Assembly: GCA_037176705.1 (NCBI GenBank)
Contig: JBAWUJ010000061.1
Span: forward strand, 124,001 to 188,000
Length of the DNA stretch: 64,000 nucleotides
Direction of reading: 5' to 3'
From: Molossus alvarezi
Lineage: Eukaryota; Chordata; Mammalia; Chiroptera; Molossidae
Every line of letters begins with the position of its first letter. Within the stretch, counting starts at the first letter, position 1. The notes under the pieces are model-generated. The model saw nothing but the letters and a program-made list of their open reading frames with translations, was not told where the DNA came from and searched no databases. Shown here piece by piece: positions 1-64,000 of this stretch. Both the position numbers and the translations under genes were made by a program.

Positions 1-200
1 AGCCTCCAGGCAAAAAGCTAGAGGATAACAGTACCTTTCCTGGGCTGGCAACTTTAACCAGGAAAGTAAGACTTGACAGTGGTGTTCAACGTGGGTCCTC
101 CCTCGCTCATCTAAACACAGGAGAGGGAGCCACAAACAGCAGAACACCAACACCCACAGGGAGAACTTGACAGGCTCCAAAGCCCTTATTGATAGCCAAA

Positions 201-1082
201 ATGGTGAAACACAGAAACAGAAGCCAAATGAAAGAGCAAGACACCTCCACCGAAGATGAGATCAATGTGGAGCAATTAGGCATGTTAACAGAGCTAGAAT
301 TCACAGCCATGATCTTGAGGAAGCTGAACAGCATGAGTAAGGACATAGAGACACTGAAAATAAGCCAAATGGAAATTAAAAACCAACAAGAAGAGATAAA
401 AAATGACATATCCGAAATGAAAAACACATTGGAAGGTTTAAAAAGCAGAGTAGGGGAAGCTGAGGACCGGATCAGTGAATTAGAAGACAGGGTAGAAAAA
501 ATCAACCAATCAGAAAAACAAAAGGAAAAAACTATTAAAAAACAGGAAGACAGCTTAAGAGAACTATGGGACAACTGGAAACATAATAATATTCGCATCA
601 TAGGAGTCCCTGAAGAAGAAGAAAATGAGCAAGGGATAGAGAATATATTCAAAAAAATAGTGAGAGAAAACTTCCCTAATTTGGTGAAGGAAGAAGGCAT
701 TCAAGTTCAAGAAGCACAGAGAGTCCCAAGTAAGAAGAACCCAAACAGGCCCACACCAAGACACATAGTAATTAAAATGCCATAAATTAAAGACAAAGAG
801 AGAATCCTAAAAGCAGCAAGAGATAAGCAACAGGTTACCTACAAAGGGAACCCCATAAGGCTCTCAGCTGACTTCTCACAAGAAACACTACAGGCCAGAA
901 GAGAATGGCATGAAGTAATCAAACTCATGAAAAACAAGAATATGAATCCAAGACTACTCTACCCAGCAAGGCCATCATTCAAAATAGAAGATCAAATAAA
1001 GAGCTTCCCAGACAAAAAAAGGCTAAGGGAATACATTAGCACCAAACCAGCACTGCAAGAAATGTTAAAAGGACTGCTGTAA
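201..1082 (+). pseudogene. L1 ORF1p (RNA-binding chaperone) with one nonsense codon
   Basis: L1 ORF1p is the trimeric RNA-binding chaperone that coats L1 RNA in cytoplasmic ribonucleoprotein particles. The ATG at 201 has a good context (A at -3, G at +4). The frame runs 294 codons to TAA at 1080-1082. Residues about 35-120 are rich in E, K and L and look like the coiled coil. An RRM-like stretch follows (NNIRIIGVPEEEE, near residue 130), then a C-terminal domain (SADFSQETLQARREW). One TAA at codon 195 (783-785) interrupts it. Other copies in this window carry a lysine codon there, so a single substitution explains it. The sequence downstream stays open in the same frame with no indel. A native product would be truncated before the C-terminal domain. 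Confidence 0.92.
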
Positions 1083-1127
1083 TTAGCAGTAGAAATGGGA
1101 AGAAAAATAGAACCACACTAAACAAAA

Positions 1128-4100
1128 ATGGCAATAAATAAGTACATATCAATAATCACCTTAAACGTAAATGGATTGAATGCTCCGATAAAGAGACACA
1201 GAGTAGCTGATTGGATAAGAAAGCATGACTCATCTATATGTTGTTTACAAGAGACCCACCTCTCAACAAAAGACTCACATAGGTTGAAAGTGAAGGGATG
1301 GAAAAAAATTTTCCAAGCAAATGGAAAGCAAAAAAAAGCTGGGGTAGCAATTCTCATATCTGATAAAATAGATTTCAAAATGAAGACCATAACTAGAGAC
1401 AAAGATGGTCACTACATAATATTGAAAGGATCTATCCAACAGGAAGATATAACCTTAATAAACATATATGCACCCAATATAGGAGCACCAAAATATATTA
1501 AAAATCTTCTGGAGGACTTTCAAGGAGAAATCGACAACAATACAATCATAGCAGGGGACTTCAACACCCCGTTGACAGCACTGGATAGATCCTCTAGGCA
1601 AAAAATTAGCAAGGAAACAGAGACTCTAAATGAAGCACTAGACCAAATGGATTTAATAGATATCTACAGAGAATTACACCCCAAAACTACAGAATACACA
1701 TTCTTCTCAAGTGCACATGGGACATTCTCAAAGATAGACCACATGATAGGACACAAACTAAGTCTCTACAAGTTCAAGAAGATTGAAATCATATCAAGCA
1801 TCTTCTCAGATCACAATGGCATGCAACTAGAAATCAATTGCAACAAGAACATGCAAAGACATTTCAACACATGGAGGCTAAAGAGCATGTTATTAAACAA
1901 TGAATGGGTCACCGAGGAGATCAAGGAAGAAATTAAAAACTTCCTGGAAGCCAATGAAAATGAACACACAACAACACAAAATCTATGGGATGCAGCAAAA
2001 GCAGTTCTGAGAGGGAAGTTCATAGCACTACAGGCCTACCTCAAAAAACAAGAAAAATTTCTAATTGACTGTCTAACCTCACAACTTAAAGAATTAGAAA
2101 GCAAACAAAAAGAATACCCCAGAGCAAGAAGAAGGAAGGAAATAGTAAAGATCAGAGCAGAAATAAATGACATAGAGACCAAAAAAACAATTCAAAGGAT
2201 CAATGAAACAAAGAGCTGGTTTTTCGAAAAGATAAACAAGATAGATGGACCCTTAGCTAGACTCACCAAGAAACAAAGAGAGAGAACCCAAATACACAAA
2301 ATCAGAAATGAAAGAGGAGAAGTAACAACCAACACCACAGAAATACAAAAGATTGTTAAAAACTACTATGAACAACTATATGGCAACAAATTCGACAATC
2401 TAAGCGAAATGGACAGATTTCTAGAAACACACAGTCTCCCAAAACTATTCCCAGAAGAGATAGAAAACTTGAACAGACCAATAACAACTAAGGAAATTGA
2501 AGAGGTAATCAAGACTCTCCCAGCAAACAAAATCCCAGGCCCAGATGGCTTCACGGGGGAGTTTTACCGAACATTCAAAAAAGAACTAACACCCATTCTC
2601 CTCAAACTATTTCAAAAAATTCAAGAAGAAGGAAGACTTCCAAACACGTTCTATGAGGCCGGCATAATTCTAATTCCAAAACCGGAAAAAGACACTACGA
2701 AGAAAGAAAACTACAGGCCAATATCCCTGATGAACATAGACGCCAAAATCCTGAACAAAATATTAGCAAATCGGATCCAGAAATACATCAAAAAAATTAT
2801 TCACCATGACCAAGTGGGATTCATTCCAGGGATGCAAGGCTGGTACAATATTCACAAATCAATAAACGTGATATACCACATAAACAAAATGAAGAATAAA
2901 AACCACATGATCATATCAATAGATGCTGAAAAAGCATTCGACAAAATCCAGCATCCATTTCTGATAAAAACGCTCAGCAATGTGGGAATAGAGGGATCAT
3001 ATCTCGACATAATAAAGGCCATATATGAAAGACCTAGAGCCAACATCATACTCAATGGACAGAAACTAAAAACATTTCCACTAAAAACAGGAACAAGACA
3101 GGGATGTCCACTGTCACCACTCTTATTTAACATTGTACTGGAAGTCTTAGCCACAGCAATCAGACATGAAGAAAAAATAAAAGGGATCCAAATTGGAAAG
3201 GAGGAAGTGAAACTGTCATTATTTGCAGATGACATGATATTGTACATAGAAAACCCTAAAGACTCCATCAAAAATCTATTAGACTTAATAAAGGAATTTG
3301 GCAAAGTAGCAGGATACAAAATTAACGTCAAGAAATCGACGGCATTCGTGTACACCAATGATGAACTCACAGAAAGAGAAACTGAAAAAACAATCCCATT
3401 TACCATCGCACCAAAAAAATTACGATACCTAGGAATAAACTTAACCAAGGAAGTAAAGGACCTATTTGCAGAAAACTACAGGTCATTGAAAAAAGAAATA
3501 GAGGAAGATATATAAAAGTGGAAGCACATACCCTGTTCATGGATTGGAAGAATTAACATAATTAAAATGTCCATACTACCCAAAGCAATCTATAGATTCA
3601 ATGCAATCCCCATCAAAATACCAAGGACATATTTCATAGAACTAGAACAGATACTTCAAAAGTTCATATGGAACCAAAAAAGACCCCGAATAGCCACAGC
3701 AATCTTGAAAAAGAAGAACAAAGTAGGTGGGATCACAATACCAGATATCAGGTTATACTACAAAGTGACTGTAACCAAAACAGCCTGGTACTGGCACAAG
3801 AACAGGCATATAGACCAGTGGAACAGAACTGAAAACCCAGAAATGGACCCAAGGCAATACGCTCAATTAATATTTGACAAAGGTGGCAAGAGCATACAGT
3901 GGAGTAAAGACAGCCTCTTTAATAAATGGTGTTGGGAAAATTGGACAGCTACATGCAAAAAAATGAAACTAGAACATCAACTTACACCATACACCAAAAT
4001 AAACTCAAAATGGATAAAAGACTTAAATGTGACCCGTGAATCCATAAAAATTCTAGAAGAAAATGTAGGCAACAAAATTTCAGACATCATACGGAGCAGA

Positions 4101-4952
4101 ATTTTCACTGATACATCACCTAAGGCAACAGAAATAAAGGAGAAAATGAACACATGGGACTACATCAAACTAAAAAGCTTCTGCACAGCAAAAGAAACAA
4201 TCATCAAAATGGAAAGGCAACCCACTGTATGGGAGAACATCATTGCCAATGATGTATCAGATAAGGGGTTAATTTCCAATATATATAGAGTGCTCATACA
4301 ACTCTAAAAAAGGAAGACAAAGAACCCAATTAAAAAATGGGCAGAGGAGCTGAATAGACACCTCTCCAAACAGGACATACAAATGGCCAAGAGACTTATG
4401 AAGAAATGCTCAACATCACTAATCATCAGAGAGATGCAAATTAAAACAACAATGAGGTATCACCTCACACCTGTCAGAATGGCCGCCATCAACAAATCAT
4501 CAAACAACAAGTGTTGGCGAGGGTGTGGAGAAAAGGGGACTCTAATACACTGCTGGTGGGAATGCAGACTGGTGCAGCCGCTATGGAAAACAATATGGTG
4601 CTACCTCAAAAAATTAAAAATTGAACTTCCATTTGACCCAGTGATCCCACTGCTGGTAATATACCCTAAGAAGCCTGAAACACCAATCAGGAAGAATATA
4701 TGTACCCCCATGTTCATAGCAGCACTATTTACAATAGCTAAGATCTGGAAACAGCCCAAGTGTCCACCAGTAGACGAATGGATAAAAAAGCTGTGGTACA
4801 TATACACAATGGAGTACTATGCAGCGGTAAGAAAGAAAGATCTCTTATCCTTTGAGACAACATGGAGGGACCTGGAAAGTATTATCCTAAGTGAAAGAAG
4901 CCAAGCAGAAAAAGACAAATACCACATGATCTCACTTATATATGGAATATAA
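1128..4952 (+). pseudogene. L1 ORF2p (endonuclease/reverse transcriptase) with two nonsense codons
   Basis: ORF2p nicks target DNA and reverse-transcribes L1 RNA at the nick. The frame spans 1275 codons including the stop, the usual full length for mammalian L1. The N-terminal apurinic-type endonuclease shows LNVNGLN, QETHL (E42), AGDFNTPL and SDHNG. The RT shows [40 protein letters not shown] and the catalytic FADD at residues 699-702 (3222-3233). The C-terminal cysteine motif [15 protein letters not shown] lies near residue 1130. TAA codons interrupt it at codon 796 (3513-3515) and codon 1060 (4305-4307). The three open segments share one frame, so there are no frameshifts. A truncated native product would keep the endonuclease and RT core but lose the C-terminal third. 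Confidence 0.93.
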
Positions 4953-5024
4953 TGAACATAACAGTCTGAGGAATACAGTAGACCCAGACACATGGAAGTA
5001 GAGCACAGACTGACATCCCTCAGA

Positions 5025-5149
5025 GGAGGGGATGGGGGGTCGGGGGGTGGGAAGAGATAAACCACAGAACTTATATGCATGTATGCATGACCAATGGACA
5101 TGGACAACTAAGCCGGGGACAGGGTGGAGGTGGGGTGGGGTGGGGGGGT
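5025..5149 (+). other. G-rich tracts in the L1 3'UTR (possible G-quadruplexes)
   Basis: Two runs of G-tracts (about 5027-5052 and 5114-5149) sit in the 3'UTR between the ORF2 stop and the A-rich tail. Each holds at least four runs of three or more G with short loops, which meets the usual G-quadruplex pattern. G-rich 3'UTR tracts are a known property of mammalian L1s. The minus-strand copies in this window show the complementary C-rich tracts at the same position. Confidence 0.7.
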
Positions 5150-5967
5150 GCCAATGGGGTAAAAAGGTAAAATGTCTGTAACAAAAAAATAAATAAAAAT
5201 TCATTTAAAAAAAAAAAGAGTAAAGTGCAGACAAGTCAGACATAATTTCCTTGTCTGAGTATAGAGAAGTGTTAAGAAAAAAGATGGAGAAGTAGCCAAG
5301 AAAATAGAGTGTAGGGACAACATAGCTTGTTTGGGTAGAGTGGGAAGGAGCCACAGAGGCATCTTGGTAAGAAAGTCTTCTCAGGGAGCTGGTGTGCAAT
5401 GGTCCTATGATAGGGCAGATGGACAATTCAACATAACACTTTCCAACAGAAAAGTTCAGTACAATAGACCAAAGTTTACATTTCCATTGATATAAATGTC
5501 ACCGATATGCAAGTCCACATAATATTAATGATGTCCAAAGCCTTGGTAAAAGGATGCATGAGGACTGATTGTTCATAGTTACAGGTGATGTTTTAGAGAT
5601 GATGGAAATATTTAGACAGGAGATGGCAGAGATGGTAACAACATTCTGAATATACTAAATCCACTGAGAGTGTACTTGAAATTTGTAAACTTTATCCTAT
5701 GTAAATAATAGATTCATAAAGGTGTTACAAAGTACAAGTGACACATTGTCAGGGATTGAGCAGTGACATGCAGGAGAAAGATTAGGCATAAATGAAAGGA
5801 ACATCCAATCAAGAGGTGGTCATCAAAAGGGGTGAAATAGGAACACTGAACTGAGCGCAGATTTGGGTCTTGGTAAAAGTTGACCATCACACTTTCCTTT
5901 CCCAGGTTTTCCATATCTACTGATTTCTGCACCCAGAGAAAGGGGGTACGAGTGGGAGCTGAGGAAG

Positions 5968-6215
5968 TGGGTTTTTTTATTTATTTTTTTATCCTCACTT
6001 GAGGACATTTTTCCATTTTTTATTCAGATAGAGTGGGAGGGAGAGAGAGAGAAACATGGATGTAAAAAGGACACATCGAGTGGCTGCCACCCGCACAACC
6101 CAACCAGGGCTGGGGACAAACTGCAACCAAAGTACATTCCCTTAGCAGGAACCAAATTCAGGTCTCTCTGGACCACAAGCCAACGATCTAACCACTGAGC
6201 AAAACCAGCCAGGGC
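5968..6215 (-). mobile_element. Ves-type SINE, antisense
   Basis: A poly-T-rich start is followed by 'atcctcacttgagg', a GA-rich tract, 'acacatcgagtggctgccacc' and the reverse complement of a tRNA-like head ending 'gccagggc'. Paralogous copy B lacks it, so it is polymorphic between the duplicated blocks and probably inserted after the duplication. I see no clean target-site duplication. Confidence 0.9.
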
Positions 6216-6354
6216 AGAGTATTTTGTTTAAGTGGTGACCAGAGTTGTTCAACACAGCGATGATGGTCCCTAACGGGAAGTGTTGCAAGACTTGATGAGA
6301 TGTGAAGAGACAAACTGGCAAGTGAACAGGATTGATATTTTCAAAGTGGTAAGA

Positions 6355-6600
6355 GTCCTGGCCAATTTGGCTCAGCTATTAGAGTGTCAGCCCACAGACG
6401 AAAGAGTCATGAGTTCAAATCTGGTCATCAAGGGTGTGTATGTTTTTCCTCATTCTAGATCAGGGTCGTGCGGGTGGCAACCAGTCGATGTGTCACTTTT
6501 ACATTGATGTTTCAGTTTCTCTCTCTCTGACACTGTATCTTCCTACGAAATCTATATCTGAGATAAAGGAAAAAAGATCCTCCAGTGAGAATGAAATAAG
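6355..6600 (+). mobile_element. Older Ves-type SINE, sense
   Basis: The diverged tRNA-like head 'cctggccaatttggctcag' is followed by a decayed B-box region and an end 'gatcctccagtgagaatgaa'. The same element sits at the matching place in copy B (23249-23506), so it inserted before the duplication. Confidence 0.82.
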
Positions 6601-6734
6601 TACATTGAATTAAATATAAACAGTAAGAAATGCATCATATCAGATCTGATGTGACTAATGTTTCTAGGCACAGGTCCCATGGGTTGTCGCAGAGATCACC
6701 ACATTCTGATGCTCAGAGTCCAACAGATACCCAC

Positions 6735-7338
6735 TGACATCCATCTCTGGTAGGATGACTTTGCTACTTGAAAATCAGCCGTCACAGAGGCTAACAGGTC
6801 CCCCTCTGAACCTGCACCTATCAGGAGAACCTCTCCCACCTCAAGTACTTCACTGTTCTTTCAGCACTCACACCTGTCAGGCAGCACCATCAGTGATGGG
6901 AGGAGGTTGTATCCTCGCACTGCTGGGAGTGGGCTCAGTATCTGCAAAGGCTTTGAGATGGCAGTGTCTCCGCATGTTTCACAGACAGGAAGGAGACCAG
7001 GATGACTAGAAATGAGGATGTACCGAGGGCCAAGGGGATGGCAGAGGAGTCAGGCTACTTTACGTGCAGGTCACTTTTGAGCTCTCCCAAGGATCAATTT
7101 GAGATAAAATCTCAAAAACAAAAATTCATCTATTTTCAGAAGATCAGGGGCAGGAGTAGTCCCGACAGGGAGCAGGAACTGCAAGCACCATGGGTGCAGA
7201 ACACACCACTGAGCTAGACACTCATAAGGAGATCGCGTGTCCAGAGGGCAGTTCATCAGAGAAGAGAAGACTGAGGGAAGGTCACCCAGTGTGGATCCAA
7301 TGTCTGGTTTTCATGCTAAGTACATTGAGAGAAATATG
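6735..7338. other. Segment of copy A absent from copy B, no gene recognised
   Basis: About 600 bp between 'caacagatacc' and 'tctgccttggacacc' has no counterpart in copy B, where the two flanks are directly joined near 23640. The simplest reading is a deletion in copy B. I see no conserved ORF or repeat family in it. Confidence 0.6.
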
Positions 7339-7799
7339 GGATGTAGTTTCTGCCTTGGACACCACCACTGGGACCTGAGAGGGTGAAAAGGTAGTAGGGA
7401 GAGGCCAGAGTCTCTCAGCAGCGGGTGCTTAGGTGGTTGAAAACGTTGTGATAAATGAGCCTGGTGTTCAGGACAGAAGGTGGTGCTTGGGTTAGAGCCT
7501 TGAGATTAATGTGGAAGACATCTTTCCCTATTATTGTCTCACCCTTATAAAGTCCATGAACCCACATGCAAACTAACAATGGCCACATGCACCCTCAGAC
7601 TGAGGGACAGCATTTCACAAGTAAGTGCCCTCACAATGACTGCTGTCTGGGTAAGAGAGAAAATGGTGCAGCAGGGCAGGAGCCCAGTCACCAGCTTGTC
7701 CTTTTCTCACAGATCACACGGGTATAGGTAGAGAATAAGAAATTTTATGTTGAGTTAAGAACAATCATACCGCTGAATATTAGAAGAGGGGTGCCAGAG

Positions 7800-8060
7800 G
7801 ACTGAAAGCAGACACATAGATGAGAAGTTACAGGACTGATAGATGACACATAAATGAGAGGTGATAAAAGACACATAAATGACAGGGGACAGATGACTGA
7901 TGGACGAAACATAGATGGAGAAGACAGATAGAGATGATAGATGGCTGACATATGAGAGATCCAGGAGCGATGACAGATAGATGAGGGTGGAGAGGTGTCA
8001 GTGGACTGATGAATGAGAAATGACAGAGGACTGGGGATGAACCGCAGATAGACGGGAGGT
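7800..8060. repeat. Degenerate GATA/GACA-type simple repeat
   Basis: About 260 bp is built from loose repetitions of 'agatga', 'gatagatga', 'gacacataaatga' and 'gacagatag'. It is a decayed tetranucleotide-derived tract lying just beyond the edge of duplication copy A. The frames that stay open across it are low-complexity by-products. Confidence 0.75.
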
Positions 8061-8329
8061 GGCAGATGAGTGTCAGTGTAGCACATAGCACAGCAACACA
8101 TCCGTCATCTATTTCTTTAAAGATGCACACACAGGTTTGTCAGTCCTGCACTTTGCAGAGCTGTGTGGGGAATTCAGCTCTGTTGGCACAGTCAGCACAG
8201 AGTAGGTACCTGCAGCAGTAGTTAAAACCAGTGAAGCCAGAGCCCCACCCCTACAACAGCTGAGGGTCATCCAGACCTGTGGCTTTGGTGGTGCTATGCG
8301 CCTCAGGATACATATTCTTTCCTAGTGGA

Positions 8330-9370
8330 GGTGCAAAGTTATTCCAGGACCCAAGGCATGAGTGCATGCCCCCAGCCTAACACCCAGGCCTGTGGCAGCA
8401 CACACCCACCCCAGTACCCAGGCTGCAGTGGCACACACCTATCCCAAAGCTCAGGACCAGGCTCATGGCAGCATGCACTCACCACAGGACCCAGTCCCAC
8501 CACTGTGGGCAGGCCAGCCCAGGCTACAGGCCACAAGCCTTCATTGGGGAGCAGCCCAGCCCAGACACCGGGCTCCAGGCCTACAGCAACACATCAGTAT
8601 AGACTGATCAAGAGCCATGCCTTAAACCAAGCAGCAGGACCTGCTGTGACCACTACAGCAGTGGAGCTAGATTGGAGCTCCTCCCCTCAGCAGCAGCAAA
8701 ATCGCTGGTGCAGAGCATCCTCAGCCCCCAACACCACTAAAATATTGGGACCAGGGAGCTCCCCTGGCAGCAGCAACAGCAGTGGTAGCAGCAGCAACAG
8801 TAGCCGTGGGAATCAGGAGCTGACACTTCCCCTCAGCAGCTACTGATGATAAGATGAGCCTCAACTGTCAGCAGGGTCCCCCAACAGTACACCAGTGAGA
8901 CTCATGAATTTCAGAAACATACCATAGGGACCCACAAACCTCAGAAGTGCATAAGTAATACCCACAAACCCCAGTAGTACACCAAAAATATCCACAAATC
9001 CCAGCAAGACAACAGCTGGACTCACACTCCTCAGCAACATACCAGCAGGTTTCCACATCTTAGCAGGGCACCAGACAACCCCCCCCCTCAGCAGCAGGGG
9101 CACACATTAACAGTGGAGACCCATCCCCAGCAGTATCAACAGAAGCTGATCAAGAGTGGTGCCCCAGCCCAAGCATCAGAGAATTTCAGAGAGCCAAGAG
9201 CAGCACAAGAGACCAATTCCAGCCTCCGGGTGTCAATGCTTTAGGACCCACAGCAAACAATAGGAGCTGTACACTAGAACAGGCATAAAGGCACAGCAGC
9301 CTTCATTGATACACACTGACCTACCTACATATTCTAACATCTCTCACCAAGCTTAGAAATACCATATTGC
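8330..9370 (+). other. CAG-rich 5'UTR-like region of the old L1
   Basis: A C-, A- and G-rich stretch with many CAG and CCCAG runs lies directly upstream of the old ORF1. Open frames here (for example 8325-8846) are compositional and have no recognisable domain. Its position and base composition fit an L1 5'UTR of a family other than elements A and B. Confidence 0.55.
8871..9080 (+). repeat. 30-bp minisatellite, about seven degenerate copies
   Basis: Units line up every 30 bp from 8901 (starts at 8901, 8931, 8961, 8991, 9021 and 9051), with a weaker unit at 8871. Each has the form 'cccacaaaccncagnagnac' plus a variable ten bases. It lies inside the presumed 5'UTR of the old L1. Confidence 0.75.
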
Positions 9371-10066
9371 TAAAGTGGTAAGACAAAGAAACAACACCCA
9401 AATGAAAAAAAGAAGAGATGCCACCAGAAATGGAACTACATGAACTAGAAGAGAGCGACTTGTCAGATAAAGAATTCAAAGCAATGATTATAAGGGTGCT
9501 GAAACAATTTGGTGAGAACTACAAGGAATTGGATAAGAATTATGAAGAGCTCACTAAAAACTACTTCAGCTGGAAAAAAAGAGGTAGAAGAAATGGGTAT
9601 AAAGGTAGAAGCTATACATAAAAATCAAGAGAAAATACGGAAAGACATAGCTGATAAGCAAAATACTTTAGAAGCATTCAGTAGTATATTAGAAGAAGCT
9701 AAAGACCGAATCAGGGATTTGGGAGACAAGGTAGAAGAAAACACCCAAAAAGAGTAGCAAATGGAGAAAAAGTTGAAAAAGTTTAAGAAAAAGAGTATAA
9801 GGGAGCTGCGGGGTAATATAAAACGTAACAACATTCGCATTATAGGTGTACTGGAAATACAAGAATCAGAGAAAGGAATAGAGAACCAGTTTGAATAAGT
9901 AATGGCAGAAAACTTTCCTAAACTGGTGAAGGAAAATGTCACACATGTCCAGGAGACACAGAGAGTCCCCAGTGAGATGAACCCAGAAGACCCACAGCTA
10001 ATAAAAATGGCAAACCATAATGAAAATGGCAAACATTAAACACAAAGAAATAATCTTTTTTTTTTT

Positions 10067-10124
10067 GCACTTAAAAGTATTTATTGAAAGAGCTAAAGAC
10101 ACTTATGCTGCAATCTCACTTTGC
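10067..10124 (-). other. 58-bp 3'-transduced flank with its own AATAAA
   Basis: This sequence lies between two A-rich tails of the same insertion and matches no L1 3' end in this window. On the minus strand it contains AATAAA (within 10078-10085) about 15 nt before the terminal poly(A). This is the arrangement left when L1 transcription runs past its own weak signal into the genomic flank of the source copy. It can serve as a tag for that source. Confidence 0.82.
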
Positions 10125-10486
10125 TTTTTTTAATTAATTAATTTCTGTTACAGATGTTTCTCCTTTTTCCCCCACTGATTCCCCCCTCCTCCTCCTTCCC
10201 TGCCCTTTCCCCAGATTGTTGTCCATGTCCACTGTTCATGCACACATGCATATAAGTTCTGTGGTTTGTCTCTCCCTCACCACCTCCCTATTTAGGGGAT
10301 TGTCAGTCTGTATCCCACTTCTGGGTCTCTGGGAATACCCCCTTTCTCAGACTGTTATGTTCATTATATTCCACAAATAAGTGAGATCATATAAAACTTG
10401 TCTTTCTCTGTTTGGCTTGTTTCACTTAGGATGATACTTTCCAGGTCCCTCCATGTAGTCTCAAGAAATAAGAGATCTTTCTTTCT

Positions 10487-10753
10487 TTCTTTCTTTCTTT
10501 TTTTTTTTTTTTTATCCTCACCCGAGGATATTTTTCCATTTTTTGTACAGATAGAGTGGGAGGGAGAGAGAAGAAGAGAGAGAGAGAGAGAGAAACATCG
10601 ACGTGAAGGGACACATCGAGTAGCTGCCACCCACACGACCAACCAGGGCCAGGGACAAACTGCAACTGAAGTACGTGCCCTTAGCGGAAACTGAACCCGG
10701 GTCTCTCCGGACCGCAGGCCGACGTTCTAACCACTGAGAAAACTGGCCAGGGC
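10487..10753 (-). mobile_element. Ves-type SINE with 14-bp target-site duplication
   Basis: Flanked by 'agatctttctttct' at 10473-10486 and 10754-10767. It has a poly-T start, 'atcctcacccgagga', a GA microsatellite, 'cacatcgagtagctgccacc', the reverse B-box 'gaacccggg' and the terminal 'ggccagggc'. It inserted into the L1 at 10058-11922 and so is younger than it. Confidence 0.94.
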
Positions 10754-10806
10754 AGATCTTTCTTTCTGACAGCTGCATAGTACTCCATTGTGTATATGTA
10801 CCACAG

Positions 10807-11089
10807 TTTTTTTGTCTTTAATTTTTTATTTATTTATTTTTTTGTTACAGATATTTTACCTTTTTTACCCCATCGGCACCCCCTCCCTACCCAACCCCAG
10901 CCCCGTCTCTGGCTTAGTTGTCCATGTCCATTGATCATGCATACATGCATATAAGTTCTGTGGTTTATCTCTCCCCCCCCCCCACAACCTCTTCTGAGGG
11001 ATGTCAGTCTGTGCCCGACTTCCATGTTTCTGGGTCTACGGTATTCCTCAGACTGTTATGTTCATTATATTCTGTATATAAGTGAGATC
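10807..11089 (-). mobile_element. 5'-truncated L1 3' end nested in another L1
   Basis: A T-rich start leads into a second complete L1 3'UTR (antisense), which stops just inside the end of ORF2. Its flanks are 'atgtaccacag' (10796-10806) and 'atgtgccacag' (11090-11100), a target-site duplication with one mismatch. The host L1 continues without loss on both sides. Confidence 0.85.
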
Positions 11090-12269
11090 ATGTGCCACAG
11101 CTTTTTTATCCATCCATCTACTGGTGGACACTTGGGCTGTTTCCAGATCTTAGCTATTGTAAATAGTGCTGCTATGAACATGGGGGTACATATATTCTTC
11201 CTGATTGGTGTTTCAGGCTTCTTAGGGTATATTCCCAGCAGTGGGATCACTGAGTCAAATGGAAGTTCAATTTTTAATTTTTTGAGGTAGCACCATATTG
11301 TTTTCCATAGCGGCTGCACCAGTCTGCATTCCCACCAGCAGTGTATTAGAGTCCCCTTTTCTCCACACCCTCGCCAACACTTGTTGTTTGATGATTTGTT
11401 GATGGCGGCCATTCTGACAGGTGTGAGGTGATACCTCGTTGTTTTAATTTGCATCTCTCTGATGATTAGTGATGATGAGCATTTCTTCATATGTTTCTTA
11501 TCCATTTGTATGTCCTGTTTGGAGAGGTGTCTATTTATTTCCTCTGCCCATTTTTTTAATTGGATTCCTTGTCTTCCTTTTGTGGAGTTGTATGAGCACT
11601 CTAAATGTATTGGAAATTAACCTCTTATCTGATATATCATTGGCAATTATGCTCTTCCATACAGTGGGTAGCCTTTCCATTTTGATGATTGTATCTTTCG
11701 CTGTGCAGAAACTTTTGAGTTTGATGGAGACCATCAACTTACACCCTACACGAGAATAAACTCAAAATGGATAAAAGACTTAAATGTAACTCATGAATCC
11801 ATAAAAATCCTAGAAGATACTGTAGGCAACAAAATTTCAGACATCATACGCAGCAGAATTTTCACTGACACATCACCTAAGGCAATAGAAACAAAGGAGA
11901 AAATAACCACATGGGACTACATCAAAGAAATAATCTTAAAGGAAGCAAGAGAGGTACAGAAAGTTACCTACAAAGGAGCTCCCATTAGAGTGTCAGCTGA
12001 TTTTTCAATAGAAACGCTGCAGGCCAGAAGGGAGTTGCATGACATATAAAAAGAAATGCAAGGATATCATTTAAACTAAAAAAAGAAATAAAGAGCTTCA
12101 TGGATTTAAAAATAAAAAAAATAAAGCTAAAGGAGTTTACCACCACCAAACCAGAACTGCAAGAATTGAAGAAAGGACTGTTGAAAGAAGAGGAAGAAGA
12201 AGAAATGGAAGGAGAGAAAGAAGAACACAGGCATAAATTTAAAATGCCAACTAAGTCCTATCTAGCAAG

Positions 12270-13315
12270 AATAACCTTAAATGTAAATAACTTAAATGCT
12301 CCAAACAAAAGACATAGTACATGCAAAATAATGAAACTAGACCATCAATTTACACCATACACAAGAATAAACTCAATCCGAATAAGACTTAAATGTGACT
12401 CATGAATTCATAAAAATCCTAAAAGAAACTATAGGCAACAAAGGTTTAGACATCATAAGCAGCAGAATTTTTATGGATACATTACCTAAGGCAACAAAAA
12501 CAAAGGAGAAAATAAACACATGGGCCTACACCAACTAAAAAGCTTCTTCACAGCAAAATATTCAATCATCAGTATGGATTGTCAACCTACTATATGGGAG
12601 AGTGTAATTGCCAATGATATATAAGAAAAGGAGTTCATTTCCAATATATATTTAGAGTGCTCATACAACTCAACAAAGGAAAGACAAAGAAGCCAATTAA
12701 AAATTGGGCAGAGGAACTAAATAGACACCTCTCCAAACAGGACATACAAATAGCCAAGAGACATAAGACGAAACGCTCAACATCACTAATCATCAGAGAT
12801 GCAAATTAAAACAACAATGAGGTATCACCTCACACCTGTCAGTATGGCCACCATCAACAAATTATCAAACAACAAGGGTTGTCGAGGGTGTGGAGAAAAG
12901 GGGAATCTAGTACACTGCTAGTGGAAAATGCAGACTGGTGCAGCCACTAAAAAACAATATGGAGTTACCTCAAATAATTAAAAATTGAATTTCCATTTGA
13001 CTCAGTGATCCCACTTCTAGCAATATACCCAAGAAGCCTGAAACACCAATCAGAAAGAATATATGTACTCCCATGTTTATAGTAGCACTATTTACAATAG
13101 CTAAGATCTGGAAAAAGCCCAAATGTCCATCAGTAGTCCAATAGATAAAATAGCTGTGGTACATATACACAATGGAGTACTATGGAGCTGTAAGAAAGAA
13201 AGATCTCTTATCCTTTGAGATGACATGGAGGGACCTGGAAAGTGTCATCCTAAGTGAAACAAGCCAAACAGAGAAAGACAAGTATCATATGATTTCACTT
13301 ATTTGTGGAATATAA
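12270..13315 (+). pseudogene. Old L1 ORF2 remnant with large internal deletion
   Basis: The first endonuclease residues (ITLNVNNLNAPNKRH) are fused at about 12322 to the region after the RT ([17 protein letters not shown]). The C-terminal domain follows to the TAA at 13313-13315, with many frame breaks. The cysteine motif region is recognisable around 12870-12920. It is non-functional. Confidence 0.82.
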
Positions 13316-13657
13316 TGAATATAATAGTTTGAGGAATGGGATAGTCCAAGAGACGTAGAAGTGGGGTACAGAATAATAATCCCAGAAGAGGGCTTAGGGA
13401 GGAGAGATGAACCACAGAACTTATATGCATGTATGCATGAACAATGGAAATGGACTACAAAGCCGGGGAAAGAACAGGGAGGGAGGGGAAGGGGGACTAA
13501 GTCGGGGAGAAAGTAGAATCATCTGTAACAAAAATTGATTAATTAAATTTTAAAAAATGAAAAAAATGAATAAATAAAATTATGGTTGACCTGAAATTTA
13601 GCAAATGAAATACAACTTATATGGACATTATTCCTGATCATGGTCTGTTTCATGGAT

Positions 13658-14023
13658 TCATATGTAGGAAAAAATGCCACAGCTCCTTAGTGTGGAAAAC
13701 AGTCCTTTGAAGTCCATGTTAATGTACAATGCCTCTTGATGTTTCAAATCACCTCTAACATTCTGTTTTTTGTAGAAGGATTTGTCACATGGTTTGGACT
13801 TTAAATTTTGCATGAAAACTTTTTTGTCCTTTGAGAGAATAGTCTGATCACTAGCAGTGTTAGGATCTGTATTTGGAACGCCTGGTCAAATAGGTACACA
13901 ATAACTGATACCTGGCTTTTTAGTTATTTTTGTTTCTTTGTTTGGATCAAGTCCACTCTCTGGAAGTTCAGTTTTTGATGGATAATCTCTTAATTTAACA
14001 CGACTTCTACCAGGTAATGGCAG
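13658..14023 (-). pseudogene. Unrecognised coding-like fragment, antisense
   Basis: On the minus strand one frame runs 121 codons, from after a TAG (14024-14026) to a TGA at 13658-13660, with a single TGA at 13886-13888. The amino-acid composition looks protein-like: it includes LPGRSRVKLRDYPSKTELPE, KKPGISYCVPI and SKPCDKSFYKKQNV. It is not L1, SINE or TSPY sequence. I do not recognise the family. It may be a processed pseudogene of a cellular gene or a decayed exon. No poly(A) tail of its own can be separated from the neighbouring L1 tail at about 13574. Confidence 0.45.
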
Positions 14024-14079
14024 CTAATGGTTTCCCAATCTAAAAGATATTACAATGTTTGTTTTTAACACCAGAATAT

Positions 14080-14290
14080 GTAAGCGATCCTGTGCAACAC
14101 AGCAGGGACTGTGCGATCCAGTTACCCACAGGTCCTGCGGGGTGCTAAATCACCAGAGCGGCCTGTGTGACCCAGCTGTTAACAAGATATTTATATAGGA
14201 TGTGAAAATGGAGACAAAGTGAATGGAAGCTACACAGACGATCTCCCAGGACCAAACAGAAATTACAGTGAAAATAAAGACATATCCTTG
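14080..14290 (+). mobile_element. Orphan L1 5' end with 73-bp-type monomer
   Basis: One to one and a half monomers ('cagcagggactgtgcgatcc', 'agttacccacaggtcctgcg') are followed by a linker (aacaagatatttatatagga) and then the L1 5' start 'gtgaaaatggagacaaagtg' with 'ggaagctacacagac'. The homology to the 5' end of L1 'B' stops near 14287. The rest of an L1 is absent, so only about 200 bp of the 5' end survives. Confidence 0.75.
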
Positions 14291-14544
14291 GTTCTTACAG
14301 GAAGTCATACGAGAGATATGGTAAGATAAAGTGATAGCTTGAATATGTCACAAAATTAGATTTAAGAAGCCAGATGGCATCTTACCCTACATTTAATTTC
14401 AATCAAAAATTAAAAATTATGCCATGTGACTTTGGATTAGTTAAAATGATTTGAATTATTTTTTTATTACCTTCTTTAAGATAATAGATTGCTTTGGGAA
14501 TAAAGCGGCAGTGCCATCTTTTTTTCTTATTAAAGAAATATCAT
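14291..14544. other. AT-rich stretch, nothing recognised
   Basis: About 250 bp between the orphan L1 5' end and the next SINE. I see no ORF, repeat family or regulatory motif that I can defend. Confidence 0.5.
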
Positions 14545-14798
14545 GCCCTGGCGGTTTGGCTCAGGGATTAGAGCATCAGCCTGCGGTCCGGAGAGACCCA
14601 GGTTCGGTTCCCGCTAAGGGCAAGTACTTTGGTTGCAGTTTGTCCCCGGCCCTGGTTGGTCATGCAGGTGGCAGCCACTCGATGTGTCCCTTCACGTCGA
14701 TGTTTCTCACTCTCTCTCCCTTCCTCTCTCTCCCTCCCACTCTATCTGGTACAAAAAATGGAAAAATATCCTCGTGTGAGGATGAAAAAAAAAAAAAA
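14545..14798 (+). mobile_element. Ves-type SINE, sense
   Basis: A clear tRNA-derived head 'gccctggcggtttggctcag' carries a Pol III A-box-like segment and the B-box 'ggttcggttcc'. The body contains 'cgatgtgtcccttcacgtcg', a CT-rich run and 'atcctcgtgtgaggatg', and it ends in a 14-nt poly(A). I found no convincing target-site duplication. Confidence 0.92.
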
Positions 14799-15114
14799 GA
14801 TATGTCGTTTAATAGTTTTTGTTTCATTGTATTTTTTGCTCATGTACACAGAAGGGTTTTTGTTTTGTTGGTCTTTACAGTGTTTGTGAGGCATCTTCTT
14901 AGTTTTATTTAGGGTCTGGCAACTGAGAAAGAGAGAAGCCTGAGAGTGTTGCCTCCTGCAGAAGCCCTAACTGGGACTTAGGATAAAACATGCCAACCAG
15001 GTACTTACTCTTTACTAGGAAATGAAATTGTAACCTTTGGCACTGTTACCAACACTACCACTGAGCCAGCACAGACAAGGGTTTTTTAACATTTTTGAAA
15101 AGAATCCTACCCTA
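14799..15114. other. Interspersed single-copy-like sequence
   Basis: About 315 bp between two SINEs. No gene, splice-site pair or repeat family is recognised. Confidence 0.5.
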
Positions 15115-15352
15115 GAGTATTTTAACATTGATTTTTCAGATAGAGTGGAAGGAAGGGGGGCGTGGAGAGAGAGAGCGATAATTGGTAACTTCAGTATGAG
15201 AAACACATTTATTGTCTTCCTCCCCACCATCCCAATCAGGACCTCAGATTGTACAGCTACTGAGGAACATGTTATTGGTAGAAATCAAACCCAAGGCTCC
15301 TAAGTTTCAGGGAAGATTCTCCAGCCACTGACCTAAATGGCTAGGGCTATTT
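15115..15352 (-). mobile_element. Old tRNA-derived SINE, antisense, diverged
   Basis: It has the layout of the Ves elements in antisense (T-rich, 'ttcagatagagtgga', GA-rich run, 'aatcaaacccaaggctcc', end 'aatggctaggg') but is strongly diverged. The reverse B-box is degenerate. It is probably an early member of the same lineage. Confidence 0.6.
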
Positions 15353-15639
15353 TAACATTTTTCAATCAGATAGAATGTTTGACAGTGTGAAGCTTCAGAA
15401 CCATATGAAAGTCAGGATTTCAGATCATTTTAGGATAATGTGCCTTAATGTGTATTCAAAATCAATTATAGCTAGAACTATGACTATTAAATATTACATG
15501 ATATAAATGTAATATACCCACACTACAACAGCACTATTGATATTTTCCAGCATGGGACACTTGAGATCTATGTTTTGCAAAGATTTAATATTTTATTTGT
15601 AATCCTCTACTATATAAAAAGTCTTTTAGAAGCCCTAGA

Positions 15640-15895
15640 GAGACTGGTGCAATCCAGCTGCCCGCCTGCAGGAACTGCAGGTTTGGGGCACCAGAGAGGC
15701 CTATGTGACCCAGCAGGGACTGTGCCATCTAAATACCAGTGGAACCTGCGGGATACTGAAGCACCAGAGAGGTATGTGTGACCCAGCAGCACATAATATA
15801 GGCATAGAGCTTGGTTTCTAAAGGCACTGTGAAATCCAGTTACCTGCAAAACATGCAGGATTCAGGGACATCAAAAAGGCCTGTGGGACCCAACT
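15640..15895 (+). repeat. L1 'B' 5' monomers (about 3.5 copies of a 73-bp unit)
   Basis: Units show 'gcaccagagaggcctatgtg', 'acccagcagggactgtgcca' and 'gaagcaccagagaggtatgt'. They are the same unit as the large array at 29357-32710. The last unit passes into the L1 5' start through the same linker seen at 14170-14195, which argues that the monomers belong to the L1. Confidence 0.82.
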
Positions 15896-16702
15896 GCACT
15901 CAAGATAGGCATAGAGAATGTGAAAATGGAGGTGGAGTGAATAGAAGCTACAAAGAAGATGTTTCAAAACCAAATGGGAATTAATACTAAATTAAAGACA
16001 AATCCTCAGAAAAAAAGCAACAGAAAAGCAGTAGGACTGGACCATATAACCAGGGGCACTGGTAAGATCTGTGAGGGCATGAGAGGGTTGTGGGCTGGGA
16101 GCTCATGGTCAGCAGCAGCTTAGCTGTGAGCAGCATCCTTGGGGAGTAAAGACCAAGGCCATTCCACAAACCAGATAACCAAGACAGAGCACTAAAATAG
16201 CCACAGACATTCAACTGGGGGCTATGGCAGAGGGAGGGCAAACAGGGCTGAAACTCTGTGAGGCCACCCAGGATTTGGAGGGCACTCAATTTTTGCTGAG
16301 TTTTGGCCACAAATGAAGGTGGCCTGTGTGCTCCTTTCCAGAGCTCTGGACAAAAGCAGCAGCCCTCTCCTCAGAGATTCAGCCTTTCCCAGGTGAGGCA
16401 AATAAATGCAAATTGAGGCTCATTAACAACCAGCATGTATCCCACACTCTGGATATTCTCTTATGCAGAACACCAGAGTTACATTCCAAGGCACTGGGTA
16501 ACTGAGATTATGGAAATAGCTAGAGGATAACTGAACCTTTTCTGGACTTGCAAATCTACCCAGGAAAGTAAAACAAGACAGTGGTGTTTAACATGGGCCC
16601 ACTCAGGCTCATCCAAACCCAGTAGAGGGAGCCACAAATGACAGAACACCAACACCCACAGGAAAAACTTGGAAGGCTTTAAATGCCAATGAGATAGCCA
16701 AA

Positions 16703-17595
16703 ATGGTGAACCAAATCCCAAATAAAAGAACAAGAGAACTTTATCGAAGATGAGATAAATGAAATGCAGCTAAGCAAATTACCAGAGGTAGAGTTCAGAG
16801 CCATAATCTAGAGAAAGCTCAACAGCATGAGTGAGGAAATCATCACCATGAGTATAAATATAGAAACATAGAAAACCAATCAAGGGGAAGGAAATGAAGA
16901 ATGACATAGGAGAAATAAAGAACACATTGAAAGGACTAACCAGCAGAGTAGAGGAAGCTGAGGACCGGATCAGTGAATTAGAAGACAAGGTAGAAAAAAT
17001 CAGCCAGTCAGAAAACCAAATAGAAAAAACAATTAAAAAACAGAAAAACAGCTTAAGAGAACTCTGAGACAATTGGAAACATAATAACATTCGGATCATG
17101 GTAGTCCCTGAAGACGAAGAAAATGGGCAAGTGTTTGAGAATATATTTGAAGAAATAGTGAGAGAAAACTTTCTTAACTTGGTTAAGGAAGAAGGCATTC
17201 GAGTTCAGGAAGCATAGAGATACCCAACTAAGAAGAACCCAAATAGGCCCAAACCAAGACACAGAATAATTAAAGTGCCAAAAATTAAAGACAAAGAGAG
17301 AATCCTAAAGGCAGCAAGAGATAAGCAACAGGTTACCTACAAAGAAAACCCTATAAGGCCCTGAGCTGACTTCTCAACAGAATCACTACTGCCCAGAAGG
17401 GAGTGGCATAAAGTAGTCAAGGTGACGACAAACAAGGATTTGAATCCAAGACTACTCTATCAAGCAAGGCTATCATTCAAAATAGAAGATCAAATAAAGA
17501 GCATTCCAGAAAAAAATTTTTAAAAAAGCTATGGGAATATAATAACACCAAATCAGGGCTGCAAGATATGCTAAAAGGCCTGCTGTCATTAGTAG
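16703..17595 (+). pseudogene. L1 'B' ORF1 remnant
   Basis: Starts with 'atggtgaaccaaatcccaaa', aligning to ORF1 of element A. The coiled-coil and RRM regions are recognisable around 16920-17130 and the C-terminal region up to about 17590. Numerous stops are visible, the original terminator has mutated to TCA, and several frames are used. Confidence 0.85.
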
Positions 17596-17633
17596 AAGAA
17601 ATAGGAAGAAAAATAGAACCACACTAAACAAAA

Positions 17634-20600
17634 ATGGAAATAAATATGTACATATAAATTATCACCTTAAATGTGAATGGTTTGAGTGCTCTGATAAAAA
17701 GACACAGAGTAACTGACAACATCAGAAAGCATGACTCAAATATATGTTCTTAACAAGAGAGCCTCCGCAGAACAAAAGACTCACATAGGTTGATAGTGAA
17801 GGGATGGAACAAAATCTTTCAAGCAAACAGAAGGCAAAAAAAAAAAAAAAAATCTGGGGTAGCAATACTTATATCTGATAAAGTAGATTTTAAAATGAAG
17901 GCCATACATTGAGACAAATAAGACCACTACATAATATTGAAAGGATCTATCCAAAAGAAAGATATAACCTTGGTAATCATATATACACCCAATTTAGAAG
18001 AACCAACATCTGTTAAAAGTATTTTGGAGGACTTAAAAGGAGAAATCAACAGCAATACAATCATAGCAGGGAACTGCAATACCCTGCTGACATCATTGTA
18101 TAGATCTTCTAGACAAATGATTATCAAGAAAACCCAGACTCTAAATGAAGTGCTAGATCAAATGGATTTAATATATATATACAGAGAATTACACCCAAAA
18201 CTGCAGAATTCACATTTCTCTCAAGTGTACATGGGACATTCTCAAAGATAGACCCCATGTTCCACGTTAGGGCACAAACTAAGTCTCTACAAGTTCAAGA
18301 AAATTGAAATCATATCAAGCATCTTCACAGATCACAATGGCATGAAACTAGAAATCAATTCAATAAGAACATTCAAACACATTTGAAAACATGGAGGCTA
18401 AATAGCATGTTGTTGATCATTGAATGGGTTACTGTGGAGATCAAGGAGAAAATTAAGAACTTCCTAGAAACCAATAAAAATCAACACAGAAAAACACAAA
18501 ATCTATGGCATGCAGAGAAAGTAGTTCTGAGAGGGAAGTTCATAGCACTACAGGCCTCCTCAAGAAGCAAGAAAAAATTCTAATTAACTATCTATCCTCA
18601 CCACTTATAGACTAAAAAGCAAACAGAAAGAAAACCCCAGAGCAAGTAGAAGGAAGGAAATAGTAAAGATCAGAGCAGAAATAAATGACATGGAGACCAA
18701 AAAGCAATTCAAAGACTCAATGAAACAAAGAGCTGGTTCTTTGAAAAGATAAAGAAGATTGATGGACCATTAGGTAGACTCACCAGAAAACAAAGAGAGA
18801 TAACCCAAATACACAAAATCAGAAATGAAAGAGGAAAAGTAACAACTGACACCACAAAAATATAAAGTGATCGTTAAAAACTGCCACAAATAATTATATG
18901 GCAACATATTTGACTAAGCAAAATTGACAAATTTCTAGAAACACGTGTTCTCTCAAAACTGAACCTAGACAAAAGCGAAAACTTGAACAGACCAATAACA
19001 ACAAAAGAAATTGAAGAGGTAATCAAGACTCTCCCAGCAAACAAAAGCCCAGGCACGGACTGCTTCATGGGGGAATTTTACCAAACATTCAAAGAAGAAC
19101 TAATACCCGTTCTCCTCAAACTACTTCAAAAAATTCAAGAAGGCCCTGGCCAGTTTGGCTCAGTGGTTAGAGCATCAACCCGCAGTCCAGAGAGACCAGG
19201 GTTCGGTTCCCGCTAAGGGCACGTACCTCGGTTGCAGTTTGTCCCCGGCCGTGGTTGGGTTGTGTGGATGGCAACCACTCGATGTGTCCCTTTCACATCG
19301 ATGTTTCTCTCTGTGTGTCTCCCTCCCACTCTATCTGAACAAAAAATGAAAAAAATGTTTTTGGTTGAGGATAAAAAAACAAAAACAAACAAAAAATTCA
19401 AGAAGAATAAATACTTCCAAACTCGTTTTATGAGGCCAGCATAATTTGCATTCCAAAACAGAAAGAAAGAAAAGTACAGACCAATATATCTGATGAACAC
19501 AGATGCCAAAATTCTTAACAAAATACTAGTAAATCTAATCCAGAAATACATCAAACAAATTATTTACCATGACCAAGTGGGATTCATTTCAGGGATGCAA
19601 GGCTGGTACAATATGTGGAAATCAACAAATGTGATACACCACATAAACAAAAAGAAAGATAAAAATCATAGGAACATATCAATAGACGCTGAAAAAGCAT
19701 TCAACAAAATCCAGCACCAATTTCTGATAAAATGCAGAGCAATCTGGGAATAGAGGGATACTATCTTGACATAATAAAGGCCATAGATGAAAGACCTACA
19801 GCCAACGTCATATTCAATTGGCAAAAATTAAATACATTTACCTTAAGAACAGAAACAAGACAAGGATGCCCAATTTCACCACTCTTATTTAACATAGTAC
19901 TGGAAGTCTTAGCCACAGATATCAGATTGGAAGAAAAAAAAAAATAGATCAAAATTGGAGAGGAGAAAGTAAAACTGTCATTATTTGCAAATGAAATGAT
20001 ATTATACGTAGAAACCCCCAAAGATTCCATCAAAAATTTACTACATTTAATAAATGAATTTGAAAAAGTAGCAGGATACAAAATTAATGTCAAGAAATCA
20101 AATGCATTCTTATACACCAATAATGAACTCACAGAAAGAGAAACTTAAGAAATAAACCCATTTACCATCACGGCAAAAAAATTAAGATACCTAGGAATAA
20201 ATTTAATCAAATAAATAAAAAACCTATTCTCACAAAACTACAGGTCATTGAAAAAAGAAATATAGATAGATATAAAAAAGTGAAAGCACATACTTTGTTT
20301 ATGGATTGGAAGAATTAACATCATTAAAATGTTCATACTAGCCAAAGCAATCTATAGATTCAATGCAATCCCCATTAAAATACCAACAACACACATCAAA
20401 GAACTAGAACAAATACTTCAAAAGTTCACATGGACCAAAAAAGGCCTTGAATAGATACAGCAATCTTGAAAAAAAAAAAAAAAGAACAAAGTTATAGGGA
20501 TCACATTACCAGACTTCGGATTATACTAAAAAGCCACTGCAATCAAAACAACCATGTACTGGCACAAGAACAGGCAGAAAGATCAATAGAACATAATAGA

Positions 20601-21678
20601 GAACCCAGAAATATGCCCAATTAATATTTGACAAAGGTGGCAAGAGCATGCAGTGGAGTAAAGACAACCTTTTTAATAAATGGTGTTGGGAAAATTGGAC
20701 AGCTACATGCAAAAAAATTGAAATTAGACCATCAACTTACACCATATGGAAGAATAAACTCAAAATGGATAAAAGACTTTAATGTGACCTTAATGTAATC
20801 CATAAAAATTCTAGAAGAATTGTTTGTTAGGCAACAAAATTTCAAACATCATGCACAGCAGAATTTTCACTGATACATTACCTAAGGCAACAGAAACAAA
20901 GAAGAACATGAACACATGGGACTACATCCAACTCAAAAGCTTCTGTACAGCAAAAGATACAATCATCAAAATGGAAAGGAAACACTTTGTATGGGAGAGC
21001 ATAATTGGCAATAATGTGTCAGAGAGTCCTCATACAACTCAACCAAAGGAAGACAAAGAACCCAATTAAAAAATGGGTGTTAGTAACTAAATAGACACCT
21101 CTCCAAATAGGACATACAAATGGCTAAGAAATATATAAAGAAATGCTCAACATCACTAATCATCAGAGAGATGCAAATTAAAACAACATGCTCACTCCTG
21201 TCAGCATTGCTCCCATCAACAAATCATCAAACAACAAGTGTTGGCAAGGATGTGGTGAAAAGGGACTCTACAATAATGCTGGTGGGAATGCAGACTGGTG
21301 CAGCCACTATGGGAAACACTATGGTGTTACCTCAAAAGTTAAAAATTGAACTGTCATTTGACCTAGTGATCCCAATTCTAGGAACATACCCTAAGAAGCC
21401 TGAAACACCAATCAGAAAGAATATATGTACCCCCATGTTCATAGCAGCACCATTTATAATAGTTAAGGTTGGGAAATAGCCCCAAATGTCTATCAGTAGA
21501 CAAATGAATAAAATACCTGTGGTACATATACACAATTGAGTACTATGCACCTGTAAGAAATAAAGATCACTTATCCTTTGAGATGACATGGAGGGACATG
21601 GAAATTATTATCCTGAGTGAAACAAGACAAAAGAGAAAGAAAAAATATCACATGATCTCACTTATTTGTGGAATATAA
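17634..21678 (+). pseudogene. L1 'B' ORF2 remnant, catalytic motif FANE
   Basis: The ATG at 17634 (atggaaataaatatgtac) matches the ORF2 start of element A. Endonuclease fragments are at 17937-18251. The RT core is at 19493-20130 but the catalytic FADD reads FANE (19984-19995), losing both metal-binding aspartates. The C-terminal region and cysteine motif lie near 21240, and the TAA is at 21676-21678. The frame is broken repeatedly and by the SINE at 19143-19389. Confidence 0.87.
19143..19389 (+). mobile_element. Ves-type SINE with 16-bp target-site duplication
   Basis: Flanked by perfect 16-bp copies of 'caaaaaattcaagaag' (19127-19142 and 19390-19405). It has the head 'gccctggccagtttggctca', B-box 'ggttcggttcc', 'cgatgtgtccctttcacatc' and an A-rich tail. 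It inserted into the RT-encoding part of L1 'B' and is among the best preserved SINEs here. Confidence 0.96.
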
Positions 21679-21935
21679 TGAATATAACAGTGTGGGAATG
21701 GGGTAGACCCAAAGATGTGGAAGTGAATGTGGAAGACTGACAATCCCCAGAAGAGAAGTTGGGGGAGAGAGATAAACCACAGAACTTATGTGTATGTATG
21801 CATGAACAATGGATCATGAATGGCACACCCATGGATGGCATGAGGAAGTATCGGGAGGTGGGACTCAGTGGGGGGAAAAGGAGAAATATCTGTAACAAAA
21901 ATAAATAAATTAATTTTAAAAGAAATAAACAAAAA

Positions 21936-22380
21936 ATAAATTACTTAATGATGTACTCACCAGCAGCACTAACAACTATTTGTCAAAGGGGCACGCTGAA
22001 CCCACACACGCTTTGCAGGCATATTCTCCATGGCTAGCTCCATCAGGTGCTCAAAAAAAACAACTTCCCAGTGTGCAACGGTCGCTCTGACTGGCCTCAG
22101 ACACTGAGCCTCAAGCATTATGGACAAATCAGGAGGCAACCACAGTTGAAAAAGGATGACATTCCCTTGACTGGTGCCACATTATAGTGTCTCTTGGCCT
22201 CAATTGAGCCTTGGCAGGGCCAGAATAAAGTAAGGGGAAACTTTGAAGGCCCCAAAATTATCTGTCCTATTAAGAAACTTTGACTGATCAACAATTATGC
22301 TTAGTGGTGGTCTGGGCCCTGAGGGAAAAACACAGGAGAAATCAAGGTCCCTGACTGCTAAGAGGCTGATAAGGAATCAA
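21936..22380. other. Single-copy-like sequence between L1 'B' and duplication copy B
   Basis: About 445 bp with no recognisable gene or repeat. In copy A the corresponding position is occupied by L1 'A', so this may be the sequence that flanked the L1 'A' target on its far side. Confidence 0.5.
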
Positions 22381-24059
22381 GAGTAAAGTGCAGACAAGTC
22401 AGACATAGCTTTGTTATCTGAGTATAGATGTTTTATGAGAAAAGAGGGAGAAGTAGCCTATAAAATAGGGTGTAGGGACAACCTACCTTGTTTGGGTAGA
22501 GTGGGAAGGAGACACAGAGGCATCTCAGTAACAAAGTCTTGTCAGGGAGCTGGTGTGCAGTGGTCCTATGGTAGGGCAGATGGACAATTCAACATAATAC
22601 TTTCCAACAGAAAAGTTAAGTACAATAGACCAAAGTTTATGGTTCCATTGATATAAATGTCACCGATATGCAAGTCCACATATTATTAATGATGTACAAA
22701 GCCTTGGGAAATGGATGCATGAAGACTGATTGTTCATAGTTACAGGCGATGTTTTAGAGATGATGGAAATATTTAGACAGGAGTTGGCGGAGATGGTTAC
22801 AAAATTCTGAATATACTAAATCCACTGAGAGTGTACTTAAAATTCATGAACTTCATGCTATGTAAAAAATAGATCTATAAAGCTGTTACAAAGTACATAT
22901 GGCACATTGTCAGGGATTGAGCAGTGACATGCAGGAGAAAGATTAGGCATAAATGGACAAGAGGTGGTCATCAAAGGGGTGAAATAGGAACACTGAACTG
23001 AGCGCAGATTTGGGTCTTGGTATAAGTTGACCATCACACTTGCCTTTCCCAGGTGTTCCATATCTACTGCTTTCTGCACCCGGAGTAAAAGGGTACATGT
23101 GGGATCTGAGAAAGTCTTTTGTTTAAGTGGCAACCAGAGTTTTTAAGACAGCAACGTTGGTCTCAAATTGGAAGTTATTCAAGACTTGATGAGATGTGAA
23201 GAAACCAACTGACAAGTGAACAGGATTGACGTTTTCAAAGTGATAAGAGTTCTGGCCAGTTTGGCTCTGCAGTTAGAGTGTCAGCCCACAGACAAAGGAG
23301 TCCTGAGTTCAACTCTGGTCAAGGGCATGTACTTCATTTGCCATTTGTACTCATCACAGGTGGGGGTTGTGCTGGTGGCAACCAGTTGATATGTCATATT
23401 TACATCGAGATTTCTGTTTCTCTTTTTCTCTGACTGTCTGTCTATTTCTACCACCCTCTGTATCTGAGATAAAGAGAAAAAGATCCTCCAGTGAGGATGA
23501 AATATATACATTAAATGGAATATAAACTATAAGAATTGCATGATATCGGATCTAAAGGGAAGAATGGTTTCTAGGTCCCATGGGTTGTCACATAGATCAC
23601 CACATTCCGATGCTCAGAGTCCAACACATACTCGCTAATTTCTGACTTGGACACCACCACTAGGACCTGAGAGGTTGGAAAGTTAATAGGGAGAGACCAG
23701 AATCCCTGGATGGTTGAGAAAGTCGTCATGAATGAGGCTGGAGTTGAAGACACAAGGTGGTGCTTGGGTTACAGCCTTGAGATTAATGTAGAGGACATCT
23801 TTTCCTATTATTGTCTCACCCTTATAAATTCCATGAACCCACATGCAGACTGACAATGGCCACATGCACCCTCAGTCTGTGGGATGGCATTTCACAAGTA
23901 AGTGCCCTCACAGTCACTGCTGCCTGGGGAGGAGAGAAGAAGGTGCAGCAGGACTGGAGCCCAGTCACCAGCTTGTCCTTTTCTCATGTATCACACAGGT
24001 ATAGGTAGAGAATCAGAAATCGTTGTGTTGAGTTAAGAACAATCATACAGCTGAATATT
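22381..24059 (+). repeat. Segmental duplication copy B, upstream flank of the TSPY-like pseudogene
   Basis: Paralogous to 5218-7781, with many single-base differences. It lacks the younger SINE of copy A and about 600 bp of its middle. Homology ends near 24059, about 450 bp before the first recognisable TSPY-like exon. No ORF of its own is supported. Confidence 0.88.
23249..23506 (+). mobile_element. Older Ves-type SINE shared by both duplication copies
   Basis: 'ttctggccagtttggctctg' head, decayed B-box, and the ending 'gatcctccagtgaggatg'. It is orthologous within the duplication to 6355-6600. Confidence 0.82.
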
Positions 24060-24499
24060 GCATAGGAGTGAAAAAGGGCAGGGCTGTCGCTGTCCATTTC
24101 ACAGGGGTAAATGTGCCTCAGTTGAAAATGATGCAGTACACTAATTCAGTATGGGCACAGATAAGGTGAATCCTCTGGTGCAAAGGGCATGTGTGGATCC
24201 AGAAAAGCCCCAGATAAAGTCAGGTAGTGGGGTTTTTTGAGGTCTGTAGGCCTGAATGTAGGGGGCAGGCCCAGGTGTGGAAAGGAGGGAAGACAGGAGG
24301 AGAATGAAGTCCTTCTACCTCCCTGCTGGAGTAGGTAGGAGCCAGCGGGGAGTGGCCAGCTAAGCTCACACTGTTTGCTCAGCAGCTTTTGTCCAAGTGT
24401 CAACCAAAATCTTGCTTAGAGGCCCACCTCATGAAGCAAAAAGTCCTGCTCAAGAACCCACATCAGGACACTAGGTACTCAGTGTGGGCTCACTGGCTC
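24060..24499. other. 5' flank of the TSPY-like pseudogene
   Basis: About 440 bp between the end of the duplicated block and the first TSPY-like coding sequence. If any promoter survives it should be here, but I see no TATA box or CpG cluster. Confidence 0.4.
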
Positions 24500-26891
24500 A
24501 GTAGCAGACATTTGATGCTCCTTGCTGCTTCTTAGCAGCTGCCCAGCACAGAGCCAGGGCCACAAGGCGAGGTCTACTGCATCTGAAGACAGTGGGGCTC
24601 CCCTGGCACCGTGGGTCATTACTGGACCTGGAAGGACCCTTCAGGTCAAAACAGGGTCAGGGTTTCAAAGCACTATGTGGGGGTGGGGCCGAGGGCACTG
24701 GGACTCTGCAAGCCAGGGTAGGTGGGGTGGCGCAGTGACCTCCAGCTTCAGGGTGAACTCTGAGAGTAGCAGAAGCTCTGGAGGAGAGGGTGGAGGAATT
24801 GCTGAGGGCAGAGCAGCTCCTAGATATGCACCATCTCACACAGGTTGTTACAGTGTTCCCTGAGGAGCAAATGTGTGCCACCAAGGAGGCAGAGGCCCAG
24901 GTATCCACAGAAGACAAGCATGAGGAGGAGCAGAGAAGAGAGGCAGGGCCCGGTGGAACCAGCGCCTGGTGAACCTGGGAATTGCTCGAGGCACTGCAGA
25001 TCCTTTATTTCCAGCCTAGCAGTGAGGGAGCCCGAGCCTGCAGGGCCTACATTCAAGTGAAACACAAGGCTGTTCAGTGAAGAAAGCCCATTCTTGAGCC
25101 CAGAAGGGCCATCATTCATTGCATTGCCAGCGTGTGGACCAAAGCAGTATTATTGACCATGCCCTTCTGGCTTGACTGTGAAACAAGGACAGGGTTTATG
25201 GGCAGAAGGAGCCTGGCCAAGGTAAAGGTTCAGGTGCAGAGAAAACAGCCTGCCACCTGTGGTAGCAGAGACCTGGACAAGTGTGAATCTGTCAATCAGT
25301 CTCTAGAACAAAACGTACCAGCACAGGGTACCACTGCCACAAATCACATATTCGAATCACCCATGATCCTTGGCGATCTAAACTTGTTTTATTTTCTATT
25401 GTTGCCCTCGCCCCCACCCTCAAATACATTATTCTTTACCAACGAGCTCAGCGGGGAAACACATTTGGTTACTAACCAAATATAAGCCGGGTGATTCCAG
25501 TACCCTGTCTCAGAAACATCTGATGACAAAATAAGTTTAATAGAGGTAACAATGAGAGCCTCCACCCTCCTTACATGGTCACACCCACAGACACACCCAC
25601 ATGAGCTCAGGTACATGCACACACACACACTCACACACAAACACACACACCTACACACAAACACACACATCCCTAAATAATGTCATTGCAAGCTGAGTAT
25701 TTCCAAATTGGAGCAGCTGTTCTCAAACAAAGGTATCTCAAGAAGATGGGTGCTGACACTTTTTGGGAGAACACACATACTTTTCTTAGGGGAATAAAGA
25801 GCAGTGAGACAGTATATACGCACATTCTTATGTCTGAATCCTCTGCAGCAGCACACAGATGTCAGGTAGGGCTCAGGAAAGCATTGAAAATGCATTTTCC
25901 CTTTATTACTGCAGGTGGCCTTAGAGAACATGAAGCCAAAGGTAGTATGGTTGTCAGAATGTGTAAGAAAGGCAGATGAGGAGGAGTTTGGATGGAAGGC
26001 AATGTCTGCAGTCTATGGCAATGGTCCACTGGGGTCTCCCCTTGTGCTCTGTGCCTTTGAGCTCTCCACTTGCTAGTCTCTAAAAGTCCTTGACCAAAAA
26101 GCATATTCTGAGCCATGGCTGATATCAGTCATCATAGGAGACCAAGATGAAGACTTGCTGAACTACTTAATCATTTTGGAGGTCAGACTGGGGACACATA
26201 GTAGTTTGTTTGGTTGGAGATTGGGCACCACAGGGATGGGTTTGAGAAACAAGAAGGGATGAAGAATGGGTGATTACTGCAAGTAGCCTGACTCAGGAAG
26301 CTGGGAGTGAAAAAATGTAACTGCTTCTTGGCAGGTGAGGGAACTGGACCATCCAAAGTAACACTGCAAATTGATGTTTTACTTTCAGGACAATTGCTAC
26401 TTTCTGAACAATGTGATCATTAAGTAGTATCACATCAGCCTTGCAGGTGTCAGATGCTTCCCAGCATGGGGTTTTGTGTGAGCACCCAAATGGTGAATAG
26501 TTGTAAAGACTGAAACAGTGGGGACCCACCCTCCCAGCTCTCTTCCTTCAGGATACCAGGACACTAGCACCACCCAAAGGCTCTGGCTCTGAGATTAGGA
26601 ACATGGAGTCCCCAACCACAGGCAAGACACAACAAGTGTTAACTTCTTCAACTGGTTGTCAGAACACAACCTTCCAGGGTCATGCAGGATTGCACAGGTA
26701 ATAGTCCTTTGGCCATTTTAGAAAAGGAGGTATTGATGGATCCAAGGGAATGGAAAGTGGACTGGTTTAGTCTCCCTCTGCTATGTCTTTCCACCCAGAT
26801 CATCAGTGAGCACCTGTGGCCCAATCCCCTGCAGCACTACCAAGGGATGCAGAACCCAGTGGAGGGAGCAGGGAGGCAAACGTGTTTCTGA
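24500..26891 (+). pseudogene. TSPY: TSPY-like pseudogene (SET/NAP family) retaining introns
   Basis: TSPY is a testis SET/NAP-family protein tied to spermatogonial proliferation. Exon 1 (about 24500-25150) holds a GPGRTLQVKTGSGFQ-like N-terminus, then VEELLRAEQLL and, across stops, 'PILEPRRAIIHCIASVW' (TSPY-type 'PHLERRxAIIQxIPGFW'). Exon 2 (about 26102-26181) reads ISVIIGDQDEDLLNYLIILE. Exon 3 (26335-26446) reads VRELDHP..HCKLMFYFQDNCYFLNNVIIK. Exon 4 (26552-26697) ends TSVNFFNWLSEHNLPGSCRIAQ with donor gtaata. Exon 5 (26799-26891) reads IISEHLWPNPLQHYQG and stops at TGA. Acceptors are at the expected places and exons 3-5 splice in one phase. Stops at 24970, 25078, 26359, 26425, 26590 and 26596 plus an N-terminal frameshift kill it. 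The short C-terminus fits Y-linked TSPY rather than the long-tailed X homologue. Retained introns rule out a retrocopy. Confidence 0.88.
25616..25670. repeat. (AC)n microsatellite in intron 1 of the TSPY-like pseudogene
   Basis: Runs of 'acacac' interrupted by 'tc', 'aa' and 'ct' over about 55 bp. It lies between exons 1 and 2. Confidence 0.85.
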
Positions 26892-29356
26892 GGAGCCCAG
26901 GTGCTGAGCACTCCATGGAGGTTTGTTGCACCTGTGAATGTCCTTTCCTAAAGAACTGTAGGAAAAAAGTCTCCAGTCAAAGGGGAGGTACTGTAGGGTA
27001 GGAGCGAGCAGGAAGGAGGGTGGATAAAGGAAACTGGGAGACCTTAGTGCCCACAGAGTACAAGCAGGTTCAGGTGCTCAGAGCACTTAAACTTTCCTGG
27101 GCCACTGGAGAAGGAACCAGTTGATTCTTCAAATTTCTGCAGTAGTGCTTCTTGTCCTTTTGGTACTTCCCTGGTCTCCCCGCTAATCTGAACAATGTCC
27201 TACGCTCCGGTGCCCTATTTATTGTTGTGCTATCAATTCAGTCTCTTTCCTCATTTTGCATCCCCCATCAGTGTGCTTATGCCAAGCCCACAATGGTGAC
27301 AGTGTGACCAGGCTGTGGAGGTCAATAAGTCTTGGGGAATAAAGTGAAACATGACTCAGAAGAAGCGCTTCCTTCCTGAGGACACTGAGAGTCAGAAGAT
27401 ACCTTTATGGGCACGTGTGATTTGGCTGTGTTTGCGTGCCAAGGAACACTCCATGTTTGGAACTGCACAGGACAGAATGTGCAATATGGCTAGCTTGGAC
27501 AGGCCATACCTAAAATGTGCCCCTGTGCCAGCCATGCTAAGGCATTCTGGATGGTCTCTCACTCATGTTAAAAGGAAGAGAAAGAAATAGCCTGTGGAAA
27601 TTTTACAGTGCAAATGTCCCACATCTTGACATTGACCTAAATGAATTAATGAAGAAGCATGCAAGCTTTTTTTCTTTTTTGTGTTGTTTCTATCAGAGGA
27701 AATGCAGTAGTGTTGAGTAGATGATCTCACAAAAGCTGTAGAATGGGCAACTCCTGAAATTTCCACATGGGGTCAAATGCCTGCAGGTGTATCAGAAGCT
27801 GGAAAGCACCTGATTGAATAATAACACTGCAGAATATTCTGACCCAGTGATGCCATGGTAGCAAGCCAGAGAGAGCTCTTACAGCACTGCTCTGAAAATG
27901 TCATGGAACCTGAAAATGTGTAGAAACGTAGATTTAGAGGAGACATGGATATCTTCAGATGCCTAAGAAAGGATCGTACAAGAGGTTGGACCACAGTGTT
28001 TGAGACTATTTTTTCACCAGAACGGATGTCCATGGCTAAAGGGAGAGGTGTTTCCATTACTGAGCAAGTCTTCGTAATGGAGCTGTCCTGTCCCTGGCTG
28101 TGTGGATCGGCTAGTTAGAGCACAGAGGTTTCACTCTTACATCCAATTTCGCTCGGTCATCTGGGTGGATCTCTCTCAACCTTCTCCTGGGAAATATCTA
28201 TGACATAGTAAAAGGACTGGGGCCTATTACCACACAGATGAACTCTTTTCTGCACTGGAGACACTTTCTGGCTGTCGCTGACCCCACCTCGGGTGGGGGC
28301 ATGCGTGAGGCACACAGGGGCAAGGGCACACCACAAAGAGCACAGAAACCAAAGGCAGAGCAAACTAGGGAAACAAGAGGAAGCAGGAGTCTTTTCCTTG
28401 TCCGGGTTCCCTGAGCTTTGCACTCTGCTAGGATGGAGGATCAGGGCCATCCCGACACAGCCTGCCCATGTCTGTACCTTGGACCTCAGCTACCAGATGT
28501 GCCAGGAGAAGCTCTAATGCCCAGGAAACTAGCCCTGTCTGTCTCCCAGGGTCACTGAGGATCAGGGGCAGAGTGAGGCAGAAAACTACTAGACTGGGAA
28601 AGGGCGGGTAGATGCAGTGTGAACAGCAGGCATCGCAGGAAGGCCAGTGGTGTGGAGGGAGGATGGCCTTCCCCAGGGATTCTGGGCTCCTGGTGAGAAG
28701 GAGGCAGCCTCCCCTCAGGGTGCGGTTGTGTGGGGTGATGCCCACTGAGCAGGATCACTGGGGAAGACTTTTCACTGTTGCTGGACAGGCAAATAAACTA
28801 TGTTCTTTAGTGGTTTCCTGTACACTTCAACCTCTCGTGGGTGTTATGCTACTCATTGTGTCCAAGGCTTCATTGCTTTGACACAGGTTGGCCTTTGTCC
28901 CTTGTATATGACTCACGGATGCAGGCTGCTGCACTGCACGCCTACTGATATTTACCCAAGACTGCACACACTCCTTGCTGTGTAAAGACAACCCTCTTAG
29001 GAAGTAGTCCTGCACACTTCTTTGCAAGCCGGCCCCACAGAGAAAGGTTGACACTCCCTGTAAAGTTTTCTACTTCACACAACCCTGTCTGGGTCTTTAG
29101 CAATCATGCCTACCTGAAAAGGACATCTCTCTTCTGTCACGCCCATGGCAGGTACATGAGAACATGGACACATGAGCAATTGCTCAAGCCCAAGGAAGCA
29201 AAAACTTATGTGTCACAAGCTGCCATCAGGCTCCTGTTCTCCAGGTTTGCACACAGTCTGTCACCTGACCAGAGTACAGGACTGGTCATCAAACATCAGT
29301 TCAGTACTTCCCTTCTTCCCCTATATATTATCCTGAAAGAAGGAACAAAAGCCAAA
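26892..29356. other. Single-copy-like region downstream of the TSPY-like pseudogene
   Basis: About 2.46 kb with no L1, SINE or Ves sequence, which is unusual for this window. I see no exon I can assign. AATAAA at 27338-27343 could be the old polyadenylation signal of the TSPY-like gene, 450 bp after its stop. A frame around 27850-28070 looks weakly coding (RGDMDIFRCLRKDRTRGW) but contains a stop and is not recognised. It may be 3' flank belonging to the same ancestral TSPY unit. Confidence 0.45.
27338..27343 (+). promoter_or_regulatory. Candidate polyadenylation signal AATAAA
   Basis: A canonical hexamer 447 bp beyond the stop of the TSPY-like pseudogene, in sense orientation and in non-repetitive sequence. 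No GT-rich downstream element was verified. The assignment to this gene is only positional. Confidence 0.3.
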
Positions 29357-32300
29357 GAACTGTACAATATAGTTACCCACAGGTCTTGGGGGGTTCTAAA
29401 ACAAAGAGAGGCCTGTGAGACCAAGCAGGGGCTACAAGATCTAGTTACCCACTGGGCCAGTAGAGTGCTGAAGCACCAGAGAGGCTGGCTCAACCCGGCA
29501 GCAACTGTGCCATCCAGTTACCCGTGGGAACTTTGGGGTGCTCAAGCACCAGAGAGGCCTGTGAGACATAGCAGGGACTGTGAGGTTCAGTTACTCATGG
29601 GACATGAAGGGGGCTGAAGCACCAGAGACCTGTGTGACCCAGCAGGGACTGTGCCATTGAGTTACCCATGGGACCTGAAGGGTCCTGAAGCATGAGAGAG
29701 GCCTGTGCAACCAAGCAGGCACTGCACAATCTCGATTCCCATGAGCCATGTGGGGTGCTGAAGCCCAAGTGAGGTCTGCTTAACCTAGCAGGGACTGTGC
29801 CATCCAATTACCCATGGAACCTGTCAGGTGCTGAAGCTCCAGAGTCCTGCTTAACCCAGCAGGGACTGTGCCATCCAGTTATTCGAGGGATCTGCGGGGG
29901 GCTGAAGCACCAGAGAGGCTTGTGCAACCCAGCAGGTATGGCACAATCTACTTACCCACAGGCCCGCAGGGTGCTGAAGCACCAGAGGACAGCAAAAACC
30001 AGCAGGGACTGTGTCATATGGTTACTACGGGGTCTGTGCCATCCAATTACCCACAGGGCATGCCAGTTGCTGATGAACCAGAGGCCTGTGCAACCCAGCA
30101 TGGTCTGCGCAATCTAGTTACCCACAGGACTGCAGGGTGCTGAAGCACCAGAGAAGCCTGTGCCACCTAGCAGGGACTGTGCCATCTAATTACCTGCGGG
30201 TCATGTGGGGTGCAGAAGTAACAGAGAGGCCTGTGTGACCCAGGACGGACTGTGCGATCTAATTACCAAAGGGATTTGAGGGGTGCTGAAGCACCAGAGA
30301 GGCCTGCGGAACTAAGCTGGGACTGTGCTATCTGGGTATCCATAGGAACTGCAGGGTGCTGAAGCACCAGAGAGGCATGTGTGACCAAGCAGGGACTGTG
30401 CCATTTAATTACCGGTAGGACCTGAGGGGTTCGAAAGCACCAGAGAGGTCTGTGTGGCCAGTAGGACAGTGCAATCTAGTTACCCACAGCCTGAAAGGGG
30501 CTAAAGCAACAGAGGCCTGCACAACGCAACAGTGACTGTGTGAACTAGTTCCCCCACACTAACCAAGAAGTAATAAAGCACCATAGAGGCCTGTGCACCC
30601 AGTAGGAATTGTGCCATCCAGTTACCGCGGGACCTACAAGGTGCTGAAGTACCAGAGAGGCTTGTGCGACCCAACCTGGACTGTGAGATCTAGTTACCCA
30701 TGGAAACTGCAGAGTGCTAATGCAACAGAGAGGCCAGTGCAACACAACAGAGACTTCCCAACCTAGTTACCCATGGGTCTTCAGGCTTCTGAACACCACA
30801 GGCATGTGTGAACTAGTTACCCGTGGGAACTATGGCGTGCTAAAACACTGGAGAGGCATGTGCACCAATCAGGGACTGTGGCATCCAGTTACCCGTGGGA
30901 CCTGCGGGGTGCTGAAGCACCAAAAAAGCCTGTCCAACCTAGCATGGACTGTGCAATCCATTTACTCTCAGGAAGTGAGGGGTGCTGAAGCACCAGAGAG
31001 GCCAGTGCAACCCAGCAGGGATTGCCTGACCTAGTTACCCATGGGGCTTACACACTGCTGAAGCACCTGAAGTCTGTGAGACCAACAAGAGACTGTGCAA
31101 TCAAGTGACCCGAGGGAACTATGGGGTGTTAAAACACCAGAGAGGTCTGTGCAACCCAGCAGGAAATGTGTTGTCTAGGTACCCATTGTGCCCACGGGCT
31201 GCTGAAGCACCACAAAGGCCTGAGCAACCCAGCAGGGACTATGCCATCCAGTTACCATCTAAAACTGAGGGTGCTGAAGCACCAGAGAGGGCTGTGTGAC
31301 CTACCAGGTACTGTGCCATCAAATTTCCCACAGGACATGCATGGTGCTGAAGCACCAGAGAGGCCTGTGAGACCCAGCAGGGACTGTGTGATCTAGTTAC
31401 ACACGTGACCTGTGGGGTCCTTAAGCATCAGAGAGGACTGTGCCACCTACCAGGGACTGTGCCATCCAATTACCCACAGGAATTGCGGGGTGCTGAAGCA
31501 CCACAGAGGCCTGTGCAACCCAGCAGCAACTGTGCAATCTAGTTACACTCGAGAACTGTGGGGTGCTAAAACAACATAGAGGCCTGTGCTATACAGCAGG
31601 GACTGTGAGATCTACTTACTCACATGCCTGCATGGTCCTGAAGCAACAGAGTCCTGTGCGACCCAGCAGGAACTGTGCCATCAGGTTACCAGCCACACCT
31701 GCAGGCTGCAGAAGCTCCAGAGAAGCCAGTGCAACCAAGCAGGGACAGTGCCATCCAATAGCTTGTGCAACTTGTGAGCTGCAGAAGCACTAGGGAGGCC
31801 TGTGCAACCCAGCAGACATTGCACAATCTAGTTTCGCATGAAGCTGGTGGGATGCTGAAGCACCATAGAGCCCTGTGCTACACAGCAAGGACTGTGCCAT
31901 CCATTTACATGTGGGAACTGTGTGCTGCCAAAACACCAGATCGTCCTGTAAGACCCAGCAGGAACTGCATAATCTAGTTACCCACGAGAACTGCAGGGTG
32001 CTAGTACACCAGTTAGGCCTGTGTGACTCAGTAGGGACTATGGCATCTCATTACCTGAAGATATGCAGCATGATAAAATACCAGAGACACCTGTGTGACC
32101 CATCAGAGCCTGCGCGATCTAGTGCCAGCATGGGGCTGAAGAACCTGAACCTGCATTATCCAGCAGGGACTGTGCCATCAGGTTACCTACAAGACCTGCG
32201 GGCAGCTAAAACACCAGAGAGGCCTTTGCTCTCAGCAGACACTGCCTGACCTAGTTACCCATGGGTCTGCAGGGTGCTGAAGCACCAGAGGCCTGTGGGA

Positions 32301-32710
32301 CCTAGCAGAGACTTTGCGAACTAGTTACCCATGGGAACTATGGGGTGGGAAACACCGGAGAGGCCTGTGAACTCAGCAGTGACTGTTCCATCTAGTTACC
32401 CGACGGTCCTCTGGGGTGCTGAAGCGCCAGAGAGGCCGGTGCAAACCACCAGGGACTGCATGATCGAGGTACCCTTTGGGCCTGTGTGCTGCTGAAGCAC
32501 TATAAAGGCCGGTGAAACCCAGCAGGGACTGTGCCATCCAGTTACCCACATGACCTATAAGGTGCTGAAGCACAGGAGAGGTCTGTGCAACCCAGCAGAG
32601 ACTGCACGATCTAGTTATCCATGGGGTCCATGGGGTGCTGAAGCACCAGAGAGGCCTGCAGAACCCAGCAGGGACGGTGTGATCTAGGTACCCACTGGGC
32701 CTGTGGGCTG
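29357..32710 (+). repeat. Tandem array of about 46 copies of a 73-bp unit
   Basis: The unit can be written as 'ggtgctgaagcaccagagag', 'gcctgtgcaacccagcaggg', 'actgtgccatccagttaccc' and 'atgggacctgcgg'. Successive units start about 73 bp apart across 3354 bp, with substitutions and small indels. Each unit holds a near-perfect inverted repeat, GGTGCT-ga-AGCACC. The same unit sits directly upstream of the L1 5' start at 14080 and 15640. The array is joined on the right, at 'gctatttacaatag', to a truncated L1 3' end. On the left it follows single-copy-like sequence. Frames that stay open in it are by-products of periodicity. Confidence 0.93.
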
Positions 32711-33176
32711 CTATTTACAATAGCCTAGATCTAGAAACAACCCAAATGCCCATTAGTAGACTCATGGATAAAAAAGTTGTGGTACATATACAAAATGGAG
32801 TACTAAGCAGGTATAATAAAGAGAGATCTCTTATCCTTTGAGATGACATGGAGGGACTTGGAAAGTATTATCCTAAGTAAACAAGCCAAACAGAAAAAGA
32901 CAAGTTTCATATAATCTCACTTATTTGTAGAATATAATAAACATAGCAGTCTGAGGAATGGGGTAGTCCCAGAGACATGGAAGTGGGGTACAGACAGGCA
33001 ATCGCCAGAAGATGGTGTGGTGGGGGAGAGATAAACCACAGATCTTATTTGCATGTATGCATGAAAAATAAACATGTTCAACAAATCTGGAGACAGGGCA
33101 GGGAGGGAGCCAGAAGGGGGAATCAGTGGGGGGAAATGGAGAAACATCTGTAACAAAAATAAATTAATTAATTAAG
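32711..33176 (+). mobile_element. 5'-truncated L1 3' end, sense
   Basis: Starts inside the ORF2 C-terminal region (tatttacaatagcctagatc), continues to the ORF2 end near 32940 and the 3'UTR, and ends with 'aataaattaattaattaa'. Its 5' edge is fused to the 73-bp array. Confidence 0.9.
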
Positions 33177-33187
33177 GAGAAAAAAAT

Positions 33188-33490
33188 AGCCAGAAGATCT
33201 AAATAGTCACTTCTCCAAACAAGATATACAAATGGCCAAAAGATATATGAAAAAATGTTCAATGTCACTAATCATCAGAGAGGTGCAAATTAAAACAACT
33301 ATGAGGTGTCACCTCACACCTACCAGAAGGGCTGCCATCAATAAATTATCAAAAAACAAGTGCTGAAGAGGGTGTTGTGAAAAGGCACTCTAGTACACTG
33401 CTGGTAGGAATGCAGACCGGTGAAGCCACTATGGAAAACCATGTGGTGTTACCTCAAAATTTTAAAATTGAACTGCCATTTGACCCTGTG
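33188..33490 (+). mobile_element. Internal L1 ORF2 fragment, sense, older
   Basis: Matches the ORF2 segment from just before the cysteine motif (counterpart of residues SKQDIQMAK) to about 30 codons after it. It lies upstream in ORF2 relative to the preceding fragment, so it is a different copy. The motif C...C...H.C is partly lost. Confidence 0.85.
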
Positions 33491-33765
33491 TGTGAAATAG
33501 TCTCTGTATGAAATATGATTATTTAGGGAATGCTATATATATTTATAAATGAGCTAAGATGGTAGAAGCGTTGTAAGTGAAAGAAAAATTTTGAGGACAT
33601 TTCCAAAAACTCATTTTGAGGTAGACCTGAGAGAGTATGAGGCATCCACAGAAGGCAGGTGGAATTTCTAAAAAAAATTAATTAAAAAAAAAAAAAGACT
33701 TGAGCCCACATATCTGTCATTCACACATACCTGGCAGCATTCCTGGGGCTCAGAGGCCTAGTCAG
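33491..33765. other. Unassigned sequence with A-rich tract
   Basis: About 275 bp. A run 'aaaaaaaattaattaaaaaaaaaaaaa' (33670-33696, broken by TTAATT) may be a retroposon tail, but I recognise no body upstream of it. Confidence 0.4.
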
Positions 33766-33839
33766 CCCACCTCCCCAGTCTCCAGCAGGATGGAGCTGCA
33801 CCTGTCTGGGTTGGCCATGTGCACATCCCACAGACAGGT

Positions 33840-34340
33840 ACTTCTGCAGACCCAGCTCCTGGCCCCGCCCCCTGCCTCGTGCGTGTCCCCGCCCACGGGC
33901 CACGCCTTCTGCGTGGACGCCATCTTGGCGTGAGGAGCCACCATTTTGTTCTTGGAGAGACTTCTGGAAACACCATCGTCCTATCTTCCTCTGGCAGTGG
34001 AGGCTGCGTCAAGGCCGAGGCTGGATTCAGAGCCAGGTAAGTGGGGTGGGTTCAGGACCAGTGGTGGTGAGGGCTTGGGGGGAACAGGTGCTGGGGCAGG
34101 AAGCTGGGATCGGCACCTCGGGGACAGACGGACCTCGCCCTGCCGCCGCCCCTCCTCCCTCCACTGGAGTCCGGGCCCACGGCCGGGTGTGGTGCGAGCC
34201 CTGGGGTCCCCTGTCCTGGCGCCCGAGGGAGAGGGTGCAGAGCCCTAGTTATGGGCCCTGCAGCTGGGCCGCTCAGAACACAGCCCTGGAGCCCGGCTGT
34301 CAGCGACCCTCAGGCTGACAGCCCGGATTTTCATGTGGTC
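33840..34340 (+). promoter_or_regulatory. CpG-rich promoter-like segment
   Basis: The only CpG-dense stretch in the window. It holds GC boxes ('ccccgccccctg' near 33864, 'ccccgcccacgg' near 33888) and a YY1-type site 'gacgccatcttggcg' (about 33917), followed by 'gccaccattttgttc'. A strong donor GTAAGT starts at 34037. The layout is that of a housekeeping-type promoter with a non-coding first exon. Which gene it belonged to is not visible, because from 34375 on only L1 sequence follows. Confidence 0.6.
33930..34036 (+). other. Candidate non-coding first exon with consensus splice donor
   Basis: Sequence from the YY1-type site to 'gattcagagccag' followed by 'gtaagtgggg'. The donor matches the consensus at all of CAG|GTAAGT. 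There is no ATG in a useful frame, so it would be a 5'UTR exon. The exon start is a guess from motif spacing. No downstream exon was found in the window. Confidence 0.4.
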
Positions 34341-34352
34341 TCCTGTGTGCGG

Positions 34353-34369
34353 GGTGTGTGTGTGTGTGA
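34353..34369. repeat. Short (GT)n microsatellite
   Basis: About eight GT dinucleotides directly before the L1-derived region. Confidence 0.8.
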
Positions 34370-34374
34370 TTCTT

Positions 34375-34574
34375 TAAATTTATTTTTTTTTAAATTACAG
34401 TTGACATACTATAGTATGTTAGTTTAAGATGTATGTCAAAGTGATTAGCTGTTGATATACCCATCTTGCACCAGACATAGTCATTTTTATATTATTGACT
34501 GTATTCCCTATGCTACACTTTATTCCTGTGACTATTTTTACTGGGCAGGTACTGTGGAACTTTATTATTCTTTA
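34375..34574 (-). mobile_element. Old L1 3' end (L1M-like), antisense
   Basis: 'aaattacagttgacatacta', 'gtatgttagtttaagatgta' and 'ttgactgtattccctatgct' resemble the 3' end of ancient mammalian L1M families rather than the young bat L1s around it. The younger L1 begins at about 34575. Family assignment is from memory of the motif. Confidence 0.55.
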
Positions 34575-36841
34575 TATCTAATTTTGTTGTTGTTACAAAT
34601 GTTTTTCCTTTGTTCCCCATTGACACCCTCCTCCCAGTCCCCCACCCCAAGCATTGTTGTGGAACCTGCATATGAGTCTGTGGTTTATCCCCCCACCCTT
34701 CTCCTGAGGTTTGTCAGCCTTTACCCTACTTCCATGTCTCTGGGTCTGTTTTGTTCATCAGGTAGTTTTGTTCATTATATTGCAAAAATAAGTGAGATCT
34801 TGGGATATCTTTCTTTCTATGATTGAATTGTTTCACTTTGGATAATATTGTCTAGGTTCCTTTATGTTGTCTCAAGGGATAGGAGATCTTTCTTACAGCT
34901 GCACAGTACTCCATTGTGTATATGCACCACCGCTTTTTTATCCACTCATTTATTGATGGACACTTGGGCTGTTTCCAGGTCTCAGTAATTGTAAATAGTG
35001 CTGCTATGAACATAGGGCCACATATATTCTTTCTGATGGGTGTTTCAGGCTACTTAGGATATAATGCTGGAAGAGGGATCACTGGGTGAAATGGCAGTTC
35101 GATTTTTAATTTTTTGAGGAAACACCATAGTGTTCTCCATACTGGCTCTACCAGTCTGCATTGCCACCAGCAGTGTGCTAGTGTCCCCGGTTCTCCACAT
35201 ACTGGTCAGCACTTGTTGTTTGATGATTTGTTGATGGCGGCCATTCTGACAGGTGTGAGGTGATACCTCATAGTTGTTTTAATTTGCATCTCTGATGATT
35301 AGTGACGTCGAGCATTTTTTCATATATCTCTTGGCCATTTGTATGTCCTCTTGAGAGAAGTGTCTAGTTAGGTCCTCTGCCCATTCTTAAAATGGATTCC
35401 TTGTCTTGTTTTTGTTGAGATGTATGAGGATGCTATACAAAGTGTAAATTAATCTTTTATCTGATGTATTGTAGGCAGTTATGCTCTTTCATATACCGGG
35501 TTTCCTTTCCACATTGATGCTTGTTTCTTTTGCTGTGCAGAAGCTTTTTAGTCCCATGTGTTCATTTTTTTTTATTTGTTTCCCTTCCTTAGGCATTGTA
35601 GCCATGAAAATTGTGCTTCTTGTGATGTCTGAAATTTTGTTGCCTATATTTTCTTCTAGAATTTTTATAAATTCACAAGTCACATGTAAGCCATTTATCC
35701 ATCTTGAGTCTATTCCTGTGTATTGTGTATGTTGGTGGTCTAGTTTCATTTTTTTTTTAAGTAACTGTCCAATTTTCCCAGCACCGTTTATTGAAGAGGC
35801 TGTTTTTACTCCACTGTATGCTCTTGCCATCTTCTTCAACATTAATTGAGGATAATGATTTGGGTCAATTCATGGGTTCTCCGTTGTGTTCCATTCATCT
35901 ATATGCCTGTTCTTGGGCCAGTACCAGGGTATTTTGATTACAGTGGCTTTGTAGTATAATCTGATACCTGGTATTATGATCCCTCCTAATTTGTTCTTTA
36001 TTTTGAAGGTTACTGTGGCATTTAGGGGTCTTTTTCTATTCCATATAAACTTTTGTTCTAGGTCTCTGCTGGATTTTGTTGAATGCTTTTTTGCATCTAT
36101 TGATATGATCTTATGAGTTTTATCTTTTATTTTGTTTGTGTTGTGTCACATTTATTAATGTGGAAATATTTTGCCATCCTTGATTCCCTGGGATGTATCC
36201 CACTTGGTCATGATGAATAATTTTTTTTATGTATTGCTGGATTCCATTTGCTGAGATTTTGTTAAGTATTTTGGCATCTGTGTTCATCAGGGATATTGGC
36301 CTGTAGTTGTCTTTCTTTGCAGTGTCTCGATCTGGTTTTGGAATTTACATTATGCTGGATTCATACAATGAGTTTGGAAGTCTTTCATCTTCTTGGAATT
36401 TTCTTAGAATAGGTTGAGGAGAGTGGGTGTTAGATCTTCTTTGAATGTTTGATAAAACTCCCGATGAAGCCATCTGTCCCTGGGGTTTGGCTTGCTAGAA
36501 GTTTCTTGATTGTATCTTCAATTTCCTTAGATGTTCTTGGTCTGTTCAAGTTTTCTGTCTCTTCCCAGTTCAGTTTTGGGAGACTCTGTTAATAGAAATT
36601 TGTTGATTTTGCCGAGATCATCCAATTTATTGGCATATAATTGTTTGAAGTATGTTTTAATGATCTGTATTTCTGTGGAATCAGTTGTTACTTCTCTTAC
36701 ATTTCTAATTTTGTTTATGGGGGCACTCCTTTTTGTTTCTTTGTGAGTCTGGCTAAGAGTTGAACAATCGTGTTTACCTTTACAAAGAAACAGCTCTTTG
36801 TTTCATTGATTATTTTTCAACGTGACAGCTTTCTCTTTGTC

Positions 36842-36985
36842 TTTATTTCTTTTTAATTTTTTATTTATTGATTTGTTTCTATTACAGATGCTTCTCATTT
36901 CCCCCCCATTGACACCCTCTTCCCCTTTCCCTCCCTTCCCCATCCCCAGCTTTGTTTTATCAATTTCCATGTCATTTACTCTACG
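36842..36985 (-). mobile_element. Small L1 3' end replacing part of L1 copy 4
   Basis: A T-rich start and about 140 bp of L1 3'UTR antisense ('tgtttctattacagatgctt', C-rich tract, 'gctttgttttatcaatttcc'). The host ORF2 does not resume where it left off: about 1 kb of host sequence encoding the endonuclease and spacer is missing. No target-site duplication is seen. Confidence 0.75.
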
Positions 36986-37098
36986 TCTTTCTACCAGAGC
37001 ATTCAAACCATGTACATTTAAGGTGATAATTGATATGTACTTATTTATTTCCATTTTTGTTTGTGTGGTCCTATTTTTCTTCCCATTTCTTCTATTAA

Positions 37099-38010
37099 TT
37101 ACAGCAGTCCTTTTAGCATATTTTGCAGTGCTGGATTTGTGTTAATATATTCCCTTAGTTTTCTTTTTATTTATTTTTTTATTTGGTCTGGAAAGTTTTT
37201 ATTTGACCTATTTTGAATGATAGCCTTGCTGGATATAGTAGTCTTGGATACAGATCCTTGTTCTTCATGACCTTGATTACTTCATGGCACTCCCTTCTGG
37301 CCTGTAGTGTTTCTGTTGAGAAGTCAGCTAAGAGCCTTTGGGGTTTCCTTTGTTGGTAAGCTGTTGCTTATCTTTTGCTGCCTTTAGGATTCTCTCTTTT
37401 TTTTTTTTTTGTCTTTAACTTTTTGTTATTTTAATTAGTATGTGTCTTGGTGTGGGCCTGTTTGGGTTCTTCTTATTTGGGGCTCTCTGTGCTTCTTGAA
37501 CTTGAATGCCTTCTTCCTTCGCCAAGTGAGGAATGTTTTCTGTCAGTATTTCTTCAAATATATTCTGTAATCCTTGCCCATTTTCTTCCTCTGCGGGGAC
37601 TACTATGATGTGAAGTTTATTCCGTTTTCAGTTACCCCCCCCCCAAGTTGTCTTAAGCTGTCTTCCTGTTTTTCAATTGTGTTTTCATTTTTATTTCATG
37701 ATTGGTTGATTTTTTCTTCCCTGTCTTCTAATTCACTGATCCGGTCCTGAGGTTCGTCTACTCTGCTGCTTAGTTCTTGCAGTGTGTTCTTAATTTCTGC
37801 TGTGTCATTCTTTATTTCCACTTGGTTGGTTTGCATTGTTTCTACATCTTTACTCATGGTGATGATGTCCTTACTCATGCTGTTGAGCTTCATCAAGATC
37901 ATGGCTCTGAATTGTACCTCTGATAATTTGCTTAGCTAAATTTCATTGATCTCATCTTTGATAGAGTTCCCTTGTTCATTCATTTGGAATATGTTTGTTT
38001 GTTTTATCAT
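37099..38010 (-). pseudogene. L1 copy 4 ORF1 remnant
   Basis: The start codon is at 38008-38010 and the terminator TAA at 37099-37101. The N-terminus reads MIKQTNIFQMNEQGNSIKDE. The coiled-coil part is recognisable at 37696-37902 (SSRVDEPQDRISELEDREEK). Frame breaks and a poly-T expansion near 37390 disrupt the C-terminal domain. Confidence 0.8.
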
Positions 38011-38620
38011 TTTGGCTAACTCAGTGGGTTGTGGAGCCTGCCAAATTTCCCCTATGGGTGTTGGTGTTCTGCTGTTTAGGGCTCCCTCTACTGTGTTTGG
38101 ATGAGCCTCGGGGGACCCACAGTAAACACCACTGTCGAGTCTTAACTTTCCTGGGTAGATTTGCAAGCCCAAGACAGGTTCAATTATCCTCTAACTTTTT
38201 CCTGGTGGGTAGTGATCTCAGGTAATCAGTGCCTTGGAATTTAACCCTGGTGCTCTGCATAAGAGGATTTCCAGAAGCTGGGATAGATATTCGTTATTAA
38301 TGAGCCTCAATATGCATTTCTTTGTCTCACCAGGGAAAGTATGAATCTCCGAGAAGGGGTCTTGCTGCTTTTTTCCACAGCTTCCAGAAAGTGCACCGTT
38401 CTTTGTGACCGCAACTCAGCAAAAAAATTTAGTGCCCTCCATATCCCAGGTGTCCGCACACTGTTCAAGCGTAGTCTAACCTCTTTGTGCCCTAGCTCCC
38501 AGGTCAGTGGCTGTGACTATTTTAGCATTCTCTTCCTGCTCCCTGCTCTGTGGAGTGGGGTTGGTCTTTATGCCTCAAGTGCTCTGGTTACAGCTAAGTA
38601 TTCTGCTGTCTGTGGGCTCC

Positions 38621-41585
38621 CGCGTTTCTGGGACTACCCCATTTCACAGACTCTTATGTTCATTATATTCCACAAATAAGTGAGATCATATGATACTTGT
38701 CTCTCTCTGTTTGGCATGTTTTGCTTAAGATAATAGTTTCCAGGACCCTCTGTGTAGTCTCAAAGGATGAGAAATCTTTTTTCTTACATCTGCATAGTAC
38801 TTCATTGTGTATATGTACCAGAGCTTTAGTATCCATTCATCTTCTGATGAGCACTTAGGCTGTGTCCAGATCTTAGCTATTGTAAATAGTGCTGCTACAA
38901 ACCTGGGGGTGCATATATATTTTTTCAGATCGGTGTTTCAGGCTTCTTAGGGTATATTCATAGAAGTGGGATCTCTGGATCAAATGAAAGTTCAATTTTT
39001 AAGTTTTTGAGGTAACACCATATTATTATCTATAGTGGCGGCACGAGTCTGCATTCCCACCAACAATGTAATAGAGTCCCCTGTCTCCACACCCTCGCCA
39101 AGACTTGCAGTTTGATGATTTGTTGAAGGCGGCCATTCTGACAGAAGTGTGGTGATATCTCATTGTTGTTTTAATTTGCGTCTCTCTGATGATTAGTGAT
39201 GTGGAGCATTTCATCATATGTCTCTTACCATTTTTATGTCCTGTTTGGAGAGGAGTCTGTTTAGTTCCTCTGCCAATATTTTTAATTAGGTTCTTTGTTT
39301 TCCAGTTGTTGAATTTTATAAGCACTCCATATTTTGGAAATTAAACCTCTGATTCATCATCGGCAATTTTGGTCTTCCAGATACTACGATCCCTTTCTGT
39401 TCTGAGGGTTGTTACTGTAGCTGTGCAGAAGCATTTCAGTTTGAAGTAGTGAGACGTGTTTATTGACTTATTTATTTATTTACTTATTTATTTATTCATT
39501 TATTTATTTATTTTGGTGTGTATGTGTCGGTAGCTTTAGGTGTTATATCAGTGAAAAATCTGCCGGCTATGTCTGAAATTTTGAGGCCTGCACTTTCTTC
39601 TAGAATTTGTATGGGTTCACGAGTTACATTTACGTATTTTGTCCATTTCGAGTTTATTCTCATGGATGGTGTAAAGGCGTGGTCTAGCTTCATGTCTTTT
39701 GGTTTTTATTTGCAAGTAGCTGTCCAATTTTTCTAACACCATTTATTGCAGAGCCTGTCTTGACTCCACTGTATGTTGTTGCCAACATTGTCAAATGATA
39801 ATTGAATATATTGTCTTGGTTCATTTTCTGGGTTCTCTATTCTGTTCCTTTGATGTATATGCCTGTTCCTGGGCCAGTACCAGGCTTATTTTTATGACAG
39901 GGGCAGTGTGGTATAACCTGAAATCTGGTCATGTGATCTCTCCTGCTTGGTTCTTCTTTTTCAAGATTTCTGTGGCTATTAGGGGTCTTTTTTACTGTTA
40001 TATACACTTTTGGAGTGTTTGTTCTAGGTCTGTGATGTAAGTCGTAGGTATTTTGGTGAGGATTGCATTGAATTGGTGGATTCCTTTGGGTAGTATGGAC
40101 ATGTTCATGATGTTAATTCTTCCAATTTATAAACCAGGTATATGCTCGGACTTTTTTATAACTTTCTCCATTTCTAATTTCAATGACCTGTAGTTATCTG
40201 TGAAGAAGTCCTTTACTTTTTTGGTGAAGTTTATTCCTAGGTATTTTAATTTTTTTGTGTTGTGAAGGTAAATGAAATTGATTTTTTAGTTTCTTTTTCT
40301 GTGATTTCATCTTTGGTGTATAAAAATGCCATCGATTTCTTGACATTAATTTCATGTCCTGCCACATTGTCAAATGGATTTATTAAATTAATGTAGATTT
40401 TTGTTGGAGTCCTTAGGCTTTTCTATGTACCATATTATGTCATCTTCATATAATGACAGTTTCACTTGCTCCTTTCCAATTTGGATCCCTTTTATTTTGT
40501 CTTCATGTGTAATAGCAGTGTGTAAGACTTCCAGTTCTATGTTAAATAAGAGTGGCAAAAGTGGGCATCCCTGTCTTGTTCTCATTCTTAAGGGGACTGC
40601 TTTTTGTTTTTTCCCATTGAGTATGTTTGTGGCTGTGTTTTTCATATGTGGCCTTTATTATATTGCGAGATGGCCCCTCTATGCCCACATTGCTGAGCGA
40701 TTTTATCAGAAATGGGTGCTGGATTTTGTCGAATGCTTTGTTAGCATATATTGATATGATCATATGGTTTTTATGTTTAATTTGGTTTCTGCGATGTATC
40801 ACATTTATTGATTTGCACATATTGTACCATGCTTGAGTGCCCGGAATGTAACCCACTCGGTCAAGATGAAAAATGTGTTTGATGTATTGCTGGATTTGAT
40901 TTGCTAATAATTTGTTAAGAATTTTGGCATCTGTGTTAATCAGGGATATTGGCCTGTAGTTTTCTGTAGTTTGCAGTGTCTTCATGTGGTTTGAGAATTG
41001 GAATATGCTGGCCTCAGAAAGTGTGTTTGGAAGTGTTCTGTCTCGGTGGATTTATTAAATCGTTTAGAAGAATGGGTGGTAGTTCCTTGAATGTTCCGAA
41101 AAACTCCCTCGTGAAGCCATAGGAGCCCGGGCTTTTGTTTGCTGGGAGATTTTTGACTATGTCTTCGATTTTGTTAGCTGTGATTGGTCTATTCAAGTTT
41201 TCCATCTCTTCCCCATTCAGTGCTGTGAGATTATGTAATCCCAGAAATTTGTCCATTTGTTCATCTTTTGAATTATTTTTAGTCTCTTTGTAGTCTATTT
41301 CTGCTCTGTTCTTTGCTATTCATTTCCTACTGCTGAGTTAGAGGTATTTGTTTGTTTGTTATTTCATTTTCTTTCTAGTTTTTTAAGTTCTGATGTGAGA
41401 TAGTCCATTAGAAACTCTTGTTTCCTGAGGTAGACATGTGGGGTATCAACTTCCCTATCAGAACTACTGTCACGGAATCCCATTGATTTTGTGTTGTTGT
41501 GTGTTCACGTTTATGGTTTTCCAAGTAGTTTTTAATTTTTCCTTGATCTCCCAGTGAACCCATTCATGATTTATTTTATTTTAGA
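38621..41585 (-). mobile_element. L1 copy 5, antisense, 5'-truncated, RT motif YEDD
   Basis: Begins in the 3'UTR (gtttctgggactacccc), has the ORF2 stop near 38663 and runs through the C-terminal domain and RT to about 41585, where a new L1 3' end starts. ORF2 carries a (TTTA)n-like tract at 39468-39513 followed by 'ggtgtgtatgtgtc'. The RT box reads [13 protein letters not shown] (YEDD at 40439-40450) instead of FADDMILY. Frame breaks are numerous. Confidence 0.87.
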
Positions 41586-41835
41586 TTGTTAACATATTTT
41601 ATTAATAATTAATTAATTATCGTTACAGCTGTTTATCCTCCCCACCACTGATTCCCACCTCCCCCTTTTTCCTGCCCTGTCCCCAGCTTTGTTGTCCATG
41701 TGCATTCTTCATGAGTACATGCATATACGTTCTGTGGTTTATCTCTCCCCCTCCACCCCCTATTCTGGAGATTGTCAGTCTGTGCCCCACTTCCACATTT
41801 CTGGGACTAACGCATTCCTCAGAATGTTATGTTCA

Positions 41836-42441
41836 TTATATTCCATGAATAGGTGAGATCATATGATACTTGTCTCTCTGTGTTTGGCATGTTTTGCTTA
41901 GGATCCTACTTTCCGGGTCCCTCCGTGTCGTGTCAAAGCATACGAGATCTTTCTTTCTTACATCTGCATAGTACTCCATTGTGTATATGTACCACAGCTC
42001 TAGTATCCATTCATCTACTGATGGACACTCAGTCTGTGTCCAGATCTTAGCTATTGTAATTGTGCTGCTACACACCTGGGGGTGAATACATTCTTTCTCA
42101 TGGGTGTTTCAGATTTCTAAGGGTATATTCCTAGAAGTCGGATCTCTGGGTCAAATGAAAGTTCAATTTTTCAGTTTGTGATTTAACACCATATTGTTTT
42201 CCATAGCGGCTGCACCGGTCTGCATTCCCACCAGCAGTGTACTGGAGTGCCTTGTCTCCACACCCTCGCCAAGACTTGCAGTTTGAGGATTTGTGGATGG
42301 CGGCCATTCTGACAGGTGTGTGGTGATATCTCATTGTTGTTTTAATTTGCATCTCTCTGATGATTAGTGATGTGGAGCATTTCTTCATATGTCTCTTACC
42401 ATTTGTATGTCCTGTTTGGAGAGGTGTCTGTTTAGTTCCCC

Positions 42442-42472
<31 letters not shown>

Positions 42473-45400
42473 ATCCTCACCCGAGGACATTTTTCCATTT
42501 TTTGTTCAGGAAGAGTGGGGTGGGGGAGAGAGGAACAGAGAGAGAGAGAAACATCTATGTGAAAGGGACACATTGAGTGGCTGCCACCCGCACAACTGAC
42601 CAGGGCCAGGGACAAACTGCAACCGGGGTATGTGCCCTTAGCTGGAACCGATCCTGGGTCTCTCAGGACCGCAGGCCGACTCTCTAACTGATGAGCCAAA
42701 CTGGCCAGGGCCCCCTGCCCATTTTTTAATTGGGTTGTTTGTTTTCCTATTGTTGAATTTTATACGCACGCCATATTTTGGAAATTAACCCTGGTCTGAT
42801 TTATCATCGGCAATTTTGTTCTTCCAGATACTACAATCCCTTTCTGTTTTGAGGGTTATTTCTTTAGTAGCTGTGCAGAAGCTTTTCAGATTTAAGTAGT
42901 GAGACGTGTTTATTGACTTTTTATTTATTTATTTATCAACTTATTTTATTTATTCATTTATTTATTTATTTTGGTGTGTATGTGTCTGTAGCTTTAGGTG
43001 TTATATCAGTGAAAAATCTGCTGGTTATGTCTGAAATTTCGTGGCCTGCATTTTTTCTAGAATCTGTATGGATTCACGAGTTACATTTATGTATTTTATC
43101 CATTTCGAGTTTATTCTCATGGATGGTGTAAAGTTGTTGTCTAGCTTCATGTCTTTTGGTTTTTATTTGCAAGCAGCTGTCCAATTTTTCTAACACCATT
43201 TATTGCAGAGACTGTCTTGACTCCACTGTATGTTGTTGCCAACATTGTCAAATGATAATTGAATATATTGTCTTGGTTCATTTTCTGGGTTCTCTATTCT
43301 GTTCCATTGACCTATATGCCTGTTCCTGTGCCAGTACCAGGCTTATTTTTATGACAGTGTTTGTGTGGTATAACCTGAAATCTGGTCATGTGATCCCTCC
43401 TGGTTTGTTCTTCTTTTTCAATATTCCTGTGGCTATTAGGGGTCTCTTTTAGTGTTATATACACTTTTGAAGTGTTTGTTCTAGGTCTGTGATGGAAGTC
43501 GTAGGTATTTTGTTGAGGATTGCTTTGAATATGTAGATTCCTTTGGGTTATGGAAATTTTCATGATGTTAATTCTTCCAATTCATAAACAGGGTACATGC
43601 TCTCACTTTTTTATATCTTCCTCCACTTCTCATTTCAATGACCTGTGATTATCTGTGAAGAAGTCCTTTACTTTTTTGGTGAAGTTTATGCCTAGGTATT
43701 TTAATTTTTTTGTGCTGTAATGGTAAATGAAATTTGTGTTTTAGTTTCTCTTTCTGTTATTTCATTTTTGGTGTATAAAATGCCATCGATTTCTTGACAT
43801 TAATTTCATGTCCTGCCACATTGTCAAATACATTTATTAAATTAATGTAGATTTTTGATGGAGTCCATAGGGTTTTCTATGTGCCATATTATGTCATCTT
43901 CATATAATGACAGTTTCACTTTCTCCTTTCCAATTTGGATCCCTTTTATTTTGTCTTCATGTGTAATTGCTGTGTTTAAGACTTCCAGTTCTATGTTAAA
44001 TAAGAGTGGCTTGTTGTTGTACTTAAGGAAAATTGTTTTAGTTGTTGTCCATTGTGTATGATGTTGGCTGTTGGCTTTCATATATTATCTTTATTATGTC
44101 TAGATATTATCCCTCTATTATTGCTGAGCCTTTTTATTAGAAATGGATGCTGGATTTTGTCAAAGGCATTTATTGATATGATCATGTTGTTTTTATTCTT
44201 CATTTCATTTATGTGGTGTATCACGTTTATTGATTTGCGAATATTGTACCAGCCATGCATCTCTGGGATGAATCCTACTTGGTCACGGTTGATAATTTTT
44301 TTGATGTATTGCTATATTTGATTAGCTAGTATTTAGTTCAGGATTTTGGCATCTATGTTTATCGGGGATATTGGCCTGTAGTTTTCTTTCTTTGTAGTGT
44401 CTTTTTCTGGTTTTGTAATTAAGATTATTCTGGCTTTATAAAACTAACTTGGAAGTCTTCCTTCTTCTTGAATTTTTTGAGATTGTTTGAGGAGAATGTG
44501 TTTTAGTTCTTCTTTGTATGTTTGGTCACACTCCCCCGTGAAACCACCAGGGTCTGGACTTTTGTTTGCTGGGAGTGTCTTAATTATATGTTCAAATTCG
44601 TCTTTTGTAATTGGTCAGTTCAAGTTTTCAAACTCTTCCTGGTCCAGTTTTGGTAGACTATGTGGTTCTAGAAATTTGCCCATTTCACTTAGATTGTCGA
44701 ATTTTCGCCATATTATTGTTTATAGTAGTTGTTAACGATCTTTGTATTTCCGTGGTATCAGTTGTTACTTCTCCTCGTTCATTTCTGATTTTGTGTATTT
44801 CGGTTCTCTCTCTTTGTTTCTTTGTGAGTCTAGCTTAGGGTCCATCAGTATTGTTTATCTTTTCAAAAATCCACCTCTTTGTTTCATTGATCCTTTAAAT
44901 TGTTTTTTTCTTTGGACTCTATGTCATTTATTTCTGCTCTGATATTTACTATTTTCTACCTTCTACTTGCTCTGGAATTTTCTTTTTGTTTGTTCTCTAG
45001 TTCTTTAAGTTGTGAGATTAGATATTCGATTAGAGATTTTTCTTGTTTTTAGATGTAGGCCTGTGGGGCTATGAAATTCCCTCTCAGAACTGCTTTCGCT
45101 GCATCCCATAGATTTTGTATTGTTGTCTTCATTTTTATTGGTTTCCAGGAGGTTTTTAATTTCTTCATTTTTCTCCTTAGTAACCCATTCATTGTTTAAT
45201 AACATGCTATTTAGCTTCCATGTGTTCAAATGTCTTTGCATGTTTTTGTTGCAATTCATGTCTAGTTTCATGCCAGTGTGATCTGAGAAAATGCTTGATA
45301 TAATTTCAGTTTTCTTGAACTTGTAGGGAGTTAGTATGTGTCCTATCATGTGGTGTATCTTTGAGAATCTTCCATGTGCACTTGAGAAGAATGTGAATTC

Positions 45401-45903
45401 TGTAAGATTGGGGTGTAATTCTCTGTAGAAATCTATTAAATCCATTTGGCCTAGTGCTTCATTTAGAGTCTCTGTTTCCTTGCTAATTTTTTGTCTAGAG
45501 GGTCAATACTGTGATGTTAGTGGTGTGTTGAAGACCCCTGCTATGATTGCATTCCTATTGATTTCTCCTTTGAAGTCCTCCAGAATATTTTTAATATATT
45601 TTGGTGCTCCTATATTGGGTGCATATATGTTTATCAAGTTTATATCTTCCTGTTGGATAGATTCTTTTAATATTATGTAGTGGCCCTCTTTGTCTCTGGT
45701 TGTTTTAATTTTGAAATCTATTTTATCAGATATGAGTATTGCTACCCCAGCTTTTTTTTTTCCTTTCCGTTTGCTTGGAAGATTTTTTTTTTCCATCCCT
45801 TCACTTTCAACCTATGTAAGTACTTTGTTGTGTGTGGGAGGGTCTCAATCCATTCAATCCATTTACATATAAGGTGGTTATCGATATGTACTTATTTATT
45901 GCC
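41836..45903 (-). pseudogene. L1 copy 6 ORF2 remnant
   Basis: The stop TAA is at 41836-41838. The start codon has mutated (ATG to AAG near 45903). Endonuclease pieces are recognisable ([13 protein letters not shown] at 45503-45796, FFSSAHGRFSKIHHMIGH near 45380). The RT box reads [13 protein letters not shown]. Many stops, a SINE and a tetranucleotide tract interrupt it. Confidence 0.85.
42447..42711 (-). mobile_element. Ves-type SINE with 9-bp target-site duplication
   Basis: Flanked by 'cccctgccc' (42438-42446 and 42712-42720). A long poly-T (26 nt), 'atcctcacccgaggac', a GA-rich run and the tRNA-like end 'ggccagggc'. The long homopolymer tail suggests a young insertion. It sits in ORF2 of L1 copy 6. 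Confidence 0.92.
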
Positions 45904-45953
45904 TTATTTTTTTTTTAATGTGGTTCTATTTTTATTCCTTTTTTTCCTGCTAA

Positions 45954-46002
45954 TTACATAAGTCCTTTCAACATTACTTGCAGTGCTGGTTTGGTGCTAA
46001 TG

Positions 46003-46067
<65 letters not shown>

Positions 46068-46897
46068 TATATCTGAGAAGCTCTTTATTTGACTTTATTT
46101 GAATGATAGCCTTGCTGGGTAGAGTAGTCTTGGATTCAAATCTTTGTTTCTCATAACTTTGATTACCTCATGCCATTCCCTTCTGGCCCCTAGTATTTCT
46201 TGTGAGAAATCAGGTTAGAGCCTTATGGGGTTTCCTCTGTAGGTAACCTGTTGGCTCTCTCTTGCTGCTTTTAGGATTCTCTCTTTCTTTAATTTTTGGC
46301 ACTTTGATTACTGTGTGTCTTGGTGTGAGCGTGTTTGGGTTCTTCTTACTTGGGTCTCTCTCTGCTTCTTGAACTTGAAAGTCTTCTTCCTTCACAAAAT
46401 AGGGAAGTGTTCTGTCACCATTTCTTCAAATATATTCTCTATCCCTTGCTCATTTTCTTCTTCTTCAGGGACTCCTATCATGCAAATGTTATTACATTTC
46501 CAGTTGTTGCACAGTTGTTTTAAGCTCCTTTTCTGTTTTTTAATTGTTTATTCCTTTTGGTTTACTGATTGGTTGATTTTTTCTACCCTATCTTCTAATT
46601 TTCTGATTCGGTCCTCTGCTTCCTCTACTCTGCTATTTAGACTTTCCAATGTATTTTTTATTTCTGATTAGTCATTCTTCATATCTCCTTGGTGGTTTTG
46701 AATTTCCAACTGGCTGATTTTCAATATTTGTGTGTCTTTACTAATGGCGCTTATGTCCTTACACATGCTGTTGGCTTTCTCAAGATTATGGCTCTGAGTT
46801 CTGTTTCTATTAACTTGCTTAACTGCACCTCTATTAAATCATCTTCAGTAGAGGTCTCTTGTTCTTTCATTTGGCTTTTGTTTCTGTGTTTCACCAT
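45954..46897 (-). pseudogene. L1 copy 6 ORF1 remnant
   Basis: The start codon is at 46895-46897 (reverse of 'caccattttgg') and the terminator at 45954-45956. The C-terminal domain is recognisable (FQVQEAERDPSKKNPN near 46390). It is disrupted by stops and by the (TA)n(CA)n expansion at 46003-46075. Confidence 0.8.
46003..46075. repeat. (TA)n(CA)n microsatellite inside an L1 ORF1
   Basis: About 25 TA units followed by about seven CA units and a short AT run, replacing the ORF1 3' segment that normally reads 'gcttttttttgtctgggaag'. It probably grew from the T-rich stretch there. Confidence 0.92.
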
Positions 46898-47870
46898 TTT
46901 GGCTATTATAGTGGGCTTTGGAGTCTGCCAAATTTTCCTTGTGGGTGTTGGTGTTCTGTTGTTTGTGGCTCCCTCTCCTGGGTTTGGATGAGGCTGGGAA
47001 GACCCACTTTAAACACCAGTGTCAAGTCTTAACATTCCTGGTTAGAGTTGCTAGCCCAGGCAATCGTAGTTATCATCTAGTTTTTTTCTGAAGGTATTTG
47101 TAGTGGTCACCTGAAGAACCTTGGTTTCTGAGTTGAATGAAATACTCCCTCATATGCTCAGTGTAGGAGGATTTCCTGAGGATGGGGCAGATGCTGGCTG
47201 ATAATGGGCCTCAATTAGCACTTCAATGGCTACCTGGTGGGTTTGAATCTTTGAGGGAGGGGCCTTTGCCTCTCTTCAGGGCCCTGGGAAGGAGTCAGAT
47301 GACCAGAGTCCTGAGTGGTTGCACTCAGCAAAAGCTCTGAGCACCCTCCAAATCCTGAGTATCCCCACACAGTTCCAGTCCCATCTGCCCTCCCTCTGCC
47401 AGATCCCAAGGTGAGTGCCTGCTGCCAATTTAGTCTCTGTGTGGGCTTTGCACTGTGGAGCGACCTGAGACTTTAACCTAAGGGCTCAACTCCCAGCTAA
47501 GTGTAGGTGAGGCTGCAACAGCTCCCAGTCAAGGGCGTAGCACCAAGCAGAAGTCACAGGATCCAGCAGAGGCCACTGATCCCAGCTTAGGAAGCTGCAG
47601 GTTCCAGCCTAGGCCACATATCCCAGGCAAGGGCGCAGCTTCCAGCTGAGGCCGCTGGTCCCAGCTAAGCCCACAAGTTTCAACCTAGACCGCTTCATGT
47701 GCCAGCTGAGGCCGCAGAAGGTCCCAGCCAGGGCCGCAGGTCCCAGATGGGGTTTTAGCAGGTCCCAACCAGGGCCACAGGTCCACGCCGAGGCTGCTGC
47801 AGGTCCCAGCCCAGGACAATGGCCTCCCAGGCCCCTCTGGCATCCTCGCAAGCCTACCAGGGTTGAATCA

Positions 47871-50492
47871 GTGTCTTCTAGAAAGTAGGATCCCTTTCCA
47901 TTTTGATGGTTCTTTCTTTTGCTGTGCAGAAGCTTTTCAGTTTGATGCAGTCCCACATGTTAATTTTTTTTTTTTTTTTTTTTTTGGTGTGTATATGTCT
48001 GTTGGCTTAAGTGTTGTATCAGTGAAAATTTTGCTATGTCTGAAAATTTGTTGCCTGCACTTTCTTCTAGCATTTGTATGGATTCACAAGGTACCTTTAA
48101 GTATTTTATCCAATTCAAGTTTATTCTCATGTATGCTGTAAATTGGTGGTCTAGCTTCATTTTATTTTGCAAGTAGCAGTCCAGTTTTTCCAAAACCATT
48201 TATTGAAGAGACTGTCTTGACTCCTCTGTATGTTCTTACCAACGTTGTGAATTGTTAATTGAGCATATTGTCTTGGATCAATTTCTGGTTTTCTATTCTG
48301 TTGCATTTATCTATCTGCCTATTCCTATGCCAGTACCAGGCTTATTTTCATTACAGTGGCTTTGTGGTATAACCTGAAATCTGGTAATGTGATCCCTCCT
48401 ACTTTGTTCTTTTTTTTCAAGATTTGTGTGGCTACTAGGTTTGGTTTTTAGTTTTATATAAACTTTCGGAGTGTTTGTTCTAGTTCTGTGATGTAAGTCG
48501 TTGGTATTTCTGTCAGGATTGCATTGAATGTGTAGATTGCTTTGGGTAATATGGACATTTTAATGATGTTAATTCTTCTATTCCATGAACAAGGTATATG
48601 CTTTCATTTTTTTATATCTTCCTCCACTTCTAATTGCAAAGACCTGTACTTATCTGTGAAGAAATCCTTTACTTCTTTGGTGAAGTGTATTGCTAGGTAT
48701 TTTAATTTCTTGTGCTGTGATGGTAAATGAAATTGATTTTTTAGTTTCTCTTTCTGTGCTTTCAGATTGGGTGTATAAAAATGCCATCAATTTCTTGACA
48801 TTAATTTTGCATCCTGCCATTTTGCCAATTTTATTTATTAAGTCTAGTAGATTTTTGATGGAGTCTTTAGGATGTTTTTTTTTACCATATTATGTCATTT
48901 ACATGGAATGACAGTTTCACTTCTTCCTTTTCAATTTGGATCTCTTTTATTTTCTCTTCATGTCTAATTGCTGTGTGTAAGACTTCCAGTACTATGTTCA
49001 ATAAGAGTGGCAAAAGTGGGCATCCCTGTCTTGTTCTCATGCTTAAGGGGAATGCCTTTTGTCTTTGACCATTGAGTATGTTGTTGGCTGTGTTTGTCAT
49101 ATGCGGCCTTTATTATATTGCGATATGGCCCCCGATTATCACATTGCTGAGTGTTTTTATCCAAAATGGGTGCTGGATTTTGTCGAATGCTTTTTTAGCA
49201 TATATTGATATGATCATGTGGTTTTTATCTTTTATTTGGTTTATGCGATATATCACATTTATTGATTTGCATATATTATACAATCCTTGAGTGCCTGGAA
49301 TGTAACCCACTTGGTCATGATTAATAATGTATTTGATGTATTGCTGGATTTGATTGGCTAATATTTTGTTAAGAATTGTGGCATGTGTGTTAATCAGGAA
49401 TATTGGCCTGTAGGTTTCTTTTGTTTGTAGTGTCTTCATCTGGTTTGGGAATTAGGATTATGTTGGTCTCATAGAGTGTGTTTGGAAGTGTTCCGTCTTC
49501 TTGGATTTTTTTGAAACAGTTTGAGAACAATGGGTGTGAGTCTTTTAATGTTCAGTAAAACACCCCCATGAAACCGTCTGAGACTGGGCTTTTGTTTGCT
49601 GGGAGATTCTTGGTTATATCTTCAATTTTCTTAGTTGTGATTGGTCTGTTCAAGTTTTCTATCTCTTCCTTGTTCAGTTCTGGGAGATTATGTATTTCTA
49701 GAAATTTGTTCATTTGTTCATCTTTTGAATTTTTTTTCAGTCGTACGTTGACTATTTCTTCTGTGATCTTTCCTATTCATTTCCTACTACTTACTCTTTT
49801 TTTCTGTTTGTTTATTTGTTTTGTTTTTGTTCCGGTTTTTTAAGTTCTGATGTAAGATAGTCAATTAGAATATCTAGTTTCCTGAGGTAGACATGAATGG
49901 TATAAACTTTCCTATCAAGACTACTTTCACTGAATCCCATTGATTTTGTGTTGTTGTTTGTTCATTTTCATTGGACTCTATGAAGTTTTTAATTTTTTCT
50001 TGATCTCCTTGTGATCCCACTCATTGTTTAATAACATGCTATTGAGTCTTTATGTATTGAAATGTTTTTGTGTATTTTTTTGTAATTCATTTTCATTTTC
50101 CCATCTCTTCACTTTCTACATCTGTAAGGCTTTTGTTGTGAGTTGGGTCTCTTCTAAACAACATATATATGAGCTATGCATTCTTATGTATTCAGCTACT
50201 CTGTGTCTCTTCATGGGAGTGTTTAATCTATTTGTGTTTAAGGCAGAGTTATGCATTCTTATGTATTCAGCTACTCTGTGTCTTTTCATGGGAGTGTTTA
50301 ATCTATTTGTGTTTAAGGCAATTATTGATATGTACTTATTTATTGCAATTTACATTTATTAAGGTTATATTTCTCTTCCTATATCTTCTGTTTATTATAG
50401 CACCCCTTTTAACATTTCTTAGAGAGCTGGTCGTGGCTAACATATTCAATTATTCTTTTTGTCTGGGAAGCTCTTCCTTTATTTCACCTCCT
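47871..50492 (-). mobile_element. L1 copy 7, antisense, truncated at both ends, RT motif HVND
   Basis: Starts in the middle of the ORF2 C-terminal region (ggatccctttccattttgat), passes a 22-nt poly-T (47966) and the RT ([13 protein letters not shown] at 48894-48905), and ends in the 3' part of ORF1 near 50492, where copy 8 begins. The ORF2 start codon is lost near 50345. It shares DIIW with copies 5 and 6 but lacks a usable catalytic site. Confidence 0.85.
50171..50320 (-). repeat. 75-bp tandem duplication inside L1 copy 7
   Basis: 'gag(c/t)tatgcattcttatgta' to 'gtgtttaaggca' occurs twice in direct succession (50171-50245 and 50246-50320) with two differences. It covers the ORF2 start region of this copy and is absent from all other copies here, so it arose after insertion. 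Confidence 0.93.
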
Positions 50493-50733
50493 ATTTTTTT
50501 TTTTATTGATTAATTTTTGTTACAGATGTTTCTACATTTTTCCCCCATTGATTCACCCCTCCCCCTCCCTCCCTGCCCCTTCTCCAGATTGTTGTCCATG
50601 TCCACTGTTCATGCATACATGCGTATAAGTTCTGTGGTTCATCCCTCCCCCACCTCCCCACTTTTTAGGGGATTGTCAGTCTATAACCCGCTTCCGTGTC
50701 TCTGGGACTACCCCATTCCTCAAACTGTTATGT

Positions 50734-53700
50734 TCATTGTATTCCACAAATAAGTGAGATTATATAAAATTTGTCTTTCTCTGTTTGGCTTGTTTCACTT
50801 AGGATGATACTTTCCAGGTCCCTCCATGTAGTCTCAAAGGATAAGAGATCTTTCTTTCTTACTGCTGCGTAGTACTTCATTGTGTATATGTACCACAGCT
50901 TTTTGATCCATTCGTCTACTGATGGGCACTTGGGCTGTTTCCAGATCTTAGCGATTGTAAATAATGCTGCTACAAACATGGGGGTACATATATTCTTTCT
51001 GATTGGTGTTTTATGCTTCTTAGAGTATATTCCTAGAAGTGGGATCACTGGTTCAAATGGAAGATCAATTTTTAATTTTTGGAGGTGAGACTGTATTGTT
51101 TTTTATAGTGGCTGCACCAGTCTGCATTCCCAACAGCAGTGCACTAGAGTCCTCTTTTCTCCACACCATCGCCAACACTTGTTGTTTGATGATTTGTTGA
51201 TGGTGGCCATTCTGAAAAGTGTGAGGTGATACCTCATTGTTGTTTTGATTTGTATCTCTCTGATGATTAGTGATGATGAGCATTTCTTCATATGTTTCTT
51301 AGTCATTTGTATGTCCTGTTTAGAGAGGTGTCTATTTAGTTTCTCTGCCCATTTTTTAACTGGATTCTCTGTCTTCCTTTAGTGGAGTTGTATGAGCACT
51401 CTATATGTATTGGAAATTAACCCCTTATCTGATATATCATTGGCAATTATACTCTCCCATACAGTGGGTAGCCTTTCCATTTTGATGATTATATCTTTCG
51501 GTGTGCAGTAAGCTTTTGAGTTTGATGTAGTCCCATGTGTTCATTTTCTCCTTTGTTTCTATTGCGTTAGGTGATGTGTCAGTAAAAATTCTGCTGCATA
51601 TGATGTCTGAAATTCTCCTCTAGGATTTTTATGGATTCATGAGTTACATTTAAGTCTTTTATTCATTTTGAGTTTATTCTTGTGTAGGGTGTAAGTTGGT
51701 GGTCTAGTTTCATTTTTTTGTAAGTAGCTGTCCAATTTTCCCAGCACCATTTATTAAAGAGGCTGGCCTTACTCCACTGTATGCTTTTGCCACCTTTGTC
51801 AAATATTAATTGAGCATATTGCCTTGGGTCCATTTCTGGGTTCTCTGTTCTGTTCCACTGGTCTATATGCTGTTTCTTGTGCCAGTACCAGGCTGTTTTG
51901 ATTATGGTGGCTTTGTAGTATAACCTGAAATCTGGTATTGTGATCCCTCCACCTTTGTTCTTCCTTTTCAAGATTGCTGTGGCTATTTGAGGCCTTTTTT
52001 GGTTCCATATGAACTTTTGAAGTAATTGTTCTAATTCTGTGAAGTATGCCATTGGTATTTTGATGGGGATGGCGTTGAATCTATATATTGCTTTGGGTAA
52101 TATGGACATTTTAATGATGTTATTTCTCCCAAACCATGAACAGGGCATGTGCTTCCACTTTTTTATATCTTCCTATATTTCTTTTTTCAATGACCTGTAG
52201 TTTTCTGTGAATAGTTTTTTTTTATTTCTTTGGTTAAGTTTATTCCTAGGTATCTTAATTTTTTTGCCGCAATGGTAAATGAGATTGTTTTCTTAGTTTC
52301 TCTTTCTATGAGTTCATTATTGGTGTATAAGAATGCCATTGATTTCTTGACTTTAATTTTTTCTCCTGCTACTTTGCCAAATTCATTTATTAAGTCTAGT
52401 AAACTTTTGGTGGAGTCTTTGGCGTATTCTATGTACAGTATCATGTCATCTGCAAATAATGACAATTTCACTTCCTCCTTTCCAATTTGGATCCCTTTTA
52501 TTTTTTCTTCCTCTCTGATTGCGGTGGCTAAGTGTTCCAGTACTATGTTAAATAGGAGTGGTGAAAGTGGGCATCCTTGCCTTCTTCCTGTTCTTAAGGG
52601 AAATGCTTTTAGTTTTTGCCCATTGAGTATGATGTTGGCTGTAGGTCTTTCATATATGGCCTTTATTATGTCTAGATATGATCCCTCTATTCCCACGCTG
52701 CTGAGCGTTTTTATCAGAAATGGATCCTGGATTTTGTCAAAGGCTTTTTCAGCATCTATTGATATTATTATGTGGTTTTTATTCTTCATTTTATTTATGT
52801 GGTGTATCACATTGATGGATTTGTGAATATTGTACCAGCCTTGCATCACTGGGATGAATCCCACTTGGTCTTGGTGGGTAATTTTTTTGGTATATTGCTG
52901 GATCCAATTTGCTAGTATTTTGTTCAGGATTTTGGCATCTATGTTCATCAGGGATATCTGCCTATAGTTTTCGTTCTTTGTATTATCCTTTTCTTATTTT
53001 GGAATTAGAATTATGCTGGCTTCATAAAACGAGTATGGAAGTCTTTTTTCTTCTTAAATTTTTTGAAATAGTTTGAGGAGAATGGGTATTAGTTCTTCAT
53101 TGAATGTTCGGTAAAACTCTCCCGTAAAGCCATCCGGGCCTGGGCTTTTGTTTGCTGGGAGAGTCTTGATTACACCTTCAATTTCTTCTGTTGTTATTGG
53201 TTTGTTCAAGTTTTCTATCTCTTCGTGATCCAGTTTTGGGAGACTATGTGTTTCTAGAAATTTGTCCATTTCGCTTAGATTGTTGAACTCCTCTTTCCTT
53301 TCTGTGTATTTGGTTTCTCTCTCTTTGTTTCTTGGTGTGTCTAGCTAAGGGTCCATCAATCTTGTTTATCTTTTCAAAAAATCAGGTCTTTGTTTTATTG
53401 ATCCTTTGAATTGTTTTTTGGTCTTTATGTCATTTATTTCTGCTCTGATATTTGCTATTTCCTTCCTTCTACTTGCTCTGGGGTTTTCTTTTTGTTTGCT
53501 CTCTAGTTCTTTAAGTTGTGAGGTTAGATAATCTATTAGAGATTTTTCTTGTTTTTTGAGGAAGGCCTGAACTGCTATGAACTTCCCTCTCAGAACTGCT
53601 TTTGCTGCATCCCATAGATTTTGTGCTGTTGTGTGTTCATTTTCACTGGTTTCTAGGAAGTTTTTATAAAGTTATTTTTATTTATTTATTTTTATTATCA

Positions 53701-54741
53701 CCTGAGGACATCTTTCGATATTTTGTTCAGATAGAGTGGGAGGGAGAGAGAGCAAGAGAAACATTGATGTGAAAGGAATATATCGAGTGGTTGCCACCCA
53801 CATTACCAAACCAGAGCTGGGGACAAACTGACACTGAGGTACGTGCCCTTAGCTGGAACCGAATCTGGGTTTCTGTGGACTGCAGGTCGACACTTTAACT
53901 ACTGAGCCAAACTGGCTAGGGCTCTAGGAAGTTTTTAATTTCTCCCTTGATCTGCTCGGTAACCCATTCATTGTTGAATAACATGCTATTTAGCTTCCAT
54001 GTGTTCAAAGATCTTTGTATGTTCTTTTGACATTCAATTCTAGTTTCATGCCATTGTGATCTGAGAAGATGCTTGATATGATTTCAGTCTTCTTGAACTT
54101 GTATAGACTTAGTTTGTACCCTAACATGTGGTCTATCTTTGAGAATGTCCCATGCACTTGAGAACAATTTGAAATCTGTAAGATTGGGGTGTAATTCTTT
54201 GTAGATATCTATTAGAACCATTGGGTTTAGTGCTTCATTTAGAGTCTCTGTGTCCTTGCTTATTTTTTGTCTAGGAGATCTATCCAGTGATGTCAGCGGG
54301 GTGTTGAAGTCCCGTGCTATGATTGTATTGTTATTGATTTCTTTTTTGAAGTCCTCCAGAAGATTTTTAAATATATTTTGGTGCTCCTATGTTGGGTTCA
54401 TATATGTTTATCAAGATTATATCTTCCTTTTGGATAGATCCTTTCAATATTATGTAGTGCCCTTCTTTGTCTCTAGTTATGGCCTTCATTTTGAAGTCTG
54501 TTTTTTCAGATATGACTATTGCTACCCCAGCTATCTTTTCCTTTTTGTTTGCTTCGAAGATTGTTTTCCATCCATTCATTTTCAATCTATGTGAGTCTTT
54601 TGTTGTGTGGTGGATCTCTTGTAAACAACATATAGATGAGTCATGCTTTCTTATCCAATCAGCTACTTTGTGTCATTTTATGGGAACATGGAATCCATTT
54701 ACCTTTAAGGTGATTATTGATATGTACTTATTTATTGCCAT
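50734..54741 (-). pseudogene. L1 copy 8 ORF2 remnant with intact RT core
   Basis: The start codon is at 54739-54741. The original TAA has mutated to CAA, and a TGA at 50734-50736 follows directly. The longest open segment, 52187-52948, encodes the RT core: [28 protein letters not shown] and [10 protein letters not shown]. The following segment (51663-52148) encodes the region after the RT. The endonuclease is fragmentary ([11 protein letters not shown] near 54370), and the ORF is interrupted by the SINE and several frameshifts. Confidence 0.87.
53667..53922 (-). mobile_element. Ves-type SINE with 15-bp target-site duplication
   Basis: Flanked by perfect copies of 'tctaggaagttttta' (53652-53666 and 53923-53937). 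It has a T-rich start, 'atcacctgaggacatc', a GA-rich run, 'atatcgagtggttgccaccc' and the end 'actggctaggg'. Moderately diverged. Confidence 0.94.
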
Positions 54742-54786
54742 TTTTGTTTAGTGTGGTTCTGTTTTCCCTCCCATTTCTCCTGCTAA

Positions 54787-55688
54787 TTACCGCAGTCCTT
54801 TTAACATTTCTTGCAGTGCTGGTTTGGAGCTTATGTATTCCCTTAGCCTTTTTTTGTCTGGGAAGCTCTTTATTTGACCTTCTATTTTGAATGATAGCCT
54901 GCTGGGTAGAGTAGTCTTTGATTCAGATCCTTGTTTTTCATGACCTTGATTACTTCATGCCATTCCCTTCTGGCCTGTAGTGTTTCTTGTGAAAAGTCAG
55001 CTGAGATCCTTAAGGGTTTTCCTTTGAATGTAACCTGTTGCTTTTCTCTTACTGCTTTTAGGATTCTCTCTTTGTCTTTAATTTTTGGCAGTTTGATTAC
55101 TATGTGTTTTGGTGTGGGCCTGTTTGGGTTCTTCTTACTTGGGGCCCTCTGTGCTTCTTGAACTTGAATGCCTTTTTCGTTCACCAAATTAAGGAAATTT
55201 TCTGTCACTATTTCTTTGAATATATTCTCTAAACCTTGTTCATTTTCTTCTTCTTCAGGGACTCCTATAATGAGAATATTATTTTGTTTCCAGTTGTCCC
55301 ACAGTTCTCTTAAGTGGTCTTCCTGTTTTTTAATCGTTTTTTTCTGTTGGTTTTCTGATTGCTTGATTTTTTCTACCCTGTCTTCTAATTCACTGATCCG
55401 GTCCTCAGCTTCCCCTACTGTGCTTTTTTAGACATTCCCATGTATTTTTCATTTCTGATATGTCATTTTTTATTTCTTCTTGTTGGTTTTAATTTCCATC
55501 TGGTTGATTTTTAACATTTCTATGTCTTTACTCATGGTACTCATGTCCTTACACATGCTGTTGAACTTCCTCAAGATCATGGCTCTAAATTCTAGTTCTG
55601 TTAACTTGGTTAACTGCGCCTCATGTATCTCATCTTTAGTAGAGGTCTCTTGTTCTTTCATTTGTTTTTATTTTCTGTTTTTCACCAT
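54787..55688 (-). pseudogene. L1 copy 8 ORF1 remnant
   Basis: The start codon is at 55686-55688 and the TAA at 54787-54789. The N-terminal half is seen in 55470-55661 (MKEQETSTKDEIHEAQLTKL) and the C-terminal half in 54882-55208 (IQVQEAQRAPSKKNPN, ADFSQETLQARREWHEV). Frame breaks fall between them. Confidence 0.85.
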
Positions 55689-56520
55689 TTCGGCTATCAC
55701 AGTGGGCTTTGGAGTGTGCCAAATTTTCCCTGTGGGTGTTGTTGTTCTGCTGTTGGTCACTCCCTCTCCTGGGTTTGGATGAGCCAGGGAGGACCCACTT
55801 TAAACACCACTGTCAAGTCTTAGCTTTTCTGGTTAGTGTTGCTAACCAAGGTAATGGTAGTTATCCTCTAGCGTTTTTTGCCTGGAGGCTATTAGTAGTG
55901 GTCACTTGAAGAACCTTGATTTCTCATTTGCCTGAATAACTCCCCCTGGTCCTGAGTGTAAGATGATTTCCTGAAGGTGGGGCAGCTGCTGCTTGTTAAT
56001 GCGCTTCAGTTAGCATTTCAGTGGCCACCAGGTGGTGTTGAATCTCTGGGGGAGGGGCCCCCTCTCCCCTGGGCCCTGGGAAGGAGTAAAATGACCACAG
56101 TCTTGCTTGGCTGCACATAGCAAAAGCTCTGAGCATCCTCCAAAACCCCAGTGACCCCCACAGTTCCAGTACATTCTGTCTTTCCTGTGCCGGAGCCCAA
56201 GGTCAATGGCTGCTGCCAATTTATTTTGTGTCTAGACTCTGCGTCTTCAAGCCACCTGGGACTTTTAACCCAAGGGCGCTGCTTCCGGCCATGGGCGGCC
56301 ACGGCTCTCACCCCAGCTAAGGGCATCACACTCAGCAGAAGCGACAGAACTAAGCCACAGTAGCGAGACACTACCGAGGTAGCAGCAGCTTCCAGCAGAG
56401 TCCCCAGGTCCCAGCGAGTCTGTGCAGCACCAGCTGAGGGCTTAGCAGGCAGCAGAGTTCCCAGGACTCAGCCGGGGTCACAGCCAAGGCGGCAGCAGCT
56501 TCCCGCTGAGTCCCCTTATC

Positions 56521-56930
56521 TCATTGTTTTTATAATTGGCATCTGTCTGATGATTAGTGATGTTGAGCATTTCTTCATATGTCTCTTACTATTTGTATGT
56601 CCTGTTTGGAGAGGTGTCTATTTTATTTCTCTGCCCATTTCTTAATTGGGTTCTTTGTCTTCCTATTGTTGAGTTTTATAAGCACTCTATATATTTTCAA
56701 ATTAATCCTTATCTGATACATCATTGGCGATTATGGTCCTTCAGATAGTAGGATCCCGTTCTGTTTTGATGGTTGTTTCTTTTGCTGTGCAGAAGCTCTT
56801 CAGTTTGATGTAGTCCCTCATGTTCATTTTTTGTTTTTGGTGTGTATATGTCTGTTGTCTTATATGTTGTATCTATAAAAATTCTGCTGTGTATGATATC
56901 TAAAATTTTGTTGTTAAATCCACATATATA
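56521..56930 (-). mobile_element. L1 copy 9, antisense internal fragment
   Basis: An ORF2 C-terminal segment from 'ttgcatctctctgatgatta'-like sequence to 'ttttgttgttaaatccac'. It ends in an ATCT-rich tract. Both L1 ends are missing. Confidence 0.8.
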
Positions 56931-56934
56931 TTTA

Positions 56935-57060
56935 CATAACCTATCTGTAACTAGCTATCATCTATCTAGCATATACACTTCCATTTATCTATTTTGTCTT
57001 CATCTATCTTCAATCTATTATTTATCCATCATCTATGTAGCCACTAATGATCTATCTCAA
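56935..57060. repeat. Degenerate (ATCT)n tract
   Basis: 'atctgtaactagctatcatc', 'tatctagcatatac', 'catctatcttcaatctatta' and similar. It marks the junction between copy 9 and the 3' end of copy 10. The poly(T) expected for the copy 10 tail is not preserved here. Confidence 0.75.
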
Positions 57061-57272
57061 CCAGATGTTTGAGTTTTCCCCCACTGATTCCTCCCTCCCC
57101 TCCCTCCCCAACCTCTCCCCAGCTTTGTTATCCATGTCTGCTTTTCAGGCATACATGGATATAAGTTCTGTGGTTTATATCTCTTCCCCCCACCCCCTCT
57201 CCTGGGAGTAGTCAGTTTGTACCCCATTTCTACGTCTTTGGGACTACCCCATTCCTCAGACTGTTATGTTTA

Positions 57273-60200
57273 TTATATTCTGCAAATAAGTGAGATCATA
57301 TGATACTTGTCTTTTTCTGATGGATTTGTTTCACTTAGGATGACACTTTCCAGGTCCCTCCATGTCATCTCAAAATATAAGAAATCATTCTTTCTTACTG
57401 CTGCATAGTACTTTATTGTGTATATGTACCACAGTTTTTTGTTTGTTTGTTTTTTATGCATTCATCTACTGTGGGACATTTTGGCTGTTTCCAGATTTTA
57501 ACTATATTATATAGTGCTACTACGAACATGGGTAGGGTATATTCCTAGAAGTGGGATCATTGAGTCAAATGGAAGTTCAATTTTTAATTTTTTGAGGGAA
57601 CACCATATTGTTTTCTATAGTGGCTGCACCAGTCTGCATTCCCTCCAGCAGTGTACGAGGGTCCCCTTTCTCCACACCGTCGCCAATACTTGTTGATGAC
57701 GGTCATTCTGACAATTGGGAGGGTATAACTCATTGTTGTTTTAATTTGCATCTCTCTGATGATTAGTGATGTTGAGCATTTCTTCATATATCTTTTAGCC
57801 ATTAGTATGTTCTGTTTGGAGGGGTATCTATTTAGTTCATCTGCCCATTTTTTAATTGGGTTCTTTGTCTTCCTTTTGTTGAGTTTTATGAGCACTTTTT
57901 ATATATTGGAAATTAAATCCTTATCTGATATATCATTGGCATTTATGCTCTCCCATATACTGGGTAGCCTTTCCATTTTAATGATTTTATCTTTTGCTGT
58001 GCAGAAGCTTTTGAGTTTGATGTAGTTTCATGTGTTCATTTTCTCCTTTGTTTCTGTTGCAGTGAAAATGGTGCTGCAATTGATGTCTGAAATTTTGTTG
58101 GCTACAGTACCTTCTAGGGTTTTTATAGATTCATGAGTCACATTTAAATCTTATATTTGTTTTGAGTTTATTGTTGTGTAGGGTGTAAGTTGATGGTCTA
58201 GTTTCATTTTATGGCATGTAGCTGTCCAATTTTTCCAACACCATTTATTAAAGAGGCTATCTTTATTCCACTGTATGCTCTTGCCACCTTTGTAAAATAT
58301 TAATTTAGCATATTGCCTTGGGTCCATTACTGGGTTGTCTGTTCTGTTCCCCTGGTCTATATGCCTGTTATTGTTCTAGTACCAGGCTGTTTTGATTCTA
58401 GTAGCATTGTAGTATAGCCTACAATCTGGTAATGTGATCCCTTCTACTTTGTTCTTCTTTTTCAAGATTGCTGTGGCTATTCGAGGTCTTTTTTTGGTTC
58501 CACATGAACTCTTAAAGTATTTGTTCTAGTTGTGTGAAGTATGTCATTGGTATTTTCATGGGGATTGCATTGAATCTATAGATTGCTTTGGGTAATATGG
58601 ACATTTTAATGATGTTAATTCTTCCAATCCATGAACAAGTTATGTGCTTCCACTTTTTTATATCTTCCTCTATTTTTTCTTTCAATGACCTGTAGTTTTC
58701 TGTGAATAAGTCCTTTATTTTTTGGTTAAGTATATTCCTAGGTATCTTAATTTTTTTTTGCCACAACTTCATGTATGCAATACCCCAGTTGAGAATGCAC
58801 ATCCTAAATTTAATCATAAGGAAATGTAAGACAAACACAAAATAATAAACTTTTTCAAAGGAAGGGGCTCTTTCTTTAAAATATGTCACTGTCATAAAAG
58901 GTGGAGAAAGATTGCACGATAAGGAGTCTTAGAGCACATGACCACTAAATGAGACACCTGATCCTAGACTGGATCCAATAGTGGAAAGAGGAAAGTATTA
59001 TTAATACAGATTTGATTTTAGGATAGTATAGTCTCTCTATTCTTAGGAATATGGTAAATGTGACTGTTTTCTTAGTTTCTCTTTCTGTGAGGTAATCATT
59101 GGTGTATAAGAATGCCATCGATTTCTTGACGTTAATTTTGTATCCTGCTACTTGCCACGTTTATTTATTAAGTCTAGTAAAATTTTGATGGAGTCTTTGG
59201 GGTTTTCTAAGTATACTATCATGCCATCTGCGAATAATGACTGTTTTATTTCCTCCTTTCCAATTTGGACTTTTTAAAATGTTTTCTTCATGTCTAATAG
59301 CTGTGGCTAAGACTTTTAGTACTAGGTTCAATAAGAGTGGTGAGAGTGGGCATCCCTCTCTTGTTCCTGTTCTTAAAGGAAATATTTTTTGTTTTTGCCC
59401 ATTGAGTATGATGTTGGCTGTAGGTCTTTGATATATGGCCTTGATATGTCTAGATATGATCCCTCTATTCCTACATTGCTATGTGTTTTATCAGACATGG
59501 ATGTTGGATTTTGTCTAATGCTTTTTTGGCATCTATTGATATGATTATGTGGTTTTTATTCTTCATTTTTTTATGTGGTGTATCACATTTATTGATTTGG
59601 GAATATTGTACCATCCTTGAATCCCTGGAATGTGTTCTACCTGGTCAAAATGAATACTTTTTTTGATGTGTTGCTGGATCAGATTTGCTAGTATTTTGTT
59701 CAGGATTTTGGCATCTATGTTCATCAGGTTTATCGGCCTGTCGTTTTCTTATTTTGTAATGTCTTTTTCTGGTTTCGGAATTAGAATCATGTTGGCCTGA
59801 TAAAACTATTTTGGAAGTCTTCCTTCTTCTTGAATTTTTTGAAGTAGTTTCAGGAGAATAGGTGTTATTTCTTCTTTGAATGTTCGGTAAAACTCCCCCA
59901 TAAAACCTTACGGGCCTAGGCTTTTGTTTCTGGGAGAGTCTAGATTACATCGTCAATTTCTTTTGTTGTTATTGTTCTGTTCAAGTTTTCTATCTCTTCC
60001 AGGTCCAGTTTAGGGAGACTATCTGTCTGTAGAAGTTTGTCCATTTTACTTAAATGGCAAATTTGTTGCCATAAAATTTTTCATAGTAGTTGTTAACAAT
60101 CTTCTGTATTTCTGTGGTATCAGTTACTTCTCTTTCATTTCTGATTTTGTGTATTTGGGATCTCTCACTTTGTTTTTTGGTGAGTCTAGCTAAGGGTTCC

Positions 60201-61271
60201 TCAATCTTGTTTATCTTTTTGAGAAACCAGCTCTTTGTTTCATTGATCTATTGAATTGTTTTTTTTGGACTCTATGTCATTTTTTTCTGTTCTGATCTTT
60301 GCTGTTTCCTTCCTTCTTCTTGGTCTAGAGTTTTCTTTTTGTTTGCTTTCTAGTTCTTTAAGTTGTGAGGGTAGGTAGTATATAAGAGATTTTTTTTGCT
60401 TCTTGAGGTAAGCCTGTAGTGCTATGAACTTCTTCCCTTTCAGAACTGCTTTTGCTCTATCCCATAGATTTTGTGTTGTTGTGTGTTCATTTTCATTGGA
60501 TTCCAGGAAGTTTTTAATTTCTTTCTTGATCTCCTCATTAATCCATTTATTGTTTAATAACATGCTATTTAGCTTCCATGTGTTCAAAAGTCTTTGCATG
60601 CTCTTGTTGCAGTTGATTTCTAGTTTCATGCCATTGTGATCTGAGAAGGTGCTTGATATGATTTTACTCTTCTTAAACTCGTAGAGACCTAGTTTGTGTC
60701 CTAACATGTGGTCTATCTTTGAGAATGTCCCATGGGCACTTGAGAAGAATGTGAATTCTGCAGTTTTGTGGTGTATTTTTCTATAGATATCTATTAGAAC
60801 CATTGGGTCTAGTGCTTCATTTAGAGTCTCTGTTACCTTGCTAATTTTTTGTCTAGAGGATCTATCCAGTGATGTCAGTGGGGTGTTGAAGTCCCCTGTT
60901 ATGATTGTGTTGCTATCGATTTCTCCTTTGAAGTCTTCCAGAAGATTTTTTATATATTTTGGTGCTCCTATATTGGGTGCATATATGTTTATCACTGTTA
61001 TATCTTCCTGATGGATAGATCTTTTCAATATTATGTAATGGTCTTCTTTATCTCTAGTTATCGTCTCCAATTTGAATTCTATTTTGAAAGAGATGAGTAT
61101 TGCTACCCCATCTTTTTTTCTTTTTTTTTTTCCGTTTGCTTGGAAGATTTTTTTCCATCCCTTCACTTTACACTTATGTGAGTCTTTTGTTGTGAGGTGC
61201 GTCTCTTGTAAACAACATATAGATGAATCATGCATTCTTATCCAATCAGCTACTCTGTGTCTTGTTGCCAT
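57273..61271 (-). pseudogene. L1 copy 10 ORF2 remnant, endonuclease open, RT dead
   Basis: The N-terminal 343 codons (60240-61271) are open and contain [26 protein letters not shown] and [10 protein letters not shown]. The start joins MAT to RHRVADW: 57 nt that normally encode the first strand with LNVNGLN are missing in frame. The RT box has FADG instead of FADD, losing a metal ligand. Stops and frameshifts are numerous after 60240, and a 284-bp insert interrupts it at 58767. Confidence 0.87.
58767..59050 (+). other. 284-bp non-L1 insert in L1 copy 10
   Basis: The L1 reads 'tttttttttgccacaa' before and 'tggtaaatgtgact' after, where other copies run straight through (gccgcaatggtaaatga). The insert has no poly(A) and no target-site duplication. 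Internal motifs such as 'cctgatcctagactggatcc' recall the 3' region of ancient L1M or related repeats, but that is a weak impression. Confidence 0.75.
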
Positions 61272-61316
61272 TTTTGTTTAGTGTGGTTATATTTTTCTTC
61301 CTATTTCTTCTACTAA

Positions 61317-62199
61317 TTACAGCAGTCCTTTTAACATTTCTTGCAGTGCTGGTTTGGTGCTAATGTATTCCCTTAGCTTTTTTTTTTTTTTTTTTGGTCT
61401 GGAAGGCTCTTTATTTAACCTTGTATTTTGAATGATAGCCTTGCTGGGTAGAGTAGTCTTGGATTCAGATCCTTGGTTTTCATGACCTTGGTTACCTCAG
61501 GCCATTCCCTTCTGGCCTGTAATGTTTCTGTTGCGAAGTCAGCTGAGAGCCTGATGGGGATTCCTTTGAAGGTAGCCTGTTGCTTTTCTCTTGCTGCTTT
61601 TAGGATTCTCTTTGTCTTTAATTTTCGGCTCTTTGATTACTATGTGTCTTGGTGTGGGCCGGTTTGGGTTCTTCTTACTTGGGGCTCTCTGTGCTTCTTG
61701 AACTTGAATGCCTTTTTCTTTAACCAAATTAGGGAAGTTTTCTGTCACTATTTTTTCAAATATATTCTCAAATCCTTGCTCATTTTCTTCTTCAGGGATT
61801 CCTATTATGTGAACTCCTATTACATTTCCAGTTGTCCCACACTTCTCTTAAGCTGTCTTCCTGTTTTTTAACTATTTTTTTTCATGGGTTGTTTTTTTCT
61901 ACCCTATCTTCTAATTCACTGATCCAGTCCTCAGCTTTCTCTACTCTGCTATATGTTTTCTTATTTCCATACGTCATTTTTCATTTCTTCTTGGTGGTTT
62001 TTAATTTCCAACTGGTTGATTTTCAACATTTCTATGTCTTTACTCATGGTGCTCATGCCTTACACATGCTGTTGAACTTCCTCAAGATCATGGCTCTGAG
62101 TTCTAGCTCTGTTAACTTGCTTAACTGAAGTTCATTTATCTCCTCTTTGGTGGATGTCTCTTGTTCTTTCATTTTGCTTTTGTTTCTCTGTTTGACCAT
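61317..62199 (-). pseudogene. L1 copy 10 ORF1 remnant
   Basis: The start codon is at 62197-62199 and the TAA at 61317-61319. The segment 61539-61748 encodes NFPNLVKEKGIQVQEAQR and NPNRPTPRHIVIK. Small deletions in the coiled coil (around 61950) break the frame. Confidence 0.83.
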
Positions 62200-63024
62200 T
62201 TTGGTTATCACAGTGGGCTTTGGAGCCTGCCAATATCTCCTTGTGGGTGTTGGTATTCTGTTGTTTTTGGTTCCCTCTCCTGGGTTTCAATGAGTCAGGG
62301 TGAACACACTTTACACACCACTGTCTTACTTTCCTGGTTAAAGTTACTAACCCAGGGAATGGTACAGTAATCCTCTAGCTTTTTGCCTGGAGGATATCAG
62401 TAGCATATGTCTAAAGAACCTTGACTTCTCAGTTGAATGAAAAACTCCCTCAGGTGCTCAGCATAAGGGGATTTCCTGAGGTGAGGCAGATGTTGGTTGT
62501 TAATGGACCTCAATTAACATTTCAGTGGCCACCTTGTGTGTTGAATCTCTGAGGGAGGGTCCACCACCTCTTCCCAGGGCCCTGGAGAGGAGTAAGATGA
62601 CTACAGTTCTGCATCGCTGCACTCAGCAAAAGCTCTGAACACCCTCCAAATCCCAAGTGTCCCCACACAGTTCCAGTCCAGTCTGTGCTGCCTCTGCCAG
62701 AGCCCAAGGTAAGTGACTGTGGCACTTTGAGCCTCCACCCAGGTTCTGAGTCATGGAGCCACCTGGGAGTTTAACCCGAGGGCGCTGGTCACAACTAAGC
62801 CTGCTTCTCCTAGCTAATGCCGCGGCCTATGGTGGGCTCCCAGCCACCCTCTCGTGAATCCGCAAGTCTACCAGAATTTAGTCAGTGTCCCTGGTTATGA
62901 GATCCTTCAAGCTGCTTTTCTGTTGCATTTTTCTGATGATTTGTCTTTATTATTGTTGTAATACAGTTTGTCCTGGGAACTGGTCTGTGTAGCTTCCATG
63001 CACTCTGCCACCATTTTGGAGTCT

Positions 63025-63335
63025 GTTTTCCTAACTCTTGAGATACCTGGTTTATTCCCTCATTGAACAAAAATGACTGCTGACTGTACTAGATTTGGGG
63101 GATATAGTAGAGAACAAAACAGACAAAAATTACCGCTCAAATGGACCTTGCATTCTACTGGGGGAGAAACAGGTAGTTAACAAAAGTCATATCAGATGGT
63201 GCCAAAAGCTATGAAACATAAAACAGGATACAGTATGAGAAGGTTTTAACATATACTTCACCTTTCCTGCTTACTTAACTCTTCGATCTGCTCTGTTTGA
63301 CCTTAGTGCCCTTTCCATTTATTTTCATCCTATAC
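63025..63335 (+). mobile_element. Ancient L2 fragment in otherwise unassigned sequence
   Basis: The part from about 63060 to 63245 resembles L2: 'gggggatatagtagagaaca', 'aaacagacaaaaattacc', 'accttgcattctactggggg', then 'atcagatggtgccaaaagct' and 'ataaaacaggat'. These follow the order of the L2 3' region. It predates all L1s in the window. The rest, to 63335, is unassigned. Confidence 0.72.
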
Positions 63336-64000
63336 ATCCTATATTTTTTTATTAATTTATTTTTGTTATAGATGTTTCTTCTTTTTTTCCCCGTTGACAC
63401 CCTCCTTCCTATCTCCTTTACCCCATACCCGGCTTTATTGTCCGTGTCCATCGGTTTTGCGTACATGCATATAAGTTCTGTTGTTTATCTCTTCCTTCCC
63501 CCCACCACCCCCTCTTCTGAGGGTTGTCAGTCTGTACCTCACTTTCACGTTTCTGGGTTTGCCCAATTTCTCAGACTGTTATGTTCATTATATTTCATAA
63601 ATAAGTGAGATCGTGTGATATTTGTTTTTCTCTGCTTGGCTTGTTTCACTTAGGATAATACTTTCCAGGTCCCTCCATGTAATCTCAAAGGTAAGATATC
63701 ATTCTTTCTTAAAGCTCCATAGTATTCTGTTGTGTATATGTACCACTGTTTTTTATTCATTCATCTACTGATAGACACTTGGGCTGTTTCCAGATCTTAG
63801 CTAATGTAAATAGTGCTGCTATGGACATGAGGGTCCATATATGCTTTTGATTGATTTTTAAGACTTCTTAGGGAATATTCCTGGGAGTGGGATCACTGAA
63901 TCAAATGGCAGTTCAATTTCTAATTTTATAACACCATATTGTTTTCCATAGTGGCTACAGCAGTCTTCATTCCCACCAACACTGTACTAGAGTCCCCTTT
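63336..64000 (-). mobile_element. L1 copy 11, antisense, runs out of the window
   Basis: A T-rich start ('tttttttattaatttatttt'), a full 3'UTR with C-rich tract, the ORF2 stop near 63595, and the C-terminal domain up to the cysteine-motif region at the window end. The remainder lies beyond 64000. Confidence 0.92.

Follow-up and report, generated by a model that had tools for sequence, protein, structure and literature searches.

The 73-bp unit described here is, with a probability that we put at roughly 0.58, the tandem promoter monomer of one type of L1 5' end, and a nearby array of 46 units is an expanded and decayed block of these monomers that has lost its L1. The array, two short runs of the unit at L1 starts, the phase that these runs have in common, and their related linkers were all seen in the sequence of the window (the whole stretch of DNA that was analyzed, 64 kb). 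That the units would act as promoters is suggested by analogy with mouse L1, and the sample behind this reading is just three L1 5' starts. For the array we claim only that it likely derives from L1 monomer units, not that it is a working L1 5' end. How L1 elements gain new promoters in mammals is an open question that has been studied mostly in mouse, rat, horse, and human; a short monomer, an inherited junction, and a nearby array of 46 units would allow a direct test of whether L1 recruits or creates tandem repeats.

The array is the largest of the features that contain the unit:

29357..32712, + strand: array of about 46 tandem 73-bp units, beginning mid-unit and ending at unit position 6 (TRF and HMM)

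TRF called 73-bp arrays over most of 29391-32712, as well as multiples of this period (144-146, 217, and 289-291). Gaps between the TRF calls, such as 32004-32204, were below its threshold and are filled by HMM hits. Iterating the HMM on the array gave 48 hits and 46 framed units, 26 of which are exactly 73 bp, in a block of 3.36 kb. The consensus of the HMM-framed units is GGTGCTGAAGCACCAGAGAGGCCTGTGCAACCCAGCAGGGACTGTGCCATCTAGTTACCCACGGGACCTGTGG; the array units have a mean identity of 78% to this consensus and of 66% to each other. With as many as 3 mismatches allowed, a pattern of 26 bases taken from the unit matched 20 times in the window (17 times in the array and 3 times at the two L1 starts) and 0 times in each of 100 shuffles. 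A search for an inverted copy of the array within 28800-33700 found just one 25-nt pair at 76%. The tandem array of about 46 units that the first-pass annotation had described is confirmed, and its coordinates were right within a few bases.

The evidence that ties the unit to L1 comes from two places upstream of the array:

14089..14176, + strand: run of 1.2 units (73-bp repeat) that stops at unit position 36 (HMM)
14177..14201, + strand: 25-bp linker TGTTAACAAGATATTTATATAGGAT, from the unit to the L1 start
14202..14288, + strand: first 87 bp of an L1 5' end (gtgaaaatgg...); the similarity to L1 ends at 14288
15634..15894, + strand: about 3 diverged units, among which the linker occurs a second time at about 15788-15809 (HMM)
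15895..15919, + strand: 25-bp linker TGCACTCAAGATAGGCATAGAGAAT, from the unit to the L1 start
15920..21950, + strand: near full-length, decayed L1 with 5'UTR, ORF1, ORF2, and 3' end

When both strands of the 64 kb were searched with the HMM, just five hits outside the array had E < 1e-3, and all of them lie at 14089-14176 and 15688-15857. Weaker hits stretch the second run to 15629 (E = 0.003) and to 15894 (E = 0.04), and a BLAST search of the array against the window agrees with the HMM on the copies outside the array. Scans for the repeat in viral contigs and in bacterial and archaeal genomes gave 0 matches, which carries no information because bat DNA would not be expected in such collections. 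Each short run immediately precedes an L1 start, and runs and L1s alike are on the plus strand. The first run stops at unit position 36, and so does the second, as judged from its weak last HMM hit (E = 0.04). The linkers TGTTAACAAGATATTTATATAGGAT and TGCACTCAAGATAGGCATAGAGAAT are identical at 16 of 25 positions without gaps, and directly after each of them comes the L1 start, GTGAAAATGG. The linker regions of the two loci align better than any of 2,000 shuffles, whereas the 200-bp 5' flanks do not align (73% of 500 shuffles reach their score), which argues against a local duplication that carried its flanks along. The claim that the unit stands upstream of two L1 5' starts and joins them through a common linker was therefore borne out, with phase 36 and a 25-bp linker at both places. 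Phase and linker agree between two places with flanks that cannot be aligned, which makes it likely that the unit belongs to the L1 lineage; this similarity supports a 5' end that would have been inherited with the L1 rather than two independent insertions into a satellite.

The two runs differ in the number of units (about 1.2 at 14089 and about 3 at 15634). In the 15634 element, the linker is repeated among the units (15775-15809 and 15882-15916 have 83% identity over 35 bp), as if units and linker had been duplicated together.

In the L1 that follows this run, tblastn found similarity to ORF1 from 16713 and to ORF2 at 17634-21024, in that order, and its 3' end is near 21915. The query was the L1 copy at the start of the window, which contains Transposase_22 and RVT_1 (Pfam; L1 ORF1 and ORF2). 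A SINE was inserted at 19143-19389; we take the SINE copies in the window to resemble bat VES. At 14202-14288, an L1 5' end is present without an L1 body after 87 bp. This is unusual for L1 insertions, which normally lose their 5' end.

The window contains a third L1 5' start:

57074..63017, - strand: L1 (probably a single element) that has the same 5'UTR body and lacks an upstream 73-bp unit

The 326 bp upstream of 63017 contain no match to the unit (score 15, with a shuffle mean of 16). The match to the linkers is also weak: a fraction of 0.02 of 2,000 shuffles reach it for one linker and 0.61 for the other. Hence the unit lies directly 5' of two of the three L1 5' starts in the window, and one of these two is the 87-bp L1 fragment.

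Several positions of the unit look like decayed CpG dinucleotides. We flagged five dinucleotide positions as possible lost CpGs. The clearest are positions 62-63 (5 CG, 15 TG, and 12 CA; n = 45) and 71-72 (5 CG, 15 TG, and 10 CA; n = 46), which show the split between TG and CA of a decayed CpG. The other candidates are less clear: positions 28-29 (2 CG, 7 TG, and 15 CA of 42), 45-46 (2 CG, 33 TG, and 7 CA; n = 46), and 47-48 (CC in 17 of 46 units). If the five flagged CpGs are restored, the unit would have a CpG observed/expected ratio of 0.64, versus 0.14 for the majority consensus. The array's ratio today is 0.18, which is close to that of the window (0.21).

The array units differ from their consensus at 441 of 2,671 sites outside the flagged CpGs (16.5%). 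If the subtype positions (see below), which were picked by hand after the linkage test, are left out as well, then the divergence is 325 of 2,329 sites (14.0%). The nine L1 3' ends in the window are 8.1 to 14.1% diverged from their consensus, including 14.1% for the 15634 element and 9.8% (448 sites) for the piece beside the array; six L1 5' parts are 7.1 to 14.9% diverged (13.2% for the 15634 element). If rates were equal, the array would be about as old as the older L1s here.

Neighboring units of the array are no more alike than random pairs: their identity is 0.672, compared to 0.680 for permuted order. This test used 43 of the 46 units, and three misframed units were dropped. A lag of two units gives a slightly higher identity (0.692, P = 0.05), an effect that is not seen at lags of 3 to 8. 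The local homogenization between neighbors that is expected of satellite DNA is thus absent. The structure among the units does exceed expectation (none of 300 column shuffles had as much), and it stems from interspersed subtypes. Just one pair of sites, 7A with 10A, survives correction for 2,936 tests (P = 9.5e-6); the next pair, 48C without 52T (P = 1e-4), does not. Since adjacent units resemble each other no more than units far apart do, amplification of the array was probably rapid and then stopped. The pattern would fit the amplification of a few subtypes within a short time, followed by independent decay.

These results also bear on a possible, if rather doubtful, alternative, in which the satellite came first: an independent mini- or macrosatellite existed, and an L1 that inserted beside or inside the array picked up a few of the units, which then served this L1 as a new 5' end and promoter. 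This would account for an array that is far longer than either of the L1-borne runs, that has no L1 start attached, and that is as diverged as the L1s here or more so. In addition, new 5' ends have repeatedly been recruited in mammalian L1s, according to the accessible text of PMC5872511. However, a long-lived satellite that is being homogenized should have neighboring units that are more alike than distant ones, which is not what we see. Also, if the L1s had captured their units from the array, then the two L1-borne sets should share derived states. Outside CpGs, the units at 14080 differ from the array consensus at 6 of 76 sites and those of the 15634 element at 44 of 197, which makes the latter more diverged than their own L1 body. 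The two sets share differences from the array consensus at five positions, but four of these are CpG-flagged, and at the only other one, position 52, the shared state is present in 28% of array units. As far as these shared states go, they lean mildly toward an array that would have grown from L1 monomers.

An unlikely alternative is that the unit is just a minisatellite with local dispersal, in which case its two L1 neighbors would reflect a local duplication or coincidence. In its favor, all known copies are within 19 kb in one window, the piece at 14080 is tiny and just 1.5 kb from the other run, and one of the three L1 5' starts lacks the unit. But when two runs of the observed lengths were dropped at random outside the array, with the three L1 starts as targets, both of them fell within 45 bp upstream of an L1 start and on the correct strand in 1 of 200,000 trials. 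(The test assumes independent runs, an assumption that would not hold after a local duplication.) The same phase, the same linker length, and 5' flanks that cannot be aligned are also difficult to reconcile with coincidence.

At its 3' end, the array meets two pieces of L1:

32713..33187, + strand: piece of an L1 3' end, abutting the array, 9.8% diverged from the consensus of the nine L1 3' ends in the window
33181..33490, + strand: piece of L1 ORF2, from further upstream in L1 than the preceding piece

Rather than leading into an L1 5' start, the array ends with a unit that breaks off at position 6 against the L1 3' piece. There is no linker or L1 start after the 3' end of the array, and its 5' flank has no similarity to the unit or to L1. 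A search for target-site duplications came up empty for the array, alone or together with the L1 3' piece, and for the 15634 element and the 14080 piece: the best candidates were also reached by 32 to 87% of 60 random windows. (The L1 of the 15634 element is 13 to 14% decayed, and none of its candidates goes beyond random windows.) Given the break at unit position 6 and the lack of a target-site duplication, the array is not the present promoter of any L1. This negative result counts against the promoter-monomer reading, in which the units would have been part of a retrotransposed copy. The L1 3' piece is probably younger than the array, if divergence is a guide, and because it looks younger (9.8%), it is probably not from the array's own L1.

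We considered whether the array and the L1 3' piece could be a single insertion, either a composite retrotransposon of the SVA kind, in which a repeat array precedes a 3' end that has an A-rich tail, or an L1 that lost a large internal segment by deletion. The two are directly joined and on the same strand, but this is very improbable: no target-site duplication was found around the pair (although decay could have erased one), the L1 piece is diverged at 9.8% of 448 sites as against 16.5% for the array (or 14.0% without the hand-picked subtype sites), and the arrangement is known at this one locus only. The lack of a target-site duplication and the lower divergence of the L1 piece led us to disfavor the internal deletion in particular.

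About 1 kb downstream of the array, 33700-34400 is richer in CpG (observed/expected ratio of 0.38 to 0.57), with a GC content of up to 0.70. This region holds a donor-like site, CAG-GTAAGT, and words that we take to be YY1-like. Judging from its composition and motifs, it is possible that it contains a gene promoter and first exon.

Returning to the L1 promoter monomer, which the first-pass annotation had proposed, that claim stands in part. On the positive side, the phase, linker, and strand agree at two L1 starts whose flanks cannot be aligned; the L1-borne and array units have one common consensus; and the array (16.5% or 14.0%) and the 15634 L1 (13 to 14%) are similarly diverged. We counted several results against it: the start at 63017 has no unit, the array is unattached, the L1 part of the 14080 piece is just 87 bp long, the 15634 element has units that are more diverged (44/197) than its L1 body, and the CpG ratio of the array is near that of the window, with the higher ratio of the unit coming from reconstructed CpGs.

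If the unit is an L1 promoter monomer, then an ancestral L1 lineage would have carried a few CpG-containing 73-bp units ahead of a start that has, presumably, a YY1-like motif. Each unit would have added binding sites for transcription by RNA polymerase II, and copies that retained upstream units might still have been transcribable after 5' truncation. At one locus, a short burst of unit expansion, by unequal exchange or slippage, could have produced interspersed subtypes with no local gradient of similarity. The block would later have lost its CpGs, and also the L1 body by deletion or rearrangement, and would now abut a piece of the 3' end of what is probably another L1.

This layout is likely a further instance of one that is known from the L1s of mouse, rat, and horse. 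In the mouse L1 5'UTR (types A, Tf, and Gf), tandem monomers likewise lie 5' of L1 and are joined to it by a constant nonrepeat stretch, the tether. Mouse monomers are about 200 bp, however, as compared to 73 bp for the unit here. Tandem-repeat L1 5' ends have been described in mouse, rat, and horse (PMC9022269 and PMC5872511, in the accessible parts of both). The available sections of PMC9022269 state that the number of monomers varies in mouse L1, that the monomers carry promoter activity, and that seven young mouse subfamilies average 1.5 to 3.7 monomers, with just 7 of 5,765 loci having more than 10. Because more than 10 monomers is so rare in mouse, the approximately 46 units here, with no L1 attached, would be extreme for a promoter. 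Among nonrodent placental mammals, types 1 and 3 of the L1 5'UTR in horse (a perissodactyl) also contain tandem repeats, and several nonhomologous L1 5' ends occur in that one genome, as the accessible text of PMC5872511 reports; the same text describes coexisting nonhomologous L1 5' ends in perissodactyls, mouse, and human. Type 1 of horse has 2 or 3 repeats (PMC5872511, available portion), versus about 46 in the array, and we compare them by layout, not by sequence. PROsat and the VNTR of SVA are also tandem arrays linked to a retrotransposon, a likeness that we draw from partial descriptions (PMC6947457 and PMC5753468); the present window, by contrast, yielded no composite element bounded by target-site duplications.

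Among the matches listed in the bat and megabat literature, in a search with most subscription journals outside its scope, there was no description of L1 5' repeats. In the accessible text of a paper on megabat L1 (PMC4072516), the word "monomer" does not occur and UTRs are not reconstructed, and that of PMC1764860 does not contain "UTR," "promoter," or "tandem." Judged by names only, older L1M 5' ends in Repbase could be related to the unit.

The unit was also said to contain a 14-nt inverted repeat in every copy, and this did not hold. GGTGCT-GA-AGCACC is a feature of the consensus: the exact word is present in just 10 of the 46 units, and all six arm pairs are kept in 12 of 46. We considered a maintained hairpin, as 12 fully paired units exceed the 4.7 that are expected under independence, but rejected it. 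Overall, 195 of 276 pairs are kept, which is barely above the expectation of 189.5; just 4 compensated pairs were seen; and one arm pair is disrupted by 7A with 10A, the variant with the strongest linkage. The excess of fully paired units can come from the less decayed state of some units.

Two other L1s (with similarity from 47440 and from 55872, on the minus strand) have in common another, GC-rich 5' end:

47384-47850, - strand: second type of L1 5' end, GC-rich, with 38- to 41-bp tandem repeats in this 47-kb copy
56175-56514, - strand: second type of L1 5' end, GC-rich

The two copies (47744-47384 and 56514-56175) align with a score of 211, compared to at most 82 among 200 shuffles. The start of the 56-kb copy seems to lie inside the ORF2 of another L1. 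This second type of 5' end has no similarity to the 73-bp unit above that of shuffles. A candidate for a hidden unit 5' of the 55872 L1 scored 30, above all 300 shuffles, but this is within the background of the window (99th percentile of 32). In a speculative extension that we consider doubtful, at least two unrelated tandem-repeat L1 promoters would have evolved in this bat lineage. One of them, the CpG-rich 73-bp monomer, could grow into arrays of dozens of units that persist as promoters in their own right after the L1 is gone, and such an array might be a seed for recruited L1 5' ends or a self-standing block of transcription.

Finally, a 75-bp sequence at 50171-50320 is present as a tandem duplicate. 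Given that its two copies match at 97% of positions, this duplication is probably much younger than the surrounding L1s.
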